Part shown: piece after piece, positions 1-64,000 of the stretch | How positions within the stretch are numbered: position 1 is the stretch's first letter | How the letters are laid out: each line of letters opens with the position of its first letter | From: Rosa chinensis | Taxonomy: Eukaryota; Streptophyta; Magnoliopsida; Rosales; Rosaceae | Assembly: GCF_002994745.2 (NCBI RefSeq) | Contig: NW_020126847.1 | Location: 1-64,000 of the forward strand | Direction of reading: 5' to 3' | DNA length: 64,000 nt | Program-made: the position numbers and the translations under genes | Notes under the pieces: model-generated | Databases searched by the model: none | Told to the model about the DNA's origin: nothing | The model's input: the letters and a program-made list of their open reading frames with translations, nothing else

Positions 1-43
1 CAATCTGCTCTTTGTTGACATTTTTCAACAGCGTGGTTCGATA

Positions 44-388
44 TCATCGTGCTCTATGATTCCTTGAGCAACAGTATATATCATCAATGTGTATGGAAGA
101 TCTTTCTATCAACTCATACGTACTCTCATAATCCTTTGAGATTTCTTTGTTCTCTGGAATCATTTCAAACATCGGAGCGTCCTCCAGTATTGATTCATGG
201 ACATAACTATAATCAGAGACAATCTCATGAGAGGATTCTATACATTGATGATTGGTTTGTGCCTTACTCACCCTCTTCTTCCTTGGGTGAGTGTCAATCG
301 AACCAAGTGACCTCCCCCTCTTCCTTGGGGGCCACGGCCTCAACCACACCTCCACTAAGTGCGGTTGTAGTGCCTCTATCTGCGGCAT
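44..388 (-). pseudogene. copia pol linker segment between integrase and reverse transcriptase
   Basis: An open stretch of 114 codons containing the basic run KKRVSKAQTN and the acidic SSHEIVSDYSYVHES. The same segment occurs at 49969-50253 in the second copia element (QKRVNLAQND, SSHEINPDYGYV), just upstream of its reverse transcriptase. No catalytic residues are expected here. It is useful mainly as proof that the two elements belong to one lineage. Confidence 0.6.
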
Positions 389-999
389 CGTGCCCCTTGT
401 TGGGGACTTCTAACCTTGCAGGCACATTTGCAGCTGGTATATGTGATCTCGTCACTTTTACGATATCAGTAAACGCATCAGGCATCGAATCTGCTACGTT
501 CTGAAGATCGATTATTCTTTTCACTTCACTTTCACTTTATGAAGTGCGGGGATCAAGATGAGACAGAGTGGGGACAAACCACGACAATTCCTGTCGTTCC
601 CTTGGAAAATCCTTTTTCCTATCTCCCCCTAACGACGGGAAACTGTCTCATCAAAGTGACAATCCGCAAATTAGCGGTAGAGAGATCGCCTGTCAAGGTT
701 CCAAATAGCGTATAATTGTTGGGGATTCGTATCCAACATAAATACTTAATCGTCTCTGAGGACCCATTTTGGTGCGCTGTGGGGGCGCAATAGGCACATA
801 TACTGCTCAACCAAATATGCGTAAGTGTGAAGTGTCAGGCTCATATCCAGTTACCAACTGGTACGCAGAAAATGGTTGGCTAGCTGTGGGTCTTAAACGA
901 ATAAGTAAAGCTGCGTGCAATATTGCATAACCCCATGCAGATATAGGCAGGTTGGTGCGCATAACCAATGCCCTAGCACCATCTGTAGCCTTTTGATGG

Positions 1000-1500
1000 T
1001 GGCTTCTGCGAGACCATTTTGTGTATGCACATGGGGTACAGATGCTCTATATCGATCCAAATAGATATGCAATAATCATCAAATGCTTTTGATGTAAACT
1101 CTCCAGCATTATCAAGCCTTATAGACTTGATAGGGTGATCGGGTGGTGAGCCCTAAACGTATAATCTGTGCTAGGAGTATTGCAGCATTTCTTGTGGACA
1201 ATAAAACGACATGTGACCAGATTGTCGAAGCATCCACCAAACCATAAAATACTTGAATGGTCCGCATTCTGGATGGATAGGTCCACAGACATCTCTTTGT
1301 ATCCTTTGTAAGAATGGAATGTTTTGTTTTGTAGCTTTAGCATAGGAAGGTCTCGATCCTGTTTTTGCTAAAGAGCAGCTTTGCAAAATGAGTGATGTGC
1401 CTTTGAAATAGTCAATGAGGCATAATGGGAGGGAGGTAGTGCTTCTGGTACTTCAGAAGGCAATGACTGCATTTGAGCAATACTAGAACCGACACCTTGC
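1000..1500 (-). pseudogene. copia GAG-preintegrase and integrase core remnant
   Basis: Minus-strand frames give LAKTGSRPSYAKATKQN, then FLQRIQRDVCGPIHPECGPF and KYFMVWWMLRQSGHMSF. This matches the start of the copia integrase core, where the first catalytic Asp follows the conserved G-P-I block; here DVCGPIHP carries the expected D. Downstream, about 1020-1140, sits the strand of the integrase that normally reads LDNAGEFTS...DDYC; the plus strand there is compatible with that text. Stops and frameshifts split the domain, so it cannot be active. Confidence 0.7.
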
Positions 1501-2574
1501 AGTGTGGTGGATTTTTCTCCAATTTTCACTTGAAAGAAGGGATGTCCGTGTGAGTTCTTTTAAAAATACGGATCATCATGTCATGACCTCAGTGCCATAG
1601 GCGGTCATGCAAAAGCCTGTATGAGTCAGGGTCCCACATTTCATTGTTGGTGACAATATAGGATTCAATGATCCAAATCGTAGTGAGGTACAGTCCACTA
1701 GATTGACTCATAAGTTTCTCTAAAATGTGTTTCCTTCCACATTCATTAGAGTTAATATCAAGGTATTCAGTTCCATTCTCACGGTGTGTTTTACTGATAA
1801 CCATTGGCACAAATATCTTTGAAACTTAACAAGGTTCGATTAGCTCTTGGTGCATATAGAGTGTCTGTGACTTGAAATGTTGCGCCATTAGGCAGCAAAA
1901 ATTTGGCAGTTCCTCGCCATTTTATTAGTTTTGATAATCCAATCATCGTAGTCACAGAGGAATTATAGGCTATTAGTTCAATGAATAATTACCTATTTCT
2001 TAATATTGTGTGGGTAGTCCCACTATCATCTTAGCACTCAAGTTCTCCTCCATTCATTCCTACAAATAAATGGGAGGTATTTAGAAAATATAGCTCATAT
2101 TCTTTAGAGTATTTCTATTTGCGTAGAATGGTATTCTTTTCATTCTAATAATTTTTCTCTAGATGTATTGCTTTACATCTTTATAGTGCTATGTCGAACC
2201 ATGTAAATATGTGTATAGAAAATAAATTTGAATAAATTCAGTGCTTCAGAATAAAATTCGAAATTTATTAATAAGCCAACGATAATCAAATCAAGGTCTT
2301 GTTCAGAAATCTTATTCATCAATCCATGATTGAAAATAAACTTTAAGACCAAACAATAGTCTAAAAAAATGAGGCATTATGCCTTCACAACTGTCTTTGG
2401 AAAATAAAATGAATAAAGCAGATCAGTCAAGATTGAGAGCATCCATTGACTTAGCAAGTTCCTCTTTGCCATTGGAGTCTGCAACTGTAAGGTTGACGTC
2501 TAGGTCATGACCTCCTTCTTCCATATAGTGAGCCACTTGTTCTTTAGACTCTCTATACCTCTTGTAATTGGCTG

Positions 2575-2916
2575 CTACTCTGTTGTTTGCTTGGCACTTC
2601 TTGTACCAATGCCCAATGAATCCACACCTTTAGCATGGTTCATTGTCAACTCTTTCCTTTGGCATCTTGTTTCCATGATCCCCATGTCCCTTTCCATGTC
2701 GTGCATTGTTGCCACGTGGGTAGGGATCACATGTCTAAACCCCCTTGCATTGGAGTTATTTCCACCTTTCATTTTTCCATAATTAGCCTCGGGAATTTTC
2801 TTTGTCCCAGTGGGCCTGGTATTGTTATTCAAGAGAATCTTATTTTGTCTCTCAGCCACTTGCAATAGGCTTATCAACTTATTGAAGGTTGTGATTCTTT
2901 TGTTGTCATAATCCAA
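2575..2916 (-). pseudogene. copia gag C-terminal region with interrupted CCHC zinc knuckle
   Basis: At about 2597-2635 one minus-strand frame reads C-stop-R-C-G-F-I-G-H-W-Y-K-K-C. That is a perfect CX2CX4HX4C retroviral-type zinc knuckle with a stop codon in the second position. The knuckle binds the element RNA during packaging in active copies. The flanking 113-codon open frame is a different frame of the same gag tail. One substitution therefore separates an ideal motif from the present form. Confidence 0.75.
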
Positions 2917-2943
2917 CTGATACTGGTTCGCTAGTATAAAAGC

Positions 2944-3396
2944 TTAATTAGGAAAGGTGGTAAGAGTCTTGTAGATCATATCATCTTCTGTGATTTCCCT
3001 TCCACAGAAATTGAGACGTGCCTTTAAGCGCAACATGTCCTTGTTGAAGTCATTGACCTTTTTATAGTCAAGCAAGCAGATTCCATTACACTGAACAGCC
3101 AGTCCTGGGAGCAAAGTATCGTGAATGTTCCCAAAACGTCCTTTAAGGGCATCCCATAGTGCTTTGGGTGTCTTCAACTGAAGGTACTCCCAGCGTAGGC
3201 TAGGATCAATATGTCGCCTCAGAAAAATTAAGGCATCTGCTTTCACCTTATTAGATAGTTCATCATCTTTGGGATCAGTAATGGTGGCAGCGTAGTCTTT
3301 TGCCACAAAGGCAGTTTCCATATCGGAAACCCAACGATGGTACTCAAGTCCTTCTGAGTCCAAGATGTCAAACTCAGGTCGAGTTGGATCAGCCAT
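2944..3396 (-). pseudogene. copia Gag (UBN2/gag-polypeptide family) N-terminal part
   Basis: A 150-codon open frame starting MADPTRPEFDILDSEGLEYH. It contains the family landmarks YHRWVSDMETAF, AKDYAATI, ALIFLRRHIDPSLRWEYLQ, LWDALKGRFGN and FNKDMLRLKARLNFCG, the usual sequence of the plant copia gag capsid-like domain. It ends at TLTTFPN where the family normally continues (P-E-Y-V...), so the stop is premature. The ATG at 3396 is the natural gag start, as the leader and LTR lie immediately upstream. This is the best preserved part of the element. Confidence 0.85.
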
Positions 3397-3464
3397 CTAC
3401 ATAAAACAAGAGAGAAGATATAAATTACGCAGTCATAAAGACATCCACGTAAATTATTTTCCAA

Positions 3465-4518
3465 AAATATGAATTAGATTTCAAGACCAAGATTCGTAAT
3501 GGTCACACATTTTTTTTTTTTGATGCTATGTGAAAATATTGGTTTCAAAAAATAAAACAATCCTAGCACACGCGCGTGTTGATGCAGGCATGTGTAGCGA
3601 TGTTTTTGAGTTTCAGAAAACTGGGCCGCTTCCTTTTCATTTCAACAGTAGGCCACGGGCCTTGTTCTTTTTTCTTTGGACCGGCTATTACTTTGGGCCG
3701 GATCACCTCTTATTGTTTTTTTTTTCTTTTCTCTTTTATTCTTCTTTTCTCTCTTCTTTTATTTCTGTTTTTTTTTTGGGCCTGTTTCTTTCTCTCTTTT
3801 TTTTATCTGGGCCGGGTCTCTTTGAGCCTTTTTTTTTCTTTTCTGGGCCACAAGGCCTGTTTCTTCTTCTTTTTTTTTTTTTTGTTTTTTTTTGGATGTC
3901 TGGGCCGCAGGGCTTGCTTTTTTTTTTTTTATTTGGCCGGGTCCCTTTTCATTGGGCCGAGTTTTTTTTTTCTTTTTCCTTCCTCTTCTTCACGTCTTCT
4001 TCCTCCTTCTGCTCTTCTTCCTTCTGGTTTGCAGACAACCACAGTTGACTACGTGAGGCTTCGCTGCAGGATGATCGAACGCCGGGGCTGCTGGGTGTCG
4101 CTTTGCTGGCAGCAGCGATGGGAATTGCAGATGGGTGCGGTCAGCAATTGGCTGGGTGACCCCATCGTCGGATGAGCAGCGACAGCGCTGGGGCAGATGG
4201 GAGACGGGGTCTGCGCGGGGCAGGGCTGGGCTGCGCAGGTGAGGCCCGTGTAGGCTAGGGTATTGCCGGTTGTGAAGCTTCTCGGCCAGGGAGGGCTGCT
4301 GCAGGTGACAAGGCTGGAGGGTGGGCCGATCTGGGAAAAATCCTAAGAGGGGGAGGCCGATCTGGGCAAGAGGGGAAAAAAATCCTTTTTTTTTTTTTGA
4401 TTGTTGGTGGCGGCAGAAACAGAAGAAAAATATTTTTCTTCTAGGGTTTGTTTCTTTTCGTCAAAAAGAAAACTAGAAAATTAAGATTTTTTCTATTAGC
4501 TATTTGATCTGAGCGTGC
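3465..4518 (-). other. copia 5' leader, low-complexity purine-rich on the minus strand
   Basis: Between gag and the LTR the plus strand is a long T/C-rich tract (3710-4020) with repeated gggcc blocks, then a G-rich stretch to 4330. The long phenylalanine-rich open frames on the plus strand here are a by-product of this composition. I see no gene. The block is about 1 kb, long for a copia leader, and may include an older insertion. Confidence 0.5.
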
Positions 4519-4719
4519 TGATAACGTGTAAAAGTAAAAATGGGATTGGAATGGTCTACTCATTTCATTCATAACCCCTTTATATAGGGATAAGATTACA
4601 ACGGAAATATCAATTAAATTTATGATACTAAATGCTGATTGAGCTGTGATTTGTAATTGCTTGATTCTCTCTTCGTCTGTTTCTTTGACGAAGGCACATA
4701 ATGTGTTTTTCCTTTAACA
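4519..4719 (-). repeat. 5' LTR of the left copia element
   Basis: A 201-bp segment with TG...CA ends (plus strand tgataacgtg at 4519, cctttaaca ending at 4719). On the minus strand it contains a TATA-like CTATATAAAGG (about 4575-4590) at a position suited to a promoter. It is immediately followed, towards gag, by GCACGCTCAGATC, the usual start of a copia leader. The partner 3' LTR is outside the window, so the borders rest on end motifs and position. Confidence 0.6.
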
Positions 4720-5094
4720 CAAATACTAAATTTACTCACTAAACCACACTAAACTTCCTCAAATAACCTCACTCATATAATTTGCAAACAAATTATTATC
4801 TTTAAAATAAAAAAATTTAGTCATTTCAATGATTTAATCACTCTATAAATGTTAACTAAATATACATTTCTTAATCAAACTTGAGTTTCAAAAATTAATG
4901 TCGAATCAATAAGAAAATGCCATGAACTATTATGTTTTTTTTTTTTTTCTATTTTAGCTGTGCAAAAAAAAAATGAAGAAATCATTTGTTTTTATTCTAA
5001 AAAAAAATCATTCATTTTTTAATGTTTATTCTTTTTCCTGTATTTTTTTGTACCACATGATTAATTATTTAAATATTATTATTATTATTATTAT

Positions 5095-5133
<39 letters not shown>

Positions 5134-5640
5134 TAATGGATTGACTTAGATTTAGGTCATAAATTATAAGAGGAATTATTTTGTTTTCCCTCACCAATAT
5201 GCGTTCAACATATATATCATACATTTTTATGTCACATGATCTTAATACATTTTTATATATTTTATTCTTATTAAATATATATGAATACTTTAATGAGTAT
5301 GCAGTGAACTTGGAAAATGAAAATAGGTAAGGAAAATAATAAGGAATACAATCTAATATTATTGAATTGGAAAGTCTACATAAAATAAATGTAATATTTT
5401 TTGGTATAATTATTGTCCTTAATAGTCATTTTATAGTATGTTATATATGTCATTTAATAATTTATTATATAGTGAGGTCAAGTGAGCAGATTTGGAGGTC
5501 CCAATAGAAACTCTCTAATATTAATGAAGTTTCAGAAAAAAAAAAATCAACAGAAGGGCCTTAAAAATAAAAAAATCATTATTTGTAATACTTTTGTCAA
5601 TGTGTGGTAGGCGTCCAAGTAAGGGTCATAACCAAGTCAA
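4720..5640. other. AT-rich intergenic stretch
   Basis: Very AT-rich, with no convincing coding frame. It includes an (ATT)n run followed by about 30 T residues (5075-5126). Confidence 0.5.
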
Positions 5641-6009
5641 AAGGAACAAATCAAAGGAAAAAATACAATATTTTTTTTTCTTCGTATTTTTGACGGTGAC
5701 TGTTTTGGTTGAAAATATTGCATGTATTTTCCAACGAAAAAAAATCTTAACAGAAAATGACCCATTATTTTTTAATGATATCAAGCGTGGTCAGAAAAGT
5801 AATTAGCGGGAAGGTTTTCCGCTAAAGTAACATTATTTTTGACCTAAATCTATACTTTTTCTGAGAGATCGTTGGCCGTCAGAAATGATGGTCATTCCAA
5901 AAACATATTTCAGACGGACAATAATTTATGTCGGAAATAATTTTACTTCCAACCAAAATTAGTTTCCATCGGAAAAATTTGGTCGAAAAGGACCATTCTT
6001 TTTGTAGTG
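5640..6009. mobile_element. CACTA-like transposon terminus (right end)
   Basis: The segment ends ttctttttgtagtg at 6009, the reverse complement of CACTACAAAAAGAA, a canonical CACTA/En-Spm end. Inward lie several degenerate inverted copies of a ggtcgaaaa / ttttccgac-type subterminal motif (about 5690-5990), also typical of the superfamily. I could not find the matching left end, so the element is probably truncated or non-autonomous. No transposase is visible. Confidence 0.5.
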
Positions 6010-6750
6010 AGTATCGAGCATGTGTTATCGAATTTACGTGCATATAAATTGAAACTAGGTAGAAGAAAACACCAGCAAAACTGAAAACAGTAATCCTTCA
6101 GATAAAATTCGGAAAGAAAATTGAAACATTTTAATAGCGCATTATTAATTGGTACGATGAATTTAGAGAGGAGCTATTGGGAGAGCTGACATTTAACTAA
6201 GAAAAGAAACCTTGGAATGGTCGATGGCTAGAGTTGAAGAGTCTCCTGCTGCATGGAGGAGCAGAGCTTGAAGTTTGGGTGAAGACTTGAAGCTCCTCTC
6301 CCCTGCTTTTATATTAGGGAACTCTCCCTTTTTTTTTATTTAAGAAACCTGGGTTTCCTTGCTTGACTTTTTCAATATATAAATTTAATTAAACATTACC
6401 GGATTTTCTTAGACAAACGCGGTAAGGCACAAGGTCCATTCTCGATCCTGAAGGAGACACTGTAGTTGTATACACACTATGTACAACAAATGTTAGAAAG
6501 TTACATCAGTAGGAAGACTAAGCAAGTGGTTGCTAATTAAATTGGTGAAGTGTCGAAGTCCTTTCGATCTGGAGTCTTCTTCGACTCTTTGGTATTGAAC
6601 GTACAAGTCTTCAACATTGTACACGGTGATGTGTGATCTTCACAATAGGGTTCGAACGTAGGCTAAGTCTTCCCAAATCGAGCCAGTTTCTAGATTTCCT
6701 AGACTTTTTAACGTTGGATCTTTTTTCCATCACAAAACACAGTTAAAGAG
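6010..6750. other. intergenic, no gene seen
   Basis: No coding frame of note. On the minus strand a TATA-like ATATAAAAGCAGG (about 6305-6320) is followed by a pyrimidine/purine-mixed leader, but no reading frame of useful length follows it, so no promoter call is made. Confidence 0.4.
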
Positions 6751-7400
6751 GAATCCTTCATTCTGTTTCTTTGATTCCCCGAATCAAAATTAACAGGCAC
6801 TCGGGACTTCGTCTTCCCCAGATGACTGGGAATTAGCTAGTCTGCTCCCCAATATGCCTTGAAAGGACATGACTTTAATATAACAATCCCCACCACCAAT
6901 TTTCACTAGTATAGATGCATGCAATTAGCTATGTTCATCGGTCTGATACAAAATTAATATAACAGGCTTACAGGCACTTGGGTCTTCGTCTTCCTAGTTG
7001 GCTAGGACTCAGTCAGCAAATTGTTCATAAATTAATACATCAATATAGGTGGAATAATTATTACAAATAGAATAAAAATTACAGATTTTACATCAATCGT
7101 TGTGGGTTGCGGTAAAATGCATAATTATTGAAGTAATCATTTTATTAATTTTAAAAATATAAAATTTTACCACTATCACAACAAATTTATTGTCACACTT
7201 ATTAAATTGTCCATAAATTAATAAATTGGTTGTAGGTACCAGGGTGAAAAATTCTCAATGGTTATGTTACACAGATATAGAGGAATCTTTTATTCTATTT
7301 CTTTGATTCCTCGTTCAAAGCAAAAATTAACAGGCACTTGGGTCTTCGTCTTCCCAGTTGGCTGGGACTTGGGCTCAGTTTGGCCCCGAGAAGCTACTTA
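6750..7400. repeat. dispersed repeat with recurring gtcttcgtcttcc block
   Basis: The phrase aacaggcacttgggtcttcg and its variants occur near 6795, 6970 and 7330. The surrounding sequence (about 6890-7250) matches 55310-55620, and 7250-7400 plus 6820-6900 match 57690-57930. It is therefore one repeat family present twice in the window; the second copy is split by the MULE at 55648. Class unknown; no coding capacity. Confidence 0.6.
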
Positions 7401-7439
7401 GATAAGCTGCTCATACCTTTCTTCTTTTTTCAAGAAACT

Positions 7440-8032
7440 AGTTAATAATGTCTCCAAAAACATGATACAAGTACATTTATTTTTTATTATTTCTAACCTA
7501 ATTTTAATTTGGTGTGGATTTAAAATTACTTGCTCAGTTATTAATTTCAAAATTAAAAATCAAACTTTATTGTTGATTACTTATGTCATACTTTTAGAAA
7601 ATTAAGTTCACAGTCGTCAAGTCTACTATTAATTTTAACCTTAAGTTTTGGGAAGTGGTCCCTAAAGAAAAGTGTTGGTCTTTCACAAGTCGTTTTAATC
7701 GCTTTAGGAGCGAGTAGCACACTAATTTCATCATCCGAACTGATCAACTGACTGTTGCACCTCTTCGTTAAATGCAAGCACGGCATTTGGGGCCAACACG
7801 AATTTTAGAATAAACATTAAATATTTTATCTTGGATGAAAGAATAAATATGAAAATTTCATATGATCTTTACTTATTTATACACAAACTTAGGACAAAGG
7901 TCAATATGGGTAAATCCCGGCTAGATATTCTTTTAGTCATATGTAGTTTTTCATCAACGAGAGAGCAGGCAATCGAAATTTTGGGAAAGTGATGTAGCTA
8001 GATTTATCCAATAGTTGCTTACAGCTCTGTTC
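7440..8032 (-). other. 3' flank of LACS copy A, duplicated downstream of LACS copy C
   Basis: About 7440-7620 matches 21905-22065, and about 7850-8032 matches 22120-22285, both lying just 3' of a LACS copy. The duplication unit therefore included downstream DNA. Confidence 0.65.
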
Positions 8033-11000
8033 TTATACTTTTCCACCCTTTGCTTCATTATAAAGTTTATCAACCCGCTCCTGCAGATGATATAATTCAA
8101 CATACATATTTAGGATTAACTCATCAAAGTTCCAACCTTTTCTTATCCAAGTAGAAATCATACCTTGTAATATTTGAGTACTTGCGGTCTTTTCAGTTTG
8201 AAAATTGGGAGTCATGAGATCCCTCTCTATGTCAAAGGGGTTTGGTTCCAAATGAACTGCTTTTAACAACTCAAACCCTCGAAGCTGCAACATAAATGTA
8301 AGTCATGAGCACATATCATGAAACAGAGATGAGCACTACTTCCTGTTTCAACCCTTACTATGAGCTCATCCAAAATGACATCTGTTTTACCAGTGTATAT
8401 ACAATCATAAACTCGAGGAACCACACAAAACATAGTAGGCTTTAGTTCCTGAATGTCGTCCAGTAAAAACCTGACATCCTGCAAGTCCAACGGCAATCAC
8501 ATTGCAGATGTTGAAGTTGGTAAGTAAGGAAGAGATGTTGAAGTTGTTGAACCACACAAAACAGATGTTGAAGTTGGTAAGTAAGGAAGAGAATACCAAT
8601 CAAGTTGGTAAGTTGTAGATGCAATAGCTCTCTATTATTTGGTCAATATATGGGCCAACGGGAGAAACGGAAAAATATGAATTTAGATGCAATAGCTCTG
8701 GTCATATATATGGGCCAACGGGAGAAACGAAAAATATGAATCTTCCTCTGTACACTGTAGAATTTATTTTATGTCAGTAGTCAATATTATTGCCTTCAGG
8801 GAGATGTCAAATTGTTAATTGAGTTCAGTAACTCAACTTCATGAAAAATATAATCCTTAACCATCTATTGATCATAATTCAACAGAGTTACTTTGGAAAA
8901 AATATGAACTATAAAATAAATCTGCCAGTAAGCACCTTTCAGAGGATGACTACTCAAAATTGTATAAGTAACCTCAGTTTAATTAGTTCGTAGAAATCTG
9001 TAATTTGATGGCCAACCACAAAGCTTTCAGCATAATTTGATCTAATATGGATCCAACTTCTGTCAAAATGAAAGTATAAATTTCCCCTAGTTGAGGGTTA
9101 CGATACAACCCCAACTTTTATTAATCATGTCTTGGCAATAGCAACACATCTTGAAGATGTTACAATAAACTATAACTGCTCGCTAAATTGGATTGCATCC
9201 ACATGATTTAAACTTTTGTCAAGGCATAAATAGCATTTTAAACAGGCACCGCATATATGTATGGAAACAGAATAAGGATCGCTATTTTAATTTAAGAATG
9301 AGGAAATAATTTCATATTGATAATGCTACAAAATCCAAAACAAAAATGGCCTTTGTATTGGGCTTTCCATGACCAAAACATGTTCTCTGCAAGTTTATTT
9401 GCCTCGGACATATAAACGAGGTACATTTATGCTTCCAAAATGTGCAATAAACCAAACATAGGTACAGGACTTGGTGAAAATTAATCACCAGATTGCACCC
9501 CAAACAACTCATGACAAGTTACAGAAGTTATTCTGCCTTTTTTTTTTTTTAGGGAGGCAGAATAAGCATTAATTCAGAAACATCAAGATAGAATATATTA
9601 AAAAGCTAAAAAATGGAAGATGTTAACTGTGTGAATTTATTTATCATTCTATCTTTTAGGAAAAGTATATGGTCTGTTGACAATACTTCTGACATTAATG
9701 CTGCATTAGTAACGATTAAGCCTTTTGGTTCTCTAGTTGTTCCACTTCTACACATTATTGTGCAAACAGCAGTCCTCTGTTTTAGAGGTAGTTCATAATC
9801 TGAATTTCCCTGAGAAAATGAAAGATAATAGATGATTTTATATTGTTGAAAGTTAATGGCCAATCCTTTACTAAAAGCAAGAACTTGTATGAGAAAACAG
9901 TGTTGAGAAGTTACCAACTGAAAGAATTCCTCCCACGAAAAGCAAGATACCCCCAGTTCTTCTGCTTCCTTCTTTGAGTGCTAGAAACATTTGTGAACAT
10001 TTGTGAAGCTGACAATTGCTGAACAACGCAGATGTATACCTTAGATACAATCCAAACAACTTGGACCTCAAATTTGAAGTATTTAATGAAATAGTATATG
10101 ACCTACTTTTTAAAGGCGTAGAACAGTTTGGAAGGCATGGTATAATCTGCAGAAAGAACTACCATGTAAGGATCTTAGAAAGCAAGAAAAGGAGAGGGAA
10201 ATAAATTTTATATAAACGGAGTGCATATTAGGAAAGGAATAAGATTAACCATCAAGCACACAAGGCAAGTTGGACTTTGTAATTCTACCATGTTTACTAC
10301 AAAATTGGATTATGAATGTTCTAGCACCAAAATATAAAATATCAGTGGCTTCAAAGTTCAAACATATATCCAGTTATGATAATGAGATAAGAGTTTGGAA
10401 AATAACTCACATCAGGGATTTTGTTCTCTTGAACAAAAGCTATTGGAACTTCAGCATGGTTGATGATGAACTCAACTGCATTAGCACCTGCAACATAAAC
10501 CATGAAATGTCAATCAAATAAATTTGAAGGGAAACTGAAAATGCACCTTTCGATTTTCTCCCTAGATCCCCCACCACTTAATTTCCCAAAACTTCCCCTT
10601 ATACCTGTAGAATTCAAAAACTGTTTGGCATGTTTGCCGGTTGGCCACTGAACTTTTGTTGTGGCTAGCTAGCAAACACTTGGTACCGTTCAGTAGTTTC
10701 CAACAGAACTATTTAAGTTGTTGCGAAGAGGCTGATAGGCAACTACCAAGCATTCAGTAGCGAGCCACTGAACACAGCTTAATCCAGATTTATAAACAAC
10801 GGTGAAGTGGTAGAATTTGATAAAGGAAAAAGTTAAGACAAATTAGAATTTCCCTTCAATTAATCAAACTCGACCACCATCATTGAAGTTCACTATCTGC
10901 CACTGGAAAATGATAGCGCAAAGAATTCTTGAAAAAGAAAAGGAAGCATACCAAGGGTGTCATAAAGTGGAACATATGTAATGGCATGGCTGTTACACGC

Positions 11001-11308
11001 CTGTAACAAAAATAAATAATAAATAAATAAAATAAAATAAATAAAAAACAAACCAAACATAAGCATAAGGCTAAAAAGTCACAATTTTCTAGAAAGATTC
11101 AGTCCCCAATATCAGATTCAATTGTTCAATGTGACAAAAATGGGCTCTCAACAGTTAATATAGCATTTCTTCATTTAAGTGTCTTGCATAATATGCTCAA
11201 ATATGAAACAAAGAATCACAGTATTATTATTACCTCCATTGCAATAATCCATCCGGGGGCGGGGGCGGGGGTTGAATTTGAGCCATATAATATACCACAA
11301 CAATCTCC
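8033..11308 (-). pseudogene. long-chain acyl-CoA synthetase pseudogene, copy A
   Basis: LACS enzymes activate free fatty acids to acyl-CoA with ATP. Exons read from right to left: 11234-11308 (IYGSN...GWIIAME), 10952-11000 (ACNSHAITYVPLYDTLG), about 10412-10485 (GANAVEFIINHAEVPIAF), about 9920-9990 (EAEELGVSCFSWEEFFQ), about 9670-9809 with the AMP-binding P-loop, 8391-8478 (DVRFLLDDIQELKPTMFC), 8164-8284 (LRGFELLKAVHLEPNPF) and 8033-8080 (ERVDKLYNEAKGGKV stop). Splice sites are mostly kept. Defects: the P-loop reads RSGTTREPKG instead of TSGTTGEPKG; a one-base insertion shifts frame in the penultimate exon; the exons between DVRF and LRGF are deleted; a GC-rich insertion sits in the first exon; N-terminal exons are missing. 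Confidence 0.88.
11255..11271. repeat. GGGGGC hexanucleotide run inside a LACS exon
   Basis: gggggc repeated nearly three times, placed in the LACS copy A exon where copy C has plain cccaatgg. It replaces the P-E/Q of the conserved CPEW/FPQW motif by a short TPAPAPG-type run. Confidence 0.8.
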
Positions 11309-11983
11309 CTGCAAGGATCAAAACATATAAAAATCTAATCTTTTTTCCTTTTGTTTACAAATCTGCAGGCATAAGTGCATAACAAAACTTTAATGTGCAA
11401 TCTTATACACATAGCCTTAAACCTTCCGACAAACATATAATGACCACTTCTTTCAAATCGCAAGGACAATATAGTGACACGACAAAACAATGCACCTATC
11501 ACTTCTGCATTCACCGAAATCTATCTTGTATACTTTTTCAAACAGAAAAACATCAGCAGCAGAAAATTAACTAATAGCTCAAGCATACACGGCTGAGTCT
11601 ATTTAAGCATACCAGCCAAGGGGCCAAGAAGAAGCAGATTCTAATATGTCATACAGACTCCTACAGTTCAATGTCCCAAAAGGAAACTAAATCAGTGAAC
11701 TTGATACATATACTACTACCCGTGCTAGTGACAACAACCAGGAATAACGGTTCATAACACTACATTTAAACATTACTTGACCATATATATGCAAAATAAC
11801 ATAAATCCACTCCATTCTTCAGCATTTAGTGGTCTTCAGTCCCAGCAACTTTCATAATAAGATACTCAATCTCCCAGTTTCAACAAAAAACAAAGCATCA
11901 GAGACTGAGGACATCAGAGAAACTCATGCATTTTATAATTGATTCAACCAAATTGAAGCTACGACAGATGATGGAAAACAAAC

Positions 11984-12233
11984 CTCTTCTTCTAACCATG
12001 ATGTCTCTCTCTCCATCTTCTTTTGAAACATGTCAAGCCTCCGAATCTTAAAGAACACAGCTTTAGAAGGTCTCAGCCAATCATGCTGACAGGAGACAAG
12101 AAAGCTGTCGTGGCAGAAAGAGGATTCGTAGCCGTCACAAACTGTGGCCTGATGCAGTAAAAGAACACTTTCCCAGCCTTGTTCTTGTTCTACATTTTTG
12201 TAACGAGAGACACTTCCAGGCGATACATCTAAT
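11984..12233 (-). pseudogene. exon fragment of an unrecognised plant protein
   Basis: A 250-nt block reading, on the minus strand, LDVSPGSVSRYKNVEQEQGW, then a continuous frame through FLVSCQHDWLRPSKAVFFKI and RRLDMFQKKMERETSWLEEE. It is bounded by an acceptor-like ttacaag and a donor GAG|gtttgt. The long uninterrupted frame and clean borders argue for a true exon. I do not recognise the family. It may belong with the start-exon at 13976-14081, on the same strand about 1.7 kb upstream, which has a similar hydrophilic composition, but nothing in the sequence proves the link. Confidence 0.5.
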
Positions 12234-13975
12234 CTTGTAATAGTCTAATACAAATGCAGACACGAATAAACAGGTGAAAACAGCCAGAAACTATCTCCCT
12301 ACTTCTTCAAATAACCATACAGAACATTGTCACATTGGTACATTATCATTCTGTTTCTTTGCCTCTTGATAATTTAGCAAGTAATTAAACATTCTTTCCA
12401 TAGATGATAATATCATGGTGTTATGTAGAGTCAAAAACATATTGATTCAAAATTATTTGGAAACCAAAAGCAATCAATTACCCTGTAACATGAAAATACA
12501 TAATGATCAAGTATAGGAACCACATGTTTATAGCTTTGGAGTTTACTGCTGGCAATTGTGAGTAGCAAAAAGAACAATGTCTTTGCTTCATCTATATCTC
12601 TCAGCCTTATCAAGCACGTAAGTTATGAAGGTATATCGGCTTGGGATTCAATTTCAATTAGAACAGAGAGACTCAAAGCTTTGCATCAAAACTTTAAATG
12701 ATTACAGGCCTGGGATTTGGTGGGAAAAAGATGAAAGCCATGAGCTAAAAGACACATCGTTGGACTCAATATGGTTAGAAGAGAGGAGATATTACAAAGT
12801 CAAAGGGCACATTAGAGCTTAAATTAGAGAAAAGAGTTGGGTTACTTTTTCCATTGCATGCATAATTCTAATGCAAAGCTGCAGAACAAATAAAACTCTT
12901 GCAGATTAATCATTCTTCTGTTCAAGTGATACAGTGAAATATGCTTATTAACAAAAGTCACACAACTCTATTTCTATGCAATTTTCATTTTTGAGGTGTC
13001 GTTTTCGAAAGTGAAACTTTTTGGGACTAAATATTGCCTCTTACATGCATTGTAAGTTCTCAATATATTTTCAAATGTTTTATGTTCAGTGATGACGCCA
13101 ATTTGTTTTATTTCTGCACCTTAACTGTGAACTTAAAAAGAAAAATGGTCCAAAAGGAATAGCAAACATGCAGCTATAAGCATTCTGAAGCAAACATGCA
13201 ACTGCTGGAGATTGAGCAGAAATTATGTGCAAAGAAGATCACGAAAAAGAATAATGAGAAGAGGTATTGGGGTGTCATTGTTTTACTGTTTATGTGTTTG
13301 TGGATTGGTTTAGTAAGAGAAAGTAAGGTACTAAGGTGGAGAAGTTGAGCACATGTTAGGTGCATTGTTAGGTGAAAGGGAGGGAGGGTATGTATTAGTG
13401 CATAGTTAGGCGAAAGGGAGTCATTTTAAGGTGGAAAGACCATGTCATCGAGAACACAAGTGTAACTCTTTCTTGGCAAGTAAGAGGAATAGAGAGGTAG
13501 GGAGTTCTGCTTGGCAGGGCAGGAAAAATAGAAGGATATGTGAATGAAGTCAGTGAGGTATGATGGGAGAATGATGATTATGATTCAAGTGTATTGCTTA
13601 TTGTTTGGTGCAAACCTTACAGAAGAAGGCTTGTAATTCAAGTCCTCATAAAATAGGCAGTTACAGTACGACCAATTTCTGCCATACATTATTCTTTTAT
13701 GAGACCCTCTGATATAACATCTCAACAGAAAAGAAATTATGCCTAGCTACCATAAGATTTCAAAGTTAACTGTAAATTTCAGATAATCTCCATGTAAATC
13801 AATCAAAATCATATGCATGTGCTTAATATCGTATTTAGAAGTCCATATTAGAATGAAATGGGGCTGTGATTATTAAATCCACAATTAATACACATGACTA
13901 CATACAACTAAACATAACAAGAATTATGAAATAGAATCGGAAAACAAAAATTGGAAATCAAATAATCACCTTATA
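12234..13975. other. non-coding stretch, possibly intron
   Basis: No frame of interest on either strand. It lies between two minus-strand exon-like blocks and could be an intron of about 1.7 kb if they are one gene. Confidence 0.35.
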
Positions 13976-14081
13976 GAGAATGGATGCTTATCGGGTTGAG
14001 CCTGACCATGATTTGAAGCTAGTTGTGGCTGTAGCGGCGGAGGTTGCAAATCCCTAGGTGGGTTTTTCTGCTGAGATAGCA
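13976..14081 (-). pseudogene. start exon of an unrecognised proline/glutamine-rich plant protein
   Basis: Minus-strand ATG at 14081 begins MLSQQKNPPRDLQPPPLQPQ and runs through NHGQAQPDKHPFSIR to a consensus donor (AAG|gtgatt) at 13976. A P/Q-rich start followed by HPFSIR is seen in uncharacterised plant proteins that continue REYV..., an impression from memory and not checked. There is no second exon immediately downstream with that continuation. Whether it is a live first exon or a captured fragment cannot be told from sequence alone. Confidence 0.45.
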
Positions 14082-14469
14082 TAGTACGAAGATTGTACTG
14101 GAAGATTGTACAACGAAAACGGGGAAGGACCCTTTAAAAGGAAAGCTGGTATTCTAAGCTGGTTAGAGACAAAATTACTCTGACTATGAGTGTGCGAATA
14201 AAACAGCAATGAAATCAGTGAAAAGGGTTAGGGAAAGCTTCACGTAGTCCAGATCCCAGATCACCAAGGTGTGCCCTTCTCAATCATCTCCTGGGTGTTT
14301 ACCATGTAGCCCACGAAAAGGGAAGCAGAACCACCAAAGATGGGAGAAGCAAATTGCAACCAGAGAAGGATGGACACGCCTGTAGAGAGCAAGCCCTCAT
14401 GGTTATGGATCACATTGCTCCAAACACCAGACAAATCGATGTTTTACATGACCAAATCATCCACCCTCT

Positions 14470-14492
14470 CCCCCCCCCCCCCCCCCCCCCCC
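14470..14492. repeat. poly-C run of 23
   Basis: An unbroken run of 23 C on the plus strand, followed by aaaacccc. Runs this long are rare in plant DNA, and its exact length may be uncertain from sequencing. Confidence 0.85.
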
Positions 14493-14753
14493 AAAACCCC
14501 TCTCTTCTTTGGTTGATGGTGAAGAAGATCTTGCTGATATGTCACCTATCTCAGTCAAGTGTAATATCACAGACTCATGTAATCCCCTTTGCGGCCAAGA
14601 CTTCAACCCTCAGTCCCATATTTAGCTAATGCATCTTTGAATTTCTTGACCAATAAAACAACGAATCCAATTAGCATAATTCGAATCATAAATACCCACT
14701 GATCCTTTTATTGAATATTACAAACCAACATCAACAGGAATTGCAATACTTAC

Positions 14754-14918
14754 AGCGGCAATGGTGCAGCCGAAGCTACATACTCGCCCTTCTGCACCTC
14801 TATAAAACCTAAAGAATGGTATCACATGAATGTGGAGACCATGGCACATAGCGTTGAGCTCTTCAAAGTTAACCGAAAGAAAAATTGCATCTGGAATCTG
14901 TTCAGCCAGCTGACAAAT
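14754..14918 (-). pseudogene. exon fragment of an ACHT-type (atypical Cys/His-rich) thioredoxin
   Basis: Flanked by ttcag at the acceptor and GCT|gtaagt at the donor, the exon encodes ICQLAEQIPDAIFLSV, then NFEELNAMCHGLHIHV and PFFRFYRGAEGRVCSF. This is the C-terminal half of the chloroplast thioredoxin-like ACHT family, including the cis-Pro strand (here V-I-P-F-F-R-F) and the G-A-E/Q-G-R loop. The redox-active Cys pair would lie in the preceding exon, which is absent. Upstream and downstream on the same strand are pieces of unrelated genes, so this is a captured exon and not a thioredoxin gene. Confidence 0.85.
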
Positions 14919-15114
14919 CTGAACAAAATCATAGTACTATTGGTAAACAGATATTCCAAAATGCTCCAAGCTAAAATTAGATGTGCTATAATTTCAAAAG
15001 GGGATTCAGTAGAAGCAAAACCGGACCATTTAATAGCAGCTGTATAAAAAAATAGTGTCAAAATAACCAAGGATCATGATAATTAAAGTGATAAAGTGAT
15101 ATACCTGGGGTACG

Positions 15115-15315
15115 TATTCACCACCACCTCCAAAATTCTCCACACTCTTCCAGTCATATTTTTCATGCATGACACCTGTTTTCTTGTAGGCTTTATAATT
15201 GGTTCTGATCCACCTTACAGCATGTCTTCTCACACTACTTGCTTCTTTTGATCCAGACCTTGCCAGGCCTTCAGCTATCATGTGTTGGATTGGAGCCCAA
15301 TCATTTGGAAAGTCC
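15115..15315 (-). pseudogene. exon fragment of trehalase (glycoside hydrolase 37)
   Basis: A 201-nt block between ttag|GGAC and CAG|gtatat. It encodes DFPNDWAPIQHMIAEGLARS, WIRTNYKAYKKTGVMHEKYD and FGGGGEYVPQ. These are trehalase signature 2 (normally QWDxPxxWxP) and the glycine-rich GGGGEY box near the C-terminus. Trehalase splits trehalose into two glucoses in the apoplast. Two short stretches (VRRHAVRW for a normal AEDIAVRW-like text, and YDWKSVENF for a YDVEKCGEF-like text) look like paired compensating frameshifts. The catalytic domain start and last exon are missing. Confidence 0.88.
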
Positions 15316-15664
15316 CTAATATTACAATTTCCATTAGGCCACGTAAAAGTTCAAAGTAGGTAGCTGATATTCTGAAAACTTGAGAAGCCAATACGACAGG
15401 TCTTAAAAAATTCCTGAACTACTAAAAGCAGTTAATATCGTATTGCAAATGACTCGATACCCAAAAATAAAATATGAAAATACCTTTGGCATGGAGAGCT
15501 CTACAAATTTGATGGCTTGCCCTGCGAAATTGCAACTGCCTTATAATTCGAAAGAGCAATACTTTTTCCCAAATAAGAAATTCATCAAACTTTGACATCC
15601 AGGACTTTGTGTTGTATGTGAATATCTGATACAGGTGTTTGGCAGCAATACAGTAGGCCAAGAC

Positions 15665-15795
15665 CTGTATAAATGCAGGAGGTTTAGACATTTTTTCAAA
15701 GGCCTTGGAGTCCCACTTTATTGAAAACTCCAATGCTATGTCAACCAAACCTTCTTCACCAATGTGGGAGGCTTTGAAGCTATGTTCTCAGCAAA
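15665..15795 (-). pseudogene. IST1-like (Vps4 regulator) exon fragment, downstream piece
   Basis: The minus strand gives AENIASKPPT, then after one indel DIALEFSIKWDSKAFEKMSK and PPAFIQ before a gtcttgg donor. This is the end of the IST1/DUF292 domain of plant IST1-like proteins, which act with ESCRT-III and Vps4 at multivesicular bodies. An indel at about 15725-15735 puts a TAG in frame. It continues directly from the exon at 15880-16021, so two consecutive exons and their intron were kept. Confidence 0.7.
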
Positions 15796-15879
15796 CTATC
15801 ATTTAGGAATTCAGTTAGTCAGTTCAAAGCAGTTAGGGATTCATAAAATTCCATCAAGTGCAGGAAAATAAATAATTAC

Positions 15880-16021
15880 CTTTTGATCCACATAATAATC
15901 CAGAGTTCACTTAACTCTCTTGAAATAGTGGCCTAATGTCACAGAACTCTGGTAAATCAAAAAATCTAGCTGCAGTAACCATTAGTGATGCAACAGCTTC
16001 CTCACATTCCCAGGGCATTCC
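15880..16021 (-). pseudogene. IST1-like (Vps4 regulator) exon fragment, upstream piece
   Basis: After the acceptor ttgcag the exon reads GMPWE, then CEEAVASLMVTAARFFDLPE, then FCDIRPLF. This is the conserved helix of the IST1 domain (usual wording C-x-E-A-V-A-S-L-I-F-A-A-x-R-x-x-D-L-P-E-L). A frameshift follows the LFQE block; the other frame resumes with LDYYVDQK at the donor. The rest of the gene is absent on both sides. It is the 5'-most of the three gene pieces packed into 1.3 kb on this strand. Confidence 0.75.
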
Positions 16022-16439
16022 CTGCAATGACAATAAGGGAGGAAAATGACATTGTGATGAGTTAACCTGTCCTTCTTTTAACTCATAATGAAAGAAAGGT
16101 TTCAAACAAAAAAACATTCATTTCATTTAGCAGGAACTCAAACCACCTATCTGATGTACATTATTACATGATTCCGTCAGGTCAACAGAAAAACTGTAGT
16201 AATGACAGAATCATCTAAAGTTTCAAATATTCATGGTGTGAATATCTCTACACCAGAACCTAATCAAACTTCGTCAAATGAGTCTTTGCATCTGGTACAA
16301 ATTTACATGGCATCTACTAAAATCAATCAACCATGTGAACCTGACATTTGGAGAATCTAGTAAACTGAAGTAATGCTATACTGCATCAGCAGCATAATCT
16401 GACACTAAGATTAGCAATCCAGGAAACTAAACTAATTAA

Positions 16440-17130
16440 GCGAAAGTAAGGGTTTTTATTCTTTCTCACCAACATTTCTAAGCCCATAAGCGAATGTATA
16501 TATTAGCAGTTCAATCCGAAACCAAAAGAGCAGCTGCTGATTAATAGAGTAGCAGCATACCTTTGGATGAGGAAATAAATTCAGAAAACGATGCTATATA
16601 ATCAGAAAATAGAAAGACCTTGAAAGTGGCTATCCGACCAGAAAACGTCTACAAGTTCATCGATGAGTTTAGTGAAGTAGATTTAATGCACCAGATCAAG
16701 CTTCTAAATTAAAAATTTAATATTCCTTTCACTGATGCATTTTTGCATTTATTAGTAACACGGAATTGGGCATGGTAAACTAGTTCAACTCTATCCACAC
16801 ATATGAAGAATGCCAACAAGAGTTGATATTACAAACCAATTTTGAAAACTCCAAAGATATCAAAGAAAGGGAGGATTTGAAAATGTAAACCTGTATTCAT
16901 CACACTGGTCCGTAGACAATGCTATGCTGCATCAGTAATAATTACAGCTTTCGTTCTCCAGTTGTGCATCAGTATATAATTCTTTGCAGTCAGTCCTCTG
17001 TTGGGACGATAATTGTCCCAGAAGCCCTGCAATAGCATTATTGTGCAGATGTCAGTCGTCCGTTTTGCTACAATGTCAGTTATGATCTCTGAAATGAGGA
17101 AATTTTCACAAAAGGAAACGATACGGTCGA
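16440..17130 (-). pseudogene. LACS-derived fragment, copy B
   Basis: About 16560-17130 matches 29780-30430 in LACS copy D, including the phrases cagaaaatagaaagaccttg and atgctgcatcagtaataattac. It holds mostly intron sequence, plus a highly decayed AMP-binding exon around 16915-17010 that still resembles ISTNAAML. It shows that DNA of the LACS block also lies between the captured exons and the TNL pseudogene. Confidence 0.6.
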
Positions 17131-17225
17131 TACCTTTTTAAGTTCACTGGTGAGGTTCTCTGCACGGATTAGCTTCATAGAAACGTCTTCATTGGTGGCA
17201 TTACAAGGTGGACACCACAGCTTTT

Positions 17226-17701
17226 TATGGAGGACTTAGAGTCCTCATGTTGATAAATAATGACTCGACACGTAAAAGGGGCAATGGACGCATATAACAC
17301 ATATCAAGGAAGGGAACATAGTGCAGCCACACATGATCCGACTCTGCTGAATCAACACTTTCCGGTTCTGAGACCCTCACTTCATTGATGTGAATATAGA
17401 CCTGAAAACTAGTCCAAGGATCTTGCAGCCTTTGATCAACAGCCACACAGAGAGCCAATCCTGTGTTGTCCCATTTGAAATTTGCAAGTGTTTCAATACA
17501 AAATTCAAACCGTCGATGCCCCTTGAAATCCATTTGACAGCTGAACCACTTTGGAACCCCGCTTCTTGGAACTGGAAATCTAATTGTGAATTGGAATTGC
17601 TGAGAAGATAGGAGTCGAGAGAAGAGATCAGCGTCCACCTCATCATCATCCTCGTTTGCCATCCCAACCAAATTTTGACAGAGTCTCCAGCAATTAGTCA
17701 A
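17226..17701 (-). pseudogene. C-JID (post-LRR jelly-roll/Ig-like) domain of the TNL
   Basis: An open stretch holding FPVPRSGVPKWFSCQMDFKG, RRFEFCIETLANFKWDNTGL, VYIHINEVRVSEPE and SDHVWLHYVPF. The P-x-S-x-x-P-K-W-F and H-V-W-L/H motifs define the C-terminal domain found only in TNLs. In characterised TNLs this domain helps recognise the effector. This block is uninterrupted to the stop at 17226, though the frame differs from the LRR block upstream. Confidence 0.9.
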
Positions 17702-18129
17702 GTCATCTCCTTAATCATTTGTGATTCTTTACGCTCCAAAATGTTTGACAACTTCGAAATTCTTTCCAATGATACGCAATCCTCACATTCAACAGCTAAT
17801 ACTTGGTGGAAGCTCTGGAATTTCTACGAGCCTCCTGCAGCCTCTCAAATTGAGTTTCCCCAAGTTGACAAATTTGTTGATGATGCATTCGGGAAGAATA
17901 ACAATGGGGCTTTCTGATATATCAAGTGAATATAAAGTGGATGCACAATCAAGGGACGCGAGGAAATCAATATTAGATAAATTGCATCCACCCGCATGGA
18001 ATCGGGTCTAAACAAGGAAGCGCCAGATTGAATTCAGTATCTGACTCTGGCTCCGATGAAGAGTCACGGTTGTCATGTGAAACCTTTGAGTAAGTTGGAA
18101 GCACTTCAGACTCCACCTTATTTGGGATC

Positions 18130-18815
18130 TTACCAGTTTTGGGCATCGGACAAATAAACCTCCCTTAACTTCTGCAATTCATAAATGCCGCAGGGTAGAT
18201 CTGTGAGGTTTCCACATCCGCCTAACGTCAAGTATTCAAGGTTAATTAGATATCCAATGGATGAAGGCAATGCTTTGATGCCAGTGTTGTATAGATACAA
18301 GGATGTCATGCATTTCATCTCTCCCTCAATTTCAGGGAAACTCTCCAGCCTTGTGCAGTAGTTGAGATTAATGGATCGGAGGGATATCCAGTTGACTTCT
18401 CCTGGTAGCCTCACAAGGTTAGAGCATTTATGAAGATCCAGTTCAACAAGCTTTTTGAGGGATCCAACTGAAGGGTGAACCTCCGCTAAACTTGTACAAT
18501 AGCTTAGATCCAGTAACTCTAGGTTTGGGCTTCCAGACAGGTCTGGGCTTTGTGCTAGGAGTTCACAGTCACTCAAACTTAAGGATTTGAGGGATTTGCA
18601 GTTGACTTTTTGAGGAAGCGTCACAAGGTTAGAGCAACGGTGTAGATCCAGTTCAACAAGCTTTTGGAGGGATCCTATCGAAGGATGAATCTTCTTTAAA
18701 CTTGTACACCAACTTAGATCCAGGAACTCTAAGTTTGGGCTTCCAGACAGGTCTGGGCTTTGTACTAGGAATTTACATCTCTCCAAATTTAAGGATTTCA
18801 GATTTTCCATACTCT
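18130..18815 (-). pseudogene. TNL leucine-rich repeat exon
   Basis: After the acceptor tatgacag it reads MENLKSLNLERCKFLVQSPD and continues through about nine 23-24-residue LRRs (LEFLDLSWCTSLKKIHPSIG, LVELDLHRCSNLV, SLRSINLNYCTRLESFPEIE). Two halves are close repeats of each other (QSPDLSGSPNLE occurs at the start of both), so part of the array arose by internal duplication of about 200 bp. It ends at LSDAQNW with a stop at 18130; the next LRRs continue in another frame (GCNLSNIDFLASL, ILPECIINKFVNLGKLNLRG, IPELPPSI) at about 17790-18000. Confidence 0.9.
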
Positions 18816-21079
18816 GTCATACCAAAGTAGAAAAAAAAATCAAATGGAAAATTAGTAAGGTGTAAAGATTTTAACAAAGTAAACTCTGGAAACTCTATAA
18901 ATACCTTGGATCCTTCTCCAAAACTTGAGATGCGGCTGCAAGGCATACTAAATTGAACCAGATTCTTCATATTAAAATCGGAGGGCAAAGATTGTAGCGG
19001 ACAGCTAGACCAATCAAATAACCGCAACTGATTCGGATAATAATCAACCTTTCCACAAAACTGTCCATTGATGTTTATAAAAATTTTAAGATTTTTCATC
19101 TTTTTGAAGCATTTAGGATTCAGGCGTATCTCATCTTCTTTGGGCATCTTTACCATCATGCCTTCAATTTTACTTGTGCCCTAGTATGCAAAACGCAATC
19201 TTATTAGCAAACTGAGTACTTATGTAATAAAATGCAAGTCTTTTGAGTTTTATTCTTTCTTTAAGAATTCAACAGAAAATCATATAATATATCTTACCTG
19301 GATATTGGTTGTCGAATTGAAACAAACTACACACATAGAGAATCAACCTGACCTGACTCCATGTATATATGTAAATCTGAGCATATAGGAACTACTTACC
19401 GTGTTTTCTGTAGAACCTCTGCAAATCCTTGTGATGCCACAATCTGCTTCGCTCACCGGGCTCTGTAGACTCTGCTGAACTATATATTTTCCCATCTCAT
19501 TTAGCAAATCATGCATGCAAATATGACCATATCCATCAACATTTATGAGCGCCTTTCTTCAAGAACTTCAATACTATGCTGGGGTTGTTGCGATCGCAAC
19601 CTTCTAATATTGTATCACATTTTTTGTATTCCAACCTCTGAAGAAACAAGCAATGTCGAGGAAAACTTTTTTCACTATTTCTTCAGTCCATCATAACTGA
19701 CTTTGAGATATCTCGAATGTCTCTGGAAGATTTCTTTTATAACCATCTAACATAGCATGCCATTCATGTATAGGTCTACCACGTAGATGTGAACCCAAAC
19801 ATACCAAAGGCTAACGGAAGGCATGAGCATATCTAACAATTGTGCTAATCCAGAGTTTCTCATCGTCATCATGATTTTCTTTTTCTTGAAGGCATTTAAC
19901 CTGAAGAGCTCACAAGCTTCGCTATGATCTAGTTCCCTGGCCTTGTATATAGGATTGACTTCGTGAACAGTTAACAAACGCTTATCTCTGTTGTTATGAT
20001 AATTCTGCTACCACGACCAAACCAATCTGGTGCTCTGGCTAATGTGTCTAACTGGTTCGATTTATTCACATCATCAAGAATTAACAGAATCCTTTTATTT
20101 CTCACCTTTGACGCAACAAATTGATTCTTTATCGACATTGATTACTATCAGTTCTTTGCCCCCTAGAATCTCTGAAAGAATAATGTTTTGTAGGTTGACT
20201 AAACCTCATGCTGCTCTGAACCTCCTCTAACATTTTCCAAAAAGCAGTGACATTCAAACTTATGGGCAATTGTATTGTAAACCAGCTTTAGCAATTGTTG
20301 TCTTCCCTATTCCACCAATTCCCCATATCCCTACCATGCGTACATCACTTCCCCAACATCTAACATTTCAAGCATTTCTTGTACCCGAGAGTGTATCCCA
20401 ACTGGACACTTTGCCACATCCAATAGGAAGGTTCTTTTAGTTGTGCAGAAACCTCTTCAACAATTTTATCAATAAATTCATATTCATATTGATGCCTGTC
20501 ATGTCAAAATCAAATGAAACATTTAATAAAAACTAAAACGGTAAAACCTTGCTACTTCGAAAAGAGCATAGTATTGTCATAATAATCACACACCAATAAA
20601 GAACAGACAAATTTGCTATAAGTAAGATTAGGTGCGTGATATACCCCTGCGAGAAAGGCCACCCAGACAAATCTGCTGCTTCTGAAAGAGCTGCTCTCCA
20701 ACTTTCACCTTGTCCATATCACCTTCGAGTCCGCGTTCATGCTCTGCAAGTGCCTCACCAATTTACCTCTTTGTGTCTTACATCGGCGGGATTTACTTGT
20801 AAAAGATTGCGACCATTTGGTTCTTACGATTTTTTACATTCAAGGATATGAACCAGTTTTAAACACCACTTTGAGGCTGCATAATTTTCGGAGAACACAA
20901 CGAGAGACAGCTTTGATTCTTTAATTGCTTGGAGAAGTGCTTCTGATATTTCTTCTCCTCTTGGAAGATCATCATCATCTATGAAAGTGTTGATTCCCCT
21001 TTGAACCAAAGACCTGTGCAAATGACCTGTGAAACCGTAGCGAGTATCCTCGCCTCTGAAACTCAGAAACCATCGTGTG

Positions 21080-21545
21080 TGCATGAGCGGGTGGAAAAAG
21101 GAACAGAAGAGAATGAGAAAGAAGCTCTCAATTGGGTGGCCATTGAACCTGAGTTGTTGTTTGATTTCACGCTCAGCTCGCTGATGGAATGAAGAGGAGC
21201 ACAAGAGGAAGAGGAAAAGAAAGGAGCACAGCTCAAAAATAGGTACGCTGCGTGATCACAGTTCCTGGTAGCTTCCATCAACGTCAATGTGAAGTCAAGG
21301 GCGTGTAAGATGAAACGAAACTACCAAGAAATGGAGAAGAAGAAAGGTAAAGTGGAAAAAGCAGCAACACATTGTATGGTGTATGAACGGGTGGAAAAAG
21401 CAGGAACAATTGTTGTTTGATTGCTGGTGAAATGAAGATGGGGCAGAAGAGGACAAGGGTCTCAGTAGGTGCAGAGTTTTTCGTGTAAGATGAAGCGAAA
21501 CTACGTGCCCAAGAAAAGAAGAAAAGGTAAAGGTAGAGGACGATC
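21080..21545 (-). repeat. imperfect tandem duplication at the 5' end of the TNL
   Basis: The sequence from gtgcatgagcgggtggaaaaa (21078) to gtgtaagatgaaacgaaact (about 21324) recurs as gtatgaacgggtggaaaaag (about 21380) to gtgtaagatgaagcgaaact (about 21503). The second copy overlaps the region where the promoter and 5' leader would be, so the TNL start was duplicated with part of its coding sequence. Confidence 0.65.
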
Positions 21546-21740
21546 AGTCCAGTCACCACCGAAAGAGCATCTTATAATGAGTTTGGTTGATATGTAGACG
21601 CAATTGCCAGTTTGTCACCGACTGGCTCTTGATTTAGTGGTAAAACTGTAAAGAATGAAGAAAGTTGTTTAGAAGCACCACCCTGTAAGGTGGTTTAGAG
21701 TGCATGACATTGTGACACCACAAGTGAGATAGGTTCATTG

Positions 21741-21808
21741 AGAGTCTGGTAAAATGAGAGACGACACATTTGTAAGAGTCTGGTAAAATGAGAGACGACA
21801 CATTTGTA
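21741..21808. repeat. exact 34-bp tandem duplication
   Basis: agagtctggtaaaatgagag followed by acgacacatttgta occurs twice, head to tail, at 21741-21774 and 21775-21808. Confidence 0.9.
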
Positions 21809-22285
21809 TATCAACTGGTGAAAGCAACTGCAATTGACTTCAAGCATTGTTTCTTGGACTGAATGAGAAGACCACACTAATTTCATCATCAGACCATCAT
21901 TTTAATTTGGAGACATGACACAAGTACTTTTATTTTTTTTTTTTTAAATCTAATTTTAGTTCGGTGTGGATTTAAAAATATTTGCTCAGTTATCGATTCT
22001 TAAATTTTTATTGTTGATTACTTATGCCATACTTTCAGAAAATTTAGTTTCACTGCTGCCTGTTGGGTAAATCCCAGCTAGATAATCTTTCTTCACTTCA
22101 GTAAAGATCTTAATTAAGATCTCTACTTATTTATACACAAACTTAGAAAAAAGGTCAATATGGATAAATCCCTGCGAGATATTCTTTAGTCATAAGTAGT
22201 TTTTCATCAACAAAAGAGCAGGCAATCGAAATTTTGGGAAAGTGATGTAGCTAGATTTATCCAATAGTTGCTTCCAGCTCTGTTC

Positions 22286-25200
22286 TTATACCTTTCCACC
22301 CTTTGCTTCACTATAAAGTTTTCAACTCGGTCCTGCAGATGATGTAATTCAACATACATATTTAGGATTAACTTATCAAAGTTCCAACCTTTTCTTATCC
22401 AAGTAGAAAATCATACCTTGTAATATTGAGTAATTGCGGTCTTTTCAGGTTGAAGTTGGAGTCATGAGATCCCTCTCTATGTCAAAGGGTTTGGTTCCAA
22501 ATGAACTGCTTTTAACAACTCAAACCCTCGAAGCTGCAATAAAAATGTCTTGTAAGTCAGATGAATAAACTTAAGCAACATGGCATGAAACAGGGATGGA
22601 GCTCATCCAAAATGTATTTTCTTGCCTTCATGTTTGACACATGATTTGTAGTCATCAGTCAAATGATGCTCAGCTGCCAATCCTCCAAGGCCTTTCTGTC
22701 AGGAACAACCACAGCAACAAGAAATGACTCGAAGCTGTTCCCATGAACCCAAATCTGCCAACCAGATGAAAGTTAAGATGTTAAGATATCCGTCTGCAAC
22801 TTCAGAAAACACGAAAGAAGGGTGGAGGACACTGCACAAAATTCAAATGTAGCACAAAGACGAACACAATCTCATTTATTGATGAAATAAAGGTAAGTCC
22901 TGTCATTCATCATACAAGTAGAATACAGAAGTTAGCGACATACCATGTGATAAGGGGGCATTGCAAGTATTTGCTTTCAATGCTTTCCACAGCAACATAT
23001 TCACCTTGAGACAGTTTAAATATGTTCTTTTTCCTGTCTAAACTTTCATTGCTCCATTAGACTGCCATTCTCCAATATCACCTGTGATCCATCCACTCAA
23101 AATTAATCATCAACAAAAATTTTGAAGGCTCCATCTTGAAAAGAAACCAAAAGATTGAGCATCAACCAAGAAAGTACTTCATTTCTAGTTTTGTAGACAT
23201 TTACCTGTATGGAACCACCCATCAATAAGGACTTCTTCAGTGAGATCTTGTCGCTTGTGGTAACCAGAAAACAAGGTTTTCCCTCTTAGGCAAATCTCTC
23301 CACATGGCACACTAGAAAGTGCATCATATCCCAGTTCTGGGACCGACTCAAGCCGTGCTTCAATAGTTGTCAAGGGGACACCCACAGTTCCAATCATAGG
23401 ATAAACATTGCCAATGGACGTAAAACAGCCACCACAGCTTTCAGTAAGTCCTAACTGATGAACTCTAGTACTCTTCGTTTCATATATATCTGCTTCTGAT
23501 GTGTTGTGGTAGCTGATTTAGAAAAATAAGGTTATTTGAATGAGTACAAAAGCATCCATACTTGACATCTCAAAGGCCAAACACATATACCACGAATTAA
23601 GTGAGAAAGCACAGTGAGCTGAATACTTATGCTCGTATAATTTCCTGAATCTTCACTATGATTTAACTGATTATGTGTTATATTCATTATGATATGCAGT
23701 CAACCATACCATATCCTTGTGATAAAGTGCTGCAGCTGGTGACCCTAAAAATTCCTCCACATGCCTGGGCAAAGGCGCAGCACCAGACAACATTATACGA
23801 ACTCTTCCTCCTAATGCTTGTTTTATCTACCGCAAGTAACACAGTTTGTTAGAATGTACGCATAAAATAGAAGTAATGCATTGTTCGAATGTAAAACCAG
23901 ATATTTCAAGAATGAAAAGGTGAAGGATAGAATGACTGACCTTGTTAAATACAAGCTTCTCCAGTTTTGCCAACTTGCTGCCATACAAATATTAATTAGT
24001 TTATGCCTTTATGGTAGGAATACAAATGCAAACAAAAAAGGAGGTCTTAGTGAGACGTATAGTTATATGCATACCGGAAAAGGGTCTTCCTCAGCACACC
24101 ATCAGATGAAACTTTACTAGCAATACCTTCGGAAACAATATTTAAGACAAATATTAACAACAAAGAAATTCACGGACATAAATGTATACAGTTCATATTG
24201 ATGAATCTGTTTTACCAGTGTATATACGATCATACACTCGAGGACCCACAAAACATAGTAGGCTTTAGTTCCTGAAGGTCGTCCAGTAAAAACCTGACAT
24301 CCTGCAAGTAACGGCAATCACATTGGACAGATGTTGAAATTGGTAAGTAAAGAAGAGAATACCAATCAAGTTTTGATAAGGAAACAGAAAAAAAAGAATG
24401 TAGCAAGAATGACACATATACTTATGCCTTGCCAGAAGCCTATTGAAGATCCCTTGTAGATGCAATAGCTCTCGATTATTTGGTCATATTATAGGTGCCA
24501 ACGGGAGAAACGAAAAATTTGAATCTTCTTCTGTACCTATGTAATACAATTCTATTTTATGTCAGTAGTCAATATTATTGCCATCAGGGAAATGTCAAAT
24601 TGTTAATTGAGTTCAGTAACTAAACTTTTATAAAAGAAATATAATCCTTAACCATCTATTGGTAATACTTCAATGGAGTTACTTTGGAAAAATATGAACT
24701 ATAAAATAAATCTGCAAATAAGCACCTTTCAGAGGATGACTTTCCTCAAAATTGTATTAGTTCCCTTAGTTTAATTAGTTGGTAGAAAATCTGTAATTTG
24801 ATGGCCAACCACAAAGCTTTAAGCATAATTTGATCTAATATGGATCCAACTTCTGTCAAAATAAAATTTCCCTCCTGGTTGAGGGTTACGGTACAACCCC
24901 CAACTTTATGAATCATGTTGGCATAGCAACACATCTTGAAGATGTAACAATAAACTATACCTGCTCCCTAAATTGGATTGCATCTACAGGATTAAATTTT
25001 AGTCTGCATAAATAGCATTTAAACAAGCACTGCATATATGTATGGAAACAGAATAAGGATCGTAATTTTCATTTAATAATCAGGAAATAATTTCATTTTG
25101 ATAATGCTACAAAATCCAAAACAACAATGGCCTTGTTAATGGCGTTTTTGTGACAAAACTACTAAATCTCCATGACCAAAACATGTTCTCTGCAAGTTTA

Positions 25201-27506
25201 TTGCCTCTGACATATAAATGAGGTAGAATTATGCTTCAAAACTGTGCAATAGACCAAACATAGGTACAGGACCTGGTGAAAATTAATCACCAGATTGCAT
25301 CCCAAACAACGCGTGCCAAGTTACAGGAGCTTTTTGCCTCTTGTTGTTGTTTTTTTTTTTTTTTTTTTGAAGAGGCAGAATAAGCATTAATTCAGAAACG
25401 TCAATATGTTAAAAAGATGTTTAACTGTGTTAAGGTATTTACCACTCTATCTGTTACGAAACTATGGTCTGCTGACAATACTTCTGACATTAATGCTGCA
25501 TTGCTAACGATTACACCTTTTGGTTCTCCAGTCGTTCCACTTGTATACATTATTGTGCAAACAGCGGTCCTCTGTTTTGGAGGTAGTTCACAATCTGAAT
25601 TTCCCTGAGAAAATGAAAGATAATATATGATTTTATATTGTTAAAAGTTAATGGCCATCCTTTACTGAAAACAAGAACTTAACTGAGAAAACAGTGTTGA
25701 GAAGTTCCCAACTGAAAGAATTCCTCCACGAAAAGCAAGATACCCCCAGTTCTTCTGCTTCCTTCTTTTGAGTGCTAGAAACATTTTGAAGCTGACAATT
25801 GCTGAACAACGCAGATGTATACCTTAGATACAATCCTAACAACTTGGCCCTTAAATTGGAAGTATTTAAGGAATAGTATATGACCTACTTTTTTAAATGC
25901 ATAGAACAGTTTGAGGATTGATATAATCTGCAGAAAAAATTACCATGTAAGGATCTCAGAAAGCAGGAAAAGGACACGCGAAACAAATTTTATATAAATG
26001 GAGTGGCATATTAGGAAAGGAACTAAGATTAACATCAAGTATACAAGGCAAGTTGTCTTTGTATTTATATCATGTTTACACAACTAAATTGGATCATGAA
26101 TGTTCTAAGTACCAAATATTAGACATCTGCGGCTTCAAAGTTCAAACAAATATCTAGTTATGAACTTATGATAATAACATATAGTTTGGAAAATAACTTA
26201 CAGCAGGGATTTTGTTCTCTTGAACAAAAGCTATTGAAACTTCAGCACGGTTATGATGAACTCAACTGCATTAGCACCTGCAACAGAAACCATGAAATGT
26301 CAATCAAATAAATTCAAGGGAAACTGAAAATGCACCTTCCAATTTCTCCCTAGACCCCCACAACTTTTTCCCCAAAACTTCCCCTTATACATGTAGAATT
26401 CAAAAAACTGTTTGGCATGTTTGGTGGTGGCTACTAAAGTTGTTGTGGCTAGCTAGCAAACACTTGTTACTGCTCAGTAGTTTCCGATAGACAACTATCA
26501 AGCATTCAGCAGCCAGCCGCTGAACACAGCTCAATCCAGATTACAAACGATGGTGAAGTGGCAGATTTTGAAAAGGAAAAAGTTAACACAATTTAGGATT
26601 TCCCTTCAGTTAATCAAACTCGAGCACATTATTGAAGTTCACTATCTGCCACTGGAAAATTTTACAATGCACTAAGAATTCTAGAAAAAGAAAAGGAAGC
26701 ATACCGAGGGTGTCATAAAGTGGAACATATGTAATGGCATGGCTGTCACAGGCCTGTAAAATTAAAAAAACACACATAAACACACAAGTATAAGGCTAAA
26801 AAGTCGCAATCTTTCTAGTAAGATTCAGTCCCCAATATCAGATTCAGTTGTTCAATCCTTCCACCAGTCACGAAAATGTGCTCCCAGCAGTCAACATAGC
26901 ATTTCTTCATTCAAGTCTCTTACATAATATCCACATAGATGAAAAGGAAAACATGACAGTATTAATATTACCTCCATTGCAATAATCCATTGGGGGAAAT
27001 TTGATCCATATATAGTTATATACCACAAGTATCTCCCGGCAAACATTGAAACAATATAAAATAAAATAAAACAATATCTTTCCATTTCACAGTTACTATT
27101 CTCACTACCACTACCATCAACTCTATAACACATACACCTTTATTACTAAGAACACATTTTCTTCCATAAAAATGTTATACGCACACACATACATAAACAC
27201 ATAAGTGGAGAGTTACAGGATTGACAACATGGCTTCTGATGGATGAACCCACACGAATGGCTGCATCATACACCTCTTGATATGGAGTCCACACATATGG
27301 ACCCACCTGTCATTTTGCATTAAACAAAATTGGCATTAGTATTTCCTAGTAGCAAAATTGAGCTCCTGGTTTCAATGGGTTGCTGCCATTGCTCAAATGG
27401 AAATGGAAGGTACCTTCTTCTTGTTGACTTGGCCTTGACCAAGCATTTGACCGCTTGGGTTCCTCTTAACAGTCAATGCCAGTGAAAACAGAGTTTCAGC
27501 CATCAT
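22286..27506 (-). pseudogene. long-chain acyl-CoA synthetase pseudogene, copy C (nearly full length)
   Basis: The most complete LACS copy. Exons from the 5' side: ATG at 27503 or 27506 (SLALTVKRNPSGQMLGQGQV), about 27219-27307 (VGPYVWTPYQEVYDAAIRVG), about 26990-27070 (IYGSNFPQWIIAME), about 26706-26755 (CDSHAITYVPLYDTLG), about 26205-26280, about 25700-25775 (EAEELGVSCFSW), about 25450-25606 with a perfect AMP-binding P-loop TSGTTGEPKG, 24216-24301 (DVRFLLDDLQELKPTMFC), 23710-23830 (RIMLSGAAPLPRHVEEFLGS), 23205-23400 (RLESVPELGYDALSSVPCGE, RGKTLFSGYHKRQDL), about 22940-23085, 22617-22757 (IWVHGNSFESFLVAVVVPDR), about 22412-22536 and 22286-22332. Single-base deletions break the frame in at least five exons. 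Introns keep GT-AG borders. Confidence 0.9.
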
Positions 27507-27612
27507 CTCATACTAACAATTTGAATTGAATCACACCAGTGAGCCTTTCTAAGTGCTCATATCCCACTACCATATTCACTCCTTGTATCTAATTCTTATC
27601 CAACTTATCAAC

Positions 27613-27687
27613 GGGCATATTAGCTCAGCTGGTTAAAGCGTCATGCTAATAACGCGAAGCTCACAGTTTTGAGACCTGTATGTTCCA
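27613..27687 (+). tRNA. tRNA-Ile(AAT)-like sequence, probably a pseudogene
   Basis: gggcatattagctcagctgg starts the A-box, and the anticodon arm catgctaataacgcg carries the AAT anticodon in the usual tRNA-Ile context. The T-arm reads agttttgagacct instead of the expected ggttcgagacct, which damages the B-box. The last acceptor bases (tgttcca) do not pair with the first seven. Promoter function and folding are therefore doubtful. Confidence 0.7.
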
Positions 27688-28684
27688 TTTTTCGTTTACA
27701 CTTTTTTCAATTTTTACCCATTCTTCTTTTGAGGCCATTTGACCTGTTTTCTGATATTAACTTCTTCCAAGTTCCAATTAACAGACTGAAAAATGAATAA
27801 AAATATGATATGCTATGATTCTGCTTTTTTTTTTTTTTGGCTGTGGTTCTAGTTTGTATAAGCTCAGTAGCATTCACAATACATGTGACACTTGATTTAA
27901 CGTACATGATCAATCCCATAACTGCCACAGTGTCTGATACCTGAGAAACTGCCGCGGTGACTCCAAAAACCCCTCCAGTAACTCCAACAGCCCACCTTTA
28001 GTTAGATCTTGCAGCTTGTGATAACCAGAAAACAAGGTTTTTCCTCTCAAGGAAATCTCTCCACATGGCACACTAGAAATTGCTTCATATCCCAGTTCTG
28101 GGACCAACTCAAGCCATGCTTCAATAGTTGTTGGGGGGAACCAACCACAGCTTTCAGTAAGGTCAGCACGATTTAAGAAACTGATGAAATGTAGATATCT
28201 TCTTTTCATATATATCTGCTTCTGTGTTGTGGTAGCTGATTTAGAAAATTAAGGTCATTTGAATGACCACAAAAGCATTCATACTCGACATCTCATACGC
28301 CAAACACATTATCATGAATTAAGGTGAGAAAGCACGTTGAGTCAAATACTCAACCTTGTTTAATTTCCTCAATCTTCACTATGATTTAAACTGATTCAAG
28401 TATATATTAATTATGATATGCAGTCAATGTATACACAATCCTAACAACTTGCACCTCAAACATCAAGTATTCAAAGAAATAGCTTATCATCTACTTTTTA
28501 AATATATAGAACAGTTTAGTAGGCAAGATAGAATCTGTACAAAGAATACCACGTGAATACCACGTGATAATAGAAAACAAGAAAAGGAGAAGGAAATAAC
28601 TTTTATAAAAACGGAAGTTGTGTAAATCAACAAGGCACCTCAATGTTCTACATAAGTTACTTACCTCTACATCAGCTCAATCAA

Positions 28685-28843
28685 ACTAAAATATTGTCCT
28701 TCAATCCTTAACAAATGCAGTTTGTCATAGCCCAAACTCTGATATTACTTTGGAACAGATTCACACTAAAATATTGTCCTTCAACTCTCAACAAATTCAG
28801 TTCGTCCAAGCCCAAACTCTGATATTACCTTGGTTCCCATTGA
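28685..28843. repeat. 80-bp tandem duplication in LACS copy D
   Basis: actaaaatattgtccttcaa through gatattac occurs at about 28685 and again 80 bp later at 28765. The copies are about 90% alike. Confidence 0.8.
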
Positions 28844-29745
28844 CTCATCGAGTCTTCCATCAATAAATAGCTACAGATCTGAGATGTCATAATAGTTCAG
28901 AACTCTTAGTTTCCTCTCTTTGCGAATCTTGATTGAAATCAAATTGAGTCTGAGATTTTATGATAGTTAAGGACTAGTAATACATTATTCCACTACAAGT
29001 AAAAAGGTCCAATAAGGATCTATGAGACCAATAGCGTCTACATCTCTGATATGACAAATAAACAGAGGAAAAGCGAATAATATATGCATTTGTTTTATTG
29101 TGAACCATAGAATAAAGCAACACCTTCTACTCATAGTTTCCAACACCTGCTTATCTTACGGGAAAGTTTTCCGTATTCTGAGGTAAAGTTGGACGAGGCT
29201 GATTGCCACAGAAACACACTTGACCACAAGGACAAATCAATAATATCCAAAGCAACCAAGCAACTTGGTAAACAAAATTGACAATTGGGGTAAAACAGTC
29301 TCAGTATTCTATTACTGACCTTTTTAAACCCAAGCTTGTGCTTTGTCTTGTGGAAGAGACTTCTTCAGATACACCAACTTCTTGTTATTTAAACCTTTCA
29401 GTAGCTTAGAATAAGACTGCCAATGAAAATGCCAACTGATGAGCTGCCTAACTTATATGCATATTGGAACAGGGTATGGTTCCACCAGAGGAAACTCTAT
29501 TCGCAATACCTGCAGGAACCAATTTAGGCATAAATTTTACGATAACAAAAAACCAGGGCAAATATTTCTCAAGTTAATTATAATGTAGTGGTACTCAACA
29601 AGAAACTGATCAAATGAAAAGAAAATCATTGCAATTGCATAAAAATAATTGGACGCTGCATATGAAAAACTTAATCTCACTTTTCTTAAATCATGCCTTC
29701 AAGTATATATCATTCTAAATCAGACACCGAAAATATATATTTGGT

Positions 29746-29943
29746 GATCGATCAACACAATTCTGAACTTTTTACTTTTGAATAAGGAAATAATTTCAGA
29801 TAACAATACTATAAACTCAGAAAATAGAAAGACCTTGAAAGATCGATCAACACAATCATGATCTGAATTTTTTAGTTTTGAATGAGGGGGAAGTAATTTC
29901 AGATAACAATGCTATAAACTCAGAAAATAGAAAGACCTTGAAA
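29746..29943. repeat. tandem duplication of about 98 bp in LACS copy D
   Basis: gatcgatcaacacaat through agaaagaccttgaaa is present twice, 29746-29840 and 29841-29943. Confidence 0.8.
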
Positions 29944-32111
29944 GAATTTAGTGAAATATGACTAGTGCAATAGATCAAACTTCGAAAACAAATTTAATAT
30001 CGCTTTCCATAATGCAATTTTTCATGTATCAGTTACATGGAACCAGGCTTGGTAAACTAGTTCAACTACTATATCCACACAAATGGAGAATGCCAAACAG
30101 AGTTGATATTAATTATTACAAACTATTTTGAAACTCCAAAGTTATAAAAAAAAGGGAGAGTCTAAAATGTAACCTGTATTCGTCACATTTGGTCCATAGA
30201 CAATGCTTTACCAACATTGCTGCATTAGTACTAATTACAGCTTTCCAATCTCCAGATGTGCATCAGTATATATTACTTATGCAGTCGGTCACTGTTTGGG
30301 ACAATAACTTTCCAGTGGTCCTGCAATAGCATTATTGTTCAGATGTCAGTCCTCTATTTTGCTACAAATGTTTGTTATTATCTCTGAAACTACTGAAGCA
30401 AAAATGAGAAAAATTTCACAAAAGAAAACGATACCAATAAACACAAATTCATATTGAGGCAACTACAGCTGTATAACCAACTATTGGTAATACTTCAACG
30501 AAGTTACTTTGGAAAAAAATATAAACTATAAAATAAATCTGCTTTCACAGGAAGACTTGACTCAAAATTGTATTAGTACCCTTAGTTTAATTAGTTGGTA
30601 GAAAATCTGTAATTTGATGGCCAACCACAAAGATTCCAGCATAATTTGATCTAATATGGGGTCCAATCTCTGCCAAAATGAAAGTATAAATCTCCCCCAG
30701 TTGAGGGTCAGTACAAACCCCAACTTTAATCATAATGACACAGTTAACACCACTAACATCACCAAATAGAAAGCAACGAATTGGTTTAACAAGCTTGTTG
30801 CAAACTGAAATTTTTTAATCCTAGACAAAACCGTCTTGGAGAATGACGTCCTCACATGTTGTCTTGGCAAAAACAACAAATCTTGAAGATGTTACAATTG
30901 ACTATAACTGCTCACTAAATTGGGTTGCATCCACGTGATTTAAATTTTTGTCTTGGCAAAACTAGCATTTTAAACAGGCAGAGCATACATGTATGAAACA
31001 GATTAAGGATTAAATATTTCATTTGAGAATGAGGAACTAATTTCATATTGATAGTGCTACAAAAAAGAAAATAGTTGTATTGACCTTTTCAGTAACAAAA
31101 CTACTAAATCTCCATGACCAAACTGTTCTCTGCTAGTTTATTTAAAATGAGGTACATCTATGATTTAAAACTGTCCCATAGACCAAACATAGGTACAGGA
31201 CCTGGTGAAATCCATCACCAGATTGCACCCAAAACAACTTATGCCAAGTTACAGGATCTATTCTGCGACAATTTTTTTTTTTCCCCTTCTGAAGAGGCAG
31301 AGTAAGCACTAATTCGGAAACATGAAGATAGAATATCTTAAAAAGCTAGAATATTGAAATTTCTAACTGTGTTAAGTTGTTTACCACACTGTCTGTAAGG
31401 AAAAGTATATGGTCTGTTGACAACATGAAAAGGAGAGGGGAATAAATTTTATATAAACAGAGTGCCATAATAGGAAGAAACCAAGATAACAATCAAAGGG
31501 TCAAAATATACAAGGCAAGTTGGTCTTTGCATTTATATCATGTTTAGTACAACAAAATTGGATTATGAAGGTTCTAGTACCGAAATATAATTCATCAGTG
31601 GCTTCAAAAATATATCGAGTTACGATAATGACATAATAGTTTGGAAAATAACTCACAGCAGGGATTTTGTTCTCTTGAACAAAAGCTATTGAAACTTCAG
31701 CGTGGTTGATGATGAACTCAACTGCATTAGCACCTGCAACATAAGCAAGAAAAATCGGTCAAATAAATTTCACGATAAACTCAAAATGCAGAGTCCAATA
31801 TTCTCCCTGGACCCACCACAAGTTTAACTCCTATAGAATCGAAACACTGTTTGGCAAGTTTGGTCGCTACTGAACTTTCTTTGTGGCTGGCTTTCAAACA
31901 CATGGTACTGTTCAGTGGTTTCCAAACTTAAGTTGTTGCCGAGAGTTTGATTTACAAAAGATGGTGAATTGGTATATTTTGGAAAGGTAAAAGTCAAGAC
32001 CATTTAGAATTGCCTTCATTCACACAGAAGCAAGCACCATCACTTAAGTTCAGTAACTGTAACTGGAAAGGAATACATGCATGATGCACTGAGAATTATT
32101 GAAAAAGAAAA

Positions 32112-32830
32112 GGACCAAAGCACCAATACACAATTCCTTATCCTTCCTGTGTTCTTTTAAAACACCAAAGCCAAAAAATCCAGTCCCAACCTCCAAATTT
32201 CCTTTCCCAAAGCACCAATTCAAACAAACCAACAAGTGCAAGAATTTAAAAGAAGCAGAGATAAAAAAAAAACAAGAGTGAAGAAGTGCTTTGATTACCA
32301 GACCGCGATGAAATGCGAAGTGCTTTCCCTTCAATGGCACGTGCAAAGAAAAAACAAGAACCAAGCTTTGAGTGTGATTCGCCTTTTTTTGCTATTGAAG
32401 AACAATAACGCCGCACACCACTTGTTCGATAAAATGCAGCAGCAAATTCGGACACCCAGAGTGAACAAGGACGCTCCTAAGCGGCAAATACTCCTGAGAG
32501 GATCTTTTCAGTTTTGGGCCTCCTACAATCTTTTCTCGGGTGTCCTTGCCAAATTTGGGCTTTTTCGGCGGCTGTCGATTTTAAAATCTGGTGCCCAGAA
32601 AGAAAAAGACTTTGCATGTCTCTGCGATTTAGATAAGAAAATTGAGACTTGGAGTTCACTCGGTACATTGAGGGTTTCCGCATCAAATTTGGGACTGAGA
32701 AACTTTAGGGATCAAGGATCATGACTCACAAGGAAACAGAAAAGAAGCCCATTTTAAAATTTGGGCCTATTTGAAGAGTTCAGCTAAGCATCACGTTAAG
32801 GGTGTCCAAATCAAAATACCCGAACTTTAG
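32112..32830 (-). other. foreign insertion in LACS copy D with unrecognised coding-like frames
   Basis: LACS homology stops after gaaaaagaaaagga (about 32112) and resumes near 32840. The insert holds minus-strand frames such as SEFAAAFYRTSGVRRYCSSI with GKALRISSRSGNQSTSS (32246-32455), and MYRVNSKSQFSYLNRRDMQ (within 32477-32686). The first, rich in Arg and Ser and poor in acids, looks like an organelle presequence. I do not recognise the source gene. No target-site duplication was found by eye. Confidence 0.45.
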
Positions 32831-33249
32831 TTTGTACAGTATTACCTCAGAGATACAGTATTACCTCCATTGCAATAAGACACTGGTGGACATTTGATTT
32901 ATATATACCATAACGATGTCTCTGCAAACATTAAAACATATCAAAATCTAAGCATTTGCCTTATGACACATGTGAATATGTGCGTGTGTAGAGGCCATTT
33001 CCATCAAGGAATCTCTTTTTTTGGCCATTTTGAGGGATTCCTTGTCGGACTGCTTTTTGATAGCATTTCGGCATCTCGACCGTTTAGTTTTTTTTGTCCT
33101 AATGTATATCTCACTTCTACTCTTTCACAGTTAGTATTTGTAAACTATGATACTGTTACTACAGTAAGTCAACACACGAAATCATAGATACAAACACACA
33201 AAGTATATGAATATATATAATTGCAGCAACATGTGTAGGTGAAATGTTC

Positions 33250-34300
33250 TTAGAGAGTCAACAAACTTGAAGAGGCCATTGATCTCAAACACTGATCTTT
33301 TGCACTGCTCACAATCTAAACTTTCTACGGGACGATTATGTGAATGTCTGATGATAGTGAGAGTGCAGGGACTATTTATAAATGATTCAGCCTACGGTTT
33401 AGCCTTCCCCCATAAAGGAAACTATTCAGTACAGAATCACATTCTTAGGTGTATACCATTAACACTTGGCTTAATAACTAAGTTTAACCAAATATGTGCC
33501 TTAGTCATTTTGACACTTAATGAATAAGCAATCTAGAATTAAGTCAAAAATATTATGCAAGTAAATGGTAAGTTGTTGAATGCCTATTGAACTAAATAAT
33601 AATGTCTATTACTCCGTTTTAGTCTTACAGTATTCAGTATTCACGTACATCAATGGAGAAAGCATACGTACTTATTCGTTAGTTTCGAAGCAAGCAAGAT
33701 GAAGGACTCTGGTCTCTGGTCATGTGTGGGCCTGTGGCTGCTCTATATTCCATTTGTTAAGTTTGCGTTTCGTGAGCCACGTACCTTACAGTTCAAATTA
33801 ATTTGAAACATACAAGTCAAGATTCGGTGCGTTGTAGAACATATGGGCTTCATCTGATAATGCTCCAGCATGAATATGAAGATGTGGTAGATGATAGTGA
33901 CACGGAAGATGGGTACTCCGCTGGTGAGGATCATGAAGACATAATCAAGCATTAAAATATCTAAAGAATTTCTGATATATTCTCAGATATATCTTTTTTT
34001 GGAGGAATCGATATATGATAGAGGGAAAATATCTTATCTTCACTATTTCTGTGAAATTTCTCCAATATCGTCAAATATTCCTGACATATTAGATAGTTGG
34101 GAAATATTCCAATAAAATGAAGAAATGTCTGTAAAATTTAAAAAGAGAAAAATAAAATAAAAAAGTTACTCAATTATTTATAGAAAAACATACATTATGG
34201 AATATGAAGCTTATGTAGGGGTGTAAAATTTAATAGAGTTAATTTGATTTAATAACGGTTTCTGGTCAGGAAAGTGCCTAACATCAGACAATGCAACTTA
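33250..34300. other. intergenic, no gene recognised
   Basis: A short plus-strand acidic frame near 33855-33954 ends HEYEDVVDDSDTEDGYSAGE then DHEDIIKH and a stop. It could be a relic of a C-terminal tail, but it is too short to assign. Confidence 0.35.
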
Positions 34301-34545
34301 TTTAGGAAAAATGTCTCAAGGATGATTTGGGTGAGGCGAAATTACCTTAAGGTGAATCTAGGTGAGGTGAAACCTCTCAAGGAGATTTGGATTAGGTAAA
34401 ATCCTTTAAAGAAAATCTATGTGAGGAGTAATCCCCTCAAGAGGAATCTGGATGAAGAGAAATCCCCTCAAGGGAAATGGATAAGGAGAAATGCCCTCAA
34501 AGCAAATCTAAGTGAGAAATTTGAGTAAGGAGAAATCCTCTCAAT
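34300..34545. repeat. minisatellite, unit about 30 bp
   Basis: Eight or so degenerate units of the form ctcaaggnnaatctggatgaggagaaatcc. The unit is about 30 bp, a multiple of three, but stops occur in every frame, so it does not now encode a repeat protein. Confidence 0.75.
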
Positions 34546-34548
34546 TAT

Positions 34549-34797
34549 ATGAATGTTTCAGACGATCAAAGTACCCCATCTGATGTTACTTTAGTTGCCT
34601 TGAGTTTTGACTCTATCAGTTTAGGCACAGAGCTCATTGTGACCTCAAATAAATCTCATGAAGGTAACAATAAATTTGACTATAATGCTTATGGATATAA
34701 TGAATGTGGAGAAGTACATGACCAGTCATCCAGGATTCATCCTTATTATCCTTTTATAGGGAAAACAGTTGGTAGCTCCAAAGAAATCTATGATTAA
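34549..34797 (+). CDS. short hypothetical open frame next to the minisatellite
   Basis: An 82-codon frame, MNVSDDQSTPSDVTLVALSF... to ...FIGKTVGSSKEIYD. The frame stays open for a few codons upstream into the last minisatellite unit (RNPLNY). No family is recognised and no promoter or splice sites are evident. Its Tyr-, Asn- and Asp-rich middle (FDYNAYGYNECG) may be chance or a relic of a transposon protein. Confidence 0.2.
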   Translation: MNVSDDQSTPSDVTLVALSFDSISLGTELIVTSNKSHEGNNKFDYNAYGYNECGEVHDQSSRIHPYYPFIGKTVGSSKEIYD

Positions 34798-35065
34798 GAT
34801 GTTCATCCCTACAATTTGTATTATATGGATCATATGTCTTAGTCTGATTATTGTACTTTCGTAAATCAGCGAGCGTCTTTTCAACCACCTAAAGTCTCTT
34901 TTTTGAATGTAGATGAATTTTACATTCATATCTATTTATATATAAATCCAATAAATTGAATCTTTAAAAAATAAAAAATTTCTTTCCCATAATATTTTGA
35001 TATATGCCTGATATTTCTAATATTTTTCTTTTTCAAAATTCTGATAGATACAAATAAACCAGTAA

Positions 35066-36295
35066 TTTTTTTTTGGGACCCAAAGGGCCCAAAGGGAAAA
35101 CAAGAAACAATAAAACACAATCAGCCAATGGCTGTTGCAACTTTCCTATATTTAAGGACTTCACACAAGTCATCTAACACAATGTTAGTAACTTGTGGAG
35201 GAGGTTGCTCAAAGTAGATAGCACCAATCTCAGCAGATAGATTGCATCTTGAAAGGCCATCCGCAACCGTATTAACTTCTTGAAACACGTGACTTATCAC
35301 ACACTCGGAGAAGCTACTTTGTAGGTGTAGACAAAAGTTGATAACTGTCTTTAAAGGATGCAATCATCAACTCCATTATTCATAGACTAACCAACACTTC
35401 AGAATCACATTCTACGACCACTTTGTCCATCCCAAGATTAGCAGCCATTTGTAAACCCAGTAACATGCCCCATGTCTCGGCTTCCAAAACCTGACCTTGC
35501 CCAATATGAGCAGTAAATCCATGTATCCAGTTACCATCCTGATCTCTAAGAACCCTCCAGCTCCTATTTTTCCATTTAAATTAGCTCTAGCACCATCGAC
35601 ATTCAATTTGACCCATCCATTACCAGGTTTAAGCCACTTCAAAGCCACAGTAGTCTGGTCGGTCCTTGTATTCTTCTTTCCCTGAGCAAGATACCATTCG
35701 GTACACATCCATAATGACCTTAACTGGGTTAATAGGGAATTGAAATCCTTCTTCAAAATATTTTTATTCCTCCATTTCCAAATATACCAACAAGTGAAGG
35801 TAAATAGGACATTCCAATTCATTCCGCCGTAACACTTCATTGTGCAATAACCATTAGCAGCTAGCCATTGCCCAATCAATTTGCATAGCTCTTCTAATAT
35901 TGTCAAAACAGTTGATCTCCTGCCAAATTTTGTTTACTCTAGGGCAATCTCTTAGCAAGTGCAATAAGGATTCAGAATGAGTATGACATATAGGACAAGA
36001 ATTATCACTTGTGAGCCTTCTCTTCATCCTTTCAGTATTAGTGAGGAGTTTACCTTGAATAATCAGCCACAAAAATATTTTTAATTTTGGAGGCAGACAC
36101 ATTCTCCATAGGAATTTCCAAGCAAATTCATAGTTCTCATCAGCAAATAAGGATAAGTATGCAGATTTCACTGAGAAACGACCATTAGAAGATCCACTCC
36201 AGATAATTTTATCCTCTCCACCACCTACAAGTCCCACAGGCATGCTTAAAATTCTGCTAATAGTATTCTCATCAAAGTGTTGCTCAGAAAACTGA
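35066..36295 (-). mobile_element. L1-type non-LTR retrotransposon, 5'-truncated
   Basis: The minus strand carries the end of ORF2. First comes a zf-RVT domain (35854-36290): IIWSGSSNGRFSVKSAYLSL, FLWRMCLPPKLKIFLWLIIQ, CPICHTHSESLLHLLRDCP. A plant LINE RNase H follows (35412-35700): WVKLNVDGARANLNGKIGAG with the first catalytic Asp in NVDGA. The last part (35121-35363) reads HVFQEVNTVADGLSRC, the usual terminal RNase H block. The element ends in a hairpin-like tttgggccctttgggtccc and an A tail seen as t(9) at 35066-35074. One frame break separates the RNase H halves. Reverse transcriptase and ORF1 are missing, as expected for 5' truncation. Confidence 0.88.
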
Positions 36296-37422
36296 CATTA
36301 ATTCCACCCTCCATTAGACCAACAATCCTAGAAACAGCACCGGAAATAAACTAGCTATTACTGAAATCTAAATATGCATCATTACATGCATCCACGACAA
36401 CCTCATTCACTGAAAGACGCTTGCATGTGCACAACATATATGCATATATCAGGCTATCAGCATAAAATAGTAAATAGATTAGAGAAGAGAACAACAAGTA
36501 CAAACCACTTTGAGATACCTTCATCTTTCTTCAAAGAAAATATTAACAAGCAGTACCATTAAAACAATCAAAATCTCTTCAAATTATCAGCATTACATTT
36601 TACACAAGAAAAATATCAAGAATTCACAGCTGCTATAAGATCCAGCAGTCCCAGAATCCACAGGAAGAAAAGAAATAAAGAATATTCTATGTAAATCTAT
36701 TGGACAATGAAGGCCAAAACTCAACAATTTCACTTTATCCTTGAGGACCTTGACAAGTATTGTGAGTCTCACATGGAAAAAAAATCCATATATGTTATTC
36801 TTTCTGACCAAATTGTTCCAACAAGGAAGATCTCTTTTTGTACTCTCGCACTCCAACACTACGACAAAGGAGTGCAAGTGTAGTGCATGAGAGCAAAGAC
36901 CTTTGGCAATAATCAAGTATGATATTAACTAATCAATCAATCCTACCTTAGGTTATAGCTCTTCAAAAGCACAAAGCATAACCATCACATTGGTGAGGCA
37001 ATAGTTATGGAGGTCAGTGCATTTCTTCTTTGGCACATTATCTTATTAAATAAATAAAAGTATTCCAATGCTAAAGTCGTGTATTTTAACACATTGCTAC
37101 CACTAAAGTTACCATTCCATACTTATAATAAAAAATAATAAAAAAATAAGACAGTATGACACTGTTGAGACAGAAAATTTACAGGTTTAATTTTCAAATG
37201 GCTTATTCTTGTAATTTTGTTAAGTGCTTTGACAAAAAAGCACAACACTTCTAGTAAGAAGTGGTCAAACGGGATGAAATCTGCAGAGGCATATAGCCTT
37301 GGGACACTCTCAACCAATTCGGTGGCTTAGGCCATTCAAAATTCAAATTGCTATCAGCTCAAGATACAAAGAAAATATGATCAAACTGGACTCTATTATA
37401 TTCAACAACTTCGAGGAAGACT
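36296..37422. other. intergenic, no gene seen
   Basis: AT-rich with scattered short frames only. No recognised repeat or motif. Confidence 0.4.
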
Positions 37423-38250
37423 AGTGTTGGATAATCTCTACCTAGCCTCTTGCACATTCAAAAGTGGGTCAAGGTTGTTTGTTCAAATAAAGAAGTAACC
37501 CCAAGCTTTACGGTGGTTGGTCATCTATTTGAATTAGAGAGTCATCCACATATTGATAAGGATTGATTCAAATTTGAATTAAACCAATCCTCATGACCAG
37601 CTGATCATTAAGTCTATAAAAGAAGGCTTACAATGAAGAGACGTAGGGGGGGGGAAAGCAACAAACAGGCACACCAAAAGAGGGGGAGAAAGACTGGAGA
37701 GCAGCAAAACAAAAGAGAGGGCAGAGAGGCAACGAAAGAAGAAAAAAGAGCGAGGGAGAGCAGAGGAAAACACAGGAGCAGAGAAAGAAGAGGAAGGGAA
37801 GAAAGAATAATTCGAAGCTAAGAAGAGACCACGAGAAGCTAAACAACATAGAGCAGTGGGTATAATTTCTTCTATATGCTGTCAATTATCATTTTCACTC
37901 AAGTGTTCTCTTTGTTCTACATTATATGATTACAGAAAGCTAAATAGGTGATCATGTAAGACTATGAGCACTCCAAACAAGAAGTTGATGGTCTACCTCT
38001 CTCCAAGAGTCCCTCGTTGCTGTCATCCTCACAAATCTCACCAACGGCTTCCGGGCAAGACACAAAGTCGACATCAAGCCTCATTCACAGCCGTGGTGTC
38101 ACTACATGCTGCACTTGCTTTGATGCCTATACTACGGTGCGTCCTGCGTATAGGTGGCAGAAGCAAGCTTCATGTTCAAGGGGGTTCACCATACTTTTTT
38201 GTGATGCCTGTATCGTGGTGCATCCTGCATATGGTGGCAAAAATGAGTAT

Positions 38251-38838
38251 GTCAGGTGAATGCTTGGTGGTTGCCAGTCCACATCAAGTACGGTCCTGCA
38301 AAGTTCCTGAGTTCACAACAGTGGGAAAGCTACTCCAAAGTGATCCCCGTGCAGGGTTTCAACGCCAAGCTACGACTCCACCTGCATCAAAGTTATCATC
38401 AAAATGCTGCTCCTGAAAGTAAAGTGGCCATCTCTCTATAAAAGGTGCCTACCTCCAGCCGTAAGTCTGCAGAATGCTCGGTTTACCTTTAATCACAAAT
38501 CAGCAGCGTGTTCTACTTGGCTCACCTGCGATCACAAAAACTGTGTCAGGTGAATGCTTGGTGGTTGCCAGTCCACGTCAAGTACGGTCCTGCAAAGTTC
38601 CTGAGTTCACAACAGTGGGAAAGCTGCTCCAAAGTGATCCCCGTGCAGGGTTTCAACGCCAAGCTATGACTCCACCTGCATCAAAGTTATCATCAAAATG
38701 CTGCTCCTGAAAGTAAAGTGGCCATCTTTATAAAAGGGTGCCTACCTCCAGCTGCAAGTCTGCAGAATGCTCGGTTTACCTTCAATCACAAATCAGCAGC
38801 GTGTTCTACTTGGCTCACCTGCGATCACAAAAACTGCA
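38251..38838 (+). repeat. 294-bp tandem duplication
   Basis: gtcaggtgaatgcttggtgg at 38251 recurs exactly 294 bp later at 38545. The two units end tcacaaaaactg at 38544 and 38838 and differ at only a few bases, so the duplication is recent relative to its surroundings. Confidence 0.92.
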
Positions 38839-40512
38839 GAAAACACAAAGTGGCTGCATCGGTGCTTGAGTAGTGAAGACGATGAATGTCGAAGCTCACA
38901 ACCCACCATGAATGAAGAACTCCAGATGTCACAAAGGATGGAATAAACCAGAGCAATCCCAGAAGAACATGTCAAAGCTTCTGCCCTTCGTGGAGCCACA
39001 GCTTGTATGGTGTCTGCTAGGCAATATTATAATCAAAGCAAAGAAAATGAAGCATCTGCAAGTCTACAATACCAACGGCAAGAAGACGAGCAAGGAAATT
39101 CTCTTGGCTTCTCTTTGTGGTACTGTACAAAGCACAAATAAAGAATGAACTTTGGCAAATCAATATCAAACATACATAGCAGCAAGTCACTTCTCAAGTA
39201 GCCACGTTCAGCAAAAGGCTTTAAATATGTATAATTGAACATATTGATTATGTGATTGCCAACTATGTTGCAAGTTTTGTTTTGATTACGAGTCAGACAA
39301 CAAAGAAACCATGCAAGTTTTGTTATTCTCTCCTACTTTAATCATAAGGCGGTGACATAGTTTACAAAATAATGGTTTGATAAAAGAAGACCAACTTGCA
39401 GCCATGCCAAAGTGATAAAGCCTTTGCTTGACGGTGGGAAACTGATCAGCACACATCTAAGACAAAAAAATTCATATGCAATTAAGCATAATTGTCAAAC
39501 GACGTGCTACTGCAGCTTTGGGCTAAAGACTTAAAAAGCATGATTGAAAATATGGTGTCCAGCAAGCTTCATTTGAAAGTAATTTAAACAACAAGGGGCA
39601 GACTCTAAAAGCAAAGTCTAGCTATGTGTTTCTTTGTCAATCAAGAAAAACCATGCAAGAATCAATATTCAAAATGACCTCTGCACATTGAAGCACAGAC
39701 AACGCAATTGAGTCATGGTGGACATCGGTGGAAAGTAAAGGGAGCAATCGGTAGCATCATTAAATCATCAATCGGTGGTATATTTAAATAAAGAATGAAT
39801 TGGAGTGCAGTACGATACCCAACAATTGGTTTGAAGGAATGGTTTCTCACCAGTTCCGAGTTCCTCACAAAGTGCTCTGACAGATGCGTCTTGCGAATAG
39901 GAGTATGAAGTCAAGGCCTCTACGAAGAAGAAAACAAGAAAGATTGGTCAGAACGAATCCTGGGATAAAAGAAAAGATGAAGAATACCCAATTGGTGCGC
40001 AAAGGAAGAGCGAGTATGGAATCTAACCATCTGAGCCAACCCATTCATACCCGCCTCGGGGGTACGACTCCTTTTCCAGATTGGACTGAAATATTTCCAT
40101 CTCCAAGTTGATCTCTATCCTAGACTGATAACCACACTACAAATATTCTTCGAAAGAGACGAAGCTTATCGAGCCTGCTTATGGGGATGACGTCTACGAT
40201 CTGGTCTTTTTGGGGTTTTAATTTTGTCTAAGACATGAAGTGGGCTCAAATCGGGTGCAGAAATAAATTAATGGGTGTCCAGATCAATCTATGCACTACA
40301 AGCTCTTGGGTTCTGTTGAATCACTTGTCTACAAGTTTTGAAGCACTACAAAGCCCACTCTAAGTAAATCCATTTCAGGAGTGACACAAAGGCCGCTGCA
40401 AAGCTCGGCACATTGGGTGCCCAAATCAAATCAGCGGACACTATTAAGTTTTGTGTCCAAAAGAAATACATTTGACGGATATATCTGTCGGTACAAAACC
40501 GAAAATCCAATT

Positions 40513-41020
40513 CGCATGAACTACAGTGGTTTGATCCCTTCACGGGGTATGGTAGTCTAGCGATCCACTAGATACAACCGCAACTCCAAACAGAATCCCT
40601 GACTCCATCAGTCAAATTCAACCAGTCCAAATGAATCACTGACTCCAGTCAAATTCTCTCAACGCCACAAAAATCAAATCCATTCCAAATCACACAAATA
40701 AAGTCTAAACCAAATTCACGGGCTTTAAACCCTTCCCAAACACAAATTCAGAATAAATGGGTCATCTACCTATTTAAGTCTCAAAAGTCGGAACTACATG
40801 TGGTTTGATCCCGCAAAGGGTATGTAGGCAATCTAAAAACAAACTAATCTAGATGCAACCACGTCCTAAACATAAAATCGAATCCCTGGTCCACTTAAAC
40901 CAAATTCGTCCCAAACACTACTCTAATTCCAAATTAAAGCCCTCCAATGAGTCATCCACTCATTGGAACTCTTGAACTACGAGTGGTTTGATCCCTCTCC
41001 AAGGGTACGTAGGCAACCCA
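40513..41020 (+). repeat. three spaced copies of a gaactac...gtttgatccc...gtaggca motif
   Basis: At about 40516, 40790 and 40975 the text gaactac(n)gtggtttgatccc(n)aagggta(c/t)gtaggca(a) appears with small changes. The spacing is about 275 and 185 bp. Confidence 0.8.
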
Positions 41021-41250
41021 TTCAAATATCCGGGTGTAGCCGTAAAAACAAACAAACACACATCCCATCAATTGGTTTCTTCATAAATGGAATCAAAGGG
41101 TGTTTCCCTGTAACAAGGGATTGTAATTAAGAGACACATTCTGTCTTGAATGGGTCGAACCAGAATATAAAAACTCTATTCACTAAATGAATACGAGTGA
41201 AATTATGTTGGGTGACATTTTCTCTCACTGTGTGCAATTTTCTCTCAACA

Positions 41251-42630
41251 GACACTATGACAGCCAAGAGACTGAAGAGAGATTGGTTCTTGAATTTGGT
41301 AGTGAAATGATTGACGACACTGTCGACATATATATTGACTGGTTGAAGCAACTGTAAAATAGAAACACCTTCGAACTTATTTGATTTTTTTTTTTTAATG
41401 AGCCAAAAGATTACAACATACCCTCGAGGCAGCCTTGCCGATGGGCAACATTGGCGGCAGCCCAAGGCCCAACATAGAGGGGCACCAGATTTTATAAACA
41501 AAATAATATAATATAATATAATATAATATAATATATTTAATTATATATGTATAGGAATTGGAACGTAAAAAAAAGAAGAAGGGAATTTCAGATTTCTAGA
41601 TGCAGATTGCGTCTTTACTTCTTCTTCTTCTTCTTCCAATGCACAACGGGAGCACAAAATTGATTATCCAAGCGTCTCTTGCTCTTTCTCAAGTCTCAAA
41701 CCTTGAAACCCAGAAAATTTTTTCTTTAAATTGGTTTTAATGGTTACTCAATTCTTCAGTTTCATTCTCATCCATCACCCATTCTTTATGTTATTCTACA
41801 GTGATCATACGAATTTTTCAGCTTTCCATCAATGTAGGCTGAGGTACAAATCAAAATAGGTATTGGGTGTTCTCCTAGTGTTCTTCAATTTTGATATCCA
41901 ATGAAAATTTTGGATATCAAAAGTCTTGTTACTTGTTTTTTGAGCTCTGTTGATTTGTAAGAATTTCAATTTTCAATATTAGGTGCAATTGGAAGTTGGA
42001 GTTGCAAATCAATCTTGATCAGAAAAGAAAGAACAAGAAGGAAAAAACCAAATTCCAAATTTCCAGGTATTGTTCTGTGCTCCAGTGTTTATCAATCGTC
42101 ATTCAAAGTGATTTATAACAACCTGCTCATTCATCGATTTTCAATTTTCAATATTATGTGCAATTAGAAGTTGGATTTGCAAGTCAATCTCGATCAGAAA
42201 AGAAAAAACAAGAAGGAAAAAAGCTGTTGGCCAACTTTCAGTTTGAAGCTTGGGTAAGATATCATATTTGGCTCTGGACTACAATGGTATTTTGTGCTAC
42301 TTTTCATGTTGTAAGCACCCTGTTCATTTGGGGTCAACCACCATATTCAAGATGAGGTAAAACACTAGTCCTTTTCAATTGGTTTTATTGAATATAAAAC
42401 TTCATGCACATTACTAATCTTTTGGTGCAATTCATTCAATTATGGAAATGGCAGAATACTGGACGAATATATCTATATGGCTTCCTTGTTGAAGCATATA
42501 CTTCATAAAGGGCGACCACGAGTAATTGTATATTCGATAATTTCTATTTTGTTTCAAAGTCGTTTCTATTTGTTTGTTCAACTTTTGAATATGGTTTTTC
42601 TTTTTTGATTCAGAATTCTTCATAAGTTTT
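41251..42630. other. intergenic with AATAT microsatellite and a 175-bp-offset duplication
   Basis: An (aatat)n tract occupies about 41503-41540. A segment with tttcaatatt(a)ggtgcaatt...agaaaagaaa...aagaaggaaaaaa occurs at 41971 and again 175 bp later at 42146. Short plus-strand frames, such as one ending FHVVSTLFIWGQPPYSR, are not recognised. Confidence 0.5.
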
Positions 42631-43259
42631 TGTCACACCCCGAATTTTGAACAACATTTTCAAAATTCGAACATGAATTAACAACTTAAAACAAATAAAC
42701 GTTCTGAATTTTTCCTTTTTCTTTTCACAGAACAACCACAACGAGTCACTCAAATTCCAATCTCGAAAACCTCGAGTTAAACATTACAACTCAGTTGTAT
42801 AAAGTAAAATGGTAAGGCTCTAAATATTGAGCATAACTTACCTCACAATTTACAATTACTGTAAAACCAAAATAATACTCTAATCCGCTCGATCTCTGCC
42901 CTGATTCTCCTGACCTGCAGAATTTCCCGCTACACAATTTGAATAGTGTACCGGGATTGCAACACCAAACCCGGTAAGCTTTTGACAGCTCGTGTGAGTA
43001 AACAAGAAGAAACGATTGATTTTATTTTATTACAACCATTTAACTCATAAATCAATCAACAAGTACATATCTGCAAAGAGATATCAATCCACTCACGGGA
43101 AAATCACGAGGAATACATTATCACAATCCTCAAATCACAACACCCCACTTGGGTCCTACAAACACTCAATCCCCACATGACACAACCCTGGTCCATCTTG
43201 ACCACACGTTAGAGCTCTAACTATATCGCTACAGTCACCTTGGCCTAGGTGCAAGTAAA

Positions 43260-43550
43260 CGATATATTCCCAGGTTAACTTAATAACCCTCGAACTTTGG
43301 ACTCTCGGCCTCAGAACAATATACTTATTCCCAGGTTAACTTAATAACCCTCGAACTTTGGGCTCTCGGCCCTCAGAACAATACACTTCGGTTATCCTTA
43401 ACCGTCGAACTTCAGACATTCCCGTCCTCAGAACACAACCACTCCGGTTATCCTTAACCGTCGAACTTCGGACTCTCCGTCCTCAGAACACATACACTAC
43501 TGTTATCCTTAACCGTCGAACTTCGGACATCTGTCCTCAGAACAATACAA
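43260..43550. repeat. tandem array with ~57-61-bp units
   Basis: Two units start ttcccaggttaacttaataa (43267 and 43328). They are followed by about three related units containing ggttatccttaaccgtcgaa. All share a ctcgaactt/gtcgaactt...cctcagaaca core. Confidence 0.85.
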
Positions 43551-44080
43551 TAACCACTCAAAACATTCTTCAATGAAATCATGAATATTAACAAAAATTC
43601 ATCGATCATATTCATCGCATATATATGGTAATTCACATTTTATTCCATATAAATAAATCATCAATAAATCACACTCTTCAATGCCACACCAATTCGTATA
43701 TAATCACGTAATTATATATATAGTAATCACCCACGCAGGAGTGACCACTAATAACAACTATAGTTCACACAAGAAAATCGTGAAATTCATTTTATATAAT
43801 TAAAACATTTTACTTACCTATGGACGTAGTTGATCAAGTCCATGTGATTTAAAACAAATATTTATTCCATAAATATTTTCACACAATTACTGCTGGAAAT
43901 AAAATAATTAAAAGAACTCGGTTCGTAATATGAACCATGTGAGGTTTACTCACCTCTAATCCCGCTGCGTCTTCTTAACAGCTCAATTAACGATTCACCA
44001 TCGTCCGCCAAATCAATCCATTGATCACCTAATCCAATACGATCTTAACTTAGTCAATAACTCAAAAAATAATTAAACGA

Positions 44081-44310
44081 CGATCCAACGGTCGGATCGA
44101 AATTTAACGATGATCCAACGGTCGGATCCTCACAGATCGCCCTTAGGATCATCCTCCAAAATTATCACGAAGATCCAACGGTCGGATCTTCCTGAATCGT
44201 CCTTACGAACATCTCCACAAAATTTTATGAAAATCGACGGTCGATTCTCATGAATCGCCTTCCGAATCACTATTTCACAATTATACGAAGATCCAACGGT
44301 CGGATCTTCG
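44081..44310. repeat. phased quasi-palindromic gatccaacggtcggatc motifs
   Basis: Copies begin near 44082, 44112, 44172 and 44290, with a shorter aatcgacggtcgatt at 44232. After the first gap of 30 bp, spacing is close to 60 bp. Each copy is nearly its own reverse complement (gatccgaccgttggatc). Confidence 0.85.
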
Positions 44311-45002
44311 CCCGTGGCCTCACAAAGTCATCGTAATAGTCATACGATCAACATATTAAAATTTGAAGTAAAACCGATGGTTTGATCTTCAAAAATCATT
44401 ATTTAAAACAAAAGTCCACTCACTAACAATTTCCTCTCAATATCAAATTTCAACCCTTCTTTACTTGTCAAATTCGTCAAAACCAACCATTCAATATTCA
44501 CCAATTCCTTAAATGTTAGCCAACTACTTAACTCTTCTTAAAACATGTCCACAATGGTAACCAATTTGGCCCTTACTAACTTTACATGCACATAACACCA
44601 TCGAAAAATATATTTGAAACCATTCTAATTACAAACCAAAAACTCCATCAATTCAATAATTTGACCAAATCAATAATAGCAATTATAAGGTCACCGAACC
44701 TGGCCCTTACCAAATGTTCATTTCCTGAACAAATGGGTGACTAATCCATATAAATATTTTCCGCCATTCATCATCGATTTAAAACCATAATCAATTTCAA
44801 TCAAAGTCATCCCAACAGCCTCCATCTTCTCCAAAACTTCACAATTTCCTGATTCTACATACCTCAATTCACATAATTAAAAATACATGATTAGGGCTTC
44901 CAATCACAACATTCCAAAATTCCAACCAAGGAGGGTACGAAATTTACCAAAACAAGCGGCCTGGGATACGGTGGCCGAGCTCGGTGGTCCACACGGTCAC
45001 AT

Positions 45003-45080
45003 TCTCTGCCATCAAGTTTCGATCGCTTGCCATCAAGCTTCGATCTCTGCCATCAAGCTTCGATCGCTGCCATCAGAACC
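45003..45080. repeat. about 20-bp tandem repeat (ctgccatcaagcttcgatc)
   Basis: Four near-identical units, directly beside the 3' edge of the captured ORP1 fragment. Confidence 0.85.
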
Positions 45081-45142
45081 ACTGCTAACACAGATCGATC
45101 ACCATAGATCGACCAACCACCCATCGATTGATCACCACCATG

Positions 45143-45940
45143 TCTCCTATTGCCCTGACTGCAGTATGACTCACGCTCCTTTGTTTCGTCCACTACTGTA
45201 GTTTCCAGCTCTATTTTCTCTGTCTCCAATTGTCTCAATGTGTTAACAACATAACATGTTTACTCTGAAGAGCCTTCAACTGGTTTTGCAGCTCTGAGAC
45301 TTCTAAAAGCATAATTGATTCGCAGCCTTTGATAACTAGCTCACCAACTCCCTCCTGTGCCAATCTTAATCGTAACTTCTCTGTTGAAACAACTATATCT
45401 TCTGAAGGCACTAAATCATTGCTTGACAAAACTCTGGGGAAAAGATCTTTAGCATCCATGTAGCTCTGTCTCTCTTCAAATGCACTTCGCTCGAAAGGCT
45501 TGCACGGCCTCCTCGCCGGCAAGCCAAGTCGATTTCTATTCCATTTGCCTTCTTCAACGAGTCCTCTCCGATCACCATCACGCCTTTCTCTCTGGCCGGG
45601 CTCATCAGAATCTGTCTGGTCCTATGAACCTTGTAACATGAAAGCACGCGCGTCTTCCAGCAGAAACCACCTCGACCTCCACTGACGCCGACGCCTTCGA
45701 ATCTCTCAGCTCGCAGAACGCTTCCTCAACCTCGAGTTGCGCCGCGCGGACGAGGCTCTGTTCGATTCGGTCCCCACCGACGAGACCTGAGCGGAGTAAC
45801 TTGGCTTCGAGCCGTAGCTGACGTTCGAACCTGAACCGCCGCGTCGAGTTCGAGCTGGTAGTGACCGGACTGCTTTGCCGTGACCGGTCGGCCTGGTCCC
45901 GATCGATCGAAACCGGAGCAATGCAGCATAGCGGTTTCAT
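45143..45940 (-). pseudogene. captured fragment of an oxysterol-binding-protein-related (ORP1-type) gene
   Basis: ORPs bind sterols or phosphoinositides and move lipids between membranes. Minus strand, from ATG at 45940: MKPLCCIAPVSIDRD; in shifted frames GHYQLELDAA and NVSYGSKPSYSAQ; PH-domain text VLSCYKVHRTRQILMSPARE and VMVIGEDSLKKANG; then KDLFPRVLSSNDLVPSED, IVVSTEKLRLRLAQEG and SIMLLEVSELQNQLKALQSK; and finally RQLETEKIELETTVVDETKE RES. This is the N-terminal start, PH domain and coiled-coil part of plant ORP1-class proteins. Homology ends abruptly after GNRR at about 45143. Several frameshifts and a deletion inside the PH domain kill it. No introns are visible across the piece, which hints at an RNA-derived source. 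GC content is higher than in the surrounding DNA. Confidence 0.85.
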
Positions 45941-46546
45941 ATTCTCACCACCACCTCACCATTCAAATCAACCCAAAAAAACCTCGCCAATCAATCTAAC
46001 TCCCATCCAACGCCCGATCACCCGGCTCCGATTAACGGAAATGTAGCACCGGATCGGAGTCCAATGCCCGAAGCCAAAACGCACCGTTTCGATTCCAAGA
46101 GAAAGAAAGAGAGAGAGAAAGAAGAGAAGGACGTGCGGTCGAGAGAGAGGAAAGGAGAAAATGAGAAAGGGAATAGGGTTTTCCTCCTTAAAACACTAGT
46201 AGATGTGAAATGTCTACTTTGCCCCTTTCAATAATTTTCAAAAAACTAATACGGAAGTTTATGTAGAACGCGGATTATTTTGTGAACTCTTAATTTAAGC
46301 GTGCCGCATGTCCACGAATTCGATTTGACATTCTCTACAACTTTCGTGAAGGAAGTTTTCCCAAATTCCGTAAGTATAAAAAGTCGATTTTTCTTGAATA
46401 AAAAATTCGAGCTTTTTGTTAAAACGAAATGTTTCAGAACTTCAATAATTCAAAAGATGAATTATTTCGAGTAATATTCGTGCAAAAGCACTTTATTCAT
46501 TTCAACACAATTCCACGAGACGAAAATGAAAATTGCGGGTATTACA

Positions 46547-47039
46547 GTTTACTAAGACACGCGTTACCATGTCTCTTATTTGTGTGATTGTGTCAAAGTG
46601 CTACATTATGTGTGATCTTTTGGATTAGCTAGAAGTTTTATGTGGTAAGAAAAAATTGTAATATTTTTTATACGGGGTTTTGGTTTTATGTACCCCTGTT
46701 ATATAATGTTTCTTTATATAATAAAATCGGCGTGGAGATGAGCCGCCCAGCTTGATTAGGTTCCAAACCGCTAAAAAAAGGATTTAGAGTATAACATTCG
46801 TAAGAATCATTACATGTTTATTTAGGCCAATTGGGTGCACACACAAAATTTCACCTTGGGCAGCAAAAAGCTCAGGACAGGGCACTAGTGCTTAAACCTG
46901 CGCGATGCTGGTGGAATTTTTTTTACTCCTAAATTTTATTCAGTAATTTAATTGGAAGAGGTGTTTGGTAAAACAAGAGTTATTGATTATAATTCAATCT
47001 CCCACTTCCCAATGTTATAATTCACAAGTTGCAAAATGT
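46547..47039. other. intergenic; possible older LINE or SINE relic
   Basis: About 46680-46770 (acggggttttggttttatgt ... ggcgtggagatgagccgccc) resembles a retroposon tail, but no poly-A or coding frame confirms it. Confidence 0.3.
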
Positions 47040-47545
47040 TCTAGATTATCTCAATCTGGTCGCATTGCAGCTGGGGGTTGATTAGAAATAGTGATGGAGA
47101 CTGGGTCTGTGGTTTTTCTATCAATCTTAGTGTAGGAGAAATATTTGTGGCTGAACTATGGCTTTGTGTATTGGTTTGAAAATGGCTTTAGGATACAATG
47201 CTACCCATATTATGGTTGAGTCTGACTCTTCCTTGTGTCAATCTAGTTAAAGGGGAGTGGCATGATACACATCCCTTCCATGGCATCATCACAGTTGCAA
47301 AGCTCTTTGGTTGAGAAGTTGGAATTGCATGATAATGCATATCTATCGTGAATGTAACATGTCTGCAGATGGTTTAGCTCAGTTTGTCGACATACTTTGA
47401 ATTTGGGACAACACTTTTTTGAGGAACCTCCTGATTGTATCAAGCGAAGCCTTCAAGAAGATAAAGAGGGTCTTTTGAGACTGAGACTTGTTCTTGCTTC
47501 GTTTTGTTTTTCGGGCTTTAGCCCTCCTTGTAACCAAAAAAAAAG
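47040..47545 (+). mobile_element. LINE 3' end with RNase H remnant and poly-A
   Basis: Plus-strand frames give GGLIRNSDGDWVCGFSINLS then GEIFVAELWLCVLV, the RNase H core with the E-L-W block of plant LINEs. After several frame breaks comes YRECNMSADGLAQF (about 47335-47385), the terminal RNase H block. It ends cgggctttagcccgt-like hairpin DNA (gggctttagccc), then ccttgtaacc and a(9) at about 47537. The 5' part is absent. Confidence 0.8.
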
Positions 47546-47562
47546 TGATGCCTCTAGATTAA

Positions 47563-47845
47563 TGTTGTAAAACGATATTAAAAGATTTGAGAGAGAGAGA
47601 GAGAGTTTAGACACAGAGAATGAAGTATGAGAAATGGAGTGATTCTATTCATCTCACAATGAGGTTTATATAGGAGTACCTCAGGTTTATAAAAGGAAAC
47701 TATTTAATGATTACATCAATCACTCGTCTGATTATAATCAATCAATCGCTAATTATATTCTGTTAATTACCAATCAATCTTAACTGGCGTATATCACGCA
47801 ACACTAATTGCTATTACATGAATAGCCACATTAATATTTACAACA
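47563..47845 (-). repeat. 3' LTR of the second copia element
   Basis: 283 bp with TG...CA ends (tgttgtaaaacg ... atatttacaaca), directly abutting a polypurine tract. On the minus strand a TATA-like CTATATAAACC lies near 47665, and a (ga)n run (47587-47606) lies close to the end. Confidence 0.8.
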
Positions 47846-48324
47846 CTCCCCCTTGGATATTCCATGTCAATAGTGTTGCTCCTGCTATGCGCTTCTAAGT
47901 GCCACGTCAAAACCTTGCAAGTAAGAAAAACCCTGTGGGAAAAAACAACCTTGGTCGAAGGAGAAAAAGAGCACAACGCGCTTGAGTGTGGATTAGCAGT
48001 ATCACAGCTTTAGAGATAGGTGGAGTCTTCTTATCAGCTACACCAAAACCCTGCCCGGTAAACCCAGTGGGAGAAACCGTGGTCAAAGAGAAAAGATGAG
48101 CAAATGCATATATGTCAAATCATAGCATCTTCTGGATGCAGTAAGTGGGGTGACCATGCTAAAGATGTGCCTCGTCAAACCTTGCTAGGTAACAAAACCC
48201 AGTGGGACAAAATAACCCTGGACGAAGGACAAAAAGAGTATACGATGGTCAAATGAGTATGCTTCAGGATACTCCCCCTGATTTCGACTCCCCTGAAAAT
48301 TACATGTTAGGTAATTCAGATAGT

Positions 48325-48645
48325 TTACGTAGACCAATACTTGGACATGCTTCTAGAATGTAGACTTTGGTAGTGACTTGGTGAAGAGGTCTGCACGATT
48401 GTCTTCAGATCAAATCTGCTTAACTTCAATCTTCTAATGCTCCTGTTGTTACTAATTGAAGAGAACTTCGATACAATATGTTTGGTGTTGTCTCCTTTGA
48501 TGAAACTCATCTTTATCTGCTCTATGTAAGCAGCATTATCCTCGTAAATAATGGTTGGTTCATCAGTGGTTGAATGCAGTCCACATGTGCTACGAACATG
48601 CTTTGTAACGGCTCTTAGCCATGTACATTTCACATACTGCTTCAT
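48325..48645 (-). pseudogene. copia RNase H remnant
   Basis: Open frame with TIIYEDNAAYIEQIKMSFIK and GDNTKHIVSKF, the C-terminal RNase H block of copia pol (usual YEDNAACIAQ...GDRTKHI). Upstream ADILTKS-like text is lost. Part of the second copia element. Confidence 0.85.
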
Positions 48646-49084
48646 GAAGAGCTAGTATCTCAGCATGATTCAAAGAGGTAGCAACAAGTATCTATTTCGT
48701 AGACCTCCAAGAAATTGCAGTATTCCAATGGTAAAGACGTAACCAGTTGGGAACGAACCTTGTGCAGGTCTGATAGATAGTCTATATCAGCATATCCAAC
48801 AAGGCGAGCATCATTCGAGGATCAAGGGGTTTGATCCATTTCTTGATGCGTAGGGATAGAATAAGCCCATATCCACCGAACCTCTAAGGTAGCGAAAAAT
48901 GTCTTTTATGTCATCTAGTGGCGGCGTGTTGGCGCAGAGCTATATCTAGCTAACAAGTTCACATCGAATAAGATGTCCTGTCTATGGCATTGAGCCAAGT
49001 AAATAATGCGCCTATTGCACTTAGATATGGGACTTCTGGCACCAATATCTCTTCGTTATCATCTGCAAGATGATACGGTTCTTT

Positions 49085-49846
49085 CTAGACTTCGACGACC
49101 ATGGGGTGTGCTGCTTTTATCCTCATTAAAGCATCTTGACATCTTTTGGATGTAATTTGGTTAATGGACCAAATTTTCATCTGCACTATGCTCGAGCTCC
49201 AGGTCGAGACAATAATTTGTTCTCCCAGGTCTTTCATCTCAAATTCTAACTTCAGGTGCTTTGCGGTTTCCTCGATCTCTTCAAGAGTATCAATCAAATT
49301 CATGTCTTTGACATAGACCGCACAATTGCAAACCCGAAACTTGTTTCCTTAATAAACACGCATGGACATAGTTTATTATTCATATATCCCATCCCGATCA
49401 AATATTCACTTAGACGGTTATACCACCTCCGTCTAGATTTTTTCAATCTATAAAGTGAACGCCTCAAAACTAATGGAGAGCGTGTTCTATGGTCTAGAAC
49501 TATTTGCATCGGGTATCATAAGTCCTTCAGGAACTTTCATGTATATATCTGTATTGTGATCCCCATAGAGATAAGCTGTGACCACATTCATAAGCTGCAT
49601 ATTCAGTTTTTCAGAAATTACCAAACTGATAAGGTAGTGGAACGTTATGACGTCCATTATGGGAGAATACGCCTCCTCGTAATCAATCACAGGGCGTTGA
49701 GAAAATTCTTGCGCCACTAGACGAGCCTTATGTATCACAATCTCATTTTTCTCATTACGCTTTCTTACAAATACCCATTTAAATTCTACGGGTTTAACAT
49801 GGGGAGGTGTAGGAACAACAGGTCCAAACACCTTTCTCTTTATCAA
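49085..49846 (-). pseudogene. copia reverse transcriptase, three broken frames
   Basis: Frame 1 (49487-49846): KWVFVRKRNEKNEIVIHKAR, LVAQEFSQRPVIDYEEAYSP, LMNVVTAYLYGD, the fingers/palm start with the first catalytic Asp expected in the VVTAYLYGD block (usual MDVVTAYL; here N replaces that D). Frame 2 (49300-49509): RSLYRLKKSRRRWYNRLSEY and CPCVFIKE. Frame 3 (49085-49303): MNLIDTLEEIEETAKHLKLE and FEMKDLGEQ. The YVDDM active site falls at the break between frames 2 and 3. Inactive. Confidence 0.88.
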
Positions 49847-50240
49847 GGAATCTAATTTGACCTAGATTGCTTATTTCCTTTTCGGCCAGTCATCTCTTCA
49901 TTGATATTGATCAACAAAGCAGGGTTTGAGGTCATCGCTTATTATAATTTCGGTGGCCACCGTAAATACTAATATATCATCGATGATAATCTCAATCCGA
50001 TTCCAAATCTCACTAAATTTACCGAGATTTCTCTATTCTCGGGAGTGGGTTCAAATGTTGGAGCGTCCCCCAACATGGTATCTTCTAGGACGTACCCATA
50101 ATCTGGATTTATCTCATGAGATGAATCGTTTTGTGCCAAGTTTACCCTCTTCTGGGGATAAGAATCCTTCGAACCTAATAGTCTACCTCGCTTTTGGGCA
50201 GAGACATGACTGGTTAGTCGCCATGGTCGTACCTCGTCCA

Positions 50241-53200
50241 TCTGGGACGACAAATCCTACAGGGACGTCTATCCTCTCAAGCACATTTGCAGCAGGTATA
50301 TATGATCTCGTCACTTTTGCTAGATCAGAGAAAGTGTCTGACATATTGTATTCTTATACTCTATAGATCTAGAATTGTCCGCACTTCATTATTTTCGTGC
50401 GGTTTAGGGATCAAGATGAGATATTGTGGGGACATTCCATGTTAATTCACGTCGTTCATCAGGAACAGTGACGTTCTTATCTCCCCTAACGGAGGGAAGA
50501 CTGTCTCATCAAAGTGACAATTAATCCACAAATCTAGCGGTAAAGATATCGCCTGTCAAGGGCTCTAAAGAGCACATAATGGTTGGGACTCATAATCGAC
50601 ATGTATGCCCATCCTTTGTTGAAAACCCAATTTTGTGTTGTGACGACACAATTGGCACGAGGACTGCATAACCAAACACGCGTAAGTGCAAAACATCAGG
50701 TTCATACCCATCACTAGTTGTAATGTGGAGTAAGGTTGGTATCAGTGGGCCTCAACGAGACCAATATAGCTGCATGCAAGATTGCATAGCCCACACAAAA
50801 ACTAGAAGCTTCGTGCGCATTACCAAGATTCTATTGCTAGACCATCTTGGTGTGAACATAGGGAACTATGTTCAGCATCAATCCCAAGGGATATGCAATA
50901 ATCATCGAAAGACTTCGATGTAAACTCTCCGGTATTATCAAGTCTTATAGACTTTATGGATAATCCGAGTGGTGAACCCTCAATTTCATTCTGGGTGAGA
51001 GTTTAGCAAAAGCATGTTTTCTTGTGGACAATAGTGTAACATGTGATCACTTTGTCGATACATCAACCAAAACATTAATATTTAATTGGTCCACATGGTG
51101 GTTGGATATGTCCACAAATTCCCTTGCATTCTGTGCAGAAAAATGGTGGTGTATGTACTAGTCTTTGCATATGATGGTCTAGTATGAAATATTCTTAATG
51201 AGTATGGCATAGTGTGTCATATATACAAGACCCTTATTCAGAAGGGATGCACCTGCGATGAGTTGAGGATACGGTGCATCATACTTTGACCTGGGTGTCC
51301 CAAACGGTCATGCCATAGTAAGTAGTTGTTGAATTAGTTAGCTTCTAGCTAACAGATTTCAATTTCTCAATGTATGCTTCTGGCCACACACTTGGAGGTT
51401 ATGCAAAATATTACACTCATTTTTCTCAGTGGTTTCAACGTGATAACCGTTGATTCGAATACCTTAATACTCAATAATGCTCTTCTGGAACGTGGAGAAT
51501 ATAAGCCTCATTAATGGTAGGTTCAGTACCATTGGACAACATACAGTGGTTTGCCATAACCTCTATCAGGTTGGATTGGCCTGATACGGTTGTCACAGAG
51601 GTATGAATAAACAATAAGTTGAAAAATATCTCCGATCTGGGAGTATGGTGTGTGTACACTTTAACCAGACAAAAACTTCCACAAACATTATTCATTATAA
51701 TTCAATGATCCATGTATAATAAGTTTATGAATTAAATATATCAAACAGAACAAATATTTCCATAATCCAAAATAAATGAACCAATCACCTCCGAAGATGT
51801 TTCATTCATTATCTGGGACGACAAATCCTACAGGGACGTCTATCATCGCAAGCACATTTGCAGTATGTATATATGATCTCGTCACTTTTGCTAGATCAGA
51901 GAAAGTGTCTGACATATTGTATTCTTATACTCTATAGATCTAGAATTGTCCGCACTTCATTATTTTCAGCGGTTTAGGGATCAAGATGAGATATTGTGGG
52001 GACATTCCATGTTAATTCACGTCGTTCATCAGGAACGGTGACGTTCTTATCTCCCCCTAACGGAGGGAAGACTGTCTCATCAAAGTGACAATTAATCCAC
52101 AAATCTAGCGGTAAAGATATCACCTGTCAAGGGCTCTAAAGAGCACATAATGGTTGGACTCATAATCGACATGTATGCCCATCCTTTGTTGAAAACCCAA
52201 TTTTGTAAGTTGTGACGGCACAATTGGCACGAGGACTGCATAACCAAATACGCGTAAGTGCGAAACATCAAGTTCATACCCAATCACTAGCTGTAATGCG
52301 GAGTAAGGTTGGTATCAATGGGCCTCAACGAGACCAATATAGCTGCATGCAAGATTGCATAGCCCACACAAAAACTAGAAGCTTCGTGCGCATTACCAAG
52401 ATTCTATTTGCTAGACCATCTTAGGTGTGAACATAGGGAACTATATGTTCAGCATCAATCCCAAGGGATATGCAATAATCATCAAAAGACTTCGATGTAA
52501 ACTCTCCGGTATTATCAAGTCTTATAGACTTTATGAGATATCCGAGTGGTGAACCCTCATTTCATGATCTGGGTGAGAGTTTAGCAAAAGCAGCGTTTTC
52601 TTGTGGACAATAGTGTAACATGTGATCACTTTGTCGATACATCAACCAAAACCATTAATATTTAATTGGTCCACATGGTGGTTGGATATGTCCACAAATT
52701 TCCCTTGCATTCTGTGCAGAAAAATGGTGGTGTATGTACTAGTCTTTGCATATGATGGTCTAGTATGAAATATTCTTAATGAGTATGGCAGTGTGTCATT
52801 ATATACAAGACCCTTATTCAGAAGGGATGCACCTGCGATGAGTTGAGGATACGGTGCATCATACTTTGACCTGGGTGTCCCAAACGGTCATGCCATAGTA
52901 AGTAGTTGCTTGAATTAGTTAGCTTCTAGCTAACAGATTTCAATTTCTCCAATGTATGCTTCTGGCCACACACTTGGAGGTTATGCAAAGATATTGCACT
53001 CATTTTCTCAGTGGTTTCAATGTGATAACCGTTGATTCGAATAGCCTTAATACTCAATAATGCTCTTCTGGAACGTGGAGAATATAAGCCTCATTAATGG
53101 TAGGTTCAGTAGCATTGGACAACATACAGTTGGTTTTGCCATAACCCTCTATCAGGTTGGATTGGCCTGATACGGTTGTCACAGAGGTATGAATAAACAA

Positions 53201-53416
53201 TAAGTTTGAAAAATATCTCCGATCTGGGAGTATGGTGTGTGTAACACTTTTAACAGACAACTTCCCCACAAGACATGCCTATTCATTAATTTAATTCAAT
53301 GGATCACATGTATGATAAGTTTATTGAATTAAATATATTCAAACATAACCATATTTCCATAATCCAAAATAAATGAAAACACAAATCACCAAAATCCGAA
53401 GATGTTTCAATCATTA
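50241..53416 (-). repeat. 1.57-kb tandem duplication within the second copia element
   Basis: tctgggacgacaaatcctac at 50241 recurs at 51812, an offset of 1571 bp, and similarity continues to about 53416, where gaagatgtttca(a/t)tcatt ends both units. The units cover the integrase region and differ by scattered single bases and short indels. The junction lies at 51811/51812 (tcattatctggg). Confidence 0.95.
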
Positions 53417-54340
53417 AGATGAAATAGATATGGCACAAGGGACCAATTATACACATGTCTTCGAGTTCTAATCCTCAGTATGTTCAGTAACTGCCTGAAA
53501 ATCCATGATCTTTAACGATAGAAAATGACCCTTCAAGAAAGTTGGTATTTCGAATTCCGTGACCGGCGTAATACTTATCTACTGCTTAGGCTATCGCACA
53601 ACAATGCGGGACCAACAGTCAATTCCTCCACATTGATAACAAAGATTATGCTGATTTTGGTGGCGGCGGGCCGAACCAGTGTTCCTTTCCACTTTGACTT
53701 GTTGGATAGGGGCACTATAACATGGGGCCATGTTTTGGGCTGGTTATATGGGCCATTTATGAGCCTACCTCTCTTTCCTTGTCTAGAAAGATCGAACTTT
53801 TGCCCCTTCCATGACCACAATTTCTCCTTTAGCAATTAGGTTGCGATGAGTAACATCATTTACTTCAAGAAAAAGTGTTGCTTAGGTACCGATGGGCTTG
53901 GCTTGATCATTCCTCAACAGGAAATTGTTGTTCATTTCAGTGAGCAACAAGATAGTAATCAATTCTGAGAATTAGTAAAGTACCTGTCCTTGTATTGTTT
54001 GGGCAGATTGGCTTATTCAATATCTTACTAATCATGTCTTGCTCAGGCAAGAAAATGGTCATTTGATGGTTAAAGTACTCTTCCAGAGCGACCCAAAGAG
54101 TCTATGGATCATCTTCATCGGATACTCAACTTGGAGTGCTTTCTCTTATGTTTCTTTGAACATTATGGCACTCGCCTTAAAAGCCTCAGTGACGACATTG
54201 TCAATATCGATTGTTGATCTCATCTTCTTTGTAGTTAGATGAATTTTCACATCTTGAGTACTTTAAATAGTTTCTTCCGGAAACCTCCAAAGCAACAAAG
54301 TGAAACATGTTGAGATCTGACATTTCTTACAGGAAAGGAA

Positions 54341-55309
54341 CAAATAATATTAGTGCTTTGGGTAATATCATCCACAAGCAAGTATGAGAACTTCAGGTTC
54401 TATAACATGGTATGAAAATAGGATTAGACATGTAAAATCTACTGGTTTTTCATGTGTGGTGAATTTATGAAAGAAACTTCAGTTTCTTAAATGGCATTAT
54501 CGAAACTACAAGTTTGATTTATGTATGAATTACTGGTTCATTTAGAACTTCTAGTTCATTAGGTACCTGCATTTTCTACACATATATTTAGTGCGAAAAT
54601 TTAGACAAGTAACACAATAATATGAATTAAGCAAATTGAAATAATTCTCACAAATTGGATAAATAAAAATCACAATTCAATTGAGATATTAATTGCATGC
54701 TAGTAATATAACAGATTAATTATCACACAATTATGTGAATAAATGCTTCTGGCAATTAATTACACATATTAAATATGGTGAATCTATTTATAATATAAAA
54801 TCATTTTTCCTTTTATTTGATTCTGCTGGACCAAATGAGTGGGCTTGATAGTGAAGCCTACTGGGCTTAGTCTGCGAGCTCGTGGCGGCTTTTCGTCAAA
54901 ACTAAGCCTCTTGGCTTTCTAGGCCTCTGGTAGTTTCCTTTCTGCCAAACCAACCAATGATGAAAATTACTCAATTGGCCACTTATTTCATTTCCGTAAA
55001 AAATTTAAAATGGAACGAGTCACTTAAATGGTCCGGATCCAAAAAAACTGAAAATTTCCCAAAATTCATAAAGTCACGGAAATGTGGTGAGTTCTTTAGA
55101 TTAAATGTTATTATGATCTAATGTTTTATTTCTTATTTAACTTTATCAGCCTTTTTTCATTTTTCAAATCAATACTTTTGTACTAAATTAAATTAAACAG
55201 CTTTGTACCAAGCAAATAGTTCAAACCCATACTTTATTTCACAGCATAGCTAAATCGATTTTAAATTAAATCGGAAATCGTTAGTCTCCCTTATATGTCT
55301 TAAAAGTAA
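54341..55309. other. intergenic, possible copia leader or unrelated flank
   Basis: AT-rich. Only short frames. A GC-richer patch at 54830-54950 (ctgggcttagtctgcgagct) is not recognised. Confidence 0.35.
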
Positions 55310-55684
55310 GACTTAATATAACAATACACCAATTTACTAGTATGGGCATGCATTAGCTATGTTTATTCTGATAGGATCAAACTAATACAACGGGCATTTC
55401 TATCTTCGTCTTCCAGTAGATCAATTTAGGTGGAATGATTATTACAAATAGAACAAAAATTACAACTTGTGGGTTTGGTAAAATGCATAATCATTGAAGT
55501 AACCATTTCATTATTTTAAAAACATATAGTTTTACCACTATGACAACAAATTTATTGTCACACTTGTTAAACTATACATAAACTAATAAATTGGTTGCAC
55601 GTTCCCGGGTGAAAAATTCTATTGGTGGAATATTCTCATAAATTCTTGGGAAAATTTCGCAAACAGTACACTAAGTAAAGGCCA

Positions 55685-56427
55685 ACAAATTGATTAATTG
55701 GAAAACAAATTGAATGTCAAAGCATGTTATGGATCATGTCTAGGGGTTTCAACTGCCCCCTAACTACTGGAAATTTAGTTACACATAATGGAATCAAAAA
55801 CACAAAATAATGAAAAAGGGAGGAAGAAGAAGAGCCAGAGCTGCTGCAGATTGATCTCCTTTTATATGCTTAGAGGTTAGGAAATCCAAAACCTAAAAGA
55901 ATTCGGGTTCACGTGCTTAGGTGGAGTTTTCCTATTGGCTCTTGAACTTGATGACTTATTCTAACCATTCACATCGTGCCATTTGTCCATCATGAGTCGG
56001 AATATGAAGCAAACTCGTCCTCGGGCTTCTTGGTGTGATTTGGGCCTCGAAACATAAATTCCCGTCCAACCTCAGATTCACGCGCAGCCTAACATTCTTG
56101 TACTAAATCGGCCATAACTTCTTCTAGAAAAATGATATTGATGAGCCGTAAAAAGATTCGGAAACTAGACATCCGAGGCTATCCATCAATATAAAGATCA
56201 TTCTCTGGATCGTTCTGAACTGGTCTCAGTGCTCTGTCGAAGTTAACTGATCTGCACAGGCAGATTTCCTGATTTTGCTTTTCAATCCCTCTTTTACTTC
56301 TTTTCTTCTTCTTTACTCCAAGATACCTATAAAACAAATAAACAAAGTAAATAACCAGAAATACACTAAACTAATAAAGAAAGTATGGAGATTAACGCTA
56401 TTAATCGCATAAATATGCTCTTATCAA
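55685..56427. mobile_element. insertion within the MULE left end, class unknown
   Basis: It is flanked by gtacactaagtaaaggcca (55666-55684) and gtacaccaagtaaaggcca (56428-56446), an 18/19 match that repeats the MULE terminus. Read on the minus strand it begins ttgataagagcatatttatg. There is no coding frame. It may be a retroelement LTR or a partial duplication of the MULE end with unrelated DNA between. Confidence 0.4.
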
Positions 56428-56939
56428 GTACACCAAGTAAAGGCCACTAATAATTCGTATGCATAATGTTCCAAACCGATCATTTGGGTGCACAGACTCT
56501 CGAGCCAGACCCACTATGTAGAACGACGTCCACGACGCCGTTAACTCTAATGCCATTATGCATTTGTCAAGGGTAATTTAGTACTCTCACATCTAGCTCA
56601 ATTTTTTGGTTAAAAAAAAAAAATTCTCCTGATCTCCTCTGACTTCTCCTTCTCTCCCTCTCTCTCTCTTCTCCCCCCACATGCCCAAACCCAGAAAGGG
56701 GCATCAAAGAAAGGCTTAGAGGATCTTGCACGGCATAGATGCCTACATGATCCCTTTCTCCAATCCAATCCCCTTGCCTTCTGTCGTAATTTATTCCATT
56801 TTTTTTTTATATATATCTCTTCTTCTTCTTCCTCCTTTTGGTTTTGATTTAAATTCTTCCTCCTCCTCTCTTGAGTTTCCCCATCTCCTCCTTCATCTCT
56901 CTCTCTCTAGTGGTTGTTGTTGTTTGTCTCTTCCGCAAT

Positions 56940-57313
56940 AACTGCGATTTCACGTTTGTGTTCTTGCCTCCTCTCTGATCGGTCAATTGCCGGAGCTCAG
57001 ACGATGATTCGCACCTGCAAGTTCGTAAGGTAAGCTGGAATTGCCAGAATTGTTGCTCCGAAATATGTAATTCTCATTTTATTTCTGGTATGCGTGTGAT
57101 TGATTGGTTTTGATGATGAAGAAGAAAGATTCAATTGGAATTGGAATTGGAATTGGGGTTTTGGATGATGAGCTGCGAGTTGGATTCGATCTAGTCAGTC
57201 GAGGTCTTGGGCGTCTTGGTGGCGCGCGGAGCAAGTCGGGTTCTGGTCGAGGAGGATCGGAAGAGGCGGTGAGAACCCAGAGTTGTTGTTGTTGTTATTG
57301 TAGTTGTTGTTGA
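56940..57313 (+). pseudogene. gene-like cargo of the MULE: possible captured 5' exon and intron
   Basis: A CT-rich 5'-leader-like stretch (56640-57000) leads to ATG at 57004, MIRTCKFVR, and a consensus donor AAG|gtaagc at 57030. Further on is a frame KKKDSIGIGIGIGVLDDELR, carrying aattgg hexamer repeats. The layout, an untranslated leader, short first coding exon and intron start, is what Pack-MULEs typically carry. The source gene is not recognised. Confidence 0.45.
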
Positions 57314-57930
57314 ACACCGGGATTAGGATTATGATAATGGTTGTTGATTCAGCAGAGGTGAAAAGCTGTGGATTTATTAGGTTGGAATTGCGGAGGTGAT
57401 TGAGATTGGGAGGGAGGAAGAGAGATGGGTGCCCACAGTGAGAGAGAAGAAAGCCAGGTGCCCAGAGAAAGAAAGCCGGGTGCTCAGAGTAAAAACTGAA
57501 AGACCATATTACTCCTCAATTAACGGCGTCATTGACGTCGTATACTGATAAGGGGTCGAATTTCAGATTTCGTGTACCAAATGCTTGGTTTGGAACTTTA
57601 TGTATAAGATTATTAATGGTCTTTACTTGGTGTACTGTTTGTGAATTTTTCCTAAATTCTTTGTGAAACCCGAGTGGAAATTCTCAGGGGTTACACAATA
57701 AAAGGAATACTTTATTATGTTTCTCGAATTCCTTGTTCAAAGCTAAATTAACAGACTTGGGTCATCGTCTTTGCAGTTGGCGGGGACCTAGTTTGCTCTC
57801 CAATAAGCCTTGAAGGACAGGCCTTTAATATAACAATCGATCACCACCACCAATTATAGATGCATGCAATCAGCTATGTTGATTGGTCTCATGCAAATCA
57901 ATACAAGCACGCACTTGGGTTTTCGTCTAT

Positions 57931-58919
57931 TGATCGTGCTAGTTTTAGATGAACCTAACCAATCACAACCCTTGCTAGCCAACTCTTCTTGTCTGTGAAA
58001 GTAGTTGCAGTAGGTTTATGACAATGGGTGTGCCGTCAATAAATATCGAATTCACATCAGATCGATTGCATGCAATTACCAAATCAATCATTTTAGTGTC
58101 ATCACATTGCTAGGTCAGTGAGTCATGTGGCAGCGTACGTACATCCTATCCAAGAGTTTCCCATCATATAACTATCAATCCAGCCTATATTGACCACTGA
58201 GAATTTGATTTTTTGAATGAAATAGATCATTTCCTTCAAACTCCACATTCTCGAAGACATGAAAGTTGCCAAGTTGGTGTACACCAAATAATCATTTATG
58301 AAGGTTGCTACTATACTAAACCCATCTTTATTGTTTGAAAGCTCCAAAAAGAAGAAGAAGAAGAAGAAAACCTAGCGTTGGGAGAGTAATGCTCCATCCG
58401 ACAATGCGCCCTCTCTGCGGCGGGGTCGGACGGGCCCTAGGGGACCGAGTGTCTGGTGGAGAGTGGCCCTATCGGAGTGAATATATAGGGAACAGCGACA
58501 CTGTCTCGTTCGATCGGAGGGTCTGATGGGAAAGGATGGCAGCGATTAGTGGCTGGGCCAGTGTTGCCTTACCTGAGAGTGAAGAGCAGATGGTAGGGCC
58601 CGAACTAGCCTTGGTTGGTGTCGCGAGATCGATGGTCATTTGGTGGTGACGACGGTGTGGCGGAAGCGCTGGGATTGACAATGAGATCATATTAGTTGGA
58701 TCCAATCTGTTGTAGGTTGTTTTGCTCGAGATGGTGGGGACGTGCTTCCTGCAATTTCGATCTGTTGCCAGCGAATCCTCTAGCCGGCGTAAGGGGAAAC
58801 ATGGATGGACTTTGGTTGCTAGGTGTCAAACCGGTTTCAAAACTCGGTGACATCATGTGTAATCTTCACTTGCTTCTGACCAGTTTCAAAAAAAAAATTA
58901 CAGTCATCCAATCAAAATA
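57931..58919. other. intergenic with a GC-rich patch
   Basis: An (aag)n run (about 58351-58371) precedes a GC-rich segment (58380-58800). Open frames on both strands there are not recognised and look composition-driven. Confidence 0.4.
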
Positions 58920-58922
58920 TAT

Positions 58923-59640
58923 ATGATAAGTGTCACTGTTTGGCTCCAAAACCAGTCTGGCGTGCAAACAGTCTCTTTTGAGTGCGTAGGCGTGCCAGCA
59001 CCGTGGGGTGCAGTCGTCGAGGCGTCCCTTGACCTGACTTCTTCTCAAACGTTGTGGACAAGGAGAGCACCAACCTCGTCATCGGGTTCTTTTCTATGCC
59101 TTTCAGAAAATAACTTCTTGCCTTATGGGTAAGGACTTGTGGTGTGATCTCTTGCGTCACCGAGTCGATACTCAGAGTTGTAGGTTGAGCAGAGCAATCA
59201 CCGGGAAGTAGGAGAAAGCACAGGTTTGCTAAGCGTGACTTTAGCTTCGCTGGGCTGTGAGGGCGTTACCCTTGCTTCGCTGGTTTTCAACTAGGTTGAA
59301 GGTAGGTTTGCTCCAGAGAGACTTTGATAATCGTTGAGATTGATTGGAGAGTTGTGTGTTTTTCGTTGTATCGCTTTAGCTCTATATATAGGCTGCTAGT
59401 AGATTCACCTTCCTAATAGGAGTGCAATACTATATTTTAGGCCACAGTTATTGGCCTTTGAATCAAATCAAAACACTTAATAGTTTTGATAGCTATCGTA
59501 GGTAATAATTAATAATTATCCTCTGTCACAGCTAGAATGTAGGCAAAGTTAATTGCCTCTTAGAGTCCTGGATGTAATCTTCCTCTTAGGCGAATTGTTC
59601 GCTATGCATGTCTTGCAAATATATTCCTTGTTTAATTGAC
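58923..59640. repeat. LTR-like segment, unresolved
   Basis: Begins tgataagtgtcactgtttgg and contains a TATA-like ctctatatatagg (about 59388). The 3' border and partner LTR were not found. Confidence 0.3.
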
Positions 59641-60358
59641 CAACCAAATAAAAGGCCTTAATTGCATGAGTAATCTTGAATATGAGTAGAGAAGGACAAC
59701 ACGTTCGTCATGTTTAATTGCATGGGAAACCTTCCTTAATTGAACCATGCATGAGCCACCATATATACATCATATATATGTCCCTTTTTGACCGCGTGAT
59801 TCCATATGTTAAGTTCAACCACTATGTCAAAAATGCTTCATATCATACCCCTCAGACGACAGAAGACATTTTTTCTGTTGTATGATTTTTTGAACGTCTT
59901 CAGACAACAGATTCTGTGTCTGAGTAAAGGGAGAAATTATTTCTCCTTGTCTGGACAAAAAACCGTTTTTGGCTGAACTAAAACTTGGTTAAAAAAACTT
60001 GGCTGAACTAAATGACCTAGCTAGACCCTGAGTTCTCTAATAACACTTGTTTAAAAAAACAGGCGCCTCTTTTCTTCTCCTCGAGCAGTCGACTTAGAAC
60101 CCTTCTCCTCGAGCAGTCGACCTAGAACCCAATTGAGCAACAGATCGGAGCGAACCCAGATCAGAGCTAGACCCCAAATAGTCAACAGATCAGAGCGATC
60201 TCAGATCCAGATGACCAACAGATCAGAGTGATCTCCGATCTCAGACGACCAACACAGAGCGATCTCTGATCCCAGACGACCAACAGATCGGTACCATGCG
60301 AGAACGAAGGAGAGAACCGCCGTGAACTACAGAACCCGGACGAGCGTGTTGCTAAGCT

Positions 60359-60457
60359 AATCCATCAGCAGCTTCAGGATCGACTGATCCTCATGCTTCT
60401 CCAGTGCAGCTGATCCATCAGCAGCTTCAGGATCGACTGATCCTCGTGCTTCTCCAG
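60359..60457. repeat. tandem duplication of about 54 bp inside the captured ATPase exon
   Basis: tgatccatcagcagcttcag followed by gatcgactgatcctc(a/g)tgcttctccag occurs twice in a row. It duplicates the end of the exon fragment (LEKHEDQSILKLLMDQ). Confidence 0.85.
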
Positions 60458-60616
60458 TTCGTTCCATCCGTACACCGCTCGGCGCTTCTCGACTTCCTCC
60501 TCCGACAGCCCCGAGTCGCGGCTGACCTTGAACTCGTCCTCGCATTCCTTGACGTCTTTCGACCACGCCGGAAACGACTCCATTTTGGTGGCCGCCGACT
60601 TCTCAGTTTCTCCCAT
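60374..60616 (-). pseudogene. first-exon fragment of an ER-type Ca2+-ATPase (ECA, P2A type)
   Basis: Minus-strand ATG at 60616: MGETEKSAATKMESFPAW, then SKDVKECEDEFKVSRDSGLS, EEEVEKRRAVYGWNELEKHE and DQSILKLLMDQ. This is the cytosolic N-terminal cation-ATPase domain of plant ECA1-type pumps, which load Ca2+ and Mn2+ into the ER. Text then runs into a duplicated copy of itself (LHWRSMRIS) and a stop; the usual continuation (F-N-D-T-L-V-R-I) and all membrane segments are missing. The ATG context and the leader upstream look original, so a promoter-proximal piece may have been captured. Confidence 0.88.
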
Positions 60617-62169
60617 TTGGATGATTAAATCGTCCGACTAGTTCAGTATTTCATTACTAGAATTCACGTGCGAGAAGAAGCAGATTTGATTTCTGTAGGT
60701 TGGATTGAAATTAGATTTGTGATATCAATTTAGAGATGTGGTGGTTGAAATAGACTTGGGTGTTATTATGGTTTTATGGATTTGGGGATGGTTTAGGGTT
60801 CATTTCATTTTGGGTGTTTGAAATTTGCTGAAAATTTATTGTTGTTCTTGAAATCGGGTTGGGTGTTTATCTTTAGGTTCAGGATTTATAGCTTTTGACC
60901 GAATTAAATGTTTGTTTAGTATATATATGATTGTTAATTGAGTTATGTAGGATTTCTGGTCAAGGAGAGGAGTGAAAGAGAAATGGGTTCTGCACTCAGA
61001 TGAGTTTTTAGCCTCTCCAAAGTGGGAAACGTTAAAGATCTTCGCCTGCTTAATCTTCCGATGACGGCCGGTATAAGCCGGCGAAGATTCTGCTCGGCCA
61101 CGAGAGTTTCGTGCGCCTTATGGTGTAGATTGAGCCCAATGATGAGTATCCAGAAGGCCGAGTTGTGTCTGGTAGAAAGAGCACATTGCACATTGGCGGC
61201 AGTTTCTATACAACTGTACACTGTCAGTGCTAAGTGAGGATGCTAGTTTGCTTATTCAGACCATAGAACTGTGAAATTTAAGCTTGGGTCTTTGCACTTA
61301 TCGATCAGTTGTGTTGTATTGGCAGGTGCAGCGAAGAAGAAAAAAGAAGAGGGATATTCATTGCGACCAAGCGCTTCATATAGTAGATTAGCCGGGTCAG
61401 ATCTAACTCCTTATGACAAGCGAGGTATATGTTAGTATGTTCTTGCTGATGTGAATCTATAATCTAATGACTATGATAACTGGCTATCAGGATATATACG
61501 TTTAATTGTATCTCTTATAGGGTCAATGTTCATTATATTTATACATCTGTAATTGTAAACATAGTTGGAGCTTAGGAGAGAAAAGCATTTAGTAATATTG
61601 TCTGAAGTTTAGTGTAAAATTCTTGACTTTTTTGTGTATTTTATTTTATTTTTAGCCATAAATTTGCAATCTTTGTTGCTGCTATATGCTTCTATTTTTC
61701 TTTTCGTCAGTTTTCCTTTTACCTATGATGATTTGATTTTCTGCTATTGTTTGTAAGTATCCTCTTTCTCTTTTGTTCTTTTGCTTCTGGTTTTATTCTC
61801 TAGTGTGCGATGTTAAGTTTTATTGGTATTGCCGCAATTGTTATCAAGCATGGTGATGATAACAATTGCAGAAGTATTGCTGCTTGCATACTGCCATGCA
61901 GATTTAACTTTTCTCAATCATTTTCTTTTTATATATCTGTGTAGGATAGGATGCGTATGAAGACCAGTGCTGTGATAAGGGTTCTCTCATGCAATGTAAT
62001 TCGGAATCAAGGTAGTTATATCTGTCTCTTACAATATCTTTATTAATAAAGCGAGGAGGAGTTTACTATTTCTTCAATTAAAGTTTGTTAATTTTGGTCC
62101 AAATAGATGATATCAAGAACTAGACTCTTGCTTTCAGTTTATTCCTTACTCTATTTGCCAATAATCTGC
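60617..62169. other. non-coding or unrecognised interior of the CACTA-like element
   Basis: At 60950-61240 both strands have short frames (minus: LRRLIPAVIGRLSRRRSLTF; plus: DDGRYKPAKILLGHESFVRL and GRKSTLHIGGSFYTTVHC). At 61325-61430 plus there is AKKKKEEGYSLRPSASYSRL then AGSDLTPYDKR. Codon-like continuity suggests further captured exons, but I recognise none. Confidence 0.35.
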
Positions 62170-62251
62170 AGGTTTCTAGTTGAATACAGCTGCTACTACC
62201 ATGTCTCCCTTTGAACATGGCGAGTTTTTTGTTCTTGATGATGGTGGAGAG
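62170..62251 (+). pseudogene. CTP synthase exon fragment
   Basis: After the acceptor ctgcag the frame reads [20 protein letters not shown] then DGGE, with a donor GAG|gtattt. CTP synthase (glutamine-dependent amination of UTP) has [30 protein letters not shown] text in its N-terminal synthetase domain, so the match is specific. A TAG precedes LNT in frame, and D-A-G is changed to A-A-T. The preceding exon and the following one (expected DLDLGNYERFLD) were not found nearby. Confidence 0.82.
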
Positions 62252-63900
62252 GTATTTACCCTTCCTCTTTGCAATACAGTGATTTGTCTGCACATTACTA
62301 ATTGACCGTGGCTTTTGAAACTATGCCACCATTATGCTTTTGAGCTTAAACTCTATACTTCATAGCTTAAATTCTATAGTTCATTTTCTTTACACTGTAT
62401 GTGTGTAATGAATATTGATTATCAATATTGATGCTTCCTTATCTAATACCTTACGAATTTATTTTCACTTTTAGCAATATGTGTATGCTCTCTTGATTAG
62501 ATCGATTAGTCATGGGAGATTGATTTTTACTTTCTAATGTTCATTAGAAGTTAGAACTTAGAACTATGAAGAATTTAAGCAAATTGAGGGCAAACACTTC
62601 CCACAAATGAAAATAAAAATGGAATTTTTTTAATCAGAGTTGATGACCTTTGTGAGGTCACAGACTCTTTTGAATGCACGTCTAATTTTCTTCAATTTTC
62701 CTACTGTTTCTCAGCAGCTAATCAGAGTTTCAAATATCCAGCAGCAGTGTGATGTGGCCATTTAAAAGCTTTATTAGGTATTACTCTTCATCAACTTCTA
62801 TGTATTTAACCAAGTTTTGCATAAATTAGGAGTATGTTTCCTTGACCTGCATGTAGATGATTATCTCCTATGTTTAACATAAAAGTTTCTTAAGCTAACA
62901 ATGCACTAATTATAGTGATCATGATTTTATTGTGTTTGAGAATTCTAAGAAAAGGTATTGCAACACTTCTGTTGATCATTTAAGTACAGAATAATAAGCA
63001 AGCATATGTTGAATATATGAAGATTAGCAATTGATCATTTACTGATGTTAAGCTTAGTGCTTAGTGCTTGTCCATGTTAATAAATGGTTTTCATTTGCTG
63101 ATGTCAGTGCTTGTATCCAACTTTGTTTGATTTCTCTTAAGCTAGACAGTTCATTTCTATGCACTAGCTAGACAGTTCTGAATAATTGCTGATATATTTT
63201 ATTTATAATATCCAGAGTCCTTCAGTCATGGAGTACAAAGCTCTGGGTTAAATGTGAGCATCATTATATGTGTATCTGATTCATTATGTGTGTGTGGTAT
63301 ATCTATTATGCAGGTCTTATCACTGACAACTTGTAGTGCAGTAAGCTAAGCCTTAAACATACCATACATGCTAACTAAGAAACTTTTCTCTGTGAATAAC
63401 TGCATTTTACTTCAAATTTTACAATCATTATCTCTTATTGTTTTTAGTTTTGAAAATCCTTTCGATGCAGGTAATTGTTCCCTGTCATGTTTCTTCAAAC
63501 TGTATCAAAGGTGAGTCAAAGCTTTTGCATTCTATTTTTTTTTCCAGTGTTGTATTGTAGCAGATTTGAGATGTGTTATTAAGTTGGGCCTCTAATTTCT
63601 GTTAAATGTTTGGCATTTTGTTATATCTGTCAGGTAGTGGATGAAGATATTGGAGATGATGAAACCAAGTTTTGTGCCTCTATAGTCATCTAAGATCACA
63701 TAGAATATCAACGTGTAATAAGGAATTATTTAGTTGGTTTTAATTGTAGCTTAGTTAACTATTATGAGTAACAGATTTCAGTATATGTCCTCGTTTCTTT
63801 TCAATGACATTTTTTGTTCATACCAGGACTTTTTTTTTTATTGTAAATGAATGATGTTGAAATGGTTGAAAGGCAACAGATAAATATATAGGTGGTTGAT
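62252..63900. other. interior of the CACTA-like element, no gene recognised
   Basis: AT-rich. Small plus-strand blocks such as VIVPCHVSSNCIK (about 63475-63510, donor-like aaag|gtgagt) and VVDEDIGDDETKFCASIVI (about 63630-63690) look exon-like but are not recognised. Confidence 0.35.
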
Positions 63901-64000
63901 ATGTTGTTTCTACATACTTCAAACAACAGAAAAGTAGAGTTCAAAGAGCTCTCAGACAACAGAAGTAGGTGATTGATATGTTAGTTCGACCAACTTCAAA

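Follow-up and report, generated by a model that had tools for sequence, protein, structure and literature searches.

A 1.6-kb segment on the minus strand of Rosa chinensis contig NW_020126847.1, running from 16021 to ~14396, packs together pieces of three unrelated gene families: IST1, trehalase and ACHT-type thioredoxin. Because three unrelated families meet here, their reading frames are broken, and IST1 lies on a separate contig in related species, we read this segment as a pseudogene mosaic: a patchwork at the DNA level, and neither one host gene nor a working chimera. All coordinates refer to the window, the stretch of 64,000 nucleotides (positions 1 to 64,000 of the contig) that was analysed. 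The features of the region are as follows:

8684..11332, minus strand: left flank, a truncated acyl-CoA synthetase pseudogene (self-BLAST; AMP-binding match, weak for this copy)
11345..16557, no strand assigned: 5.2-kb stretch containing the mosaic (self-BLAST, alignments at both limits)
11984..12148, minus strand: candidate exon, a block flanked by AG and GT (from sequence only)
13970..14082, minus strand: candidate exon, a block with ATG and then GT (likewise read from the letters)
14396..14650, minus strand: last exon of an ACHT-type thioredoxin, truncated, acceptor lost (tblastn 8.1e-11 to Rosa P0011, over 14650-14363)
14754..14918, minus strand: internal exon of an ACHT-type thioredoxin, the one directly after the active-site exon (tblastn, PDB, splice borders)
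15105..15315, minus strand: trehalase exon with partly compensating frameshifts (Pfam, tblastn; 71 of about 590 amino acids)
15665..15795, minus strand: IST1 exon B, pseudogenic (one frameshift)
15880..16021, minus strand: IST1 exon A, a pseudogenic exon with frameshifts and a stop, bordered by AG upstream and GT downstream; phmmer search jointly with exon B
16558..17124, no strand assigned: right flank, repeated at 29773-30434; a TNL gene starts beyond it

Judged by sequence comparison, the matches to IST1, trehalase and ACHT-type thioredoxin are far above chance level, and rose-family proteins (Fragaria, Rosa, Argentina) are the top-ranked relatives of the mosaic pieces. The original prediction placed all three on the minus strand in this order within 1.3 kb (16021-14754), which the Pfam, phmmer and tblastn matches bear out. 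Its inventory of two IST1 exons, one trehalase exon and one ACHT exon also stands, but a second ACHT exon at ~14650-14396 had been overlooked. The splice sites, described as intact, are so in large part: GT or AG is present at eight of the nine inspected borders, but the last ACHT exon has lost its acceptor and the donor of IST1 exon B is weak. Frameshifts occur in every one of the three gene pieces, accompanied by stops in two. Alignments at both edges of the 11345-16557 stretch were compared with shuffles, and self-BLAST (cut-offs E 1e-8, 60 bp) revealed no repeat of it elsewhere in the 64-kb window. An Rfam search of 9-18.5 kb gave no match, and on the plus strand of 10.5-17.5 kb a single Pfam match with E=0.92 was obtained and nothing better.

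The IST1 piece covers about 95 of about 615 amino acids, all internal, with an 84-bp intron (15879-15796) between exons A and B. With the stops masked within a frame, the Pfam Ist1 model is hit with E=0.0023; reading through the two joined exons improves this to E=9.6e-06, although the 26.1 bits remain below the curated cut-off of 33.6. In phmmer searches, the joined exons match IST1 proteins of Argentina anserina (E=1.3e-28) and Rosa rugosa (1.6e-28). Exon B ends at residues PAFIQ; what comes next is either a breakpoint or the weak donor GTCTTG. Counted over exons only, the piece shares 72-73 of 89 residues with rose-subfamily relatives, whereas these relatives share 88-89 of 95 with each other. 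Since the relatives are closer to each other than to the piece, we regard it as decayed.

For the trehalase exon, the Pfam match (E=3.1e-17) agrees with a tblastn match to Fragaria (E=3.2e-30, 82% over 71 amino acids). If four frameshifts are allowed, 62 of 67 residues are identical to Fragaria. The exon is free of stops in one frame, which lies open from 15033 to 15350.

The two ACHT exons together match Rosa P0011 with 5e-38 in tblastn, and the best PDB match, which supports the internal exon, is the chloroplastic thioredoxin-like 2-1 (E=1.2e-14). Similarity fades at ~14396, about 13 codons short of the native stop, which marks a breakpoint within the last exon; this exon also contains a 23-base homopolymer (14470-14492). 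As a candidate end of the preceding ACHT exon we considered 15663-15485, where CRALHAK aligns with CRALHPK at a score reached by one of 200 shuffles; the residues upstream mismatch. An intron of about 105 bp is retained between the two ACHT exons. Thus, two of the three pieces, IST1 and ACHT, have kept introns, which indicates copying at the DNA level and led us to reject retrocopies.

The donor genes are unlinked in relatives, where the comparison covers IST1 against each of the other two: IST1 and ACHT are on different contigs in Argentina anserina, as are IST1 and trehalase in Fragaria. Of 129 matches, 120 were listed, and none of these has domains from more than one of the three families. 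An origin from a single real host gene is therefore rejected, in agreement with the original prediction of unrelated genes: the three families are unrelated, and the contig of IST1 differs from that of the other donor compared in both relatives. The same observations bear on an assembly artefact or on ordinary neighbouring genes of Rosa chinensis that decayed in place. Either would have to explain why only small internal pieces are present (a trehalase piece of 71 out of about 590 amino acids, an IST1 piece of about 95 out of about 615) and why, in each of two relatives, IST1 and the donor it was compared with are unlinked. Moreover, sequences brought together by a chimeric assembly are as a rule intact, unlike the decayed pieces seen here, and we consider this explanation highly improbable.

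Two further blocks, 14082-13970 and 12148-11984, had been taken for exons. Both show GT/AG-like borders or an ATG, yet neither has a significant match in Pfam, NCBIfam or two protein-database searches, of which one could reach relatives of about 133-423 amino acids and the other relatives of about 388-1235; a PDB search, performed for 12148-11984 only, likewise gave no significant match. Their status as exons is unproven.

Searches for transposon termini, whether Helitron ends, LTRs or inverted repeats with target-site duplications, gave nothing that stood out above the controls. A strict scan of 9-18.5 kb for Helitron 3' ends (CTRR with an upstream hairpin) gave zero sites on the minus strand and one site on the plus strand, within the trehalase exon. 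When a relaxed scan for Helitron-like 3' ends was run over the window, the best minus-strand candidate, 12658, ranked 15th and 16263 (plus) 21st of 508. If the former were used, the 11984 block would fall outside the element. A motif for Helitron 5' ends is ATCTMTAYTA; with up to two mismatches it has no minus-strand match in 16022-16557 and one plus-strand match at 16245, with two mismatches. TC preceded by A, taken alone, occurs too often to serve as a test for the 5' end. Among genuine maize Helitrons, weak hairpins were counted in 16 of 35, according to part of PMC2575219.

Alternatively, the fragments could have been carried as cargo by a TIR transposon, be it a Pack-MULE, a CACTA or some other Pack-TYPE element, whose inverted repeats have decayed. 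Gene fragments with introns, and chimeric transcripts, are attributed to Pack-TYPE elements in a section of PMC13317346. A scan for inverted repeats with target-site duplications returned one candidate pair at 12739-16087, with 14-base ends of which 12 match and an imperfect 8-bp duplication (one mismatch). However, one match is the level of the controls (0-2 in ten pairings), no CACTA-type pair passed the scan, and the longest inverted repeat in 9-18.5 kb spans 30 nt at 70%, so that we consider such cargo improbable. Direct repeats of at least 60 bp (E up to 1e-8) touching 11345-16557 were absent, and the inverted-repeat, direct-repeat and TIR+TSD scans gave no support for cargo of a long-TIR MULE or an LTR element. 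With an empty minus-strand 3' scan and a TIR+TSD result at control level, the proposed membership in Helitron, Pack-MULE or CACTA elements found no support. The shared orientation, put forward as a transposon hallmark, is weak evidence because three pieces agree by chance in one of four cases and the genes next to them, acyl-CoA synthetase and TNL, are also on the minus strand. The undetected ends, the absence of the 5' motif at the expected minus-strand edge and the weakness of the shared strand speak against transposon capture.

The mosaic sits between the acyl-CoA synthetase pseudogene and the TNL resistance gene. Acyl-CoA synthetase sequence is repeated at 24457-27061 and also, split into pieces, at 30474-32957, and this cluster shows many breakpoints, which favours a repair patchwork. 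In that case, the resistance-gene cluster would have been unstable and its double-strand breaks mended with copies of unlinked genes as filler, without a transposon. Acyl-CoA synthetase and TNL-flank pieces shuffled around the mosaic, the arbitrary breakpoint within the ACHT exon and the undetected transposon ends fit this explanation, and gene-carrying fillers are discussed for wheat in a portion of PMC3445842. Maize fillers, by contrast, are short (1-131 bp) and reportedly of nearby origin in the passages of PMC2686159 concerned, whereas at least three longer pieces of unlinked genes are found here. We regard a repair patchwork as possible but doubtful, and judge an old transposon capture that has lost its ends, most likely Helitron-like, to be more probable.

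Such a heap of gene fragments is of a kind well known in plants and was probably left by a mobile element. We favour, at about even confidence, the explanation that pieces of three or more host genes were copied as DNA into a mosaic long ago and have decayed since, after being gathered by a non-autonomous DNA transposon whose ends were later lost. This transposon would more likely have been Helitron-like than a TIR element and may have captured the pieces stepwise, probably one per transposition. It would then have inserted between the acyl-CoA synthetase copy and the TNL gene in a heavily rearranged cluster, and its ends would later have decayed or been cut away.

Most likely, the mosaic is functionless now, and its present output is at most a spliced non-coding transcript. 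Any chimeric transcript would be unable to code for IST1, owing to the frameshifts in the IST1 part. The end of the trehalase exon and the start of the ACHT exon share the same phase and are stop-free in the frames needed, so a short fused trehalase-ACHT reading frame could be translated. It is very improbable, though conceivable, that a piece-gathering transposon family of the rose family made a spliced trehalase-thioredoxin chimera here, with the fused frame translated or the transcript feeding small RNAs; if true, these could act against the donor genes. By itself, the mosaic alters nothing already known and adds one more case of plant genomes copying unrelated gene bits to new sites. Annotators should beware of calling a trehalase, IST1 or thioredoxin gene in this stretch. 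Should the host genome contain further copies that share their ends, these would reveal which transposon is responsible in the rose family.

Among known systems, the mosaic resembles non-autonomous maize Helitrons in carrying intron-bearing fragments of unrelated genes within a few kb. As far as the relevant parts of PMC3288121 and PMC2575219 describe them, maize elements acquire fragments stepwise and can unite several pieces from different chromosomes (PMC3288121), with a mean of three gene fragments and a range of 0-12 in one group. Unlike them, the mosaic lacks demonstrated TC and hairpin-CTRR ends, a demonstrated A|T insertion site and a demonstrated second copy. With Pack-MULE and Pack-TYPE elements it shares DNA-level fragments of host genes, which are mostly pseudogenic and may give chimeric transcripts (PMC13317346, in part), but its terminal inverted repeats and target-site duplication do not exceed control level. 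Like plant repair filler DNA and gene movement, as portrayed in sections of PMC2686159 and PMC3445842, it brings unrelated sequences together, joined at arbitrary points, in a cluster that is duplicated and unstable; unlike the short, local maize fillers in the former, it comprises several longer pieces from unlinked genes.

In this plant DNA, pieces of three genes, followed by two exon-like blocks, were located on the minus strand within 11345-16557:

16021-15880, minus strand: IST1 exon A
between exons A and B, minus strand: IST1 intron of 84 bp
15795-15665, minus strand: IST1 exon B
15315-15105, minus strand: trehalase exon
14918-14754, minus strand: ACHT internal exon
between the ACHT internal and last exons, minus strand: ACHT intron of ~105 bp
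~14650-14396, minus strand: ACHT last exon
14082-13970, minus strand: extra block 1, with an ATG at its start and a GT directly after its end
12148-11984, minus strand: extra block 2, flanked by AG and GT

Both IST1 exons, the trehalase exon and the internal ACHT exon of the original prediction were all found, and the last ACHT exon, which it had missed, was added. A GT or AG is kept at eight of the nine splice borders inspected; the last ACHT exon has lost its acceptor and contains a 23-base homopolymer, and the donor 3′ of IST1 exon B is weak. The preceding ACHT exon with the CGGC motif, present in the matched database protein P0011, is missing, except for a possible seven-residue remnant at 15505-15485 (minus strand). 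There, CRALHAK before a GT resembles the last residues of the ACHT active-site exon, a score reached by one of 200 shuffles. If this remnant is real, the trehalase exon lies inside an ACHT intron.

The best-ranked relatives of all three gene pieces are rose-family proteins. For IST1 (phmmer E=1.3e-28), the protein search returned four matches in all, from Argentina anserina, Rosa rugosa, Fragaria x ananassa and Prunus dulcis; the Pfam Ist1 match (E=9.6e-06) scored 26.1 bits, the cut-off being 33.6. No IST1 match was obtained in PDB, nor in a length-limited protein search, because the relatives (612-643 aa) are beyond the length reach of the latter. The trehalase exon matches Pfam (E=3.1e-17, stop-masked frame) and a PDB trehalase (E=3.3e-17), with Fragaria x ananassa ranked first (82% over 71 aa, tblastn E=3.2e-30) and other dicots next. 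Top tblastn relatives of the thioredoxin piece are from Rosa chinensis, the database protein P0013 and Argentina anserina (best E=5e-38); PDB gave thioredoxin-like 2-1 (E=1.2e-14), and the Pfam Thioredoxin match is weak (E=0.036, below cut-off). The matched thioredoxins are named “thioredoxin-like 1-2, chloroplastic”, apart from P0011, whose different name is unfitting. ACHT is the label of the original prediction and our own, rather than a database name.

A single host gene as the source was rejected, since IST1 lies on a different contig from the other donor compared in each of two relatives, and none of the 120 proteins listed (of 129 matches) has the domains of more than one family. In Argentina anserina, the contig with IST1 (P0121) is 24.7 Mb long and that with ACHT (P0028) 28.9 Mb; in Fragaria x ananassa, the contig with trehalase (P0001) measures 26.6 Mb and that with IST1 (P0123) 25.2 Mb. 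The latter species is octoploid, which makes its separate contigs weaker evidence. These two within-species pairs, IST1 with ACHT and trehalase with IST1, are the ones compared.

Identities were calculated over exons alone with frameshifts allowed, and the lesion counts are approximate because the penalties were self-chosen. The IST1 piece, with three frameshifts and one stop, is identical at 73 of 89 positions to Fragaria, 72 each to Argentina and Rosa, and 68 to Prunus. Over the same stretch, the relatives' proteins are identical to each other at 88-89 of 95 positions, indicating that the piece has drifted. ACHT (Rosa 102/126, P0013 103/126, Argentina 96/126) carries three frameshifts, one of them at an intron border, and one or two stops. 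Trehalase (Fragaria 62/67, Carya 59/67), with four frameshifts and no stop, is seemingly less altered than the other two, which may reflect a different age or merely a slower gene. Taken together, the pieces were copied at the DNA level from unrelated donors, with an arbitrary breakpoint in ACHT, and have since decayed.

For the two extra blocks, no match was found in Pfam, NCBIfam or two length-limited protein searches. One PDB match to extra block 2 (E=0.052) contains no stretch significant alone. Open frames are frequent, with 54 stop-to-stop frames of at least 95 aa in the window. The blocks may be true exons, from genes not recognized here, or accidental.

The trehalase exon ends in the phase in which the ACHT exon starts (its first full codon lies 210 nt before the exon end; ACHT opens on a full codon), and both exons are open in the fused frame. 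A short chimeric frame would therefore be possible in principle. Against a working chimera, trehalase is represented by a single small exon, and the active-site exon of ACHT is absent; judged from sequence, the mosaic is unlikely to be functional.

Self-BLAST of the window revealed no repeats between 11345 and 16557, and both flanks are repeated. The acyl-CoA synthetase pseudogene at 8684-11332 (minus strand) recurs at 24457-27061 and piecewise at 30474-32957; all three copies or part-copies are decayed and on the minus strand. AMP-binding is matched weakly in the copy at 8684-11332 (E=0.004) and clearly in the copy at 23-26 kb. Similarity between copies ends a short way 5′ of one exon, at a point that by its position falls in an intron. 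The first exons of copy 2 are presumably at 27200-27510, read by eye against acyl-CoA synthetase sequence; self-comparison and alignments gave no match to them in copy 1. Further shuffled pieces occur, e.g., 28435-28615 matching 10047-10220. The right flank, 16558-17124, has a second copy at 29773-30434. Beyond it lies a TNL-type resistance gene (17228-21069, minus strand) with TIR, WHD_ROQ1 and LRR domains and an NB-ARC match below cut-off; its LRR region contains a 225-bp repeat (18368-18801). Alignment across the right limit scored 91 (shuffle mean 73, maximum 108), showing no excess, and the four comparisons across the left limit each stayed within their own shuffle maximum. One alignment exceeded its shuffles (142 vs 83); it takes in the known repeat 16558-16626, from which an extension is inseparable. 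Based on these repeats and limits, the mosaic is located in a breakpoint-rich cluster.

Elsewhere in the window, we observed tandem duplications at 50240-53416 (plus strand, ~1.6 kb, 95% identity; 403-1353 is a relative at 69%) and 38250-38836 (~294 bp, 97% identity), and minus-strand retrotransposon remnants (zf-RVT, 35857-36297; RVT_2, 49490-49861; copia-type gag, 2947-3396, below cut-off). By eye, we take 27614-27690 (plus strand) to resemble nuclear tRNA-Ile(AAU); ARAGORN reported no tRNA in the window, and the stretch may have degenerated or resemble a tRNA by chance.

The unstable surroundings of the mosaic favor a repair patchwork instead of a transposon, and in wheat, genes carried within fillers have been discussed (PMC3445842); the maize fillers described in PMC2686159 are short (1-131 bp), and we regard this origin as less likely than not. 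A TIR element as carrier is improbable: one candidate pair (12739-16087) was found, no more than control level, and no CACTA-type terminal pair passed the same scan. LTRs around the mosaic were not seen in the self-comparison. All other explanations together deserve little weight.

Helitron-like capture has, in our estimate, a roughly even chance of being the origin. Same orientation, put forward as its hallmark, is not one by itself: three pieces share a strand by chance in one of four cases. For the proposed check of ends, a strict scan (hairpin plus CTRR) gave 14 sites in the window. Within 9-18.5 kb the minus strand had none of them and the plus strand one, which falls in the trehalase exon. 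A relaxed 3′-end scan placed 12658 (minus strand) at rank 15 and 16263 (plus strand) at rank 21 of 508. The former is an AT-rich hairpin followed ten bases later by CTAA, and would leave the 11984 block outside. The plant Helitron 5′ motif was not found on the minus strand at the expected right edge. Canonical Helitrons have TC and CTRR ends, a GC-rich hairpin 10-15 nt upstream of the 3′ end and an AT site (PMC6591975). A weak hairpin is no bar, because 16 of 35 maize elements lack a strong one (PMC2575219). Under Helitron-like capture, a non-autonomous transposon would have picked up the gene pieces stepwise, and its ends would have been lost afterwards. The model for such stepwise pick-up is the maize Helitrons, which carry a mean of three fragments (0-12) from donors on different chromosomes (PMC3288121). 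The mosaic is one further case of a kind already known.
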